Source: a virus | DNA length: 37,740 bases | Virus record (IMG/VR): IMGVR_UViG_3300035670_000637 | Span: 1-37,740 of that record | Strand: one strand, 5' to 3' | Part shown: positions 1 through 37,740 of the stretch, piece after piece | Numbering within the stretch: the first letter of the stretch is position 1 | Layout: each line of letters opens with the position of its first letter | Translations under genes and position numbers: made by a program | Notes under the pieces: model-generated | Database searches by the model: none | The model's input: the letters and a program-made list of their open reading frames with translations, nothing else | What the model was told of the DNA's origin: nothing

Positions 1-2
1 AA

Positions 3-344
3 GCAAAGTTTATTGTATCAAAAAATAAACCAGGCGCTAAAGCACATTTGAAAGAAGAAGACGAAGAAAAGAATCCACCTCTCAATCAACCAAAGCGTGG
101 TGGTCCTAAGAAGTTCTATGTGTATGTTAAAGATCCTTCATCGGGTAATATTAAGAAGGTTACGTGGGGAGATACAACTGGTTTGTCAGTGAAGTTAAAT
201 GATCCTGAAGCAAGAAAATCATTTGCAGCAAGACATCAATGTTCCACACAAAAAGATAGAACGTCAGCAGCATATTGGGCGTGTAACACACCACGATATG
301 CAAAGCAGTTAGGTCTTTCGGGGGGCGGGAATTTCTATTGGTAG
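3..344 (+). CDS. Conserved T4-like phage structural-region protein, 5' partial
   Basis: The frame is open from the left edge, so the true start lies upstream. The visible 113 residues have a Lys/Glu-rich start, then a compact conserved part containing KKFYVYVKDPSSGNIKKV, GDTTGLSVK, a RHQCSTQKDRTSAAYWAC stretch with two Cys, and a C-terminus ending GLSGGGNFYW. I recognise this ending from proteins encoded beside prohead/structural genes of marine T4-like phages; none has a function known to me. Position ahead of scaffold-like genes suggests a virion or assembly role, which is inference. Its stop overlaps the next gene. Confidence 0.75.
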   Translation, partial: AKFIVSKNKPGAKAHLKEEDEEKNPPLNQPKRGGPKKFYVYVKDPSSGNIKKVTWGDTTGLSVKLNDPEARKSFAARHQCSTQKDRTSAAYWACNTPRYAKQLGLSGGGNFYW

Positions 345-625
345 AGGAGACAATCATCAATCCATACTCAGACAGTAAACTTTCTGATACACATTTTATA
401 AGAAACTTTGATATAGATGTAGAAGACGAAGAACTGATTTGGCATAGGGACAGAAAAGATAGGGAAATTCTAGTTATAAAAGGTGAAGGTTGGAAACTAC
501 AGTTTGATAACGAATTGCCCAAAGCGTTACAAGAAGGTGAAAGGTATTTTATCAAAGCAGAAACATACCATCGCATTCTTAAAGGATCAACAAGTTTAAC
601 ATTAGAAATTAAAGAAAAGGAGTAA
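338..625 (+). CDS. Small cupin-like conserved phage protein
   Basis: The 95-residue product contains WHRDRKDREILVIKGEGWK, QFDNELPKAL and AETYHRILKG, resembling a small cupin-type beta-barrel family found next to structural genes in marine T4-like phages. No ATG exists near the start: the chosen TTG at 338 overlaps the upstream stop codon by 7 nt, and an AGGAG sits just inside the frame, so initiation could also use a nearby ATC. His and Glu residues could bind metal, but I cannot show this. Function unknown. Confidence 0.7.
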   Translation: MVEETIINPYSDSKLSDTHFIRNFDIDVEDEELIWHRDRKDREILVIKGEGWKLQFDNELPKALQEGERYFIKAETYHRILKGSTSLTLEIKEKE

Positions 626-629
626 CATC

Positions 630-2354
630 ATGAGAGACAATGCAGGATTATTTGGCTTACCACAATCATTGATTGATGCAGTCAAAGAGGTTCAAGAGGG
701 TAGTGCTGAATATCAGAACAAAGTTAAAGCACACATGGCAAAGAAAGGTATCAAGTCTTTGGGTGACTTGTCGCCTGAAGAAAAGAAAAAATTCTTTAGC
801 GATTTGGATGCAGCACACAAAGCAAAGAATGAAGAAGTAGAAATTGAAGAAAGTGATTTGCCATCTTCAAAAGAAAAACAAAAAACTGTAATGGTTGTAC
901 ATAAGACTTCTGGTAAAGAGTTGAAAATTCAAGCATCAGCATTGGACAAATATAAAGCAATGGGCTACAAACTGATGGAAGAAGTGGAAGATGTAGAAGA
1001 AGCAGAAAGTCATCAATCTAAAACTACCATGAAGCACATTAGCAATCCAACAGCAGGTGAAAAGAAGGCTGCTAAAGACATCAAACCCGGTATCGCTGGA
1101 TATCGTGATAGAATTGCTATGCTTAAATCTGCAAAAGCAAGAGGTGCTTTGAAGGAAGATGGTACAGAAATTGAAGAAGCTGACGATAAAAAGAAAGCTA
1201 TGGCTTCTAGAATTGCTGCAAAATTAAACAGCAAAGCATCAAAGATGAATGCTGATAGAGCAAAAACACTTGATGCAATGAAGCGTGGTCAAGGTGAAAA
1301 AGGTAAGAACTACCTTCTATCTAAGAATGAAGAAGTTGAAATTGAAGAAGGCAAGTCTAGCACAGGTTATGAACTCTATCACAAAGACTTTTCTTCAGCA
1401 ATGGCACACGCTTATGACTTTGCGAAGAAAAAATATAACATTGAGATTGATCCATTTGAGATTGATCGCAAAGTTGCAATGGGTCCTAAGAAGCCATCTT
1501 CAGGCAAATCAAATGCATATCGTTTGTTAGATAAGACTGGTAAGAAAGCAGTTCAAGTACAAGTCGCAAATCTTGACAATCAGCGATATGAATTGAATAT
1601 GTACAAAGAGGATTTGGATGAGCAAAAAAATGATCTACCATTTGATCCGGATCCACCAAAGAAAAAATCAGATGTCGTTCCTGGTAAGCATGGTTCTGGT
1701 CCATCAATGGCCAAACATTTAGCAAAAATGGCACTGAAAAAACAGATGGATAAGAAAAAAATTGGTGAACTTCAAAAGGAAGATTTTGTGGTTGATGAGC
1801 AAGGTGTGGCGGAAGACTTTGAAGTTGAAGAAATTGATGAAACTCCAAAAGTTGATCAAGGACTTTCTGGTAAACAAAAAGTTGCTGCGAGAGCCGCGAG
1901 AAGGGACGATTCTCCTATTACAAATGTAGGAAATACTACAGGTGGTCAATGGCGTGGTAAAACTTCTCCTTCACCATATAAAGATAGCAATGTTGCTAAG
2001 TCAGGTGAACGAAAAGGAATGGTTACTAAGTCAGCGATCCGAAAAACTAAAGATGCAATTAAATCCAGATTAAACAAAGAAGAATTTGAAGAAATTGATG
2101 AAAAAGTTGTCAAAGGCAAGGGCTATGATAATCCTGAGAACGAACGCAAAGCACCAGAAGGTAAAGTACCATTCACAAGTTTTCAGCAAGGAAAACAAGG
2201 TGACTTAGCAGCAAGACTTCATGCTACATCAGCAAAAGGCAAATTTGTAAAAGGTAAAGCACAAAGCGCACCTCAGAAAGAACCTCAGAAAGAATCTTAT
2301 GAACTTACACCTGAGGATATTGAATTTATCAATTCACTAAATGAGAAGCAGTAA
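630..2354 (+). CDS. Modular prohead-core/scaffold-like virion protein
   Basis: 574 residues, very rich in Lys, Glu and Ala, starting after a strong AAAGGAG site. It is built of basic segments separated by recurring acidic linkers: NEEVEIEES, GTEIEEADD, NEEVEIEEGK, EVEEIDETP and EEFEEIDEK. One folded module (residues ~245-335) carries KDFSSAMAHAYDFAKKKY, FEIDRKVAMGPKKPSSGK and a VQVANLDNQRYELNMYKE end, which I recognise from T4-like marine phage structural proteins. The acidic linkers resemble prohead-protease-cleaved spacers of core proteins, which is inference. A scaffold or internal head protein is the best call; a packaged DNA-binding protein is an alternative. The stop overlaps the next ATG (TAATG). 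Confidence 0.75.
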   Translation: MRDNAGLFGLPQSLIDAVKEVQEGSAEYQNKVKAHMAKKGIKSLGDLSPEEKKKFFSDLDAAHKAKNEEVEIEESDLPSSKEKQKTVMVVHKTSGKELKIQASALDKYKAMGYKLMEEVEDVEEAESHQSKTTMKHISNPTAGEKKAAKDIKPGIAGYRDRIAMLKSAKARGALKEDGTEIEEADDKKKAMASRIAAKLNSKASKMNADRAKTLDAMKRGQGEKGKNYLLSKNEEVEIEEGKSSTGYELYHKDFSSAMAHAYDFAKKKYNIEIDPFEIDRKVAMGPKKPSSGKSNAYRLLDKTGKKAVQVQVANLDNQRYELNMYKEDLDEQKNDLPFDPDPPKKKSDVVPGKHGSGPSMAKHLAKMALKKQMDKKKIGELQKEDFVVDEQGVAEDFEVEEIDETPKVDQGLSGKQKVAARAARRDDSPITNVGNTTGGQWRGKTSPSPYKDSNVAKSGERKGMVTKSAIRKTKDAIKSRLNKEEFEEIDEKVVKGKGYDNPENERKAPEGKVPFTSFQQGKQGDLAARLHATSAKGKFVKGKAQSAPQKEPQKESYELTPEDIEFINSLNEKQ

Positions 2355-3124
2355 TGAAAACGCTGAAAGAACTTAAAGAGAATAGGGAAGAAATAACGGA
2401 GAAAGGTCCTGGTCTCTGGGCAAACATTCGTGCAAAACGCCAACGCATCAAAAGCGGTTCTGGTGAACGCATGAGAAAGCCTGGAGAAAAGGGTGCACCA
2501 TCTCCTGATGCACTTCAAAAGGCAAAAGGCACAAGTGAAGGTATGGCGGAGGCTGCATTTAAAGACCCAAGTCCTATGATGAAAGACAGCATTAAGCAAG
2601 ATAAAATTCGCAGTTTAAAAAATCTTATTGCTATTGCCAAAGTAAAAGGTGTCCATCATAAAGTCAAAGAACTTGAATTAGAATTGAAAAAATTGCAAGA
2701 AGTGACGGAAGCATCTAAACCAAGAACACCTATGAGAGATTTTCTGAGAAGATATCCTGTGCCAAAGGATCAAGTTGCTAAGCCTGTAAAGAAGGAAAAG
2801 CCACCAGAAAAGAAAGATGTAAATGAAGCAGAAGGCGGTGGTACAAGTGTGCCTGCGACACAGCAAGCGACTAATGCAAAAAAACGAGCACAATTAGCAA
2901 TGAAGTCAGCGGATTTAAAATTAAAACAAGCAAAAGAACGTGAGGCAATATCTAAACAACGTGCATCATTAAAAGAAGTAAATGTTATGTTTAGTGAAGC
3001 AATGGCGAAGAAAGAGAAAGAAAATGCACCATCTTCAAAAGATAAACTCAAAAAAGGTGAAGTATTATCAGGTAAACAAGAACCGATCGACATTAAGCCA
3101 GAATTAAATACAAAGAAAGAATGA
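2354..3124 (+). CDS. Charged structural/scaffold-like protein with LWANIRAKR module
   Basis: 256 residues, coupled to the preceding scaffold-like gene by TAATG. The N-terminal module (residues ~18-50) reads GPGLWANIRAKRQRIKSGSG followed by ERMRKPGEKGAPSPDA, a signature I know from structural-region proteins of environmental T4-like phages. A second AMAKKEK/SSKDKLKKGE part and long Lys/Ala/Glu helices fill the rest, with likely coiled coil at ~85-120 and 170-215. The composition matches the upstream gene, so both probably serve the prohead core or interior. No enzymatic motif is visible. Confidence 0.7.
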   Translation: MKTLKELKENREEITEKGPGLWANIRAKRQRIKSGSGERMRKPGEKGAPSPDALQKAKGTSEGMAEAAFKDPSPMMKDSIKQDKIRSLKNLIAIAKVKGVHHKVKELELELKKLQEVTEASKPRTPMRDFLRRYPVPKDQVAKPVKKEKPPEKKDVNEAEGGGTSVPATQQATNAKKRAQLAMKSADLKLKQAKEREAISKQRASLKEVNVMFSEAMAKKEKENAPSSKDKLKKGEVLSGKQEPIDIKPELNTKKE

Positions 3125-3627
3125 AAGAATTACCACAAATATATTGTGATTTAGATCAAGTGATTGTCAACTTTTTAGGCGGTGCAAAAAAAGCAATGCG
3201 TGAAGCTGGAGTTGATGTAGCATTTGATGCAAAGGATCAGCATATAGAAAAAGCTGAAAAGTGGGAAATGCTTAAAAGAGTTCCAAGATTTTGGGCAAAC
3301 CTTGAACCTATGCCTGATGGTATGATGTTATGGAAATTTATTAAACCATATGATCCATACATTCTGTCCACACCGTCAAGAAGAATGCCGTCAAGTATTC
3401 CTGAAAAACGAGAATGGGTTCGAAAGCATTTAGGAACAGTGTCAAAAGTTTTACTTGTTCCGAGAGATGAAAAACAAAATTATGCTTTGAATGAGAATGG
3501 TACACAAAATGTATTGATTGACGACCATATCAAAAATATTCAGGAATGGGAAGCAAAAGGTGGAATTGGAGTCAGACATATAAATAGTCTTAACACAATT
3601 TCTCAATTAAGAAAATTAGGATATTAA
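3121..3627 (+). CDS. HAD-superfamily hydrolase, 5'(3')-deoxyribonucleotidase-like
   Basis: 168 residues. HAD motif I is YCDLDQVIVNF (Asp10, Asp12), and motif IV is VLIDDHIKNIQEWEAKGG (Asp134, Asp135), followed by the G-rich turn common in 5' nucleotidases; Lys118 may serve motif III. Family members dephosphorylate (deoxy)ribonucleoside monophosphates or related small phosphates; the substrate here is unknown. ATGA overlap with the upstream gene indicates coupled translation. Its 3' end contains a TATAAATA late-promoter box serving the next, structural gene. Confidence 0.8.
   Translation: MKELPQIYCDLDQVIVNFLGGAKKAMREAGVDVAFDAKDQHIEKAEKWEMLKRVPRFWANLEPMPDGMMLWKFIKPYDPYILSTPSRRMPSSIPEKREWVRKHLGTVSKVLLVPRDEKQNYALNENGTQNVLIDDHIKNIQEWEAKGGIGVRHINSLNTISQLRKLGY
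3579..3586 (+). promoter_or_regulatory. Candidate T4-type late promoter (TATAAATA)
   Basis: An exact TATAAATA lies inside the end of the HAD gene, 55 nt before the virion protein start at 3641. In T4 this box alone directs gp55/gp33 late transcription, with the start ~13 nt after its first base, giving a ~50-nt leader here. In AT-rich DNA the 8-mer is expected a few times by chance, so position is the main support. Confidence 0.5.
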
Positions 3628-3640
3628 CAAGGAGAAAATC

Positions 3641-4120
3641 ATGCCTTTATGGGGAACAAGAGACTCTTTCAGTCTAACTGGTACAGTTGACGTAACAAAT
3701 ACAGTGAATGATACCATCGTAGTTGGTACAGGCACTGCATTTACAACTGAATTGGACATTGGTGATACAATTATCATTAATGCAAATCGAAGAAAAGTTG
3801 TTGCGATTGCAAACAATACATATTTGACTATTGATCCATTATGGAATCATGCAAACGTTTCCGGTGGTACAGCGACAGGTCAAGATACGCCAAAATATCT
3901 TTATGCAACTGATATCAGTGGTAATCTAATTTTCGGTGTTTCAAACTCCGAATCTTTTGTTGCGAATAACAATGCAAATGGCATTTCTACACCGGGATGG
4001 ATTCGTCATAAGACTTATACTGATATGCATGGAAATGAAAGAAAGAAAACGGAAATTATTGTTGCAATGACAAATCTTACGAGCGATGCTCCAGACGATA
4101 CCGTTGTTCAAGATAGTTGA
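3641..4120 (+). CDS. Virion structural protein (marine T4-like family)
   Basis: 159 residues starting MPLWGTRDSFSLTGTVDVTN after a good AAGGAG. The N-terminal half is beta-rich with repeated V/T and a TGTAFTTELDIGDTIIIN segment; the C-terminal half carries PGWIRHKTYTDMHGNERKKTE then VAMTNL. I recognise this architecture from abundant virion proteins of marine T4-like phages, often annotated only as structural protein. A late promoter candidate at 3579 fits late expression. Exact location in the particle (capsid decoration, neck or tail) cannot be told. Confidence 0.8.
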   Translation: MPLWGTRDSFSLTGTVDVTNTVNDTIVVGTGTAFTTELDIGDTIIINANRRKVVAIANNTYLTIDPLWNHANVSGGTATGQDTPKYLYATDISGNLIFGVSNSESFVANNNANGISTPGWIRHKTYTDMHGNERKKTEIIVAMTNLTSDAPDDTVVQDS

Positions 4121-4190
4121 TTTATATTTTGGCCTGAGTCCCAGGAGTAGCATTCCTCTTCAATGAGGTTTATAAAATTAGGAGAAATAA

Positions 4191-4727
4191 ATGGCAGATA
4201 AAAAAGTCACACAATTAACAGCACTAACAGCACCAGCAAATAATGATATTTTGTTGATTGTCGATGATCCAAGCGGCACACCAGTCAGTAAAAAAATTAC
4301 TGTAGAAGATTTGTTTGGTAAAACAACAAGACTTACAGTTGCATCAGCAAACGTTGCATCAAATTCAACATTCACACTTGCTGCTGAAGATTTTGTTTTT
4401 GATGCAAACGTATCAACAACATTTACAATGGGACTTGTAATTAATGAAGATGGTGCAGCATCTAATACAAGAATTGAATCGGATGCATCAGCCAACGCAT
4501 TTTTTGTAGATGCTGTAAGCAATAAAATTGGTGTATTATGTAGCGATCCTCAAGCAGCACTTGATATAAATTCAAATGCAGTTGTGGTAAGAACGCCGTC
4601 TACACCGGCAAGTTCGGACAATTCAGTAGCTGGATGGCCAGTTGGTACAATTAGATGGGACAGTAATTACATATATGTTGCAATTAGTTCAACAGTAATT
4701 AAAAGAGCATCGTTGCTAACGTTCTAA
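4191..4727 (+). CDS. Virion structural protein, tail-fibre/baseplate-type N-terminal module
   Basis: 178 residues, start after AGGAG. It opens with KKVTQLTALTAPANNDILLI followed by VDDPSGTPVSKKITVEDLF, a module common at the N-terminus of tail-fibre-like or minor virion proteins. The remainder is Ala/Ser/Thr/Asn-rich beta structure with DSNYIYVAISSTVIKRASL near the end, typical of short fibre heads. It follows another structural gene, 70 nt apart. Whether it is receptor-binding cannot be judged; no chaperone or collagen repeats are present. Confidence 0.75.
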   Translation: MADKKVTQLTALTAPANNDILLIVDDPSGTPVSKKITVEDLFGKTTRLTVASANVASNSTFTLAAEDFVFDANVSTTFTMGLVINEDGAASNTRIESDASANAFFVDAVSNKIGVLCSDPQAALDINSNAVVVRTPSTPASSDNSVAGWPVGTIRWDSNYIYVAISSTVIKRASLLTF

Positions 4728-4731
4728 TTAA

Positions 4732-5088
4732 ATGATTTTTTTAAATGATGATACTTTTGATGACTATGCAGTAAAAAATTATAGGAATCCTAATTGTACT
4801 TCAATATTAGAGTTTCTTGATGATTTAAAAACTTTAAAATATGTCAAAAGATTAATTAATAAGTATTCGATACAGAAAGACTTGAAAGAGAGACTGATAC
4901 TCAATCATATTATATCTCTTTCAAACGTCTTCGGTGTTGAAGCATCTGTTAACATGCTGTATTATAAAATTGAAATTAAAAATCATGACATACTGAATGC
5001 ATTTTTATTATATCTAAATTATATTGAGATTGAAAGTGTAGAGTTATTAGACTTAAATGTATATAACAGTTTAAAGAAGAAGATTTAA
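4732..5088 (+). CDS. Conserved T4-like phage hypothetical protein (DUF7207-like)
   Basis: 118 residues, helical, starting MIFLNDDTFDDYAVKNYRNP. The pattern of a 'YAMKNY.NP.C' start, a KYVKRLINKY segment and RLILNHIISLSNVFG matches a small family encoded in structural/regulatory regions of marine T4-like phages. No function is known to me. It lies 4 nt after the fibre-like gene and its stop overlaps the next ATG, so it is cotranslated with the following gene. The spacing leaves little room for a strong ribosome binding site. Confidence 0.75.
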   Translation: MIFLNDDTFDDYAVKNYRNPNCTSILEFLDDLKTLKYVKRLINKYSIQKDLKERLILNHIISLSNVFGVEASVNMLYYKIEIKNHDILNAFLLYLNYIEIESVELLDLNVYNSLKKKI

Positions 5089-5765
5089 TGGCAAACTTAG
5101 TAGACTTATATATTGTTTATCGCATACTGAGAAAGCTCACTACTCCATTTAATGAGTGGGAAGCGTATAAGCAAGGTGTTATTGACGCTGAAGGTAATAT
5201 CATTAAGAAGCCTGATGATAGGAATACTTTTGATGAAAAGGATTCGCTAACAACATTAGATGTTCTTATTTTAAATTTAAAGAAAATATTAAGTAAGTTG
5301 CCTTTTGGTAAAACAAAACTTGCTTCTTATGGGGCAGCACTGTTTCTTATCAAAGAAGAAAAGAATTTGACCGAAGAAAATTTAGAAGAAAAATTTGTAG
5401 CATACATGGGCAGTCAAACTCTTCATGAAGAAATCGCAAACGTAACTGGTTCTGGTGTATCAGGAACAACTGGTGATCCACCTGTACCAAATAAAGTTAT
5501 GATGCGTCGATTTGCTAACAGCGATGTTTTTGTTGTTGATACATCAAGATATCTCAAAGCGAGATTGGGTAAAAGAAAGTTTCTAAAATATGAAACATAT
5601 GTCGGTAACGATGATGTTGGTAATGCAATTCGTGAATACGGCCGTAAGTATCCAAAAAAGCCGATCATACTTCAAGACGATAAAACTGGATCAATGATTT
5701 TTCTTCGGTATGGTAAATCTGGTATGTTTCGTGAACAATTCGAATTAGATAATAGGGGGTTGTAA
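5088..5765 (+). CDS. Conserved T4-like phage structural-region protein
   Basis: 225 residues. The N-terminus (VDLYIVYRILRKLTTPFNEW then AYKQGVIDAEGNIIKKP) and the KLASYGAALFLIKEE segment match a family conserved in structural regions of T4-like marine phages. The middle (residues ~128-150) is a Gly/Ser/Thr linker; the C-terminal ~75 residues (RLGKRKFLKYETYVGND to MFREQFELDN) look like a separate folded domain. It may be a virion component, but this is inferred from neighbours only. It is coupled upstream by an ATG overlapping the previous stop. Confidence 0.7.
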   Translation: MANLVDLYIVYRILRKLTTPFNEWEAYKQGVIDAEGNIIKKPDDRNTFDEKDSLTTLDVLILNLKKILSKLPFGKTKLASYGAALFLIKEEKNLTEENLEEKFVAYMGSQTLHEEIANVTGSGVSGTTGDPPVPNKVMMRRFANSDVFVVDTSRYLKARLGKRKFLKYETYVGNDDVGNAIREYGRKYPKKPIILQDDKTGSMIFLRYGKSGMFREQFELDNRGL

Positions 5766-5766
5766 A

Positions 5767-6294
5767 ATGGATCAACTATTATGGATGTTTAGTTTCTTGC
5801 CTGCATGGGTCTATCATTTGTTACTGATTTGTGCTATAATGGGTTTAGCTGGTGCAAGTTTCTTAGGCAAACTGCCATTTTTCAATCAATATAAACTACC
5901 ATTTCAGGTGATAATGGGTATGATATTAATATTTTCAATCTGGATGCAAGGCGTGATGGCCAATGAAGAAAAGTGGCAAGCGAAGATTAAAGAAATGGAA
6001 GATAAAGTTGTTGCTGCTGAAGCATTGTCTAAAACTGAAAATGTTCGAGTAGAACAAAAGATTATAGAAACTGTAAGACAAGTTAAGATTAAAGGTGAAA
6101 CAATCATCAAAGAGATACCTATACCAGGTAAATCGATTGAGATTGTAAAAGATATGGCACCTGAAGAACGTGCTAAGTATGATAGCAAACTGAAAGAATA
6201 TGAAAATGCTTTAGCAAATTGCCCTGTACCACAACTTGCTGTTGAAATTCATAACAAAGCAGCGACGATGGAAAGTAAAGGAGAAAAGAAATGA
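5767..6294 (+). CDS. Inner-membrane coiled-coil protein, possible i-spanin
   Basis: 175 residues. Two hydrophobic segments (about 14-34 and 42-62) are followed by a long periplasm-facing or cytoplasmic Lys/Glu coiled coil (about 67-165) that contains IKEIPIPGKSIEIV. The next two genes encode lipoproteins overlapping or abutting it, the usual arrangement of a two-component spanin, where an inner-membrane coiled-coil protein pairs with an outer-membrane lipoprotein to fuse membranes at lysis. Classical i-spanins have one N-terminal membrane segment, so the extra one is odd and the call tentative. Confidence 0.5.
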   Translation: MDQLLWMFSFLPAWVYHLLLICAIMGLAGASFLGKLPFFNQYKLPFQVIMGMILIFSIWMQGVMANEEKWQAKIKEMEDKVVAAEALSKTENVRVEQKIIETVRQVKIKGETIIKEIPIPGKSIEIVKDMAPEERAKYDSKLKEYENALANCPVPQLAVEIHNKAATMESKGEKK

Positions 6295-6608
6295 GATTTA
6301 TAATCTTTTCTCTCGCACTATTAATATCTGGATGTTCTATGTTCAAGCAGCCAGTTCCAATTGCTCCACAGTGGCCAGAAGTGCCAGCAGAATTAAAAAA
6401 GAAATGTGAAGCATTGAAAACTGTTGTCGGTGATAAAATATCATTAACGGACATGATGAAAGTAATCGTTGAAAATTATACACTTCATTACGAATGTTCA
6501 GCGAAAGTTGATGGTTGGAACGATTGGTATGAATCTCAAAAGAAAGTTTATGAAACTGTAGTGCCTGATAAGAAGTCTAAACCATGGTACGATGTGTGGA
6601 GCAAATGA
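6291..6608 (+). CDS. Outer-membrane lipoprotein, likely o-spanin/Rz-like
   Basis: 105 residues with a short signal and a clear lipobox (LLISGC, Cys15), then a Pro-rich stretch (KQPVPIAPQWPEVPAEL) as in Rz1-type proteins. The body has LKKKCEALKTV and a NYTLHYECSAKVDGWNDWYESQKKVYE motif that I recognise from Rz-like spanin proteins of T4-like and related phages. ATGA overlap with the upstream membrane coiled-coil gene supports a partnership at the envelope. It lies far from the endolysin at 17.2 kb, so lysis genes would be split. Confidence 0.6.
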   Translation: MRFIIFSLALLISGCSMFKQPVPIAPQWPEVPAELKKKCEALKTVVGDKISLTDMMKVIVENYTLHYECSAKVDGWNDWYESQKKVYETVVPDKKSKPWYDVWSK

Positions 6609-6874
6609 TGAAATATACAGTTATAGGTTTCACCTTTATGCTTTGCTTGTTACTTACAAGTTGTGCCATACCTAAGGAACAAATGTATTACGACACTGTA
6701 AAAAGTGTCAGTAAAGACAATACGATGAGTCAAACAGCATGTTGGGCAGCGATATCTGATATCGCTAAAGGTGGTGACGGTGGTGCTAAGGTTGGTGCTA
6801 TTGCTTTAGCGGAGAAATGTAAGAATGAACCAATTAAAGTAGAAGCACCAAAAAGAAACTGGTTAGGATTATGA
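6605..6874 (+). CDS. Small phage lipoprotein
   Basis: 89 residues from the ATG at 6605, which overlaps the previous stop. An N-terminal hydrophobic helix ends in a lipobox (LLTSC), so the mature protein would be acylated at Cys. The remainder contains MSQTACWAAISDIAKGGDGGAKVGAIALAEKC (two Cys), a small helical Gly/Ala-rich domain known in phage lipoproteins of unknown role. Placed between spanin-like genes and a membrane coiled-coil gene, it may belong to the lysis or envelope cassette. Confidence 0.65.
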   Translation: MMKYTVIGFTFMLCLLLTSCAIPKEQMYYDTVKSVSKDNTMSQTACWAAISDIAKGGDGGAKVGAIALAEKCKNEPIKVEAPKRNWLGL

Positions 6875-7299
6875 GTGATGACACCATTCAAGTTAAAATT
6901 GACGTAGAGGTTCTCAAAACACAAGTGGCAACTCTTACGCAACTCTGTACTAAAATGGATACAGTGATTGATAAGTTAGTTGACAATCATGATAAAGTTG
7001 TTAATCAAATATATAACGATATGAGAGAACGAGAAGAAGATAAAAATAATGATGTAAAAGAACTTCATATAAAGATTAATACCGTTAGCAAGGATCTTTC
7101 AGACAAAGTTGATTCGACCGAAAGACGTATTATGGAAAAGATTGAAGAATTGAAGAAAGACATTGCTGACCATAATCGAAAAGAAGATGATGAACTTAAA
7201 AAGATTTGGGAATTCAAATGGATGGCAGCTGGTGGTATCGTAGCAGTTGCTTGGTTACTTTCACACGTTAAATTAGAAGCGTTATCAAAATTATTTTAA
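6871..7299 (+). CDS. Coiled-coil protein with C-terminal membrane helix (DUF7201-like)
   Basis: 142 residues. A long charged coiled coil (about 5-115, with KIDVEVLKTQVATLTQLC near the start) ends in one hydrophobic segment (about 117-135, WMAAGGIVAVAWLLSHV). The topology is a tail-anchored inner-membrane protein. Similar proteins sit in lysis/envelope cassettes of T4-like phages, but I know no proven role. ATGA coupling to the lipoprotein gene. It is the last gene before a promoter region, so the cassette probably ends here. Confidence 0.65.
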   Translation: MSDDTIQVKIDVEVLKTQVATLTQLCTKMDTVIDKLVDNHDKVVNQIYNDMREREEDKNNDVKELHIKINTVSKDLSDKVDSTERRIMEKIEELKKDIADHNRKEDDELKKIWEFKWMAAGGIVAVAWLLSHVKLEALSKLF

Positions 7300-7300
7300 C

Positions 7301-7328
7301 TTGACTTTATGTGTGCTTATAGTATATT
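7301..7328 (+). promoter_or_regulatory. Sigma70-type promoter for the primase/RNR operon
   Basis: TTGACT (7301-7306), a 16-bp spacer and TATATT (7323-7328) lie 38 nt before the primase ATG. This is a near-consensus host promoter, suited to early transcription of the nucleotide and replication operon. An inverted repeat overlays the -10 box. Confidence 0.7.
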
Positions 7329-7336
7329 ATAAGCAC
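7313..7336. promoter_or_regulatory. Perfect inverted repeat overlapping the -10 box (operator candidate)
   Basis: Arms GTGCTTATA (7313-7321) and TATAAGCAC (7328-7336) are perfect 9-bp complements around a 6-bp centre GTATAT. The dyad covers the -10 element and probable start site, the placement typical of a repressor operator. Weak A/T-rich stem and no U-run argue against a terminator. No dedicated repressor gene is evident in the window. Confidence 0.6.
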
Positions 7337-7365
7337 TATATGATACTTTATTATGGAATACATTT

Positions 7366-8379
7366 ATGAGTATGTGGCTTGATCAAAAGTACATAGGTAC
7401 ACTCTCTATTCGGCTTGATAAGTTTGCAAGAAAAAGCGAATATCTCTATAACTTTCGTTGCCCTATTTGCGGTGACAGTCAAACCAATCGAAACAAAGCA
7501 CGAGGCTACCTGTTTGCGAAGAAAGGTGGTATGTTTTATAAGTGTCATAATTGTGCCACGAGCATGTCTCTTGGAACATTAATGAAACAAATTGATCCAT
7601 CACTCTATAAAGAATATACCTTAGAACGATATAAAGATGGTGAAAATGGAAACAAAGCTACGCACAAACCAACGTTTGTTTTCAAGCCTGTAACTTTCAC
7701 GACGAAGAATACTTATCCAAATATTCTTACACCAATGTATAAGTTAAGTCATACACATGAAGCATGGAAGTATGCGATAGAAAGAAAGATACCAGAACCA
7801 AGAATCAATATGTTATTTTATGTCAATGACGTATCACGATTGGTTGAAATTAATCCAAATTATAAAGATCGTATTACAACTAATGAATCAAGACTTGTTA
7901 TACCATTTTATAATTATGAAAAAGAGTTGATTGCTGTGTCAGCCAGAGCGATTTCAGAAAACCGTATTCGCTATATAACAATGCGTGTCGTAGAAACAGA
8001 CGAACCTTTGTTATATAACATCGAGAATGTTAATATGCAAGAAAAATGTTATGTAACAGAGGGTCCTATTGATAGCATGTTCTTACCAAATTCAATCGCA
8101 GTTGGTAGTTCAAATCTAACTGTAGCATTGAAATATGTAAAGAACCACGTACTGATTTATGATAATCAGCCTAGAAATAAAGAGATTGTTCGAGAAATTA
8201 AATCAGCAATTGCTGCTGATGCTACAATATGTATTTGGCCATCCGATGTAGAAGAAAAAGATATAAACGAAATGATTCTTGCTGGAAAAACGCAGGATGA
8301 AATTTACACTACAATAAATAAAAATACTTTTCGTGGGCTTGAAGCGATGATTAACTTTAACAAATGGAAGAAAGTATGA
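7366..8379 (+). CDS. DNA primase, T4 gp61-like
   Basis: 337 residues, close to T4 gp61 (342). The N-terminal zinc-binding domain has RCPICGDSQTNRNKARGYLF then FYKCHNC (Cys32, Cys35, Cys60, Cys63). The Toprim core shows VTEGPIDSMFL (Glu232, Asp236) and VLIYDNQPRNKEI (Asp266). It makes RNA primers for lagging-strand synthesis with the phage helicase. It is the first gene of an operon driven by the promoter at 7301 and is coupled by ATGA to thyX, linking priming and dTMP supply. Confidence 0.9.
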   Translation: MSMWLDQKYIGTLSIRLDKFARKSEYLYNFRCPICGDSQTNRNKARGYLFAKKGGMFYKCHNCATSMSLGTLMKQIDPSLYKEYTLERYKDGENGNKATHKPTFVFKPVTFTTKNTYPNILTPMYKLSHTHEAWKYAIERKIPEPRINMLFYVNDVSRLVEINPNYKDRITTNESRLVIPFYNYEKELIAVSARAISENRIRYITMRVVETDEPLLYNIENVNMQEKCYVTEGPIDSMFLPNSIAVGSSNLTVALKYVKNHVLIYDNQPRNKEIVREIKSAIAADATICIWPSDVEEKDINEMILAGKTQDEIYTTINKNTFRGLEAMINFNKWKKV

Positions 8380-9062
8380 GAGTAAAATTAATTTCCTATT
8401 CACAAACTAACCCAGGTGCTTTCAGCGATGATGAAATTACCGATTACCCAAGAAGCGCACAAGACCTCGTTGCTTTCTGTGCAAGAGTATCGAATCCATC
8501 CAATCAGTTCAATACAAAAACCTCAGAAAAACTACTCGCATACCTTATCGAACACAAACACTGGTCACCATTTGAAATGGTCTCCGCATGTCTTGAAATC
8601 ACAACCACAAGAGACATTGCAAGACAAATGCTCCGACATCGAAGTTTCGCATTTCAAGAATTTAGCCAGCGATATGCTGACCCAGTTAAAGAACTCGATT
8701 TTGTTCTTAGAGAAGCAAGGTATCAAGACGCCAATAACAGACAAAATTCTATAGAATTGCCTTCAACATTAGAAGGTGCAAATCTTCAAGAGAAATGGGA
8801 ATGGGCCCAAAAGAGAGTTATACATGAAGCAAAAGCAGCATACGATTGGGCTATCAAAAATGGTATTGCTAAAGAAGTTGCAAGGTCTGTATTGCCTGAA
8901 GGTAACACAATCAGTAAGATGTATATGAATGGTACACTTAGATCATGGATACATTATGTAGAACTTAGATCAGCAAATGGTACACAAAAAGAACACATGC
9001 AAATCGCAGTAGCATGTGCAGAAATTATATCAAAAGTTTTTCCAATCATTAAAACACTATAA
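8376..9062 (+). CDS. thyX: Flavin-dependent thymidylate synthase
   Basis: 228 residues from the ATG at 8376, chosen over 8364 because it forms an ATGA overlap with the primase stop. The ThyX signature RHRSFAFQEFSQRY (residues 87-100) binds FAD and dUMP; a conserved RSWIHYVELRSANGTQKEH C-terminal part provides the second dUMP/flavin contact. It makes dTMP from dUMP using methylene-tetrahydrofolate and NADPH. The first third uses more C-ending codons than the rest, hinting at a mosaic origin. Confidence 0.95.
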   Translation: MRVKLISYSQTNPGAFSDDEITDYPRSAQDLVAFCARVSNPSNQFNTKTSEKLLAYLIEHKHWSPFEMVSACLEITTTRDIARQMLRHRSFAFQEFSQRYADPVKELDFVLREARYQDANNRQNSIELPSTLEGANLQEKWEWAQKRVIHEAKAAYDWAIKNGIAKEVARSVLPEGNTISKMYMNGTLRSWIHYVELRSANGTQKEHMQIAVACAEIISKVFPIIKTL

Positions 9063-9076
9063 TAAAAAGAGGTCGT

Positions 9077-10873
9077 ATGGCAGATATTGTTCACGGCATT
9101 AGGGTAGATTTCTCTAGAGATTCTTTATTTGATGAGTTAGGCATCAAACGGTTACAAGAAAGTTACATGCGAGAGGATGAAAAATCTCCGCAAGAAAGGT
9201 TCGCATATGTCTCAGCAAAATTTGGTAGCAATCCAGGACACAGTCAGCGTCTTTATGATTATAGCAGTAATCACTGGCTTAGCTACAGCACACCTATACT
9301 CTCTTTCGGACGTTCGAAGCGGGGTTTGCCTATTAGTTGCTTTCTACCTTATTTGGATGATTCTGCTGAAGGTCTGGTCAATACGTTATCAGAAGTGAAT
9401 TGGTTATCAATGTTAGGAGGTGGAATTGGAATCGGTGTTGGTATTAGGTCTGCTGATGATAAGTCTACTGGGATTATGCCTCATCTTAGGACTTATGATG
9501 CTTCGTCCCTTGCTTATAGGCAAGGGCGTACTAGACGGGGTTCTTACGCTGCTTATTTGGATATTAGTCATCCCGACATTCTTATGTTTCTTGATATGCG
9601 GAAGCCTACTGGTGATCCTAATATGAGAGCATTGAATCTTCACCATGGTGTAAATATTACCAATGCATTCATGCGTATCATTGAAGCATGTATGTTAAAT
9701 CCTGATGCAAACGATGACTGGCCTTTAATTGATCCGCACGATGGTACCGTTCGTGAAATTGTATCAGCAAAAGAAATCTGGCAAAGAGTTCTAGAACTTA
9801 GAATGCAAACGGGTGAACCTTACATTCATTTCATTGATACAAGCAATGAAACAATGCCTGACTTTCAAAAGAAATTAGGTCTATCAATTAAACAATCTAA
9901 TCTATGTAGCGAAATTATTTTACCAACCGATAAAGATAGAACAGCAGTCTGTTGTCTATCTTCAGTGAATCTGGAGTATTATGATGATTGGAAAAATGAC
10001 AAACTTTTTCTTCGGGACGTTGCGGAGATGCTTGATAACGTTCTTCAGTATTTCATTGATAATGCTCCTGACAGCATTTCAAGAGCAGTCTATTCCGCTA
10101 GCCGTGAACGGTCTATTGGTGTTGGTGCTCTCGGCTTTCATGCTTACCTTCAAAAAGTACAAGTCCCGTTTGAGTCAGCCTTGGCTGTAAGTAAAAACAA
10201 ACAAATGTTTAAACATATCCGTGAAGGATTGAATCATGCAAATATCGAATTGGGTAATGAGCGTGGTGAAGCGCCTGATGCCAAAGGTACAGGTCTTAGG
10301 TTCAGCCATGTTATGGCTATTGCTCCTAACGCCAGTTCTTCAATTATTATGGGCAACACATCACCATCCATCGAACCATATAGAGCAAATGCATATAGGC
10401 AAGACACTCTCAGCGGTGCGTGGTTAAATAAAAATAAGTGGTTAGATAAAATTATTATGGAGAAATGTGATGACCATTCTAAATTGGACTACAACGAAAT
10501 CTGGTCAAGTATCATCGCCAATGATGGAAGCGTTCAACACCTTGAATTTCTTGATGAGTGGACAAAAGACGTTTTCAAAACTTCAATGGAAATTGACCAA
10601 AGATGGATCATACAGCATGCCGCTGATCGCCAACCCCATATTGATCAAGCGCAAAGCCTTAATCTCTTTTTCAGACCCGACTCAAACATCAAATACATAC
10701 ACGCCGTACACTTTATGGCTTGGAAACAAGGACTCAAAACGCTTTACTACTGCCGCAGCGAGAAGATTTCGAAAGCTGATAAAGTCTCTAAAAAAGTAGA
10801 ACGTAAAGTCATTGAAGAATTAGATATGAAAGCATTAGCAACTGAAGATGTGTGTTTAGCATGTGAAGGATGA
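9077..10873 (+). CDS. nrdA: Ribonucleoside-diphosphate reductase alpha subunit (class Ia), no ATP cone
   Basis: 598 residues, shorter than bacterial NrdA (~750) because the N-terminal ATP cone is missing, so dATP feedback at that site should be absent. Active-site features: Cys88 (PISCFLPY), Asn275-Cys277-Glu279 (SNLCSEI), Cys293 (VCCLSSVN), the radical-transfer Tyr557-Tyr558 (LYYCRSEK) and C-terminal Cys593/Cys596 (CLACEG) for re-reduction by thioredoxin or glutaredoxin. It reduces NDPs to dNDPs with NrdB. Codon use changes in patches (about 9300-9640, 9990-10180, 10590-10790), all near conserved sites. Confidence 0.95.
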   Translation: MADIVHGIRVDFSRDSLFDELGIKRLQESYMREDEKSPQERFAYVSAKFGSNPGHSQRLYDYSSNHWLSYSTPILSFGRSKRGLPISCFLPYLDDSAEGLVNTLSEVNWLSMLGGGIGIGVGIRSADDKSTGIMPHLRTYDASSLAYRQGRTRRGSYAAYLDISHPDILMFLDMRKPTGDPNMRALNLHHGVNITNAFMRIIEACMLNPDANDDWPLIDPHDGTVREIVSAKEIWQRVLELRMQTGEPYIHFIDTSNETMPDFQKKLGLSIKQSNLCSEIILPTDKDRTAVCCLSSVNLEYYDDWKNDKLFLRDVAEMLDNVLQYFIDNAPDSISRAVYSASRERSIGVGALGFHAYLQKVQVPFESALAVSKNKQMFKHIREGLNHANIELGNERGEAPDAKGTGLRFSHVMAIAPNASSSIIMGNTSPSIEPYRANAYRQDTLSGAWLNKNKWLDKIIMEKCDDHSKLDYNEIWSSIIANDGSVQHLEFLDEWTKDVFKTSMEIDQRWIIQHAADRQPHIDQAQSLNLFFRPDSNIKYIHAVHFMAWKQGLKTLYYCRSEKISKADKVSKKVERKVIEELDMKALATEDVCLACEG

Positions 10874-11070
10874 GTATGAGTAAAATAATTCTTTTAAAAG
10901 ATGTTTATGCACTTAAAGAACAGAAAGAAAAAGAGTTAGCATTCTACAAAGAAAAAATGGTCGAACTACAAGATAAGATGCTTTGGTTAGAAAGAGAAAT
11001 CAAACTAACCAAAGACATCATAAAAATGATAGAAGAAGAAAAAGTAAAAAATATAGGTAACGAAGTATGA
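10870..11070 (+). CDS. Small coiled-coil protein between nrdA and nrdB
   Basis: 66 residues from 10870 (ATGA overlap with nrdA); 10876 is an alternative start. Almost the whole product is one Lys/Glu-rich amphipathic helix (residues ~12-58), probably a coiled coil. No recognised domain. Being translationally coupled between the RNR subunits it may be an RNR-associated accessory or merely a passenger; nothing in the sequence decides. It is coupled in turn to the next small gene. Confidence 0.6.
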   Translation: MSMSKIILLKDVYALKEQKEKELAFYKEKMVELQDKMLWLEREIKLTKDIIKMIEEEKVKNIGNEV

Positions 11071-11222
11071 AGGATTATAAAAATTTTAATATTCAAAAAG
11101 AAGTTCTTTTAGAATATCTACAAGTTATGATAGCATTAGAAGATTGGCATGGCGTAGCAGATGTTGCAATGGATCTTAGAGAACTAGAAGCAAAGCATTC
11201 AACAAAGGAAAAAAATGATTAA
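11067..11222 (+). CDS. 51-residue conserved phage protein
   Basis: A short ORF with ATG overlapping the previous stop (ATGA) and running 8 nt into nrdB. The product is acidic and helical, with VLLEYLQVMIALEDWHGVAD followed by AMDLRELEAK, a pattern I recognise in many phage small proteins encoded among replication genes. The conserved WHGVADxAMDLRE core makes it unlikely to be spurious. Function unknown. Confidence 0.75.
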   Translation: MKDYKNFNIQKEVLLEYLQVMIALEDWHGVADVAMDLRELEAKHSTKEKND

Positions 11223-12207
11223 AAAAGCAAAACACAATCTAGCCGATGAGAGAAGTTATTTCAAACCATTTAACTATCCTTGGGCTTATGAGTATTGGCT
11301 AAAGCATGAACAAGCGCATTGGTTACATACTGAAGTTCCAATGATTGAAGATGTAAAAGATTGGAAGAATAAACTTACTGAAGATGAAAAGAAATTTCTT
11401 ACACATATCTTCCGTTTCTTCACACAAGGTGACATTGATGTTGCAGGTGGTTATGTAAAGAATTATTTACCATATTTTCCACAACCAGAAATTCGTATGA
11501 TGTTAGCAGGATTCGCTGGTCGTGAAGCATTACATATTGCAGCATATTCGCATTTGATTGAATCACTAGGTATGCCAGAGACAACATACTCAGAGTTCAA
11601 TGCATATGCGGAGATGCGTGAAAAGCATGATTACATTATGACATTGAGTTCTCAAAATAGTACCAAACAATCTACTGCTGAACACATTGCAGCATTTTCA
11701 GCATTCACTGAAGGTATGCAGTTGTTTAGTTCATTTATTATGTTATTGAATTTTCCAAGACACGGTAAGATGAAAGGTATGGGTCAGATTGTAACATGGT
11801 CAATTGTTGATGAGACTATGCACGCTGAAGCAATGATTAAGTTATTCCGTACATACATAGAAGAAAACAGAGAGATATGGAATGACGATCTTAAATCTAG
11901 AATTTATACCATTGCGACTAAGATGGTTGATTTGGAAGATAAGTTTATTGACTTGGCATTTGGCATGGTACGTGTGGCTGATCTGGACGCTGCTGACGTT
12001 AAACAGTATATCCGCTATATTACTGACCGTCGCCTTATTAGCTTGGGCCTTAAAGGAATCATGAAAGTCAAAAAGAATCCTCTGCCCTGGGTTGAAGAAA
12101 TGATTAATGCACCAACGCATACCAACTTCTTTGAGAACCGTGCAACCGATTATGCAAAAGGCGCTCTCAGTGGTAATTGGGATGAAGTGTGGGCAAAGGC
12201 AGCGTAA
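11215..12207 (+). CDS. nrdB: Ribonucleoside-diphosphate reductase beta subunit (class Ia)
   Basis: 330 residues. Di-iron ligands and radical site are visible: Asp73 region (FFTQGDIDV), Glu104-x-x-His107 with Tyr111 (REALHIAAYSH) as radical tyrosine, Glu166 (FTEGMQLF), Glu200-x-x-His203 (VDETMHAEAM). It generates the tyrosyl radical passed to NrdA. GGAAAAA precedes the start, which overlaps the small upstream ORF by 8 nt. A patch near 11960-12070 (YIRYITDRRLISLGLKG) uses different codons from the surroundings. Confidence 0.95.
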   Translation: MIKKAKHNLADERSYFKPFNYPWAYEYWLKHEQAHWLHTEVPMIEDVKDWKNKLTEDEKKFLTHIFRFFTQGDIDVAGGYVKNYLPYFPQPEIRMMLAGFAGREALHIAAYSHLIESLGMPETTYSEFNAYAEMREKHDYIMTLSSQNSTKQSTAEHIAAFSAFTEGMQLFSSFIMLLNFPRHGKMKGMGQIVTWSIVDETMHAEAMIKLFRTYIEENREIWNDDLKSRIYTIATKMVDLEDKFIDLAFGMVRVADLDAADVKQYIRYITDRRLISLGLKGIMKVKKNPLPWVEEMINAPTHTNFFENRATDYAKGALSGNWDEVWAKAA

Positions 12208-12218
12208 AGGAGAGAACT

Positions 12219-12410
12219 ATGCCGACGTATAAGTTTTATTGCAGTGTAGGATGCGAAAGTGATGGTGAGATATACATGGACGATGAGCCTGCATTCTGCC
12301 CATCATGTGGTATAAAATTTGATAAAGATGATGTCACTGAGTGTGACGACTGGGACGAAGACGTTGAAGACTGGGAAGAAGATGACGGAGAATCTTGGAA
12401 TAAAAGATGA
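12219..12410 (+). CDS. Small acidic zinc-ribbon protein
   Basis: 63 residues from the ATG at 12219, chosen because AAAGGAGAG precedes it; the upstream in-frame ATG at 12189 lies inside nrdB. The N-terminal half has Cys residues in YCSVGC and FCPSCG, consistent with a small zinc ribbon of FmdB/rubredoxin type. The C-terminal half is very acidic (WDEDVEDWEEDDGE). Partner unknown. Coupled by ATGA to the resolvase gene. Confidence 0.65.
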   Translation: MPTYKFYCSVGCESDGEIYMDDEPAFCPSCGIKFDKDDVTECDDWDEDVEDWEEDDGESWNKR

Positions 12411-12952
12411 TTGCTGGTTTAGATTATTCGATGACAAGCCCAGCAATGTGCTTGTCAAATTATGATTTTAATTATGAAAATTGTATCTTTTCATATCTAA
12501 CCACATCTAAAAAATATGATGTTCAATTTGATAACATTAAAGGTAGACACTTAGAATATTCACACTCCATTCAGCGTTATGATTTAATAGCGATCCATTT
12601 TCTTGATATGATGCTTGACTATGGTGTTCAAAAATGTTATATTGAAGGATACTCTATGGGATCAAAAGGTCGTGTCTTTGACATAGCAGAGAATACTGGT
12701 ATATTTAAACATACGGCTTGGAGATTTGGTATTAATGTAATTATTGTTCCACCGACAATTATTAAGAAATTTGCAACTGGTAAAGGAAACGCAAACAAAG
12801 AAAAAATGCAAGAGGCGTTTATAAATGAGACTGGTATAAATCTGAAGGATAAATTAAGTATGACAGAAAAACAATGGAATCCATCTTCAGATATTATTGA
12901 TGCATACTTTGTTTGTAAGTATGCTATTCATGAGGAAAATAAAAATGTCTGA
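12407..12952 (+). CDS. RuvC-like Holliday junction resolvase
   Basis: 181 residues with an RNase H-fold RuvC pattern: GLDYSMTSPAM (Asp6) at the first strand, CYIEGYSMGSKGRVFDIAEN (Glu80) with the family's YSxGSKGR-F-IaE turn, and C-terminal SSDIIDAYFV (Asp162, Asp165). These four acids would bind two metals. It likely resolves or trims branched DNA before packaging, taking the role of T4 gp49, which is not visible here. ATGA overlap with the zinc-ribbon gene. Confidence 0.85.
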   Translation: MIAGLDYSMTSPAMCLSNYDFNYENCIFSYLTTSKKYDVQFDNIKGRHLEYSHSIQRYDLIAIHFLDMMLDYGVQKCYIEGYSMGSKGRVFDIAENTGIFKHTAWRFGINVIIVPPTIIKKFATGKGNANKEKMQEAFINETGINLKDKLSMTEKQWNPSSDIIDAYFVCKYAIHEENKNV

Positions 12953-13565
12953 TAAAATAATTGATTTGTTAGATTTTGGTAAAGAAAATAAGTTTCATCC
13001 TAAACCATTAGCACATTTACACACATTCTACATATCAGGTGAAATAAAAGAGCCAGATATCTATGTTGAAATGTTTGATACAATTCGTAACACAAGTGAA
13101 AATGATATTGTAAAATTACATATCAATTCTTCAGGTGGTCATTTATTTACGGCTATACAATTCATGCGTGTACTAGCAGAATGTCCAGCACAAGTGATTT
13201 GTTCAGTAGAAGGTGCATGTATGTCTGCTGCTACGATGATATTCTTATCTGGTAATGCGTTTGAAATTTCAGAACATTCTATCTTTATGTTTCATAATTA
13301 CTCAAGTATCATTATGGGTAAAGGTGGTGAAATGTACGATAATATTATACATGAAAGAAAGTGGTCAGAAAAAATTCTTAGAGGTTCATATAAAAACTTT
13401 CTAACGGAAGAAGAAATATCTTCAATATTAGATAACAAAGATATCTGGATGGATGGTGAAGAAGTTCTAAAAAGACTTAAGAAAAAGCAGGAAACTGTTC
13501 AAAAAATGATTGATGATAAAACGAAGGTGAATAAGAATGCTGCCAAAACTCGAAAGAAAAAGTGA
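12945..13565 (+). CDS. ClpP-like serine protease
   Basis: 206 residues from the ATG at 12945, which overlaps the resolvase stop. ClpP fold marks: INSSGGHLFTAIQFM, nucleophile Ser94 in EGACMSAATM, His117 in FMFHNYS, and Asp166 in DNKDIWMDGEE. The C-terminal ~30 residues are a Lys-rich tail. ClpP-like proteins recur in T4-like marine phages; targets are unknown and could be host proteins or phage assembly proteins. No partner unfoldase is encoded nearby. Confidence 0.85.
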   Translation: MSDKIIDLLDFGKENKFHPKPLAHLHTFYISGEIKEPDIYVEMFDTIRNTSENDIVKLHINSSGGHLFTAIQFMRVLAECPAQVICSVEGACMSAATMIFLSGNAFEISEHSIFMFHNYSSIIMGKGGEMYDNIIHERKWSEKILRGSYKNFLTEEEISSILDNKDIWMDGEEVLKRLKKKQETVQKMIDDKTKVNKNAAKTRKKK

Positions 13566-14268
13566 TTGTTTATTTTTAGTTTCTTCAGCTATTCATGCAA
13601 AACATGGTATATACAATACTCAAGAAAGACTTGTTCAAACATTAAGAACATGTAGGTCTATAAAAAGTAAAGTTCCTGATTGCACCGTATATGTTTTGGA
13701 TGGCGGCTATAAAAATATATCTGATGACTATGGTAATGAACTTAGAAATTACATAGACAAATTTTATAACTTCTCAGAGAATCGAAATGTAATCAATGTA
13801 CAACAGATAGATAATCATGATGTGGTGAAAAACTTTATTGAACTGTACATGTATTCCACATTTTTAAATGATTATGATAAACAAATTTCTGAAAATCATC
13901 GAAGAGTTTTTAAGATCAGTGGTAGATATAGATTAAATGATAATTTTAATTTTGAGGATCATTTAGAAGCTATTAATAAAATTATCATCCGTGGTCCATT
14001 AAAAAGTCAATTTTCTTCTGAGGTAACTGGTGGAGTTACACTTCAATATATGAGTCGGCTATGGAGTTTCGATGCTGCACTTGCAACATACATAAAAGAA
14101 TGCTATGCTGTAATGGTAAATGACATGTTAGAAAGAGTGAACAATGGAGGATATATTGATATTGAACATCTGTTGTACAAACGATTAGATCCAACACTAG
14201 TACAAAATGTTAAACAAATCGGTATTGAAGGAGCATTAGCACCAAACGGTGCGATGATAGAAGAATGA
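13537..14268 (+). CDS. Putative glycosyltransferase-like protein
   Basis: 243 residues, starting inside the end of the ClpP gene. The first half is alpha/beta with LFLVSSAIHAK, ERLVQTLRTCRSIKSKVPD and VYVLDGG, as in nucleotide-sugar-binding folds, then RVFKISGRYRLNDNF, a motif I associate with phage glycosyltransferase-like proteins. A conserved C-terminal part (YIDIEHLLYKR to GIEGALAPNGAMIEE) follows. Such proteins may modify virion proteins or DNA, but no donor or acceptor can be named. ATGA coupling to the next, related-looking gene. Confidence 0.55.
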   Translation: MLPKLERKSDCLFLVSSAIHAKHGIYNTQERLVQTLRTCRSIKSKVPDCTVYVLDGGYKNISDDYGNELRNYIDKFYNFSENRNVINVQQIDNHDVVKNFIELYMYSTFLNDYDKQISENHRRVFKISGRYRLNDNFNFEDHLEAINKIIIRGPLKSQFSSEVTGGVTLQYMSRLWSFDAALATYIKECYAVMVNDMLERVNNGGYIDIEHLLYKRLDPTLVQNVKQIGIEGALAPNGAMIEE

Positions 14269-15071
14269 CACCAACATTATACCAAATATGCTTTGAGAAG
14301 AATCAGATATCACAAGTCAAAGCACCAATGATACCATTTGACAATACATCAAATGAACGTCCAGAACTCAGAGAGTATCATTCATTTAAAAAAATCATAG
14401 GCGGTCAACATGCAACTGAACTCTATGGTGTTTTTGGTCCACGTGCTGAAGAAAAGTTGAGATACGAAGCAAAAGAAATATATGATGAAATTATATCAAA
14501 TCCAGGCAAAGAATTTTATCTTTTCAATCATGCTAGAATACAAAGCGTTATATTTTTAAATGTATGGGAGCAAGGCGAATACTTTCATCCCGGCATCAAA
14601 AAAATTATGAGGTATGTTTTAGATAAAAATGGGTATGATTATACAGTGATAGATTCTATTATGACTGAAAAGCAGATGTGTTTCTGTAGTTATTTTGTCA
14701 CAACAAAGAAAGCATGGCTTGAATACATGCGATTTGTTGATGATATTAAACAAACACTCAACGCATTACCAGATGAACTTGCTACCATATATCATGGTAG
14801 CGCAAATTATTCTAGGGATTCTTCTTTAGGTATGTTTCCATTTATCATTGAGAGATTACTTTCCACATACCTCAAATTAAATTCTCATACCGTTCATGTG
14901 AAGCCGTATGATTATTCCCTGTATACTAATGATTCTGGTTTTATTAACCATTTTAATACACTACATAGATTGAAAGAATCCAGTCTTTCTGATGTAGACT
15001 CTTTTGATTCATGGCACTATCTAAGAAATGAAACTTTGACTAAATATCCACAACTTCTTCATTTGGATTAA
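14265..15071 (+). CDS. Putative glycosyltransferase-like protein (DUF4422-type features)
   Basis: 268 residues. It contains APMIPFDNTSNERPELREYH, FYLFNHARIQ, FCSYFVTTKKAWLEYM and FPFIIERLLSTYL; the last resembles the 'erlfs.yl' end of capsular-sugar transferases. I recognise the N-terminal FDNTSNERPE-REY pattern from phage proteins annotated as glycosyltransferase-like. It is ATGA-coupled to another such gene, so the two probably act together on a sugar decoration. The fold is inferred from motifs only; no DxD site stands out. Confidence 0.55.
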   Translation: MTPTLYQICFEKNQISQVKAPMIPFDNTSNERPELREYHSFKKIIGGQHATELYGVFGPRAEEKLRYEAKEIYDEIISNPGKEFYLFNHARIQSVIFLNVWEQGEYFHPGIKKIMRYVLDKNGYDYTVIDSIMTEKQMCFCSYFVTTKKAWLEYMRFVDDIKQTLNALPDELATIYHGSANYSRDSSLGMFPFIIERLLSTYLKLNSHTVHVKPYDYSLYTNDSGFINHFNTLHRLKESSLSDVDSFDSWHYLRNETLTKYPQLLHLD

Positions 15072-15072
15072 T

Positions 15073-15213
15073 ATGAGAAATTCTGGTAGAGGTATGTTTT
15101 TCATCCTTCTAATCTTAGCAAGTATCATTTCAACAACACAAGTCTTGACAGTAGAGGCTTTCCATGATAAAGTACAGAGTGTAGCAAATGCATCAACCAT
15201 TTTACGACGATGA
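15073..15213 (+). CDS. 46-residue membrane/secreted peptide
   Basis: A short frame starting 1 nt after the previous stop. Residues ~8-22 (MFFILLILASIIS) form one hydrophobic helix, followed by a polar tail containing VEAFHDKVQSVANAS. It could be a signal-anchored small membrane protein. The next small gene begins inside its 3' end in another frame. No clear ribosome binding site beyond coupling; moderately supported. Confidence 0.5.
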   Translation: MRNSGRGMFFILLILASIISTTQVLTVEAFHDKVQSVANASTILRR

Positions 15214-15364
15214 ATTTCAAAAACATCTTGACAATCTACCACCAAATGAGTTAAGATTGTTATGGGTGAAGATGACTCTCCAGTTAATGGATGAGATTGA
15301 TACGATGGTACATATTGACGGTGTGAAAGAAGCAGCGGATTATTTAAATAGATTTTTTGAATAA
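15188..15364 (+). CDS. 58-residue conserved phage protein
   Basis: A short frame starting inside the preceding ORF and ending exactly at the nucleotide before the tRNA. Product: small helical protein with FYDDEFQKHLDNLPPNELR then MTLQLMDEIDTMVHIDGVKE. Periodic hydrophobics suggest a real helical bundle fragment. Function unknown; support comes from its composition and tight fit between neighbours. Confidence 0.6.
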   Translation: MHQPFYDDEFQKHLDNLPPNELRLLWVKMTLQLMDEIDTMVHIDGVKEAADYLNRFFE

Positions 15365-15442
15365 GCCCTCTTAGCTCATGGTGGTTAGAGCGTCCGGCTC
15401 ATAACCGGAGGGTGCCGTGTTCGACTCACGGAGAGGGTACCA
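15365..15442 (+). tRNA. tRNA-Met or tRNA-Ile2 (CAT)
   Basis: Cloverleaf with acceptor GCCCTCT/AGAGGGT (G1-T72 wobble), anticodon loop CTCATAA, T-loop TTCGACT and encoded CCA. It stands alone, 14 kb from the main array, starting right after a stop codon. A CAT anticodon cannot be told apart from lysidine-modified Ile by sequence alone. Confidence 0.9.
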
Positions 15443-15461
15443 AATACTTTATGGAGTTAAC

Positions 15462-15767
15462 ATGTCTAAAGATACTGAATTTGTTTTAGTTGAAACTGTA
15501 TCAATGTTTAGAATGCGTTATGTGATTGAAGTGCCGAAAGGCAAATCTGAATATGCTTTGGATGATGTAGTAATGAAAGAGGCTGAGTTAAAAGAATTCA
15601 GTCAGAAACACTTAGATGAGATAATCGTTAGTCATCGTACAATCAAACCAAAAAAGATTGTTAAAATGATTGTCAATGATAACGAATACTGCAAATCTTG
15701 GTCACCAGAGAAAAAACTTCAAGCGTTCGTGAATTTTATGGAGACTAAAAATGAACAAACTAACTGA
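15462..15767 (+). CDS. Conserved T4-like phage hypothetical protein
   Basis: 101 residues from the ATG at 15462, 19 nt after the tRNA; the earlier in-frame ATG is inside the tRNA and is rejected. It reads FVLVETVSMFRMRYVIEVPK and contains EFSQKHLDEIIVSHRTI, a pattern seen in small proteins of marine T4-like phages. Mixed alpha/beta, charged, no signal or membrane segment. Function unknown. Its 3' end overlaps the next gene by 17 nt. Confidence 0.7.
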   Translation: MSKDTEFVLVETVSMFRMRYVIEVPKGKSEYALDDVVMKEAELKEFSQKHLDEIIVSHRTIKPKKIVKMIVNDNEYCKSWSPEKKLQAFVNFMETKNEQTN

Positions 15768-15954
15768 ATTCAAAATGGGTGATGTTGAAGATCCACATCT
15801 TTATGCACAGTTACACATACAAAAATTAAAAGGTGATGGTACAATACCAGATTATGATACATACAATATCTATTACAAACTCAGTGCGTCAGATCACTGT
15901 TGGCACGTAGATGTTTTTCAAGAGGAGAAAGAAAATGCATGTAACATTGGATGA
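15751..15954 (+). CDS. Small conserved phage protein (GDVEDPxLYA type)
   Basis: 67 residues beginning MNKLTEFKMGDVEDPHLYAQ. The FxMGDVEDPxLYA opening is shared with a widespread family of small proteins in T4-like marine phages; the C-terminal half here looks shorter than I expect. It overlaps both neighbours, typical of this tightly packed block. Function unknown. Confidence 0.65.
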   Translation: MNKLTEFKMGDVEDPHLYAQLHIQKLKGDGTIPDYDTYNIYYKLSASDHCWHVDVFQEEKENACNIG

Positions 15955-16153
15955 ACTTAAAAGAGCAGTATCATTAATGGAATGTTTGAATGAACGAGAT
16001 GGTCAGTTTGTTCTTTGCCAAGAATGGCCACATGATGACAAGTTGATTCTTGTTTTAAATGTTGATCATCAAGGTATCGCTGGTGAATTGCATGTAAGAT
16101 TATTTGATGAGATTGAAGATGACGACAAAGATTCAGAACTTCATGCAGTATGA
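15935..16153 (+). CDS. Hypothetical acidic small protein
   Basis: 72 residues from the ATG at 15935, which follows AGAGGAGAAAG inside the end of the previous gene. The protein has a helical start (HVTLDELKRAVSLMECLNE) and beta strands (DKLILVLNVDHQGIAGELHV), ending in an acidic tail. I do not recognise a family. Overlap with both neighbours suggests translation coupling. Confidence 0.6.
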   Translation: MHVTLDELKRAVSLMECLNERDGQFVLCQEWPHDDKLILVLNVDHQGIAGELHVRLFDEIEDDDKDSELHAV

Positions 16154-16445
16154 TTTATTTGATAGTCCAGATAATGCATGTGATATAAAATACATAGACA
16201 CACCGATTCAGGGTCATTTAGTACAAGCATCATTCATACATGTGGCTGATGCATTAGCAATGTCTATGGATACTGATTATATTAAGAGACAACTAGTGCA
16301 TAAACTTGCTGCAGGTTTAATTGATCAGAAATTGATTTCATTTACAAAAATAGATGATCCTTTAACCCTAACCACAAATTTTTATGCAAGAGGATTTCTG
16401 GTGTCAGATGATAAAGTAAGACTAATTAGGACAATAGTAAAATGA
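16143..16445 (+). CDS. Conserved phage hypothetical protein
   Basis: 100 residues from the ATG at 16143, giving an 11-nt overlap with the preceding gene. It starts MQYDLFDSPDNACDIKYIDT and continues PIQGHLVQASFIHVADALAM, a combination I recognise from marine T4-like phage small proteins of unknown function. C-terminal half is alpha/beta with FTKIDDPLTLTTNFYARGFL. Coupled to the next gene by ATGA. Confidence 0.6.
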   Translation: MQYDLFDSPDNACDIKYIDTPIQGHLVQASFIHVADALAMSMDTDYIKRQLVHKLAAGLIDQKLISFTKIDDPLTLTTNFYARGFLVSDDKVRLIRTIVK

Positions 16446-17164
16446 AAGTTTATATCGGTCCATATAAAAACTGGTTTGGACCATACCAGCTCGCAGAACT
16501 TCTTTGCTTTTGGGCAAAGAATGAGAAAGATGAACATGGTATAGAAAGAAAGCCAGAATGGGTTCATAACTTCGGTGAATGGCTAGCACATGGCAACGCA
16601 AAAGCGCCCGAGACTTTTAGTTTTGGAAAAGATCCTCGTGAATCAACATTACTGTACAAGTTTCTTTTGTGGCTTGAAGAAAAGCGTACACGAAAAGTTT
16701 ACATCAAAATTGATAAGTATGACACATGGAGCATGGACAATACATTGGGAATGATTATTCTTCCCATGCTAAAGCAACTTCATGCAACAAAACATGGTGC
16801 ACCTCATGTAGATGATGAAGATGTGCCGGAAGAATTGCGATCTACTTCAGCAGAACCAAAAGAAAACGAATGGGACACCGATTCAAACCATTTCAAAAGA
16901 TGGGATTGGATCATGGATGAAATGATATGGGCTTTTGAACAGTTGAATGATGAAAATCGTGATAGTAAATTTTATACTGGTGAGTTTGATTTAAGGTCAG
17001 AACCGTGCGAATGGGATGAAAAAGGTAAGCCTAAGTTGTATAAAATGGTTGAAGGTCCTAATCATACCGCAGTGTTTGATGTAGAAGGCAGCAAAAAACA
17101 CGAAGAAAGAATCCAGCGTGGTCTTGTTTTCTTTGGAAAATACTATCGAAGTTTATGGGACTAA
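16442..17164 (+). CDS. Widely conserved phage protein of unknown function
   Basis: 240 residues. Signature stretches: KVYIGPYKNWFGPYQLAELL, IKIDKYDTWSMDNTLGMIIL, KQLHATKHGAPHVDDEDVPE and FKRWDWIMDEMIWAFEQLND. I know this protein as highly conserved across large T4-like and other phages, without an assigned function. Strong conservation in Trp, Asp and His residues suggests an enzyme or nucleic-acid protein, but that is inference. It is the last gene before the endolysin's late promoter. Confidence 0.85.
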   Translation: MKVYIGPYKNWFGPYQLAELLCFWAKNEKDEHGIERKPEWVHNFGEWLAHGNAKAPETFSFGKDPRESTLLYKFLLWLEEKRTRKVYIKIDKYDTWSMDNTLGMIILPMLKQLHATKHGAPHVDDEDVPEELRSTSAEPKENEWDTDSNHFKRWDWIMDEMIWAFEQLNDENRDSKFYTGEFDLRSEPCEWDEKGKPKLYKMVEGPNHTAVFDVEGSKKHEERIQRGLVFFGKYYRSLWD

Positions 17165-17165
17165 T

Positions 17166-17173
17166 TATAAATA
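17166..17173 (+). promoter_or_regulatory. T4-type late promoter of the endolysin gene
   Basis: TATAAATA followed by CTCTT, so 12 of 13 bases fit the extended T4 late consensus as I remember it (TATAAATACTATT). If the box starts at -13, transcription begins near 17179, leaving a ~26-nt leader with GGGAG before the endolysin ATG. It lies just past the previous gene's stop. Confidence 0.7.
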
Positions 17174-17201
17174 CTCTTCGTAATCACAATACGGGAGTAT
17201 T
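17170..17201 (+). promoter_or_regulatory. RBS-sequestering hairpin in the endolysin leader
   Basis: AATACTC (17170-17176) is perfectly complementary to GAGTATT (17195-17201); one more A-T pair and two G-U pairs can extend the stem, leaving a ~14-nt loop. The 3' arm contains the GGAG ribosome binding site (17194-17197). The 5' arm overlaps the late promoter and is upstream of its predicted start, so only read-through transcripts can fold the hairpin. Confidence 0.65.
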
Positions 17202-17204
17202 TTT

Positions 17205-17828
17205 ATGGAATTCTTTACCGAAGATAGAGTAAGATCACTGATTCCAAGAGTTAAAAACTTTGACGAATGGTACGCAAACTTACTTGAGATTCTTCCTCTC
17301 TACGAAATAGATTCACCATCAAGAGTTGCAGCATTCATGGCACAATGCGGTCATGAATCAGGTGGATTTACAATCATGCAAGAAAATTTAAATTACTCCG
17401 CAGATGGATTAAGAAAGATTTTTGGCAAGTATTTTCCTTCCGTAGAGTTAGCAAATCAATATGCAAGAAAGCCACAAATGATTGCAAATCGTGTCTATGC
17501 AAATCGCATGGGCAACGGATCAGAATCTTCAGGTGATGGTTGGAATTATCGTGGGCGTGGTATCATTCAAATCACAGGCAAGAATAATTATACCAGATGT
17601 TCTCATTCTATGTTTGAAGACAATCTATTGATTGAACAACCAGATTTATTGCTAGATACATATTATGCAATTCATTCAGCATGTTGGTTCTGGACTGCTA
17701 CAAGATTAAATGAGTTGTCTGATGCTGGTGATATAAAGTTGATGACAAAACGTATCAACGGTGGTTTTATTGGTTTAGAAGATAGAATTAAACACTACAA
17801 TCATGCTTGTCATGTATTGAATGGATAA
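17205..17828 (+). CDS. Endolysin, glycoside hydrolase 19 (chitinase-like) family
   Basis: 207 residues, single domain, no signal peptide. Family marks: AAFMAQCGHESGGFTIMQEN (Glu51 and Glu60 as probable catalytic acids), ENLNYSADGLRKIFGKYF, then GDGWNYRGRGIIQITGKNNY. Phage GH19 enzymes cleave the peptidoglycan sugar backbone at lysis and need a holin for export; none is obvious nearby. The leader has a late promoter and an RBS hairpin like T4 gene e, which would stop premature synthesis. An alternative start is not needed: ATG lies 7 nt after GGAG. Confidence 0.9.
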   Translation: MEFFTEDRVRSLIPRVKNFDEWYANLLEILPLYEIDSPSRVAAFMAQCGHESGGFTIMQENLNYSADGLRKIFGKYFPSVELANQYARKPQMIANRVYANRMGNGSESSGDGWNYRGRGIIQITGKNNYTRCSHSMFEDNLLIEQPDLLLDTYYAIHSACWFWTATRLNELSDAGDIKLMTKRINGGFIGLEDRIKHYNHACHVLNG

Positions 17829-17839
17829 AAGGAGATATC

Positions 17840-18151
17840 ATGCTTAAATGGTTAAGAAATTTATTTGTAGGTGAAAAAACAGTGGCATCAACACCCGAAA
17901 CTATAACACCAGTGCCGAGTGTGTCACAGGAAAGAGTTGAGCAAATTAATCGTGAAACTGAAAAAGTTTTGGAAGAAGTGAAAGCTGAAAATGAAAAGAA
18001 GGCCGAAGCTGTGCCAAAGCAAGAATGGAAAGATTGGCCTAAGACTGAAAAGCCAGGCATTCAAAAGAAAGCAAAACCAAAACCTCAATCAACAACTGCT
18101 ACAAAATCTAAAGTAGTTAAAGCAAGAAGTAAACCGAAACTTAAAGTCTAA
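17840..18151 (+). CDS. Lys/Pro-rich low-complexity protein
   Basis: 103 residues from the ATG at 17840, after AAAGGAGATATC; the earlier in-frame ATG lies inside the endolysin gene. The N-terminus (MLKWLRNLFVGEK) is amphipathic and basic, the middle is a Glu/Lys coiled coil, and the C-terminus is Lys/Pro/Ala-rich (KKAKPKPQS, KARSKPKLKV). I recognise no family. An amphipathic N-terminus next to an endolysin raises the possibility of a membrane-acting lysis helper, which is speculation. It converges with a minus-strand gene, overlapping 4 nt. Confidence 0.6.
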   Translation: MLKWLRNLFVGEKTVASTPETITPVPSVSQERVEQINRETEKVLEEVKAENEKKAEAVPKQEWKDWPKTEKPGIQKKAKPKPQSTTATKSKVVKARSKPKLKV

Positions 18152-18294
18152 TCTTCTCTGGTGTAGTTAAGAACATTACCTACACCATACTGCGCTTCGC
18201 CTAACATCTTAGCGGCATAATCATTATCAGCCCATACATACGTGTGGGCTGTCTGATATTCATTGATACGAATCCATAATTTATATCGATACAT
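18148..18294 (-). CDS. 48-residue conserved phage protein
   Basis: A minus-strand frame with ATG overlapping the stop of the upstream minus-strand gene (TAATG). The product reads MYRYKLWIRINEYQTAHTYV then WADNDYAAKMLGEAQYGVGN, ending in LNYTRED, a pattern I recognise in short proteins of environmental phages. It completes the minus-strand block and ends against the convergent plus-strand gene. Function unknown; no export signal, unlike the other members of the block. Confidence 0.75.
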   Translation of the reverse strand: MYRYKLWIRINEYQTAHTYVWADNDYAAKMLGEAQYGVGNVLNYTRED

Positions 18295-18605
18295 TATCTA
18301 CAATACCTCTCTCTCGCAATCGTTCCATTTGGTAGCATAATCTCTTTCCATTCGGTACAATTTACATTTTCTTGTATATAAACAGGTTGCTGCTGAATAA
18401 TCACTGGCGCTGGTTGTGCTATAGGCGGTTGCGCTAAAGCATATCCAACTATACCACCGACAATCACTGGTGCAATCCATCGTCCTGCATGATGTTGATG
18501 ACCATAATAGTGATAACCATGATGATGTCTATGATGATGGTGTGGTCCCGCAAATGCTGGAGCCGAGAATACCATTACCAGTAAGCTGAGTAAAAATTTT
18601 TTCAT
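18294..18605 (-). CDS. Secreted His-rich protein with glycine-zipper-like helix
   Basis: 103 residues. A signal peptide (KKFLLSLLVMVFSAPAFA, cleavage about 19/20) precedes a His-rich stretch (GPHHHHRHHHGYHYYGHQHH) that could bind Zn, Ni or Cu, then a hydrophobic Gly-rich helix (WIAPVIVGGIVGYALA), a Pro/Gln linker, and VNCTEWKEIMLPNGTIARER ending in Cys-Arg. The last motif recurs in phage proteins of unknown function. It has its own promoter at 18637-18665. Probably periplasmic or outer-membrane associated. Confidence 0.75.
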   Translation of the reverse strand: MKKFLLSLLVMVFSAPAFAGPHHHHRHHHGYHYYGHQHHAGRWIAPVIVGGIVGYALAQPPIAQPAPVIIQQQPVYIQENVNCTEWKEIMLPNGTIARERYCR

Positions 18606-18636
18606 TTGCTGACATTCCTTGCATAAGTATATAGGG

Positions 18637-18665
18637 AGTATAGCATAGTATTATAAAATATGCAA
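18637..18665 (-). promoter_or_regulatory. Minus-strand sigma70-type promoter
   Basis: On the minus strand, TTGCAT (18660-18665) is separated by 17 bp from TATACT (18637-18642), 32 nt before the His-rich gene's ATG. An overlapping TATAATACTAT could act instead. It would give the His-rich gene expression independent of the rest of the block. Confidence 0.5.
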
Positions 18666-18673
18666 CATACAAA

Positions 18674-19048
18674 TCACTTATCTGATTTAGCGTCTTTTGC
18701 ATCTTTATCCGCTTGTCTCTGTGCTGCTGCACCTGCCATTGCTGCTTCTTTACCAGTACCAGCTAACATAATACCAGATAGTGTACCACATAAGAATGTA
18801 GCAACTGGTATAATTAATTCAAAAAACTTCTGGTCAATTGGACTAATAGCATTGAGAGGCTGAGTGACAAACATAATGCTGTAAAGCACCGTAAACACAA
18901 TGCCAATAAGAGTGAGTGCCAAGCAAACTCCGATGAAGAATTTAAGCCGTACCATAAGTTCATTTTCGGTGTACCTTTCTCCTGGCTTCGATGCCTTAGC
19001 AGTAGTTTCTTTTACTTTGTCAAAGATATCTTTCATTCCTTCTTGCAT
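18674..19048 (-). CDS. Two-helix inner-membrane protein
   Basis: 124 residues. Two hydrophobic segments (about 36-58 and 78-98) are separated by a short loop; the N-terminus is a charged helix (MKDIFDKVKETTAK) and the C-terminus is Lys/Asp/Ala-rich (QRQADKDAKDAKSDK). The GTLSGIMLAGTGKEAAMAGA stretch is Gly/Ala-rich. AAGGATG precedes the start, and the gene overlaps the upstream lipoprotein gene by 16 nt. A holin is conceivable from topology and linkage to the endolysin region, but a holin role is not shown. Confidence 0.6.
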   Translation of the reverse strand: MQEGMKDIFDKVKETTAKASKPGERYTENELMVRLKFFIGVCLALTLIGIVFTVLYSIMFVTQPLNAISPIDQKFFELIIPVATFLCGTLSGIMLAGTGKEAAMAGAAAQRQADKDAKDAKSDK

Positions 19049-19218
19049 ATCTTTTCATCCTTGAAAATGTATTTTGGACAGTCTCGGTTCACTTCACAAT
19101 GTGGCGCTTTACAGAATTCTTCTTCCCAATTACTTGGATTTTGACATGGATATCGATATCGTGCATCACATGATGTTATTAATAATGATATACTAAGTAT
19201 ACCAATTAACTTAACCAT
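19033..19218 (-). CDS. Small Cys-rich lipoprotein
   Basis: 61 residues from the ATG at 19218, preferred to 19233 because it gives a proper signal (MVKLIGILSISLLITSC) with lipobox LITSC. The mature part is Cys-rich: CDARYRYPCQNPSNWEEEFC then KAPHCEVNRDCPKYIF. The DARYRYPCQ..NW..C pattern is one I recognise in lipoproteins of T4-like environmental phages. Likely an envelope lipoprotein with disulfides. It overlaps the genes on both sides, so it is cotranslated. Confidence 0.75.
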   Translation of the reverse strand: MVKLIGILSISLLITSCDARYRYPCQNPSNWEEEFCKAPHCEVNRDCPKYIFKDEKICKKE

Positions 19219-19727
19219 GGAAGCCACATCCACAGGGCTTGACTCACTAACAATGCACCAGCTGCACCAACAACCGTACTGACATAGAACATAGGCATAC
19301 TTACAGCAAGAATACTTGCAGTTAATAAAACAATTGCAATCTGAAGAATGCTACCACTCCATGTGAACCATGGTGATTTTAATTTAGCAGCATCACGTTC
19401 CGCTTCAAGTGCTTTTGCTTTCTCCATGATTTCTTTTTTATCTTCACTCATGCGTTTAGCTTCAGCTTCAAACTTTTCTTTGTTCTCAGGTCTCTGTGCT
19501 TCAGCAGCACTGATTTCATAAAGAACACCACGAACATTTTTTGCTTGATACCATGCCCACATATTGTTTGCTTGAATGGTATTGTTTTGAATTTTACTAC
19601 TGTTTTGACCACCAATCATCGTATTGATTGCTAGAAGTGCCGCTAAAAATACAATAACGAAACCAGCTTTATCTTTGATTGCCGCTTCACGTTCACTGCG
19701 TGACGGTGCTTTTTTCTCTTCAGTCAT
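19206..19727 (-). CDS. DUF4337-type membrane protein
   Basis: 173 residues. Membrane helices at about 25-42 and two near the C-terminus (about 128-165), with a soluble helical part between (NNMWAWYQAKNVRGVLYEIS, then a Glu/Lys/Ala coiled coil). The WAWYQAKNxR segment is the DUF4337 hallmark. The family occurs in bacteria and large phages with unknown function. AAAGGAG precedes the start. Part of a minus-strand block devoted to envelope proteins. Confidence 0.75.
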   Translation of the reverse strand: MTEEKKAPSRSEREAAIKDKAGFVIVFLAALLAINTMIGGQNSSKIQNNTIQANNMWAWYQAKNVRGVLYEISAAEAQRPENKEKFEAEAKRMSEDKKEIMEKAKALEAERDAAKLKSPWFTWSGSILQIAIVLLTASILAVSMPMFYVSTVVGAAGALLVSQALWMWLPWLS

Positions 19728-19738
19728 AACACTCTCCT

Positions 19739-20392
19739 TTATTTGTTAGCCAATGGATTATCTAAGGCTTTCTTCAAATTATCATCAAGTTTTCTTTCTA
19801 ATGCTTTCATCTTTTGTTCCACTTCACGGTCCTGATTTCTCAATTGTTGTTCAGTATTTTTAACTGCTGCTGCAACGTCCTTATTTAGTTGAATGGCTGC
19901 TGCATCTACTTGCTTTTGTGCAGCACGAATTTCTGTTTTAGCTTCAGAAATTGCTTTGTCTATTTCTCTTGCTTGTTGTTTGTTAGCCCTTTCAACTTCT
20001 TCAACAACCTTTTCCAATCTACGAAGGTCACCTCTCAAATCATTTTTTATATCACGAGTGTATTCAGCCGTTTTATTAGCACCCTCTTCAATACTTTTTT
20101 GTGCTTTGACTGTACCTTCTTCCTGGACACTCAATCTTTTATCAAACTCACTTAAATCTGGCGCAACATACTCAGCAATCTTCTTTTTCATTCCCATATA
20201 ATCTTTATAAACTTCAAATGTACCATAAAGACCGCCTAATATCGATGATACTAGTGTGAATGCTACCATTAATTTTGCTGGTGTAAATTCATAACCACCG
20301 ATTGAAATTACGGTGTCTTTACTTGCATATTTTTTTACTGCTGCTTCCGCCTCATCAATTTTCTTATTAACATCTTTGATTTCTTCGGCCAT
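19739..20392 (-). CDS. Membrane-anchored coiled-coil protein
   Basis: 217 residues. One hydrophobic segment (about 39-59, LMVAFTLVSSILGGLYGTF) is followed by a very long Glu/Lys/Gln/Ala coiled coil (about 75-210). The N-terminal ~25 residues are also coiled-coil-like. Such a single-span rod could tether or sense something in the cytoplasm or periplasm; orientation is not clear from the sequence. Sandwiched 2 nt from the big secreted protein gene and 11 nt from the DUF4337 gene, it is almost surely in the same transcript. Confidence 0.7.
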   Translation of the reverse strand: MAEEIKDVNKKIDEAEAAVKKYASKDTVISIGGYEFTPAKLMVAFTLVSSILGGLYGTFEVYKDYMGMKKKIAEYVAPDLSEFDKRLSVQEEGTVKAQKSIEEGANKTAEYTRDIKNDLRGDLRRLEKVVEEVERANKQQAREIDKAISEAKTEIRAAQKQVDAAAIQLNKDVAAAVKNTEQQLRNQDREVEQKMKALERKLDDNLKKALDNPLANK

Positions 20393-20394
20393 TT

Positions 20395-22182
20395 TTACCT
20401 CTGTAAGTATTGTTGGTCCACCATTTCTTGGTGTAATCTATCGCTGGCTAATTGCCTCAACGCTCTAGCATTATCTACGGTTCTTTGTCCTCTATAAATC
20501 TCTTTTGGAGTATAGAAGACTGCATCCCGAAGTACCAAACTCGCATACTGATTGAAGCCTGGAGGTTGTATTGCTATCGATGCGATATCAACACCACCAG
20601 CAACTTCATTATTTTGTGCATTTCGATTCACTGAAGATGTATTTGGTCCATCTTTTTTCTCTTCAGTATTTGATTTAGATTCTATAATAGCATTTATAGG
20701 ATCCGCTTTGTTTGTTAAAAAGTTAGCCTGTGATGTTGGTGTATCAGTTATCAAACTCGCAAGTGGATTTACTACGCCTGTTTGTATACCAAACGATGAA
20801 CTGGAATCATTATTATTTGTAGTTTGTAATAATGTTTGTGTAGTGATTCCTGAAGATGTACTAACACTCGCTTGATTTGTCGATAATAAATTTAATCCTG
20901 TGTTGAATTCTTGATTTTTGTTTGTTGTATGTTGTGTACTTGTAGAATTTGTTTCAACTTGATTTTGCACTGTTGGTGATAGCAGACCATTCATTTGATT
21001 CTGCACACCAGGCAATTTAAATCCGTCGGTTGCAATACTTGTTGGTGATTGAAACAATGATATAGATTGTTGTGATTTATTTTCTTTTGATGTATTTTCT
21101 TGTATTGATTGCTGTTGACTTATCATACCAATTTCTATACTTTGTCTTGTAGCTCTCGATGCAATTTGTTCAGCCTGTCTTACGGTTTGATTAGTTATCT
21201 TTTCAGTTTCAGATATAGCCGTTGTCACAGCATCCATTGTTATTTGCTGCTCTCTGATTTGATTATCTTCTATTTTAATTAGTGTATCAATTAATCTGTT
21301 GATGTCAACTAAAGGTTCTTCATATACACCTTCCTCTTTTTCAGCCATAAAAAGTTTATCATCAGATTTTGGCGGAGGAGGTGCGTCATCTTGTGATTGT
21401 TGTGGATTAAATTCAGGTGATGGTTTAAGTGTATCAGTCGTTGTCGTTGTTGATGCTAAATTTTTCTGTAACGTTTCTTGAAATTTAGGACATTCCGGGC
21501 TAAACAATGGATTTATTACACATGGATCAGGCTTATATTTTAATTGAAAATTTACATTGGTTATTTCAGGTCCATAAGGTCCTACCCAATAGTTGTTATC
21601 TTTACCTGCAAAACCAAATATAACATTTGCTAAATCATTCGGCCGTCTAAGTTTGCTCCAATTTTCACTCCATGAATAATCAGTCCATTCGTGAATAAAA
21701 TTTAAACTGTAATTAAAATTTTCAATCCATTGACCAGATTTAGTATAGCCTTGAACGTAGGCTTTCAGTTCATCTTGTCTTGCATCATCCCAGTAATTAC
21801 CATTTTTACTGCGCCAACTAAAAGTAAACCCTGTCGTAACTAAACCTGTTCCTGAATTAGGTAATGCTTTAGATACATTGACCACTTGATATAACTCTGT
21901 ATATCCATAACTAAAATTAATACTACCATCAGGTCTTATATAAGGAGTTCCAGGACTGCAATCAGGATCACCTGGCTGCCAGCATTTTAACTCATTTACA
22001 AACTTGCCGTTTTGCCATGTAGAAACTGCCGATGTTGCAGTTTGTGTATTGTTTACTAAATTACCTGTTATATCTACTGTAGCAGTTTGCGAAAACACGG
22101 GTGCTATAAGTAGTAGCACACAAATCAAAGCAAAGAACGCTATGAAACCTTTTGTGTGCTTATAATCATAATTGAGTTTCAT
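20395..22182 (-). CDS. Large secreted protein with beta-sandwich-like N-terminal domain
   Basis: 595 residues. Signal/anchor at about 12-32 (GFIAFFALICVLLLIAPVFS). Domain 1 (about 33-235) is Trp/Tyr/Asn-rich beta structure with two Cys pairs (CWQPGDPDC and CVINPLFSPEC), plausibly carbohydrate-binding or adhesive. Domain 2 (about 235-530) is low-complexity Ser/Thr/Gln/Asn with a coiled-coil patch at 295-360. Domain 3 (about 530-595) holds VDIASIAIQPPGFNQYASLV and NARALRQLASDRLHQEMVDQ, recognisable in phage hypotheticals. ATGA-coupled to the Asn-rich protein gene, so the two are probably made together. Confidence 0.75.
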   Translation of the reverse strand: MKLNYDYKHTKGFIAFFALICVLLLIAPVFSQTATVDITGNLVNNTQTATSAVSTWQNGKFVNELKCWQPGDPDCSPGTPYIRPDGSINFSYGYTELYQVVNVSKALPNSGTGLVTTGFTFSWRSKNGNYWDDARQDELKAYVQGYTKSGQWIENFNYSLNFIHEWTDYSWSENWSKLRRPNDLANVIFGFAGKDNNYWVGPYGPEITNVNFQLKYKPDPCVINPLFSPECPKFQETLQKNLASTTTTTDTLKPSPEFNPQQSQDDAPPPPKSDDKLFMAEKEEGVYEEPLVDINRLIDTLIKIEDNQIREQQITMDAVTTAISETEKITNQTVRQAEQIASRATRQSIEIGMISQQQSIQENTSKENKSQQSISLFQSPTSIATDGFKLPGVQNQMNGLLSPTVQNQVETNSTSTQHTTNKNQEFNTGLNLLSTNQASVSTSSGITTQTLLQTTNNNDSSSSFGIQTGVVNPLASLITDTPTSQANFLTNKADPINAIIESKSNTEEKKDGPNTSSVNRNAQNNEVAGGVDIASIAIQPPGFNQYASLVLRDAVFYTPKEIYRGQRTVDNARALRQLASDRLHQEMVDQQYLQR

Positions 22183-23459
22183 CTAAATGAACTTGCAGCT
22201 TGAGATGATTGTGGATCAACTTTAATTTCTTTTTCAGTCACATAATCATACTTAGGAATTTTATGTGGATTCGCTTCCCATAATGCTTTTGCTTTTTCAC
22301 CAATTTGACCTTCATATGGGCATGGTGTTCCGGCAGCAAGCATTGCTTCCCAAACTCTTCTGTCTTGGCACATCGTAGCAACCGCCGCAACTTTCATACC
22401 CATATCGTAAAGTGTTTTTGAAAGTTTCAGACGTTCGCAATTCAAATCTCTTTGTGTTCCACCTAACGCCATACCTAAGAATTGTGTTTGAACTGCACCA
22501 GATGATCCAGTTGTACATAGATCAGCACCACCTCCGCTCATCATTGCCGGTGCAATTGCGGTTGGTGGTGGCTGAATCACACGTTGAGTTATGTTTGTTT
22601 CATTTATGTTTCTATTTGTCATATCTCCAGTTTGCACATTGGTATTTACGTTACTATTTGTGCTTGTACTTTGATTCACATTTGTATTATTACTTGTCGT
22701 GTTATTAATATTCCGATTTGTCATATCACCTGTTTGATTATTGTTCACGGTGCTTGTACTTGTAGAATTATTATTGTTATTATAATTCATAGTTCCCATA
22801 TTTGTATTTAAATTTTCAGTCTTAGTCACGTTATTATTATTAATCGTTTGTGTTCCTGAATTTACGTTGTAATTGATATTTGTACTGTCAGATTTATTAT
22901 TATTGTTATATGTCATTGTACCGCTGTTCACATTGTTATTATTATATGTCATAGTTCCTGTATTGACATTTTCATTTCTATTTGTGCTGGTCGTATTATT
23001 ATTGTTATTGTAAGTCATTGTACCGCTGTTTACATTGTTATTATTGTAAGTTACAGAGCCAGCCATGTTGTTATTGTTTGTATATGTGACCGAACCTGAC
23101 ATCCGATTGTCATTTATGTTAGTTGCGGTGCCACTCTGTATGTTATTATTCGTATTAACGTTTGTGCTTGTATTAACATTGTTATTGTTATTGGTAGAAT
23201 TGCTGTTTACGGTGCTGGTAGACGTTGCAGTTGAAGTGCTGACGCTATTGTTATTGGTTGTAACCGTACTTGTGCTATTGGATGTTGAATTTGTGTCTAC
23301 CAAACTGCGGCCACCGTCATAATTTCCTTGGTCTATGAGTCCAACCGAACTTGTTGTCGTGCCGCCTTGTGTGCTTTGTGTGCTTGTTACCTGTCCATAT
23401 ACCAAATTCGCTAAGAGCATGGCAAAAATCATGCTTAAACTTAAGGTTAGTCTACGCAT
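22179..23459 (-). CDS. Secreted Asn-rich repeat protein with conserved Cys-containing C-terminal domain
   Basis: 426 residues. Signal peptide ~1-22 (ending VYGQ). Residues ~60-291 are a repeat of short Asn/Thr/Ser units, e.g. SGTMTYNNNNVN and QTGDMTNRNIN, predicted as beta-solenoid or amyloid-like. Residues ~293-402 form a conserved domain: RVIQPPPTAIAPAMMSGGGA, NCERLKLSKTLYDMGMKVAA, CQDRRVW and AGTPCPYEGQIGEKAK, with four Cys (315, 341, 364, 380). I recognise this domain from T4-like environmental phages; function unknown. First gene of the minus-strand block, with GGAAG before its start. Confidence 0.8.
   Translation of the reverse strand: MRRLTLSLSMIFAMLLANLVYGQVTSTQSTQGGTTTSSVGLIDQGNYDGGRSLVDTNSTSNSTSTVTTNNNSVSTSTATSTSTVNSNSTNNNNNVNTSTNVNTNNNIQSGTATNINDNRMSGSVTYTNNNNMAGSVTYNNNNVNSGTMTYNNNNNTTSTNRNENVNTGTMTYNNNNVNSGTMTYNNNNKSDSTNINYNVNSGTQTINNNNVTKTENLNTNMGTMNYNNNNNSTSTSTVNNNQTGDMTNRNINNTTSNNTNVNQSTSTNSNVNTNVQTGDMTNRNINETNITQRVIQPPPTAIAPAMMSGGGADLCTTGSSGAVQTQFLGMALGGTQRDLNCERLKLSKTLYDMGMKVAAVATMCQDRRVWEAMLAAGTPCPYEGQIGEKAKALWEANPHKIPKYDYVTEKEIKVDPQSSQAASSFR
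22587..23282 (-). repeat. Degenerate Asn-codon-rich coding repeats
   Basis: Within the 426-residue protein, units of about 12 codons ([S/T]G[T/S]xTYNNNN plus a variable linker) recur at least seven times between residues ~119 and 230; an 11-codon QTGDMTNRNIN unit occurs twice (242 and 276). Neighbouring copies are near-identical at the DNA level, so copy number may vary between isolates. Confidence 0.8.
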
Positions 23460-23533
23460 GGTTCTTCCTTTTTATTGTTGTTGTATTACCACAACATTAT
23501 TTAGTATTGTGACGGAAAAACGACAGTTTGTAC
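23460..23533. other. Divergent intergenic region
   Basis: It separates the minus-strand envelope block from the plus-strand genes. On the minus strand it supplies a GGAAG site and a weak late-box-like CTAAATAAT; no good minus-strand -35/-10 pair is visible. The plus-strand promoter begins at its right edge. Confidence 0.4.
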
Positions 23534-23561
23534 TTGACAATTTACTTAATGGATGTATAAT
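23534..23561 (+). promoter_or_regulatory. Consensus sigma70 promoter
   Basis: TTGACA (23534-23539), 16-bp spacer, perfect TATAAT (23556-23561). The likely start near 23568 leaves a ~31-nt leader ending in AAAGGAG before the ATG at 23599. Upstream AAAAACGACA resembles the AAAAACAACA upstream tract of two other promoters in this window. Confidence 0.8.
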
Positions 23562-23598
23562 GGATGTGTGGCGATTGATAAGAATCAAAGGAGTTTAT

Positions 23599-23772
23599 AT
23601 GAAATCTGATACCAGTTACACTGAAAATGGCATTAAAGTGACAATTTTACCCACTTATGCACCAAGAAAAGATGAAAAAACATTCACTGCGACTAGATAT
23701 ACTATCGCAAACATGGGTAGAAAACAATTCACAGTCAAATCTAAAGGATATAAGGGGCATGGTTTATCATGA
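23599..23772 (+). CDS. 57-residue hypothetical protein
   Basis: Start at 23599 is set by AAAGGAG and a consensus promoter; the longer frame beginning at 23335 would run through the opposing gene's 5' end and the promoter, so it is rejected. The product is a small basic beta-type protein (SYTENGIKVTILPTYAPRKD, then TFTATRYTIANMG). Likely an early gene because of its host-type promoter. ATGA-coupled to the next gene. Confidence 0.65.
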   Translation: MKSDTSYTENGIKVTILPTYAPRKDEKTFTATRYTIANMGRKQFTVKSKGYKGHGLS

Positions 23773-23981
23773 ATGATACAACTAAAGGTGGTATGCTTGT
23801 TTTATTTATGGCATTACTTGTTATATTAATTATATTTATTGGTTCATGGTTATCACTGTTATCTATTAACACACTATTTGGACTAAATATACCTATAACA
23901 TTAGAAAATATATTAGCGGCAACATGGTTAACATTAACACTTAAGGGTATTTTTACCACCAATCTAAAGTTAGATAAGTAA
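23769..23981 (+). CDS. Two-helix small membrane protein
   Basis: 70 residues, almost entirely hydrophobic, with helices at about 9-33 (MLVLFMALLVILIIFIGSWL) and about 40-63. The LLSINTLFGLNIP loop is a motif I have seen in small phage membrane proteins. ATGA overlap with the promoter-proximal gene implies early coexpression. Function unknown; superinfection exclusion or envelope alteration would be guesses. Confidence 0.7.
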   Translation: MNDTTKGGMLVLFMALLVILIIFIGSWLSLLSINTLFGLNIPITLENILAATWLTLTLKGIFTTNLKLDK

Positions 23982-24326
23982 ATGAAAAAATTTATCGCTA
24001 CCTTAGCATCCGCAATTACAATGTCTTCAGCGATTGCATCTCCTTACAATTTAGAACAGCTTGTTTCTGGTAAGGTAGTCACTGTGGAACCTTTAACTCA
24101 AACAACATATCATCGAGTTCCTCAACAATCGTGTAATGTTACAACATTTGATGGCAGATACATAGAGCAATGCAGGACTTATCAGGATCGAATTTACACT
24201 CAGCGAGTTGTAGGATATAAAGTTCAATTCGAATACAATGGTGGAATACATAACGTTGTTTTGAAAAATGATCCTGGCAGTCATGTAAGGATTAGATTAG
24301 TTACACAATTTTATGTATTGGAATAA
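23982..24326 (+). CDS. Exported periplasmic protein
   Basis: 114 residues directly abutting the previous stop. Signal peptide of ~19-20 residues (MKKFIATLASAITMSSAIAS). The mature part is beta-rich: VVTVEPLTQTTYHRVPQQSC, RYIEQCRTYQDRIYTQRVVG, YKVQFEYNGGIHNVVLKNDP, GSHVRIRLVTQ. This resembles the beta-barrel end of Gly-zipper 2TM outer-membrane lipoproteins without the zipper. Two Cys could form a disulfide. Acts outside the cytoplasm; role unknown. Confidence 0.7.
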   Translation: MKKFIATLASAITMSSAIASPYNLEQLVSGKVVTVEPLTQTTYHRVPQQSCNVTTFDGRYIEQCRTYQDRIYTQRVVGYKVQFEYNGGIHNVVLKNDPGSHVRIRLVTQFYVLE

Positions 24327-24330
24327 AAAT

Positions 24331-24606
24331 ATGTTTTTTGTATACGGAGCAGAAGGCAGCAAAGCAACCGAACGTGCTGAAAATCTATTGACAATGACTG
24401 GATTTCAGTATAGACTATTCGCATTAGATAAAGATTATACGAGAGGTCAATTGCAACGATTGCGCCCTGGTACTACCGTCATTCCACATATTTACCATAA
24501 TACTAAGTATGTCGGTACGGTAAAAGAATTATATGATTATCTTTATAATGAAGTGAAGGAACGTGAACATGGAGAATCAGATGGCGACACAGATAAAAAA
24601 GAATGA
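24331..24606 (+). CDS. Glutaredoxin-like protein lacking the CxxC motif
   Basis: 91 residues from the ATG at 24331 (24313 is an in-frame alternative inside the previous gene). The fold pattern of glutaredoxin is clear: FFVYGAEGSKATERAENLLT at the active-site helix, TVIPHIYHNTKYVGTVKELYDYL at the cis-Pro/GSH-binding end. The expected CPYC is replaced by EGSKA and the protein has no Cys at all, so dithiol reduction of RNR is excluded. A structural or glutathione-binding role is possible. Confidence 0.75.
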   Translation: MFFVYGAEGSKATERAENLLTMTGFQYRLFALDKDYTRGQLQRLRPGTTVIPHIYHNTKYVGTVKELYDYLYNEVKEREHGESDGDTDKKE

Positions 24607-24907
24607 ATACTTTTCATACTATGCAAGTGCAACGAACGAAGAGCGAAAGGAATTCAAAAACTGGCTAAAGGGTGTGATGCAAACTGAAATTGTTAACTTG
24701 ACATTTAGGAAGACTGATGGTACACTACGCAATATGAAATGCACATTGTTACCAAAATTTCTACCTGAAGTGGTTGTATCGGACAAACCAAAGCGTAAAG
24801 TTTCCGAAGATACGTTAGCAGTGTTTGATTTAGAAAAAAATGAATGGCGATCCTTTAGGTATGATTCGGTGACTGAAATTAAATTTACATTGGGTAATAA
24901 GGACTAA
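24569..24907 (+). CDS. WYL_2/SH3-fold protein (DUF2693-like)
   Basis: 112 residues from the ATG at 24569, preceded by AAGGAA and lying in the 3' end of the glutaredoxin-like gene. The core reads IVNLTFRKTDGTLRNMKCTL, LPEV, then DTLAVFDLEKNEWRSFRYDS and VTEIKF. This is the small SH3-like beta-barrel found in many T4-like phages, named WYL_2 or DUF2693 in annotations. Proposed nucleic-acid or ligand binding is not proven. Confidence 0.8.
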   Translation: MENQMATQIKKNEYFSYYASATNEERKEFKNWLKGVMQTEIVNLTFRKTDGTLRNMKCTLLPKFLPEVVVSDKPKRKVSEDTLAVFDLEKNEWRSFRYDSVTEIKFTLGNKD

Positions 24908-24911
24908 AATC

Positions 24912-26009
24912 ATGGCCAATCCTGGCGTGGATGTGAAGTACATTGGTGATGAACCAACGTTTCAAAATTTTGCAATGTTGGATGAATTAGATCAGCGCAT
25001 TGCAATTTCAAAAGCATTCAATTGGTATTCCTACTTTTATGGTAACACTGAAGCAAAAGAATTTATTCTTACATACTCTAAGAGCATCGGTCGTACTAAA
25101 GATGAATTAAACGCAATCAAAGCATTGCCAGACTCAGCATTCAATCGCCAAGCAGGATGGATCGCACGAATGATGAATCGTGGGCTTGAACCTAACGAAC
25201 GGCTCAAAACTTATTTCATTTCACATTATAAAACACTCTTAGCATCCACTAAGAAAATTGTTGTTGTTGATACTACACCATCAGCACCAATCGTGAATGT
25301 TCAACAACGGATTGCTGACAAAGCAGCAGAACACGCTGGTGAGATTGAAGGTATGTTGGATGATTTCATGCTAGACGGATGTAAAACTCCATTTAGTGTG
25401 GATGCTTATCTCAAATCAAATAATGTTACAGCAACCGTAGCAAATAAAATTTGTGAAAAGTTTATACCAAAAGCAAAAGAGATTGCTACAGCATTGACTG
25501 ACAAGGAGTTGGCTGAAGGTTATTCCAACTTCACCAAAGTCCAACTCAAGCGATATCGTGATATGTTGGACGCAATTGTATCCGAATGTAACGCATTCTC
25601 TCAGCAAAACAAACCGATTCGGAAACTTCGCAAGAAGAAAGAGAAGTCTCCTGAGGTTCTTGTTGCGAAGATGAAATACATGAAAGAGCAAGGACTGTTG
25701 AAGAGTATTCCACCAGAAAAGGTAATTGGTGCAAATCAATTGTGGGTTTACAATACCAAAACAAAAGTCTTAGCCGTGTATCATTCCGACAACGCTAAGG
25801 GCTTTACCGTAAAGGGTAGCACACTCCAGAACTTTGACGAGAAACTTTCAATTGGCAAGCGTCTCCGCAAGCCTGAAAAGACACTACCAACAGTCCTTGA
25901 GAGTGGTAAGATCAAATTGCGTAAAATCATGGAAGAATTGACTACCATGCAACTGAACTTGACAGGTCGAATAAATGATGATATCATACTTCTTCGAGTG
26001 GAGAAATAA
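24912..26009 (+). CDS. Conserved T4-like marine phage protein of unknown function
   Basis: 365 residues. Helical N-terminal half with ISKAFNWYSYFYGNTEAKEF and FNRQAGWIARMMNRG, a middle with KPIRKLRKKKEKSPEVLVAK, and a beta-rich C-terminal third (LWVYNTKTKVLAVYHSDNAK, LQNFDEKLSIGKRLRKPEKT). I recognise the N-terminal pattern from marine T4-like phage replication regions, where it stays unannotated. A basic cluster at ~235-250 suggests nucleic-acid contact. It lies upstream of the RNase H/FEN gene. The stop overlaps the next ATG. Confidence 0.75.
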   Translation: MANPGVDVKYIGDEPTFQNFAMLDELDQRIAISKAFNWYSYFYGNTEAKEFILTYSKSIGRTKDELNAIKALPDSAFNRQAGWIARMMNRGLEPNERLKTYFISHYKTLLASTKKIVVVDTTPSAPIVNVQQRIADKAAEHAGEIEGMLDDFMLDGCKTPFSVDAYLKSNNVTATVANKICEKFIPKAKEIATALTDKELAEGYSNFTKVQLKRYRDMLDAIVSECNAFSQQNKPIRKLRKKKEKSPEVLVAKMKYMKEQGLLKSIPPEKVIGANQLWVYNTKTKVLAVYHSDNAKGFTVKGSTLQNFDEKLSIGKRLRKPEKTLPTVLESGKIKLRKIMEELTTMQLNLTGRINDDIILLRVEK

Positions 26010-26170
26010 TGAGATTTTTATCTGATGCTGATAGAACATATATTGAAACATGGATTCGGCACATTGAATCAGAGATGCGGTTTGGCGTAAATCTTGGTGA
26101 TTATGATATCCAAAAATTAGAACGTAAAATTGAAATTCTTGAAAAGATTCTGAGAAATGATATTGATTGA
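26009..26170 (+). CDS. 53-residue helical protein
   Basis: A TAATG-coupled short frame, ending 14 nt inside the RNase H gene. The product is two amphipathic helices (DADRTYIETWIRHIESEMRF and IQKLERKIEILEKILRN), probably a helical hairpin. It is well placed and free of rare features, so likely real. Function unknown. Confidence 0.65.
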   Translation: MRFLSDADRTYIETWIRHIESEMRFGVNLGDYDIQKLERKIEILEKILRNDID

Positions 26171-27020
26171 CTTAAATCAGGTGATGATTTCCAATCTCAT
26201 GATGCAGATTGGTCAAAATAATAACCAAGTAGACGAGAATCTAATTCGACATATGGTGCTGAACAGTCTCCGAATGTACAATGTAAAATTTCGCCAAGAA
26301 TATGGTGAGATGATCATTTGTGCTGATGATAAGCAATACTGGCGTAGAGATTTCTTTCCCTACTATAAAGCTGGTAGAAAGAAGAGTCGTGAAGAAAGCC
26401 CTTTAAATTGGAATCTCATCTTTGAAACACTGAACAAAGTTCGTGACGAGATCCGAGAGAATTTTCCCTATGTAGTTATACAAATACCTAAAGCAGAAGC
26501 GGATGATATCATCGGTGCATTATGCCGCAAATATGGTACAGAATTAGCGTCGGAAGGCACTGAAAAGATTTTGATTCTGTCTAGTGACAAGGATTTTTTG
26601 CAACTTCAAAAGTATGCTAATGTTTATCAATACAGTCCAATGGCAAAGAAGTTCCTTGTTGAGAAAAATCCAGAACGATTTTTACAAGAGCATATCATCC
26701 GTGGTGATACTGGTGATGGTGTGCCAAACTTTCTGTCGTGCGACAATACATTTGTCACACAGGCACGACAAAAGCCTATAACGGAGAAAAAACTAAATAC
26801 GTTCATAGGCAAAGCGCCTGAAGATTTTTGTGATGAGGTGACTCTTCAGAGATATCGTCGGAATGAACAGTTGATCGATCTTTCCAAAATTCCTGACAAT
26901 ATTCAAGCTAGAGTTTATGAAGCATACGATTCTACACCTAAACGTGGCAAAGAGAAATTATTGAATTATTTCATCAAGCACCGTATGAAATTGATGATGG
27001 AACATATACAGGAGTTCTAA
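26157..27020 (+). CDS. rnh: Ribonuclease H / 5'-3' FEN-type nuclease (T4 Rnh-like)
   Basis: 287 residues, close to T4 RNase H (305). Acid clusters of the FEN/5' nuclease family are all visible: Asp5 (ILIDLNQ), Asp57-Asp58 (IICADDKQYWRRDFFP), Glu114-Asp116-Asp117 (KAEADDIIGAL), Asp144/Asp146 (LSSDKDFLQL) and Asp184/Asp187 (RGDTGDGVPN). It removes RNA primers and flaps during lagging-strand maturation. Coupled (ATG on the previous stop) to a DUF6433-type gene, the arrangement common in T4-like phages. Confidence 0.9.
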   Translation: MILIDLNQVMISNLMMQIGQNNNQVDENLIRHMVLNSLRMYNVKFRQEYGEMIICADDKQYWRRDFFPYYKAGRKKSREESPLNWNLIFETLNKVRDEIRENFPYVVIQIPKAEADDIIGALCRKYGTELASEGTEKILILSSDKDFLQLQKYANVYQYSPMAKKFLVEKNPERFLQEHIIRGDTGDGVPNFLSCDNTFVTQARQKPITEKKLNTFIGKAPEDFCDEVTLQRYRRNEQLIDLSKIPDNIQARVYEAYDSTPKRGKEKLLNYFIKHRMKLMMEHIQEF

Positions 27021-27460
27021 TGAATATTGCAAAATGGACAGTCCATGAAATGTTAAAACACATTTCAGAGTTACCAGCTAAAGAACGTGTTAGCGCAGTT
27101 CAACAAATTTCAAAACTCAAACCAGTTCTTCGTGAAGTGTTAGGTTATACATACCACAAAAATTATAAGTTTACACTACCAGAAGGTGATCCGCCATTTA
27201 AAACAATGGACGTACCTCCTAACATGGGACTGAATCGATTACCTGCTGAACTTCGCAAGTTTAAATACTTCGTGAACAATACTGAACTTCATGCAATAAA
27301 ACGTGAAAAAATTTTTATTGAAATGTTAGAAGCATTGTCGCCTGAAGAAGCGTTATTGGCTATCATGATGAAAAATAAAAAACTTACCGGTCCATACAAG
27401 AATGTAACAAGAAAACTTGTAGAGGAAGCATTGCCTGATTTATTTAGAGGAGAAGCATAG
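27020..27460 (+). CDS. DUF6433-type phage protein
   Basis: 146 residues. Features: HEMLKHISELPAKERVSAVQ, LREVLGYTYHKNYKFTLPEG, DVPPNMGLNRLPAELRKFKY, KREKIFIEMLEALSPEEALL and GPYKNVTRKLVEEALPDLF. The PP.MGL..LP.ELRK segment and the C-terminal 'LVEEALP.L' match a small family always encoded beside T4-type replication genes. Function unknown. Its start overlaps the rnh stop, so both are made together. Confidence 0.8.
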   Translation: MNIAKWTVHEMLKHISELPAKERVSAVQQISKLKPVLREVLGYTYHKNYKFTLPEGDPPFKTMDVPPNMGLNRLPAELRKFKYFVNNTELHAIKREKIFIEMLEALSPEEALLAIMMKNKKLTGPYKNVTRKLVEEALPDLFRGEA

Positions 27461-27466
27461 TTCCAA

Positions 27467-27655
27467 ATGTCTAAGACAATTTCCAAAGCCAACAAATATA
27501 AGAAGTTCCGTGATTTTTATGAGGAAGACGAGGCTCCTCGCAAGTCTAAACCAAAACTCCAGGAGTCTCGAAAGCACAAAGATAAACTTCGGCACGAGTT
27601 AAAAAAAGGCAATTTCAGTGTGGTCGACGAATTCGAAGACTACCATCACGACTAA
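27467..27655 (+). CDS. Small very basic protein
   Basis: 62 residues, mostly Lys, Arg, Asp, Glu, starting KTISKANKYKKFRDFYEEDE and ending VVDEFEDYHHD. Similar charged proteins follow the DUF6433 gene in other T4-like phages. Possible nucleic-acid binder by charge alone. GAGGAG lies ~14 nt upstream of the start. It is the last gene of the replication cluster before a terminator-like element. Confidence 0.65.
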   Translation: MSKTISKANKYKKFRDFYEEDEAPRKSKPKLQESRKHKDKLRHELKKGNFSVVDEFEDYHHD

Positions 27656-27659
27656 ATCT

Positions 27660-27689
27660 GTTGTTTTTTCGCAACAACCTGTTGTTTTT
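27660..27689 (+). terminator. Weak terminator-like hairpin
   Basis: After the stop, AACAA (27673-27677) pairs with TTGTT (27682-27686) around CCTG, followed by more T; an alternative stem GTTG/CAAC lies just before. The stems are short and A/T-rich, so termination is likely partial. Confidence 0.4.
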
Positions 27690-27700
27690 ATGACACGCAG

Positions 27701-27728
27701 TTGACTTTTTCTGTGGTGAGTGTATAAT
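27701..27728 (+). promoter_or_regulatory. Sigma70-type promoter
   Basis: TTGACT (27701-27706), 16-bp spacer, perfect TATAAT (27723-27728). The predicted start coincides with an ATG at 27735, but the SD-preceded ATG at 27759 is the better start codon, leaving a ~24-nt leader. Confidence 0.75.
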
Positions 27729-27758
27729 TAAACCATGATGAATGAAAAAGGAAAAGTG

Positions 27759-28034
27759 ATGAGCAAAGTTGACTTCGTAGCAGTTGAGAATGGCATGATT
27801 GAGTTCTATGCTGGTGTTGGCAATCTGGTTGTCAAGTCGGCTGATCCAGTCGTTCTAGCCAATGCGGTGATTGCTGCTGGTGGTTTTACCAATACGCTGA
27901 TGGCTTCGTCGTCGGTTGACTTTGCTGACGAGTACGGCTTTGAAAGCGTGGATGCTTTCTATGCGGTCTTCGATGAAGTTTGCGATTTAGTTCATGCTGC
28001 TGTATCCTGTGATGCATACCTTGTTGGAGCCTAA
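27759..28034 (+). CDS. Hypothetical protein of higher-GC character
   Basis: 91 residues from the ATG at 27759, preceded by AAAAAGGAAAAG; 27735 is an alternative. Ala/Val-rich, with DFVAVENGMIEFYAGVGNLV, VLANAVIAAGGFTNTLMASS and FDEVCDLVHAAVSCDAYLV. Codons are more GC-rich than in the neighbours (many gtc, ggc, gtt), suggesting separate origin. No family recognised. First gene behind a strong host-type promoter, so probably early. Confidence 0.6.
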   Translation: MSKVDFVAVENGMIEFYAGVGNLVVKSADPVVLANAVIAAGGFTNTLMASSSVDFADEYGFESVDAFYAVFDEVCDLVHAAVSCDAYLVGA

Positions 28035-28035
28035 T

Positions 28036-28383
28036 ATGATTGCTGGTTTAGACAAATACCTTGATTACATCCGTGCCGACTACACGAAATGGCAGAATCT
28101 GGACACCATCACCGATCCCACTACACTTGCGATCCGTAAGGAAATGTCTGAAGAATTTTGCTCCAACATTTCTTTAGAGGTCGGTCGAAACTACATTAAA
28201 GTTTGCACTGGTCGCAAAGGCAACGGCCGTTCGGTCCACTCTTTTGTGTGCCTTCGTGACATGGGTAAATTCACCAAAGGTGACATTCTCAAAGCAGCAG
28301 GATGGAGTGCACCAGCCAAAAACTTCGCACGAGGTAATGTAATGGCTGGTAATTTTGGTACCATTTCTTGGACTGGAGCGTAA
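28036..28383 (+). CDS. Conserved phage hypothetical protein
   Basis: 115 residues from the ATG at 28036. The pattern DYIRADYTKWQNLDTITDPT, LEVGRNYIKVCTGRKGNGRS, FTKGDILKAAGWSAPAKNFA and ARGNVMAG is shared with small proteins in T4-like, T7-like and other phages. Alpha/beta, soluble, no known role. Codon use is again GC-richer than the average here, as in the gene before. Confidence 0.75.
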   Translation: MIAGLDKYLDYIRADYTKWQNLDTITDPTTLAIRKEMSEEFCSNISLEVGRNYIKVCTGRKGNGRSVHSFVCLRDMGKFTKGDILKAAGWSAPAKNFARGNVMAGNFGTISWTGA

Positions 28384-28385
28384 TT

Positions 28386-28469
28386 ATGATGACGGACCGT
28401 GAAGTTTTTTCTGGTATGATGATGATTTTTTGTTTGACAATCGTCCTTCTGGTGGCTGGTGTGATTTAA
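28386..28469 (+). CDS. 27-residue single-helix membrane peptide
   Basis: A tiny frame with two consecutive ATG codons, 2 nt after the previous stop, ending in TAATG with the next gene. The sequence MTDREVFSG is followed by one hydrophobic helix (MMMIFCLTIVLLVAGVI). Many phages encode such mini-membrane proteins. Tight fit and coupling make it plausible. Confidence 0.5.
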   Translation: MMTDREVFSGMMMIFCLTIVLLVAGVI

Positions 28470-28753
28470 TGCCAAACTATAAGCATTTCTGCAAGGAATG
28501 GGACTTCCTTGAAATAGACCAGGATGATCCTGAATATGAAGCATGTATATGCAACATAGATTCGGATGGTCTTGGTCCTAAGTTTATATCTGGTGATAGA
28601 GTCCTTGTAGGACCAAACGGCATGGAAGCAACAGTAATCAAGCAAGAATTGTCTTATGACGGACCAGAATCATTTTGGGGTAACGTCCAACTATTATATG
28701 ATGATGGCATTAAAGGAGTGAGCAATTCATGGCAAGTGAAGAAAATTTCTTAG
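28469..28753 (+). CDS. Conserved small phage protein
   Basis: 94 residues from the ATG at 28469 (TAATG coupling); the in-frame ATG at 28430 is inside the mini-peptide gene. It contains FCKEWDFLEIDQDDPEYEAC with two nearby Cys and GDRVLVGPNGMEATVIKQEL, the latter an SH3-like barrel pattern. The CKEWDFLEID.DDPE.EAC motif occurs in many phage proteins of unknown function. Cysteines might bind Zn, unproven. Confidence 0.7.
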   Translation: MPNYKHFCKEWDFLEIDQDDPEYEACICNIDSDGLGPKFISGDRVLVGPNGMEATVIKQELSYDGPESFWGNVQLLYDDGIKGVSNSWQVKKIS

Positions 28754-29088
28754 ATGAAGATGGTTATCCTACTGAAGAAGCACTTGACAAAATTGCCGAG
28801 TGGGACTACACTGATGAAACTGGCTGGTTTGAGTTTATAAAAGAACTTTGGCATCTGAAAGATTATGGTTGGGAAGAAAAGACTGTACCTCATCCATGGA
28901 AGGAAAATACAACTGTTTATCAATATCATATCAGTACCGCTGGCTGGTCTGGTAATGAAGATATTATAAGAGCGATGACAAAAAATCATGTGCTCTGGAT
29001 TATTTGTTGGGTGCAATCTCGGCGTGGTGGTCATTATATTTTTGAGAACAGGAAAATAAAGAATGAATATACCGAAATTGATTCTTGA
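28729..29088 (+). CDS. Conserved phage hypothetical protein
   Basis: 119 residues; AAAGGAG sits 10 nt before the ATG inside the previous gene. FLDEDGYPTEEALDKIAEWD, FEFIKELWHLKDYGWEE, YHISTAGWSGNEDIIRAMTK and CWVQSRRGGHYIFEN are hallmarks of a protein common to many large phages. Trp-rich alpha/beta fold, no known function. Overlaps both neighbours. Confidence 0.8.
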   Translation: MASEENFLDEDGYPTEEALDKIAEWDYTDETGWFEFIKELWHLKDYGWEEKTVPHPWKENTTVYQYHISTAGWSGNEDIIRAMTKNHVLWIICWVQSRRGGHYIFENRKIKNEYTEIDS

Positions 29089-29380
29089 AGGTAAAGTTGC
29101 AATTCTGATTTCACGTGGCTACGGTGCAGGTTGGTATACATGGCACTATGATAAACGATTGCTATTTGAACCAAAGATTGTAGAGATGTTGGATGATGGC
29201 GCTGATCCTCATGAAATTAAATCATACTGTGAGAAAACATATGGTGATGAACTTTATTACGGTGGAGTTGATGGATTAGAAGTTCATTGGTTACCTATAG
29301 GCACGCAGTTTAAGATTGATAATTATGATGGTGCAGAAACTTTAATAATTTCTGACGATGTGTGTTGGATTACAGCATAA
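29063..29380 (+). CDS. Conserved phage hypothetical protein
   Basis: 105 residues. The start lies in the previous gene's end, with ACAGGA upstream. The N-terminus contains AILISRGYGAGWYTWHYDKR followed by LLFEPKIVEMLDDG; the C-terminus has WLPIGTQFKIDNYDGAETLI. This GYGAGWYTW family is widespread in T4-like and other phages with unknown function. It is the last protein gene before the tRNA leader region. Confidence 0.8.
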   Translation: MNIPKLILEGKVAILISRGYGAGWYTWHYDKRLLFEPKIVEMLDDGADPHEIKSYCEKTYGDELYYGGVDGLEVHWLPIGTQFKIDNYDGAETLIISDDVCWITA

Positions 29381-29384
29381 GTGT

Positions 29385-29392
29385 TATAAATA
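29385..29392 (+). promoter_or_regulatory. Candidate T4-type late promoter (TATAAATA)
   Basis: An exact TATAAATA 5 nt after the preceding stop. Transcripts would start near 29398 and run into the terminator at 29534 unless it is bypassed; no good gene follows immediately. Chance occurrence is possible. Confidence 0.35.
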
Positions 29393-29503
29393 AAATACTA
29401 TGAACAAACTATCCAACAGACCCACATGCATCACAAGTTATCAAGCCGATATTACGGTTGAGAATTGCTCACGCCCATTTTGGACAGGAGCAATTATGAG
29501 GGG

Positions 29504-29532
29504 TTGACAAAGGAAACAAATTGTCGTAAAAT
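29504..29532 (+). promoter_or_regulatory. Sigma70-type promoter firing through the terminator
   Basis: TTGACA (29504-29509), 17-bp spacer, TAAAAT (29527-29532). The expected start near 29539 falls within the 5' arm of the following hairpin, so its own RNA would lack most of that arm. Confidence 0.7.
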
Positions 29533-29533
29533 C

Positions 29534-29567
29534 AACCCCTAGCCTCAAAAACTAGGGGTTTTGTTTT
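29534..29567 (+). terminator. Strong intrinsic terminator before the tRNA array
   Basis: AACCCCTAG (29534-29542) pairs perfectly with CTAGGGGTT (29552-29560) around a 9-nt loop and is followed by TTGTTTT. It should stop read-through from the protein genes upstream. Confidence 0.85.
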
Positions 29568-29589
29568 CTGTAGTAAAAAAACAACAGTG

Positions 29590-29618
29590 TTGACAAGCAG
29601 TATAAAGTAGCGTAGAAT
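29590..29618 (+). promoter_or_regulatory. Sigma70-type promoter of the tRNA array
   Basis: TTGACA (29590-29595), 17-bp spacer, TAGAAT (29613-29618), 75 nt before tRNA-Ile. It is preceded by AAAAACAACA at 3 nt from the -35, the same arrangement as the promoter at 34770, perhaps an UP-element-like or activator site. Confidence 0.75.
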
Positions 29619-29692
29619 AGATTCTGTTGTGAGATTCAAATACGTTTGGATCGTGAAGTAAAGAGTTCCTTAAAAAATCAGTATACCAGATT

Positions 29693-29767
29693 CCCGGATT
29701 AGCTCAGAGGTAGAGCAGCGTCTTGATAAGGCGAAGGCGGATGGATCGTTACCATCATCCGGGACCA
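29693..29767 (+). tRNA. tRNA-Ile (GAT)
   Basis: Acceptor CCCGGAT/ATCCGGG, canonical D arm, anticodon loop TTGATAA, CCA encoded. The T-loop is ATCGTTA rather than the usual TTCRANY, so the 54-58 pair is swapped. Its ACCA end is also the foot of the first long hairpin of the next RNA element. Confidence 0.85.
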
Positions 29768-30263
29768 TAGTGAAGTGCATTGCCGAACAGACAAATGGTG
29801 GCGAGCCGATGAGTAGTGCATTTCACTATGGTAACCCGACTAACTGTGATACGAGCGTCAACTGCTCGGTAGCGGTTACCATAAAGTCCGATGTGAAATG
29901 AAGGTCAAAGTTTTTCGAGACTCAATTGGCAGTGATTTTCATCTTCGGACACCATATTGAAGCACATTGAGTTGGACTTCGTACAAAGTCCAATGGGGAG
30001 TTGAAGGTAGAAGAAGCGGCCGCTCTGTCTACCACATACACTCCGAGATACCAGTGTGTTTCAATATGGTAGCAATACCAGAACACGTGGCCATCAGCGT
30101 GTATAAAGGCGGCGAGTCTTAAACGAAGTCGGTGACGGGATAGGTAGAACAGTTACTCCGAAAATGTAACGCCGGATTTTGTAACCGGCAATCATATTGA
30201 AGCATATTCTATCAGGGCAGTATTGTTCGGCGGTTTAGAGCCGTGAGTATGTTTCAATATGGT
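29764..30263 (+). ncRNA. Large structured RNA element with three covarying long hairpins
   Basis: A gene-free ~500-nt stretch between tRNA-Ile and tRNA-Asp. Three pairs of 16-nt arms are complementary: 29764-29779 with 29817-29832, 29951-29966 with 30055-30070, and 30191-30206 with 30248-30263. The copies share sequence but differ by compensatory changes, and all keep a G-U pair at the same place. Between and inside them lie further stems: GGTAACC/GGTTACC (29830-29880), CGAGC/GCTCG, GTCCGA/TCGGAC (29886-29950), TTGGACTT/AAGTCCAA, GGTAGA/TCTACC, ACACG/CGTGT and GCCGG/CCGGC. Large ornate RNAs (GOLLD, ROOL) are known beside phage tRNAs, but I cannot assign this one to a family. Confidence 0.75.
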
Positions 30264-30335
30264 TCCTTAGTATATCGGTTAGTATAGCGGCTTGTCACGC
30301 CGCAGGGACGGGTTCGACTCCCGTAGGGACCGCCA
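30261..30335 (+). tRNA. tRNA-Asp (GTC)
   Basis: Acceptor GGTTCCT/AGGGACC with one T-G pair, anticodon loop TTGTCAC, T-arm ACGGG/CCCGT, discriminator G and CCA encoded. Its first three bases are also the end of the third long hairpin upstream. Confidence 0.95.
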
Positions 30336-30343
30336 AGTTCAAT

Positions 30344-30419
30344 GGTGATTGTAGCACAATGGTAGTGCCCCGGATTGTGAGTCCGTAAAGTGTGAGTTCG
30401 AATCTCATCAATCACCCCA
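30344..30419 (+). tRNA. tRNA-His (GTG)
   Basis: Acceptor GTGATTG/CAATCAC with a genome-encoded extra G(-1) opposite C73, the histidine identity mark. Anticodon loop contains GTG, T-loop TTCGAAT, CCA encoded. Confidence 0.95.
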
Positions 30420-30426
30420 AAGTTTT

Positions 30427-30500
30427 GCCTTCGTCGGTTAGTGGTAAACCAACGGTTTTGTAATCCGTGACTGTCTGTTCGATTCAGACCGAAGGCACCA
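30427..30500 (+). tRNA. tRNA-Thr (TGT)
   Basis: Acceptor GCCTTCG/CGAAGGC, anticodon loop TTTGTAA, T-loop TTCGATT, CCA encoded. The last anticodon-stem pair is T-T. Confidence 0.93.
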
Positions 30501-30508
30501 AAATTATA

Positions 30509-30584
30509 CACCGTTCGTCTAGCGGTCTAGGACATCGCCCTTTCAAGGCGAAGATCACGGGTTCAAATCCCGTACGGTGTGCCA
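30509..30584 (+). tRNA. tRNA-Glu (TTC)
   Basis: Acceptor ACACCGT/ACGGTGT, anticodon stem TCGCC/GGCGA with loop CTTTCAA, T-arm CACGGG-type, CCA encoded. Confidence 0.95.
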
Positions 30585-30591
30585 GATTATT

Positions 30592-30668
30592 CCGTCATTA
30601 GTTCAGCAGAATAGAACACTTGACTACGAATCAAGAGGTCGGGGGTTTGAATCCTTCATGACGGGCCA
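30592..30668 (+). tRNA. tRNA-Arg (ACG)
   Basis: Acceptor CCGTCAT/ATGACGG, anticodon stem CTTGA/TCAAG with loop CTACGAA, CCA encoded. A34 would need host TadA to read all CGN codons except CGG. Confidence 0.95.
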
Positions 30669-30673
30669 GAATT

Positions 30674-30749
30674 GCCGCTTTAGCTGATGTGGTCATAGCA
30701 GGCGCCTGAAGAGCGTCGGAACGTGGTTCGATCCCACGAGGCGGCACCA
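30674..30749 (+). tRNA. tRNA-Phe (GAA)
   Basis: Acceptor GCCGCTT/AGGCGGC (one T-G), anticodon stem GGCGC/GCGTC with loop CTGAAGA, T-loop TTCGATC, CCA encoded. Reading frame shift of the loop by one would give TGA (Ser), but the stem pairing fixes GAA. G37 instead of A37 is unusual for Phe. Confidence 0.85.
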
Positions 30750-30751
30750 AT

Positions 30752-30825
30752 GCGGGTATAACTTAGTGGTAAAGTAACTGGCTTTTAACCAGTAAACCGG
30801 AGTTCAATTCTCCGTGCCCGTACCA
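30752..30825 (+). tRNA. tRNA-Lys (TTT)
   Basis: Acceptor GCGGGTA/TGCCCGT, anticodon stem ACTGG/CCAGT with loop CTTTTAA, T-loop TTCAATT, CCA encoded. Confidence 0.95.
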
Positions 30826-30831
30826 GATTAT

Positions 30832-30907
30832 TCCGAAATAGCTCAGTCGGTAGAGCGACGGACTGTTAATCCGCAGGTCCCTGGTTCGAGCCCAGGTTTC
30901 GGAGCCA
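30832..30907 (+). tRNA. tRNA-Asn (GTT)
   Basis: Acceptor TCCGAAA/TTTCGGA, anticodon stem CGGA/TCCG with loop CTGTTAA, T-loop TTCGAGC, CCA encoded. The spacer before it (CCAGATTATTCCG) repeats the spacer before tRNA-Arg(ACG). Confidence 0.95.
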
Positions 30908-30914
30908 ATTCATT

Positions 30915-31003
30915 GGGTACTGTTCCCTACGGCGGACTGTAAATCCGTTGCCATAATATGTAGGGTGGTCGGCAGTTAGGTTCAATTCCTTCAGTACCCA
31001 CCA
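30915..31003 (+). tRNA. Aberrant tRNA-Tyr (GTA)
   Basis: Acceptor GGGTACT/AGTACCC with ACCA, and an anticodon arm GCGGA-CTGTAAA-TCCGT are clear. Only 10 nt separate acceptor and anticodon stem, so no normal D arm fits, while the variable region is enlarged. CCCTAC in the D position can pair with GTAGGG in the variable region, and the T stem is weak. It may be a rearranged or decayed gene. Confidence 0.65.
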
Positions 31004-31007
31004 ATAT

Positions 31008-31084
31008 CTCGGAGTAGTTCCAATTGGCAGAACGATGGTCTCCAAAACCATATGTTGGCGGTTCGAATCCGTCCTCCGAGGCCA
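31008..31084 (+). tRNA. tRNA-Trp (CCA)
   Basis: Acceptor CTCGGAG/CTCCGAG, anticodon stem ATGGT/ACCAT with loop CTCCAAA, T-loop TTCGAAT, CCA encoded. Confidence 0.95.
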
Positions 31085-31284
31085 GATCCCCGGCCCTACG
31101 CCGGTTATCAAGTAGGCGCAATAAGACTAGCGTTAGAAGTCTTAGGTATTCATACCTGCCTCCCTTCGGGCTATTCATCCGAAAGGGTAAAACGTATGTG
31201 TGGGTCTTACCAGCCCCGAGTAGGTATGGACAGGGCAACAACTCAAATCGGGGCTTCTGGGAAGAAGTAGCCGACCGAATTTAC
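31085..31284 (+). ncRNA. Second structured inter-tRNA spacer (~200 nt)
   Basis: No protein gene fits. Stems: CCTAC/GTAGG near 31094-31116, AAGACT/AGTCTT (31123-31143), AGGTA-TTCA-TACCT (31144-31157), CCCTTCGG/CCGAAAGGG with one bulge (31161-31188), and a perfect AGCCCCGA/TCGGGGCT (31211-31255). It lacks the long CATATTGAA arms of the first element. It may be a separate small RNA or remnants of tRNA genes; I could not fit a cloverleaf. Confidence 0.45.
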
Positions 31285-31359
31285 GGGGGGTTAGTGATAA
31301 CGGTAGCACAGGGGCTTTGCAAGCCTTTAGTAGGAGTTCGATTCTCCTATCCTCCACCA
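31285..31359 (+). tRNA. tRNA-Ala (TGC)
   Basis: Acceptor GGGGGGT/ATCCTCC with two G-T pairs, anticodon stem GGGGC/GCCTT with loop TTTGCAA, T-loop TTCGATT, CCA encoded. The G3-T70 pair is the alanine identity element. Confidence 0.9.
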
Positions 31360-31365
31360 AATCAT

Positions 31366-31443
31366 GTGTCGGTGGCTGAGTGGTCCAAAGCAACGGTCTG
31401 CAAAATCGTAAAGCCGCCAGTTCGAATCTGGCCCGGCACTCCA
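31366..31443 (+). tRNA. tRNA-Cys (GCA)
   Basis: Acceptor GTGTCGG/CCGGCAC, anticodon stem ACGGT/ATCGT with loop CTGCAAA, T73 discriminator typical of Cys, T-loop TTCGAAT, CCA encoded. Confidence 0.93.
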
Positions 31444-31450
31444 CATATAA

Positions 31451-31527
31451 GCCCAGATGATGGAATAGGTATACATATTGGACTTAAAATTCAAGTTATG
31501 CGGGTTCAAATCCCGCTCTGGGTACCA
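31451..31527 (+). tRNA. tRNA-Leu (TAA), short variable loop
   Basis: Acceptor GCCCAGA/TCTGGGT, anticodon stem TTGGA/TTCAA with loop CTTAAAA, T-loop TTCAAAT, CCA encoded. At 77 nt it lacks the long variable arm usual in bacterial tRNA-Leu. Confidence 0.88.
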
Positions 31528-31531
31528 ATAA

Positions 31532-31605
31532 CTCGGATTGGTGAAATGGTATCATTCGTGCTTTGGGAGCATGAGGCGCAAGTTCGATTCTTGCATCCGA
31601 GACCA
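31532..31605 (+). tRNA. tRNA-Pro (TGG)
   Basis: Acceptor CTCGGAT/ATCCGAG, anticodon loop TTTGGGA between GTGC and GCAT, T-loop TTCGATT, CCA encoded. Confidence 0.95.
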
Positions 31606-31620
31606 AAAGATGTTATAATA

Positions 31621-31697
31621 GCCCGTGTGGTGCAATTGGTAGACACGCTTGACTTAGGATCAAGATGTTGAGGGTTCGAATCCTTCTACGGGCACCA
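31621..31697 (+). tRNA. tRNA-Leu (TAG), short variable loop
   Basis: Acceptor GCCCGTG/TACGGGC, anticodon stem CTTGA/TCAAG with loop CTTAGGA, T-loop TTCGAAT, CCA encoded. Like the TAA isoacceptor it has no long variable arm. Confidence 0.92.
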
Positions 31698-31710
31698 GTA
31701 TAAAGTTTAT

Positions 31711-31781
31711 TGCGGTGAGTCAGGAGAGAAGAGGGTCTCATAAGCCTTTCTTAGGTGGTTCGAATCCACCCGCCGCAACCA
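31711..31781 (+). tRNA. tRNA-Met or Ile2 (CAT), short D arm
   Basis: Acceptor TGCGGTG/CGCCGCA, anticodon stem AGGGT/GCCTT with loop CTCATAA, T-arm GGTGG/CCACC, CCA encoded. Total length 71: only 14 nt lie between acceptor and anticodon stem, too few for a normal D arm with GG. Confidence 0.75.
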
Positions 31782-31786
31782 GAAAT

Positions 31787-31863
31787 GCGGGTATGGTGTT
31801 TAACGGTTAGCATGTCAGTCTTCCAAACTGAAGGTCCGAGTTCAAATCTCGATGCCCGCTCCA
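31787..31863 (+). tRNA. tRNA-Gly (TCC)
   Basis: Acceptor GCGGGTA/TGCCCGC, anticodon stem TCAGT/ACTGA with loop CTTCCAA, T-loop TTCAAAT, T73, CCA encoded. Spacer plus 5' end (CCAGAAATGCGGGTATG) repeats at tRNA-Gly(GCC), pointing to duplication. Confidence 0.95.
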
Positions 31864-31877
31864 GCGATCTTAAGTAA

Positions 31878-32249
31878 TTACCAATAAAATCTTAAACCTA
31901 TCATATAATTGTTTATCGCAGCACCACCATGAGAGATTGTCCGTGCAGTCAGAAATATAGTTCTATTTCTATCCGATAAGTAATCGGTGAAAAAGTAACT
32001 TCCAACTAATAATGATATAAAATATAAATCAATTTTATCTGTTGAAGGATTTTTACCTAAAATTAAATTTTTTTCATAGTAACCAAGATGATACTTGTTA
32101 GGCAAATCTCTTGTTAATAGCCAATCAGCCGTCATTGCAGCGGTTGATGCAATAAAAAGATTTTTATTTTTATCGGACCAATCTTCCCAGTGACTGTAAC
32201 ATACGGGAGAGAGTGTGAATAGGAGACTGTAAAGAAATATTTTTAGCAT
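31878..32249 (-). CDS. Exported/membrane protein inside the tRNA array
   Basis: 123 residues on the opposite strand to the tRNAs. Signal peptide MLKIFLYSLLFTLSPVCYSH, then FIASTAAMTADWLLTRDLPN, YHLGYYEKNLILGKNPSTDK and hydrophobic IDLYFISLLVGSYFFTDYL; ends in NNYMIGLRFYW. The 'AADW.TTRD..Y.E.NP.LG..PS' pattern is one I know from small membrane proteins in phages and bacteria. Expression would need its own promoter; only CATAAATA, one base off the late box, lies just upstream (32257-32264). Confidence 0.75.
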   Translation of the reverse strand: MLKIFLYSLLFTLSPVCYSHWEDWSDKNKNLFIASTAAMTADWLLTRDLPNKYHLGYYEKNLILGKNPSTDKIDLYFISLLVGSYFFTDYLSDRNRTIFLTARTISHGGAAINNYMIGLRFYW

Positions 32250-32266
32250 ATAACTATTATTTATGA

Positions 32267-32341
32267 GCCTTGTTAGTTTAATGGTAAAACGCTGCCCTTA
32301 CAAGACAGATAGCGGTGGTTCGATTCCATCACAAGGCACCA
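32267..32341 (+). tRNA. tRNA-Val (TAC)
   Basis: Acceptor GCCTTGT/ACAAGGC, anticodon loop CTTACAA, anticodon stem CTGCC/GACAG with one C-A mismatch, T-loop TTCGATT, CCA encoded. Confidence 0.92.
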
Positions 32342-32347
32342 AAGTAT

Positions 32348-32423
32348 ATCACCGTGGTCTAATGGATAAGGCAACGCTCTTCTAAAGCGTCCGATGGGGG
32401 TTCGAATCCCTCCGGTGGTACCA
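32348..32423 (+). tRNA. tRNA-Arg (TCT)
   Basis: Acceptor ATCACCG/CGGTGGT, anticodon stem ACGCT/AGCGT with loop CTTCTAA, T-loop TTCGAAT, CCA encoded. It reads AGA/AGG, codons much used in this AT-rich phage. Confidence 0.95.
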
Positions 32424-32451
32424 ATCAATTAATTTAACACAGGAGATTATC

Positions 32452-33015
32452 ATGGCCGCAACATGGCTTATATCAGATACGCATTTCGGTCATGATAAAA
32501 CATGTACCGTTTTTAAAAGAGATGACGGGACTCCACTCAGACCATTCAAAGATGCTGAAGAAATGGACGAAGAAATGGTCAAGCGTTGGAACGAACGAGT
32601 AAGCAAGAAAGATAAAGTATACCATTTGGGGGATGTTGTCATTGCAAGAAAATCGTTAGCAACTTTATATCGTTTAAACGGTGATAAAGTTTTGATCAAA
32701 GGTAATCATGATATCTTTAAATTGGATGATTACACAAAACACTTTAGAGATATTCGTGGATACCATGTAATGGCTGGGCTTATTTTCAGTCATGTACCTG
32801 TTCATGCTGATAGCATTGAAAGATTTGGGTGTAATGTTCACGGGCATCTACACCATAGAAGAGTTCTTGTCAATGGTAAAATTGATCCAAGATACTTCAA
32901 TGTGAGTGTAGAATGCATCGACTTTGCACCAATTCTTTTAGAGGATCTTAGAACAAAAATCCTTGAGCAAGGCGGTGATGTTGTAATGAAAAAGTCTAAG
33001 CATGATGTTGATTGA
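32452..33015 (+). CDS. Calcineurin-like metallophosphoesterase
   Basis: 187 residues after ACAGGAG. The metal-binding motifs are complete: Asp9/His11 (LISDTHFGH), Asp61 (HLGDVV), Asn85-His86-Asp87 (IKGNHD), His114 (FSHVPVH) and His130/His132 (NVHGHLHH). Phage members are small phosphoesterases whose substrate is usually unknown (cyclic nucleotide, RNA end or cell-signalling compound). The stop codon abuts the first base of tRNA-Gln, so gene and tRNA share a transcript that must be cut precisely. Confidence 0.9.
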   Translation: MAATWLISDTHFGHDKTCTVFKRDDGTPLRPFKDAEEMDEEMVKRWNERVSKKDKVYHLGDVVIARKSLATLYRLNGDKVLIKGNHDIFKLDDYTKHFRDIRGYHVMAGLIFSHVPVHADSIERFGCNVHGHLHHRRVLVNGKIDPRYFNVSVECIDFAPILLEDLRTKILEQGGDVVMKKSKHDVD

Positions 33016-33091
33016 TGGGGATTCGCCAAGTTGGTAAGGCATCGGATTTTGATTCCGACACGCACAGGTTCGAATCCTGTATCCCCTACCA
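33016..33091 (+). tRNA. tRNA-Gln (TTG)
   Basis: Acceptor GGGGAT/ATCCCC with unpaired T1-T72 (E. coli tRNA-Gln also has a weak first pair), anticodon stem CGGA/TCCG with loop TTTTGAT, T-loop TTCGAAT, CCA encoded. It begins the base after the upstream stop codon. Confidence 0.93.
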
Positions 33092-33178
33092 ACTATCAAG
33101 CCAATAGAAATAATTCATGAAAAATATAGCACTTATAGTTATACATAATGTTACGATAAACCATTTACGGAGGACGAA

Positions 33179-33628
33179 ATGTCTCTAACACTGAAAAATT
33201 TGGAGAGTGCATTAGCAGGTGAATCTATGGCTCACATTAAGTATAGATATTTTGCTAAGATTGCACGAGATGAAGGCTACGAAGATGTAGCAAAGCATTT
33301 TGAACATACAGCAGACCAAGAAATCAAACATGCATGGGGCCATCTTGAATTGATTCTTGGTAAGATTGATACACGCCAAGCATTGCAAAAGGCTATCGAA
33401 GGTGAAACATATGAGTTCACGACCATGTATCCAGGATTTGTAGCGGATGCAATCAAAGAGGCTGAAGACTTTGCAGTACATGAATTTAGAAATAACATTC
33501 AAGAAAGTTCCGATCATGCAAAGCAGTTCAAAGAACGATTAGCGTTAGCAGAAAAACGATTTGCAGCACTACAAAAAGTAGAACAGAAACATGCAAATGC
33601 TTACAAACAAGTTCTGGAGAATCTATAA
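33179..33628 (+). CDS. Rubrerythrin-type di-iron ferritin-like domain
   Basis: 149 residues with a strong GGAGG site. Di-iron ligands of rubrerythrin can be placed: Glu15 (ALAGESMAHIKYRYFA), Glu48-x-x-His51 (ADQEIKHAWGH), Glu76/Glu79 (IEGETYEFTTMYPGF) and Glu125 (LALAEKRF). Rubrerythrins reduce peroxide. Unlike bacterial ones this protein ends after the ferritin-like bundle; the rubredoxin part is encoded by the next ORF, coupled by TAATG. Confidence 0.88.
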   Translation: MSLTLKNLESALAGESMAHIKYRYFAKIARDEGYEDVAKHFEHTADQEIKHAWGHLELILGKIDTRQALQKAIEGETYEFTTMYPGFVADAIKEAEDFAVHEFRNNIQESSDHAKQFKERLALAEKRFAALQKVEQKHANAYKQVLENL

Positions 33629-33771
33629 TGGAAAAAGAAAAGGACTACGTGTGTATTGTCTGCGGTCATCGTCTTGCTGAATCAGACTACCTTTCATTAC
33701 CAGAAGAAGTTGGTTGCCCTGAATGTGGTGTTTCAAAGCATGATTACTACTTAGAAGATTTTGGAGATTGA
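33628..33771 (+). CDS. Rubredoxin-like electron carrier, separate from rubrerythrin
   Basis: 47 residues. Two Cys pairs, YVCIVCGHRL and GCPECGVSKHDYYLEDF, give the four iron ligands of a rubredoxin; the GVSKHDYYLED end matches the usual G.sKddF. The ORF starts on the last A of the rubrerythrin stop. Normal rubrerythrin has this domain fused at the C-terminus, so the pair looks like a split version. It would pass electrons to the di-iron centre. Confidence 0.85.
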   Translation: MEKEKDYVCIVCGHRLAESDYLSLPEEVGCPECGVSKHDYYLEDFGD

Positions 33772-33777
33772 TATATA

Positions 33778-33870
33778 GGAAGAGTTAGCCGAGTTGGACT
33801 AGCGGCGACGGTCTTGAAAACCGTAGGCTCAGAAATGGGTGTGTGAGTTCGAGTCTCACCTCTTCCACCA
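33778..33870 (+). tRNA. tRNA-Ser (TGA)
   Basis: Acceptor GGAAGAG/CTCTTCC, anticodon stem ACGGT/ACCGT with loop CTTGAAA, long variable arm typical of Ser, T-loop TTCGAGT, CCA encoded; 93 nt. It starts 6 nt after the rubredoxin stop. Confidence 0.95.
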
Positions 33871-33889
33871 ACATCACTAAGGAAATATT

Positions 33890-34102
33890 ATGGCAACAAG
33901 AGTACCAAAAACAAGTAAGAAAAAGTCTGAAGGATCAAAATCAATACCAACAAAAACTACTATTACGCAAGTTGATAATTTAAAATATCTTGACGGCACT
34001 GTAGAAGGCGAATATAGTAGAAGCGTTTATGTCAATAACGAATTGGTCAGTTTTGATATTGATTGGAAGAAGTTGGAAGACTATATGAAGAAGGTTGGCT
34101 GA
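33890..34102 (+). CDS. Small basic protein whose end overlaps tRNA-Ser
   Basis: 70 residues after AAGGAAA. The N-terminal ~25 residues are Lys/Ser/Thr-rich, then ITQVDNLKYLDGTVEGEYSR and YVNNELVSFDIDWKKLEDYM. The last 14 nt, including the stop codon, are inside tRNA-Ser(GCT), so tRNA maturation would cut the mRNA before its stop. No family recognised. Confidence 0.6.
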   Translation: MATRVPKTSKKKSEGSKSIPTKTTITQVDNLKYLDGTVEGEYSRSVYVNNELVSFDIDWKKLEDYMKKVG

Positions 34103-34180
34103 GTGGTCGAAAGCAGCGGTTTGCTAAACCGTAGGCTGGCGAAAGCTGGCCCATGGGTTCGAATCCCATACCTTCTGCCA
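34089..34180 (+). tRNA. tRNA-Ser (GCT)
   Basis: Acceptor AGAAGGT/ACCTTCT, anticodon loop TTGCTAA between GCGGT and ACCGT, long variable arm (GGCTGGCGAAAGCTGGC), T-loop TTCGAAT, CCA encoded; 92 nt. Its 5' end overlaps the previous coding region by 14 nt. Confidence 0.95.
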
Positions 34181-34185
34181 GAAAT

Positions 34186-34259
34186 GCGGGTATGATGTAA
34201 TGGTAACCTGAAACCTTGCCAAGGTTTACATGCGAGTTCGATTCTCGCTACCCGCTCCA
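34186..34259 (+). tRNA. tRNA-Gly (GCC)
   Basis: Acceptor GCGGGTA/TACCCGC, anticodon stem AAACC/GGTTT with loop TTGCCAA, T-loop TTCGATT, T73, CCA encoded. Last gene of the array; shares its 5' end and spacer with tRNA-Gly(TCC). Confidence 0.95.
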
Positions 34260-34278
34260 TACATAAAAGGAGTGAATC

Positions 34279-34758
34279 GTGAAGCTAAATTTGGCTGAAG
34301 TAACGGCCTTCATTGAGAGTCAAAGCCCAGAAACTAAAATTTACATTGGTTGTGACTCTGAGCGTTACAAAAAAGATAACATCTGGTATGCTGATTTCAC
34401 TCTTGCAATTGTAGTCCACATTGATGGTAAGCATGGTTGCAGAATCTTTGGTGAAGTCCAGACGGAGCGTGATTACGATCAGAAAGCATCTAAACCAACT
34501 TATCGACTGATGACGGAAGTCTACAAAATTTCGGAGTTATACCTCAAACTGGCTGATGTGCTGGTGGACCGGGATGTAGAAGTTCACCTGGACATCAATC
34601 CGAACGAGGAACACAATAGCAGCGTGGTGCTCTCACAAGCGATTGGATACATCAAAGGCACTTGTAACGTGATTCCTTTAGTCAAACCACAAGCATTTGC
34701 AGCCTCCTATTGTGCAGATAGGCTCAAAGAAATCATGGCCAATCGGCGTGTTGCATAA
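34279..34758 (+). CDS. RNase H-like protein, DUF458/YkuK type
   Basis: 159 residues with a GTG start, fixed by AAAGGAG 7 nt upstream and by the absence of an earlier ATG. Core: KIYIGCDSERY (Asp26), FTLAIVVHIDGKHGCRIFGE, EVHLDINPNEEHNSSVVLSQ and AIGYIKGTCNVIPLVKPQAF, the DUF458 pattern of an RNase H-fold protein. Enzymatic activity is unproven for the family. GC-rich stretches (about 34555-34640) contrast with neighbours. Confidence 0.85.
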   Translation: MKLNLAEVTAFIESQSPETKIYIGCDSERYKKDNIWYADFTLAIVVHIDGKHGCRIFGEVQTERDYDQKASKPTYRLMTEVYKISELYLKLADVLVDRDVEVHLDINPNEEHNSSVVLSQAIGYIKGTCNVIPLVKPQAFAASYCADRLKEIMANRRVA

Positions 34759-34769
34759 AAACAACACGC
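34746..34769 (+). other. Hairpin directly before the -35 box
   Basis: GCGTGTTG (34746-34753) pairs with CAACACGC (34762-34769) around CATAAAAA, spanning the stop codon of the RNase H-like gene. No U-run follows, so it may slow or protect RNA rather than terminate. Confidence 0.5.
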
Positions 34770-34798
34770 TTGACACAGCCGGTATCCTATGAGATAAT
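34770..34798 (+). promoter_or_regulatory. Sigma70-type promoter
   Basis: TTGACA (34770-34775), 17-bp spacer, GATAAT (34793-34798); start near 34805 and ATG at 34827. Preceded by AAAAACAACA at 3 nt, as in the tRNA promoter at 29590. Confidence 0.8.
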
Positions 34799-34826
34799 GA
34801 ATTTGTCGAAAAAATGTGAGGTTATC

Positions 34827-35042
34827 ATGGCTAAAGTTGTTGTCAATCTAAACAAATCCACTCTAACTGCTAAGAAATTGGTTGTCTATACTATTCTTCG
34901 TGTCAATGGAGATGCCGTGAAGCCAGCCACAAACAAATTTTTTCCAACTCGGACAGCAGCAAGAACGGCAGCAGCATTGATGAATGCAAAAGCCGGCAAA
35001 TTTTGTAATCGTGTAGCCAAAACTGTTTTGGTTCATGCATAG
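34827..35042 (+). CDS. Small basic hypothetical protein
   Basis: 71 residues from the ATG at 34827, which follows GTGAGG; the in-frame ATG at 34800 is at or before the transcript start. Basic, beta-then-helix: MAKVVVNLNKSTLTAKKLVV, YTILRVNGDAV, FPTRTAARTAAALMNAKAGK. No recognised family; a DNA- or RNA-binding role is possible by charge. Early expression is likely given the strong promoter. Confidence 0.65.
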   Translation: MAKVVVNLNKSTLTAKKLVVYTILRVNGDAVKPATNKFFPTRTAARTAAALMNAKAGKFCNRVAKTVLVHA

Positions 35043-35054
35043 AAAGGAATAATC

Positions 35055-35612
35055 ATGCCTAATTGGTGTTATAATAATATTACTCTTCGTGGACCTCAAT
35101 CCGAGATTGATCGAATTGAAAAGTTCCTTGAAGAACGAAAAGGTAAAAACTGGTTTGATTTTTTTCGGGCAATGCCAGATGAGATTCGTGAGCAGAAAGA
35201 TGCGTGGTACGGATGGAATCTTGAAAACTATGGCTGCAAATGGAATTGTGATGCAGCAGATTGGTATGTGAATGCAGGCGAAATCAATTTTACTTTTGAT
35301 TCTCCGTGGGCACCACCGACTGCGTTATATGAATTTATTGATGCTGAAAGTGAATTTGAAATTGAAGCACATTACTACGAAGAGGGTATGCAGTTTGTTG
35401 GTCGGTTTGTTGATGGTGAAGATGAATATTATGAGTTTCAAACACTAGAGGATTTGGATGATATTCCTGATGATATTGTAACTCATTGGGGTATTCGTGA
35501 GATGATGGAAGATAGATTAGAAGACGAAGATGAAGACTGGGATGCAGAAGAAGAACTTCAAAAGATTGTGGATGAAAAAAATGAAAGCGAGAAAAAGAAA
35601 TCTAGTGGCTAA
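35055..35612 (+). CDS. Api92-like ferredoxin-fold protein
   Basis: 185 residues. Starts MPNWCYNNITLRGPQSEIDR and contains NWFDFFRAMPDEIREQKDAW, YGWNLENYGCKWNCDAADW and INFTFDSPWAPPTALYEFI, the signature of the Api92-like ferredoxin-fold family found in phages and plasmids. The last ~45 residues are a highly acidic tail (EDEDEDWDAEEELQ). Function unknown. AAAGGAA precedes the start. Confidence 0.85.
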   Translation: MPNWCYNNITLRGPQSEIDRIEKFLEERKGKNWFDFFRAMPDEIREQKDAWYGWNLENYGCKWNCDAADWYVNAGEINFTFDSPWAPPTALYEFIDAESEFEIEAHYYEEGMQFVGRFVDGEDEYYEFQTLEDLDDIPDDIVTHWGIREMMEDRLEDEDEDWDAEEELQKIVDEKNESEKKKSSG

Positions 35613-35703
35613 GGATCTACGGACATCGAAGTATCGGATGCGAGTTGTTGTTAGCAAAAAGAAAAAGCAACCTAAACACAAGGAACGGTATGATGTATCA
35701 TGA
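35581..35703 (+). CDS. 40-residue basic conserved phage protein
   Basis: A short frame starting inside the previous gene's acidic tail. The product MKARKRNLVAKDLRTSKYRM then RVVVSKKKKQPKHKER matches a tiny, very widespread phage protein with an RNxVAKDLRT core and a Lys-rich tail. Function unknown; probably nucleic-acid or ribosome associated by charge. It overlaps the next gene by 14 nt. Confidence 0.75.
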   Translation: MKARKRNLVAKDLRTSKYRMRVVVSKKKKQPKHKERYDVS

Positions 35704-35995
35704 GAACATGGGTCCACGTCAAAGCATTGCTTCAGAGTTGTTGGATACCATTCGCTTTGGTGATCTTGACCGCATTCGTGGTGCAGGTAGTTATGCTAAG
35801 AAAAGTCTTGACAATGGTGACGCATATGTGATACCTTTTGGAAAGTCTAAAGAATTTTATGGTGCAGTCCTTGTTCATACACCTAAAAGCATTGAGGTTA
35901 AATACATACAAAACAAAAAGACACGGAGCGTTAAATTCAAACGCTTATACGAAGTAAAACAATTTTTCTGTAAAGAGTTAGTTCATGGAATTTAA
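35690..35995 (+). CDS. Hypothetical protein
   Basis: 102 residues from the first ATG at 35690 (35693 equally possible), with AAGGAA 5 nt upstream. The N-terminus is helical (GPRQSIASELLDTIRFGDLD), the rest a beta-rich domain (DGDAYVIPFGKSKEFYGAVL-like order, SIEVKYIQNKKTRSVKFKRL). I recognise no family. Overlaps both neighbours. Confidence 0.65.
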   Translation: MMYHENMGPRQSIASELLDTIRFGDLDRIRGAGSYAKKSLDNGDAYVIPFGKSKEFYGAVLVHTPKSIEVKYIQNKKTRSVKFKRLYEVKQFFCKELVHGI

Positions 35996-36248
35996 GTGGA
36001 AAGAAACACCTCAAATGAGTTACTTATACCGAGAATCAGATGGTAGAGTTCTCGGTGCAGTATGGCATTACACTATGAATAGTGCAGTGTATAGTTCTAA
36101 AATTTTTACTGAAACATTTCCTTTCACGAATGAATGCGAAAAGTTTTTAGGTCACTACATTACCGAATCAGCAGCAAAGCGATCCGTAGAAGCATATTGG
36201 ATGAAGCAGTCAAACACTCTTGAATACCACACGGATATCATTGAATGA
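35985..36248 (+). CDS. Conserved small phage protein
   Basis: 87 residues. Contains YLYRESDGRVLGAVWHYTMN, YSSKIF and GHYITESAAKRSVEAYWMKQ. The pattern of an 'ESDGrv.G.v' hairpin followed by 'LG.Yi....Ak..vE.yW' is common in small phage proteins of unknown function. Its ATG lies inside the previous gene; ATGA links it to the next. Confidence 0.7.
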   Translation: MEFKWKETPQMSYLYRESDGRVLGAVWHYTMNSAVYSSKIFTETFPFTNECEKFLGHYITESAAKRSVEAYWMKQSNTLEYHTDIIE

Positions 36249-36565
36249 AAAAGAAAAGATTACTCAAAGCAGATACAGTCAATCCTGAAATCAAACAGCG
36301 AATCAAGCAACTCAGATCCGTGATGTTGATTCATTCTTGTTTGTATTATGAATTGAATGACAGTGTTATGTCGGATCATGAATGGCAACGATTAGCAGAT
36401 GAGTTAACAGAATTACAGACTAAGTATCCTGATGAATGTACTATGAATTTTTATGATCAATGGTTTGAGAATTGGGACGGCAGTACAGGATATCATTTGC
36501 CACTCCGTGATCCTTGGGTATACGGTAAAGCACAATACATGAGCAAATTATATAAAGGAATGTGA
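36245..36565 (+). CDS. LigA domain-Ia-like protein
   Basis: 106 residues. RQLRSVMLIHSCLYYELNDS and VMSDHEWQRLADELTELQTKYP follow the YY.....S D.E.D.L...L..LE..YP pattern of the N-terminal domain Ia of NAD-dependent DNA ligase. The rest of the ligase (adenylation, OB, BRCT) is absent, so it cannot ligate on its own. Such stand-alone proteins are frequent in phages and may bind NAD or NMN; that is inference. Confidence 0.7.
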   Translation: MKKKRLLKADTVNPEIKQRIKQLRSVMLIHSCLYYELNDSVMSDHEWQRLADELTELQTKYPDECTMNFYDQWFENWDGSTGYHLPLRDPWVYGKAQYMSKLYKGM

Positions 36566-36566
36566 C

Positions 36567-36728
36567 ATGCTCTGGGCAGTTATAAATTTTATTGCAGCAT
36601 GGTATTTTTGGACAGTATCTAAAGCAGCATTTGAAGCTAGAGAAAATTTCTCTGGTTGGACATGTATTTTTATCAGTGCATTAAACTTTGCTTCAGCAAT
36701 GAGCACCATTACACCACCTATGAAATAA
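36567..36728 (+). CDS. 53-residue membrane protein
   Basis: A short frame starting 1 nt after the previous stop, with AAGGAA upstream. Two hydrophobic stretches (LWAVINFIAAWYFW and WTCIFISALNFASAM) flank a polar turn, ending TPPMK. Similar short proteins ending in P-P-x-K occur in other phages. Probably a helical hairpin in the inner membrane; function unknown. Confidence 0.65.
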   Translation: MLWAVINFIAAWYFWTVSKAAFEARENFSGWTCIFISALNFASAMSTITPPMK

Positions 36729-36731
36729 GGA

Positions 36732-36917
36732 ATGATGATGAGAAATGAAATGAGAGAATGGCTACAAAATCGTGTACAGAGTTTACGTGAAGGTAAGCAG
36801 ACGATGGATCAAATTGAAATAGATTATTACGACCATTTCTTTGAAGTGCATTCAGATATTCTTGAGACACTTTGGATTCAAGTTATGGAGGGTGAATTTG
36901 CATCATCCCAATCCTGA
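36732..36917 (+). CDS. Small helical hypothetical protein
   Basis: 61 residues with three consecutive ATGs (36732, 36735 and, after AGA AAT, GAA, another at 36747); AAGGA directly precedes the first. The product is acidic and helical: EMREWLQNRVQSLREGKQTM, DQIEIDYYDHFFEVHSDILE. No family recognised. It overlaps the next gene. Confidence 0.6.
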   Translation: MMMRNEMREWLQNRVQSLREGKQTMDQIEIDYYDHFFEVHSDILETLWIQVMEGEFASSQS

Positions 36918-37119
36918 TTGCGACCGTCATTGTAAATTTGTTTATGGATATAGCATGACTACTTCCATGTACTACAATCCTGTCTATGATCGACATGGTA
37001 ACAATTTAAATCCAGACGGCAACATTACAAGTGGAACCATTGACTGTATAGAGTGTCATAAACGGTGGTCATACTCTACACAATATGGTAAAACAACATT
37101 TAGTGAGGTTATACAATGA
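36898..37119 (+). CDS. Conserved phage zinc-ribbon-like protein, TTG start
   Basis: 73 residues from a TTG at 36898, which sits 6 nt after GGAGG; a GTG at 36892 would be too close to that site, and the ATG at 36841 lies deep in the previous gene. It reads HHPNPDCDRHCKFVYGYSMT, YYNPVYDRHGNNLNPDGN and CIECHKRW: two Cys pairs that could bind Zn. The YD.HGNN.NPD segment is shared with many phage proteins. Function unknown. Confidence 0.7.
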   Translation: MHHPNPDCDRHCKFVYGYSMTTSMYYNPVYDRHGNNLNPDGNITSGTIDCIECHKRWSYSTQYGKTTFSEVIQ

Positions 37120-37157
37120 ACAACTACGAAAAACATGATAAAACGAAAAGGTAAATC

Positions 37158-37415
37158 ATGGCTTACATTATGCGGAATGGTGATATTGTACCTGTAGCAA
37201 TACCTGTAGGTAAGAGAATCAAAATTGGATCAATGTACAATCCACCTAAAGAAAACTATGTTGCGAACGATCAACTCTGGATACAAGACATCTTTACATT
37301 CAACCAGATTCCTTGGTATGCAATTAAAAATAGAATGCTCAAATATTTTATCTACTTTATATTTTGGGCGAGTGTAACTTATTCAATGGCAATGCTTGCG
37401 AGGTTCTATGGCTAA
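37158..37415 (+). CDS. Small protein with C-terminal membrane helix
   Basis: 85 residues. Polar N-terminal part (MAYIMRNGDIVPVAIPVGKR, QLWIQDIFTFNQIPWYAIKN) and one hydrophobic helix at about 62-82 (YFIYFIFWASVTYSMAMLA). Tail-anchored inner-membrane topology is likely. No family recognised. The stop overlaps the following gene by 8 nt. Confidence 0.6.
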   Translation: MAYIMRNGDIVPVAIPVGKRIKIGSMYNPPKENYVANDQLWIQDIFTFNQIPWYAIKNRMLKYFIYFIFWASVTYSMAMLARFYG

Positions 37416-37608
37416 AGAAATCGGCAAAAGGTATTGGATAGATCCACCTGAAGGATGGAGATACGGCTTTCCTAAAATCTATCCGAACGACGGAAAAAAG
37501 AATGTACATGAGTGGTTAGTTGAGAATGGATATCCGCAAGAGAAAATAGACTATCTTGGTAGATTATTTTTTACACGGTCATGGGAAGCTGAAGATGGCG
37601 AAGAATGA
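37408..37608 (+). CDS. Conserved small phage protein
   Basis: 66 residues from the ATG at 37408, preceded by GAGG. The start MAKEIGKRYWIDPPEGWRYG and FPKIYPNDGKKNVHEWLVEN are shared with a common small protein of T4-like and other phages (YWIDPP.GW.YGFPK). Function unknown. The next gene starts inside its end. Confidence 0.75.
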   Translation: MAKEIGKRYWIDPPEGWRYGFPKIYPNDGKKNVHEWLVENGYPQEKIDYLGRLFFTRSWEAEDGEE

Positions 37609-37740
37609 GGACACAGAATTACAGTTAGCATTTGATGATACAATGGACTATTTGGATCGTGCATTGCTTCAGCATCATCCGTATGCTTTAGCAGCAGTCA
37701 TGGTGAACTTAGGCTTTTCGTTATATAAAAGTTCATTGAG
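37595..37740 (+). CDS. Hypothetical protein, 3' partial
   Basis: A frame from the ATG at 37595 that stays open to the window edge (48 residues seen). It reads MAKNEDTELQLAFDDTMDYL then ALLQHHPYALAAVMVNLGFS, an acidic helical protein. The end lies outside the window. The family cannot be judged from this part. Confidence 0.55.
   Translation, partial: MAKNEDTELQLAFDDTMDYLDRALLQHHPYALAAVMVNLGFSLYKSSL

Follow-up and report, generated by a model that had tools for sequence, protein, structure and literature searches.

Curli clusters are carried by some phages of SAR11 bacteria (PMC7029224, PMC9599517), and a phage of OM43 carries CsgGF (PMC9004378). In HTVC008M and its relatives, these curli or type VIII secretion clusters form a multi-gene exported set, in which an Asn-containing repeat protein is accompanied by a larger repeat-bearing partner, and an action at the host surface has been proposed. 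In this study, we analysed a 37,740-base virus record (here referred to as the window) with a T4-like gene content, including primase, thymidylate synthase, ribonucleotide reductase, RuvC-like resolvase, exonuclease, and 23 tRNAs. Its minus-strand block at 18148–23459 consists of eight open reading frames (ORFs), designated A to H, of which A, B, and C resemble the phage curli in being a multi-gene exported set of SAR11 phages with a repeat protein (A) and a larger partner (B), but differ in lacking CsgG, CsgF, and the curlin repeat. Our data support A-B-C as a phage-specific, co-conserved, and probably late envelope module.

The initial annotation had described eight genes on the minus strand, and every one of these ORFs was recovered in its place. 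Likewise, a heuristic scan bore out that seven of the eight products are exported, lipoprotein, or membrane proteins, assigning signal peptides to A, B, and G, a lipobox (ITSC) to E, a single transmembrane (TM) helix to C, and TM helices to D and F, while in the 48-aa product of H it detected neither an export nor a membrane feature. Genes A and B overlap by ATGA, gaps of 2 nt and 11 nt separate B from C and C from D, the pairs D/E, E/F, and G/H overlap, and F and G lie 68 nt apart. Since A–F have many homologs and are under strong protein-level constraint, they are real genes. The conserved units are A-B-C and E-F, with D as an optional neighbour, while G (18294–18605, minus strand; 103 aa, signal peptide, His-rich) and H (18148–18294, minus strand) are rare and were found at two other loci and one other locus, respectively. 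Just outside the block, a signal-peptide-like protein is encoded at 23982–24326 (plus strand), the C-terminal part of which matches the hypothetical protein NF008437/PRK11280 (3e-6).

A profile of the Cys domain of A revealed matches in at least 596 viral stretches. Of the viral loci in which 5 kb or more of sequence follow A, all (78/78) had B and then C downstream, in this order. Thus, gene-neighbourhood analysis, proposed earlier as a check, revealed the co-occurrence in other phages on which the reading as a gene set depended. A single-sequence search with B resulted in 34 loci, in which the presence of B is given by the search, whereas that of A and C is not; A was found in 32 of them, and the other two start inside B. 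Profile searches against all ORFs of 127 sequences (the window being counted twice) identified A in 125, B in 114, and C in 108, and D in about 29 loci. Using tblastn with A, we obtained 11 phage records, mostly Pelagibacter and Roseobacter phages, with alignments over the C-terminal Cys domain, and inspection of the neighbourhoods revealed that in S28C10 and the pelagiphages A precedes B, a large exported protein, and C, a small protein of the TM/coiled-coil type. The same search of the phage collection with B, C, D, and F was mostly empty due to divergence, so that profiles were needed. Carriers of the module comprise podophages, roseophages, and a T4-like pelagiphage, including cultured SAR11 phages of different types; most are uncultured and aquatic. 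A cellular origin was considered and rejected: no isolate bacterial genome with the module was found, and in the bacterial/archaeal collection A occurred only in contigs from metagenome-assembled genomes or single cells (30 loci), which may be viral themselves. The length of A correlates with that of B (rho 0.54) and of C (rho 0.56) when relatedness is ignored. Based on conserved signal peptides, a gene order kept in unrelated phages, and purifying selection, the notion of a phage envelope gene set is well supported. None of the three genes belongs to a named family in Pfam or NCBIfam, though the module occurs in hundreds of viral stretches as well as in cultured phages that infect SAR11, which are among the most abundant ocean bacteria.

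Membership of the phage curli was rejected based on the absence of CsgG and on comparison with the HTVC008M cluster. CsgG was detected in none of 53 A-bearing records, which are possibly fragments, but was found in HTVC008M as positive control; vice versa, A was absent from all 16 curli-bearing records, two of which represent the same genome, with positive controls run. In addition, a search of Pfam revealed no curli family for A, and none of the profiles of A, B, and C matched the curli genes of HTVC008M. Another region of HTVC008M, at 106562–109412, looks like A-B-C and proved unrelated. With only two distinct curli genomes near complete, the mutual exclusion of A and curli is suggestive only. 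It would fit a functional replacement of phage curli in which cells would be clumped by an extracellular, curli-like fibre, A providing the amyloid-type subunit and B the adhesin. So would the beta-type alternation in A (see below) and the fact that, here as in curli clusters, a repeat protein goes together with a larger partner bearing repeats. However, the non-overlap of A and CsgG rests on these few genomes, the structure prediction for the A spacer is of low confidence, and the missing CsgG, curli family, and profile matches all speak against such a fibre, which we consider highly improbable.

Gene A (22179–23459, minus strand) encodes a protein of 426 aa with a signal peptide, an Asn/Thr/Ser spacer, and a C-terminal Cys domain. 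A signal-peptide-like N-terminus was detected in 110 of 121 A relatives (91%), compared to 15% of the other proteins of the same loci. The spacer (aa 25–295; 22575–23387, minus strand) is rich in N, T, and S and displays a two-residue alternation, with an even-odd z of 11 in the window and a median of 20 and a minimum of 10 over 62 spacers of relatives, and its glycines are mostly 12 or 22 residues apart. Beta structure would produce such an alternation, and DNA-repeat expansion may contribute to it. Compared to two related loci, this low-complexity part revealed 78–88% identity with synonymous sites being saturated. AlphaFold2 (AF2) modelled it with low confidence and weak strands at residues 182–250. 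As to the amyloid or solenoid matrix suggested by the initial annotation, the beta-type alternation makes a solenoid or an amyloid-like fibre possible, while the low-confidence model and the absence of the curli export route count against it. The Cys domain (aa 296–426; 22182–22574, minus strand) carries the motifs DxC, NCER, CQD, and TPCP, and its cysteines 315, 341, 364, and 380 are invariant in 52 sequences. It is predicted by AF2 to contain helices at 339–396, revealed a dN of 0.13–0.15 at a dS of about 1 or higher compared to two related loci, and is weakly linked to PHROG 20531 (7.5e-12), a function-unknown family and the only one obtained for A from the PHROGs. Foldseek with the A model resulted in no match and a PDB profile search with A in nothing credible.

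Gene B (20395–22182, minus strand) encodes 595 aa with a signal peptide, a beta-sandwich head, a long helix, a variable middle, and a conserved tail; here, 89 of 105 relatives (85%) had a signal-peptide-like N-terminus, again compared to 15% of the other proteins of the same loci. AF2 predicted a confident beta-sandwich for the head (aa c. 36–230, pLDDT mostly >85; 21493–22077, minus strand), a long helix at 294–357, and a helical tail, the confidence for the middle being low. Best PDB matches of the head in Foldseek were the sugar-binding domains of Fbs1/Fbs2 (E 3e-7) with modest TM-scores, followed by BtuJ1 and then by various carbohydrate-binding modules (CBMs), so that the predicted structure (AF2 plus Foldseek) is that of a jelly-roll beta-sandwich. 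Independently, the B-family profile matched FBXO6 in the PDB at GKD..FWAG.YGP.V.N (E 0.0097), corresponding to the motif GKDNNYWVGPYGPEITN (B aa 193–209; 21556–21606, minus strand), which is shared with F-box-associated (FBA) domains. In Fbs proteins, residues of this loop region contact the glycan, and those of B may be equivalent. While the B head thus shares the beta-sandwich fold with bacterial CBMs and with the FBA domain of Fbs1/Fbs2 (FBXO2/FBXO6), along with the motif GKDxxxWxGxYGPxVxN, its sequence similarity to Fbs1/Fbs2 is confined to that motif, and the Fbs setting is a eukaryotic ubiquitin ligase. A Pfam scan of B revealed no FBA/CBM-type domain at E ≤ 1. Altogether, we predict the head to be a domain of the glycan-binding type. 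Compared to two related loci, its dN was 0.03–0.09 at a dS of about 1 or higher, and the divergent B heads of podophages are homologous (hhalign 97.9%, E 6.5e-13). The C-terminal tail (aa 521–595, FYxPKEIYxxQ...DNxRALR; 20398–20622, minus strand) displayed near-invariant columns in 62 sequences.

Among phage tail proteins, too, there are some with the fold of the B head, and the late-region position of the module lies near tail-fibre genes; both would suit a reading of A and B as virion-associated proteins, e.g., fibres, in spite of their signal-peptide-like N-termini. Yet these strong and conserved signal-peptide features may reasonably be taken to argue against virion parts, as the initial annotation had proposed, and in HTVC115P the tail-fibre and tail-fibre assembly genes are separate from A and B. 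We found no proteomic record of A or B in purified virions in the literature searched, and we regard such a role as quite improbable.

Some relatives of B differ in their middle part: at loci L042 (6123–7877) and L051 (7333–9021), it is formed by Cys repeats of about 22 aa arranged in tandem, with the sequence QQCSLNPLYATDCPGYAxAYHD; no paper on this CPGY repeat was found in the literature searched. Relatives with a short B (L074, 8277–9567; L070; L092; and about 17 other loci) harbor, between B and C, members of three additional families of small exported proteins. None of these families had a credible match in Pfam or PDB, with two of them being compared with PDB as profiles.

Gene C (19739–20392, minus strand) encodes 217 aa with one TM helix, a coiled coil, and an invariant C-terminal NPL motif; the match of podophage C proteins in a profile comparison with the C family was weak. 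Positive charges of C favour the side after the TM helix, so that the coiled coil would more often be inside the cell, which does not match a periplasmic scaffold. The second conserved unit consists of E (19033–19233, minus strand; 66 aa, Cys-rich, lipobox) and F (18674–19048, minus strand; 124 aa, membrane hairpin), which were paired wherever found, mostly 3' of C. Some E relatives possess an anchor helix instead of the lipobox, and F matched PHROG 25359 (3.6e-16), a function-unknown family, as the only PHROG. The E-F pair is also present in Actinomycetia phage DSL-LC01, which is absent from the A matches.

With a TM helix plus coiled coil in C, a small lipobox protein in E, and a membrane hairpin in F, the block recalls two-component spanins and small holins, as would fit a dedicated lysis function, in which C would be the spanin-like inner-membrane part, E its lipoprotein partner, and F the holin, while A and B would help to breach the outer envelope. 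Moreover, an endolysin gene of the GH19 type (17205–17828, plus strand; PHROG 181 endolysin, 6e-77) adjoins the block as context outside the module, and lysis genes lie near the module in Mosig (GTA_holin_3TM two genes before the neighbour region of A), HTVC023P (M15 peptidase directly after C), and MW202481 (lysozyme near). In HTVC115P, Baldr, and most large genomes, however, they are distant, and searches with PF00182, PF11351, and PF00959 revealed no consistent general association of the module with endolysins or 3TM holins. Unlike a spanin pair, E overlaps F and not C, no family match was obtained (in the PHROGs, none to a spanin for C), and the predicted topology of C is unclear or opposite to that of an i-spanin. 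Furthermore, a candidate spanin lies outside the block at 5767–6294 (plus strand); its 175-aa product has a coiled coil and, at the N-terminus, TM segments, and weakly matches an Rz-like spanin PHROG (E 0.0038). In the literature searched, no paper on Asn-rich lysis proteins was found. Overall, we consider a dedicated lysis function unlikely.

In small phages, the trio has genes for terminase, tail fibres, capsid, or lysis in its vicinity. As to the T4-type late core, ATAAATA was found within 120 bp of 29 of 75 A genes heading an operon; for the other operon heads, the number was 78 of 427 (p = 2e-4, which is optimistic, related sequences not being independent). In the window, an imperfect T4-type late motif, ACTAAATA, lies upstream of A (23498–23505, minus strand), and the neighbouring endolysin gene has a perfect ATAAATA at 17167–17173. 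Both the late-region synteny and the T4-type late motifs point to expression late in infection and therefore disfavour superinfection exclusion in its classical early form, one of the functions considered in the initial annotation. A broader surface shield, with A and B coating the envelope or masking receptors and thereby blocking rival phages or sparing progeny from debris, would agree with products that are exported, fibrous, and of a sugar-binding type, and D weakly matches a superinfection-exclusion PHROG (phrog_4980). This match is at chance level (E 0.021), though, A–C matched no exclusion family, the late placement and motifs are unlike those of classical early exclusion genes, and no outer-membrane export route was identified, so that a shield appears rather doubtful. 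Gene D itself (19206–19727, minus strand; 173 aa) was confirmed by profile as a full member of DUF4337 (PF14235; 7e-31, 107.9 bits against a gathering cut-off of 27), as annotated before; it is only an optional neighbour of A-B-C. To our knowledge, this family has no known function. No paper on DUF4337 in phages was found in the literature searched, and comparison of D with PDB profiles yielded nothing credible.

Taken together, we assign a probability of roughly 50% to A-B-C being an envelope assembly that binds glycans and acts late, i.e., when infection is nearing its end. This reading is favoured by the 78/78 co-occurrence, the signal peptides, the B-head fold and motif, the spacer alternation, and the constraint, as well as by the length correlations of A with B and C, late-region placement, and ATAAATA enrichment. 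Against it stand the charge bias of C, the modest Fbs1 TM-scores, the lack of a corresponding Pfam domain in B, the imperfect late motif of the window, and the lack of a known outer-membrane exporter for A or B. According to the mechanism that we infer, A and B would leave the cytoplasm via the Sec pathway and form a complex reaching beyond the inner membrane, in which the Asn-rich beta-type spacer of A would be a ruler or fibre whose length varies, with partners being bound by the disulfide-type Cys domain of A. B would contribute the glycan-binding head and dock through its conserved tail, and C would be the inner-membrane anchor of the set. The assembly would bind an envelope glycan, either peptidoglycan or a surface sugar, and alter the envelope of the infected cell late in infection, in this phage as well; E-F would be a second conserved membrane pair, often travelling with A-B-C. 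The alternatives discussed above partly overlap with this general statement, and their probabilities do not add up to one. A bolder version, which we put forward tentatively and hold to be possible at best, is a new phage envelope machine, in which a secreted beta fibre rich in Asn and a protein binding glycans would be tethered to an inner-membrane coiled coil. Carried as one unit by many aquatic phages that are unrelated to each other, it would be an alternative to curli and rebuild or breach the Gram-negative envelope as infection ends. If A-B-C is indeed a shared late envelope device, it would offer a new handle on envelope control, release, or competition in phages of streamlined aquatic bacteria, and the module is testable in the cultured phages HTVC023P, HTVC202P, and Mosig.

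Apart from the block, some further features were observed in the window. The large subunit of ribonucleotide reductase (9077–10873, plus strand) comprises only 598 aa, with the best stretch of the match to the Pfam barrel domain ending at position 337 of 523, and a ClpP-like serine protease (PF00574, 7e-8) is encoded at 12897–13565 (plus strand). While one tRNA gene is located at 15365, the other 22 are densely clustered at 29693–34259 (plus strand), and a gene for a rubrerythrin/ferritin-like protein (33179–33628, plus strand; PF02915, 2.5e-17) lies within this cluster.

Follow-up and report, generated by a model that had tools for sequence, protein, structure and literature searches.

The three long hairpins located between the tRNA-Ile and tRNA-Asp genes of an IMG/VR virus record are real and under selection as RNA, and look like copies of a dispersed modular element, not domains of one ornate RNA. 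The window, which is the whole stretch of DNA analyzed, comprises 37,740 bases of this record and includes a tRNA array that extends from 29693 to 34259. It is established that the element has a stem of 15–18 bp or longer which reaches into the NCCA end of the upstream RNA, and which in some cases terminates within the opening nucleotides of the RNA that follows. The stem covaries on the strand of the tRNAs, bears a head that can be exchanged, and is positioned preferentially behind the first tRNA that follows a promoter and boxA.

All features of the locus are on the plus strand. A sigma70-type promoter for the tRNA operon (TTGACA-17-TAGAAT, a consensus match; 29590–29618) is followed by a boxA-like element, TCCTTAAAA (29667–29675), which matches the core form of boxA and not the stricter form, and which is situated 26 nt before tRNA-Ile(GAT) (29693–29767), the first tRNA of the operon. 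The ACCA end of this tRNA provides nucleotides 1–4 of hairpin 1 (29764–29832) which possesses 18-bp arms and a head (29782–29814) composed of CCGAACAGACAAA, P2, and a GATGAG motif. Unit C (29830–29880), which has the closing stem GGTAACC/GGTTACC and folds weakly below shuffles (z −2.5), and unit B (29886–29950; closing stem GTCCGA/TCGGAC; z −2.1) separate this hairpin from hairpin 2 (29951–30070; head 29969–30052). Unit D (30071–30190; AGCAATACC...GTAACCGGCA; z −1.9) follows, and was detected beside differing hairpins in 13 loci, a number that includes the window, its near-copy L036, and one partial match. Hairpin 3 (30191–30263), whose head (30209–30245) was found in nine different flanking contexts, shares its last three nucleotides (GGT) with the start of tRNA-Asp(GTC) (30261–30335). 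The closing stem of unit C itself covaries, being GGTAGCC/GGTTACC in L034 and GGTATAA/TTATATC in L004, and this unit also is present where no hairpin immediately precedes it (L038, L121).

Other observations concern the remainder of the array. The tRNA-Trp to tRNA-Ala interval of the window (31085–31290) contains a hairpin-less unit, ...GGACAGGGCAACAACTC...GGGGCTT...AAGTAGCC, for which 18 matches were found in 17 loci, some partial and with identity from 72%; it gave no Rfam match and may be a separate new phage RNA. Inspection by eye also disclosed two tRNA-like genes missed by ARAGORN (30915–31003 and 31711–31781), one Tyr-like with a long variable arm and the other with a CAT anticodon, as well as a T-arm without TTC (GTTACCATC) in the tRNA-Ile at 29693 and in a Tyr-like gene of L011.

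An earlier note on this DNA described three arm pairs which indeed are present at the positions claimed and are 94, 89, and 85% complementary. Hairpins 1, 2, and 3 fold far below their own shuffles (z −5.8, −7.2, and −6.3, respectively), as does the whole 500-nt region (z −7.1), and the inner stems that the note described also are present. With arm positions counted from 1, the changes between copies were assigned correctly at positions 12–15, whereas the G-C to T-A change placed at position 6 actually is at position 7. Hairpin 3 is off-pattern at position 2 (ATCATA, a U.G pair). GOLLD and ROOL are structured RNAs that occur beside phage tRNAs. The note saw no basis to name the region as either, and this agrees with the results of Rfam covariance models: the window matched only tRNA at the gathering score, region 29380–30270 at E ≤ 5 produced neither GOLLD nor ROOL nor anything else relevant, and neither family was found in seven related loci at E ≤ 0.5. 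The hairpins differ from GOLLD and ROOL in being modular, short, and without an Rfam match. DNA queries of cultured phages with the window, L152, and L030 retrieved only tRNA matches or 23-nt matches at chance level, and searches of open-access papers found no description of the element. With no Rfam family, cultured-phage copy, or published description found in these searches, the hairpin element appears to be new.

A first pattern scan of viral contigs yielded 48 stretches, almost all of which belong to phage tRNA arrays. A relaxed arm search of 146 records identified at least 377 hairpins in at least 140 loci; totals of loci, hairpins, and families are minimum values because a second viral scan contributes lower bounds. 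This search demanded at least 15 of 18 pairs and took the better-pairing strand, and so is biased towards pairing, whereas the covariation and tRNA-end tests below used either no arm-pairing criterion or slid controls. Among the matches listed, 350 of 370 hairpins were carried on the strand of most tRNAs. When up to four mismatches in 22 core positions were allowed, at least 138 loci were recovered, of which 135 had a tRNA in the stretch examined, and at least 106 of these tRNA-bearing loci were left after removal of near-duplicates. As most loci were collected for carrying the hairpin, the fractions given are not population rates. The strict pattern was absent from bacterial genomes and the relaxed pattern occurred in eight bacterial stretches. 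The arm scan recognized a hairpin in two of these (L051, L052), both at loci without tRNAs; these two are counted among the 377 hairpins and excluded from later tests. L036, which essentially is the window itself, was left out together with L050–L057 of the CATA/TATG, tRNA 3′-end, isotype, and promoter-plus-boxA tests.

The hairpin arms covary strongly. In 288 hairpins read on the tRNA-majority strand, a choice made independently of pairing, 532 cells had G.U or U.G compared with 76 that had A.C or C.A. Thus, the contention in the earlier note that the stem is maintained by selection as RNA was well founded. This count is preferred over an alternative G.U count of 148 to 7, as the latter depends on choosing the better-pairing strand. 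In a second test, all CATA..TATG occurrences 38–180 nt apart in the collected loci were taken, the other 12 positions were scored, and both strands were counted: 439 sites reached 11 or 12 pairs, a number that fell to 1–4 when the partner was slid by 1–2 nt. Moreover, 218 distinct arm pairs, which were picked by consensus similarity and from which views with more A.C than G.U were dropped as the antisense side, contained 275 double-change cells, where shuffles averaged 52.5 (maximum 83), and 218 broken cells compared with 502 in shuffles.

The position of the hairpins relative to tRNAs is precise. Among the matches listed, the tRNA ended exactly 4 nt inside the hairpin in 137 of 377 cases and in any other close register in five; the next tRNA began in the last 3 nt of the hairpin in 41 of 377, and non-tRNA sequence followed in others. 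The 3′ ends of 1426 distinct tRNAs were inspected without use of the arm sequence, and 120 had a stem that started at −4 with 15 or more of 16 pairs formed. Starts at −3 or −1 gave 123 each, as the same stem goes on, and other offsets produced 28 (−7), 1 (−10), 18 (+3), and 3–10 (+8 to +60). Thus, the stem reaches back into NCCA but seldom further. Although CATATTGAA was present in 69 of the 120 stems in the NCCA register, others included ACCATTTGTTAGTGTTAT, ACCATTTAGTTTGTTGTT, and ACCATAATATGTGTGCGA: the shared rule is geometry, not one sequence. The possibility that the hairpins are tRNA introns was rejected, as removal restored a tRNA in none of 293 instances with six junction modes. Permuted tRNAs also were rejected, with two weak ARAGORN candidates among 183 and flank pairing that was not above shuffles.

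A hairpin followed 28 of 37 tRNAs that had a promoter no more than 150 nt and a boxA core no more than 45 nt upstream, the two being recognized as consensus matches and not as measured sites, compared with 93 of 1444 other tRNAs (odds ratio 45, p = 1e-24). The tRNA-Ile of the window is among the 28 and, in common with the other 36 led tRNAs, has the promoter and boxA upstream that typify an rrn-type leader. As boxA had been loosened to its core after the stricter form missed the window, the stricter test was repeated with the window left out and again revealed the association (17 of 23 vs. 103 of 1435, p = 8e-15). Where a promoter was found, its median distance was 570 nt for hairpins and 907.5 nt for tRNAs. 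Promoter-like sequence followed by a hairpin with no tRNA was observed by eye in L003, L007, and L009, and also in L017, L023, and L169. Nevertheless, 89 of 269 hairpins were more than 1 kb from any recognized promoter, and thus not all hairpins are leaders. After clustering at 90%, the hairpin was present at 19 of 39 tRNA-Glu, 12 of 35 tRNA-Lys(ttt), and none of 87 tRNA-Met clusters. Glu accounted for 20 of the 37 tRNAs led by promoter and boxA, but the hairpin still occurred without this leader at Lys (22 of 69), Glu (16 of 59), and Leu (17 of 104). Thus, the isotype bias is explained in part, and not fully, by the leader.

These consensus matches suggest that the phage tRNA operons may use the Nus antitermination complex of the host. 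The interpretation that we prefer, with confidence a little short of even, is that the hairpins may act as leader or intervening RNA modules of boxA-led phage tRNA operons. By analogy with known systems, boxA would recruit the host Nus complex during synthesis of the long untranslated operon. The hairpin, as the first stable structure after the first tRNA, could help this complex to keep RNA polymerase going and could bracket the RNA for processing; it might then be cut out, much as the intervening segment of a permuted tmRNA is, and the head would serve as an interchangeable docking domain, possibly adapted to the host. In rrn operons, boxA antitermination is combined with a leader–trailer helix that must exceed 17 bp, as the available portion of PMC10250234 describes, and an excerpt of PMC4807359 proposes that the Nus/SuhB complex may mainly serve rRNA maturation. 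As far as these extracts extend (PMC10250234; PMC4807359), the rrn leader shares with the phage arrays a promoter, boxA, a long untranslated structured transcript, and a helix of >17 bp by mature ends; unlike the rrn leader, the phage hairpin has a local stem with a head and does not enclose rRNA. An rrn-type boxA leader also is characterized by Nus-dependent resistance to Rho. The putRNA of phage HK022, according to the part of PMC9378689 at hand, is a 70-nt leader RNA just behind a phage promoter that can itself modify RNA polymerase. It resembles the hairpins in its size of ~70 nt, action in cis, and location near a phage transcript start (PMC9378689), but consists of two stem-loops with a triplex whereas the phage hairpin is one long stem with varied heads. 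To bring about antitermination, putRNA contacts the beta′ subunit of the polymerase directly. The leader interpretation is favored by the NCCA register, the association with promoter and boxA, the promoter-like sequences ahead of head 1 and of hairpins without a tRNA, the inner arms and heads common to tmRNA segments, and the covariation. Against it, 93 of the 121 hairpin-bearing tRNAs lack a promoter and boxA, nine of the 37 led tRNAs lack a hairpin, several hairpins are possible per operon, the Lys bias persists without a leader, and head diversity is not predicted by one common antitermination mechanism. In addition, L014 retains the head of hairpin 2 without the 3′ arm. A pure processing spacer and cargo RNA are serious rivals, and mixtures are possible.

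The intervening segment of permuted tmRNA is the nearest known kind to the hairpins. Circularly permuted tmRNA genes were found in five phage loci (L003, 13937–14332; L025, 5093–5467; L088, 642–1009; L117, 8133–8581; L121, 8323–8716). In L003, L025, L088, and L117, a hairpin occupies the segment from CCA to the 5′ start, and its inner arms, AARCAYAYT/ARTRTGYTT, are those of the tRNA-array hairpins. Heads moreover are common to tmRNA segments and tRNA-array hairpins, with 97.7% identity across 44 nt between L059 and L088, and 90% across 40 nt between L094 and L025. The L025 gene matches the betaproteobacterial tmRNA model, which hints at the probable hosts. Intervening segments of permuted tmRNAs (PMC11915505, in the section available) and likewise of permuted tRNAs (PMC3978253, also a partial text) are removed by tRNA-processing enzymes. 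Both the tmRNA segment, which is cut out, and the hairpins in the NCCA register are placed after a CCA end and before the next mature 5′ end; unlike the tmRNA segment, the hairpins are flanked by different RNAs and not by halves of one. The part of the Rfam beta_tmRNA alignment examined, outside which 14 positions lie, has no paired stem at the intervening segment. Theta ribozymes also are located at tRNA 3′ ends in phages, but the accessible part of PMC10879173 states that their tRNAs rarely encode CCA (4.5%), whereas the tRNA genes next to the hairpins include CCA, which contributes to the stem. Rfam ribozyme families, including HDV-like, gave no match in a library from which theta ribozymes possibly are absent.

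The stem might be a site for host RNase III (or RNase P/E) that frees the CCA end and separates the RNAs, with the head as filler, an explanation that is unlikely but is the strongest competitor. Pairing of the NCCA end at the stem base, the tRNAs that begin in the last 3 nt of a hairpin, the excised segments of the same module kind in tmRNA genes, and heads as short as 10 nt (L047), or 6–7 nt where the arms diverge (two hairpins, L128 and L125), are all as expected for a spacer. However, 1306 of the 1426 distinct tRNA 3′ ends have no such stem, copies of head 1 exist outside tRNA arrays, and filler would drift whereas heads nearly always are kept or replaced whole. An RNase III gene was found in none of ten large contigs and therefore the spacer model needs the host enzyme. 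RtcB also was found in none of the ten; a search with PF01612 says little, as this family represents RNase D-type enzymes poorly.

The heads, which range from 6 to 177 nt, are highly diverse: 293 of the 302 distinct hairpins were grouped into at least 197 families (~197 at a 75% cut). At 47 orthologous sites, defined by both 45-nt flanks being ≥90% identical, ten had unrelated heads. Head identity in 126 pairs from such sites was ~1.0 in 106, ≤0.6 in 19, and 0.8 in one. In 12 swapped pairs the differences in the 5′ arm were at positions 12–18 and once at 9, and hairpin 2 of the window differs from its counterpart in L043, which carries an unrelated head at the same site, by a swap with 5′-arm differences of the same kind. 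Of 193 head families, 60 were noted in at least two different flanking contexts, and the stems that close one 88-nt head have quite dissimilar sequences. The hairpins might thus comprise a head-swapping RNA scaffold in which the CCA-clamped stem is the socket and the ~197 or more head families are traded between sites and phages, a possibility with the balance tipping somewhat against it; at the same reserve, this trade would include tmRNA intervening segments and mRNA leaders. A tRNA T-loop motif was present in 25 of the 197 heads compared with 5.2 expected from mononucleotide shuffles. Some heads (L058, L132, L133, L034, L117) end in a T-arm that immediately precedes the 3′ arm, which gives the impression of a tRNA body mounted on the 18-bp stem; these T-arms may be captured tRNA pieces. 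Kissing palindromes were rejected as a general rule, with 40 six-nt palindromes in 49 heads and 33.5 (sd 5.7) in shuffled heads.

That the heads are cargo, namely regulatory or decoy RNAs directed against the host or rivals for which the stem is a release or stability handle and the operon a platform, is improbable. This explanation accommodates the number of head families, their recurrence in different contexts, whole replacement at orthologous sites, the closure of one head by different stems, and the excess of T-loop motifs. However, it leaves the NCCA register and the boxA association unexplained, the candidate heads have no known target, and the T-arms may have been captured from tRNAs.

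The head of hairpin 1 forms a distinct motif, R-CCGAACAGACAAA-P2-GATGAG-Y, that occurs at 37 places in the loci of the set, duplicates included. L147 fits the pattern but forms no stem and was excluded from the alignment. Two-sided changes affect 17 of 21 pairs across 24 distinct sequences, and the covariation score is 0.569 compared with 0.06–0.19 in slid versions; invariance of the loop core is not a result, since the search pattern dictated it, whereas the stems were left free. A model of the motif also detected copies in L011 and L086 that the pattern had missed. Other heads were rejected as distant members, as members score at least 68 bits and the rest at most 38 bits. Copies were present in six tRNA-less loci (L149, L150, L152, L155, L158, L164) with small ORFs downstream, for example at L149 39–80, L150 1186–1227, and L152 1164–1205. 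The motif is located 21–22 nt after a −10 box in promoter-like sequence in L150, L152, and L155, and its closing stem in these leaders is GACGAA/TTCGTC (TTCGTT in the L150 type). Neither ORF type behind the motif had a PHROGs match. From this arrangement, head 1 likely opens phage mRNA leaders.

The co-occurrence of the three heads bears on whether they belong together. An intact copy of hairpin 2 was observed in the window and L036 and in no other locus. In L014 all three heads are present in a different order and hairpin 2 is broken, its head being kept and its 3′ arm lost. Thus, at least one homolog with a lost arm exists, a finding that the earlier note regarded as counting against the structure, but the inner palindrome of this head is altered in a compensated manner from AGCGGCCGCT to ACCGGCCGGT. 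Heads 1 and 3 are found together in L017, L023, L027, and L043. Among 42 records with any of the three heads, which are partial records, head 1 is alone in 29 and head 3 in seven. We read the hairpins and units as traveling modules, some of which often are together.

It is very improbable that the hairpin is mobile, in the manner of a MITE or an attC site, and inserts after the CCA end of tRNAs: related arrays do have hairpin-less sites directly behind NCCA, and the modular exchange with its clustered 5′-arm differences would fit, but 424 of the 439 CATA..TATG sites are within 1 kb of a tRNA, the strand bias is pronounced, and reverse transcriptase, Y1 transposase, and tyrosine integrase each were absent from the ten large contigs, which possibly are fragments. 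Scarcely credible is the single ~500-nt ornate RNA with three covarying arms that the earlier note proposed, correctly as to a covarying RNA without an Rfam match: the whole region folds well and the heads do co-occur in several loci, but heads 1 and 3 exist elsewhere without each other, their order differs in L014, both unit C and head 2 have given way to unrelated sequence in the close relative L043, the folding of units B, C, and D is only slightly better than that of shuffles, and lone hairpins between two tRNAs (L002, L032) already disfavor the proposal.

Phage tRNA arrays usually are read as a supply of tRNAs. Many instead look like boxA-led operons with a structured RNA element of their own that covaries, is modular, and is swapped as a whole, and the means by which phages transcribe kilobases of untranslated RNA and bring it to maturity thereby becomes testable. 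The element also presents a pool of ~197 RNA domains, one of which likely heads phage mRNAs as well. If the head-swapping interpretation is true, these domains would be the RNA equivalent of gene cassettes, with rapid diversification that serves to control transcription in the host or to engage host factors.
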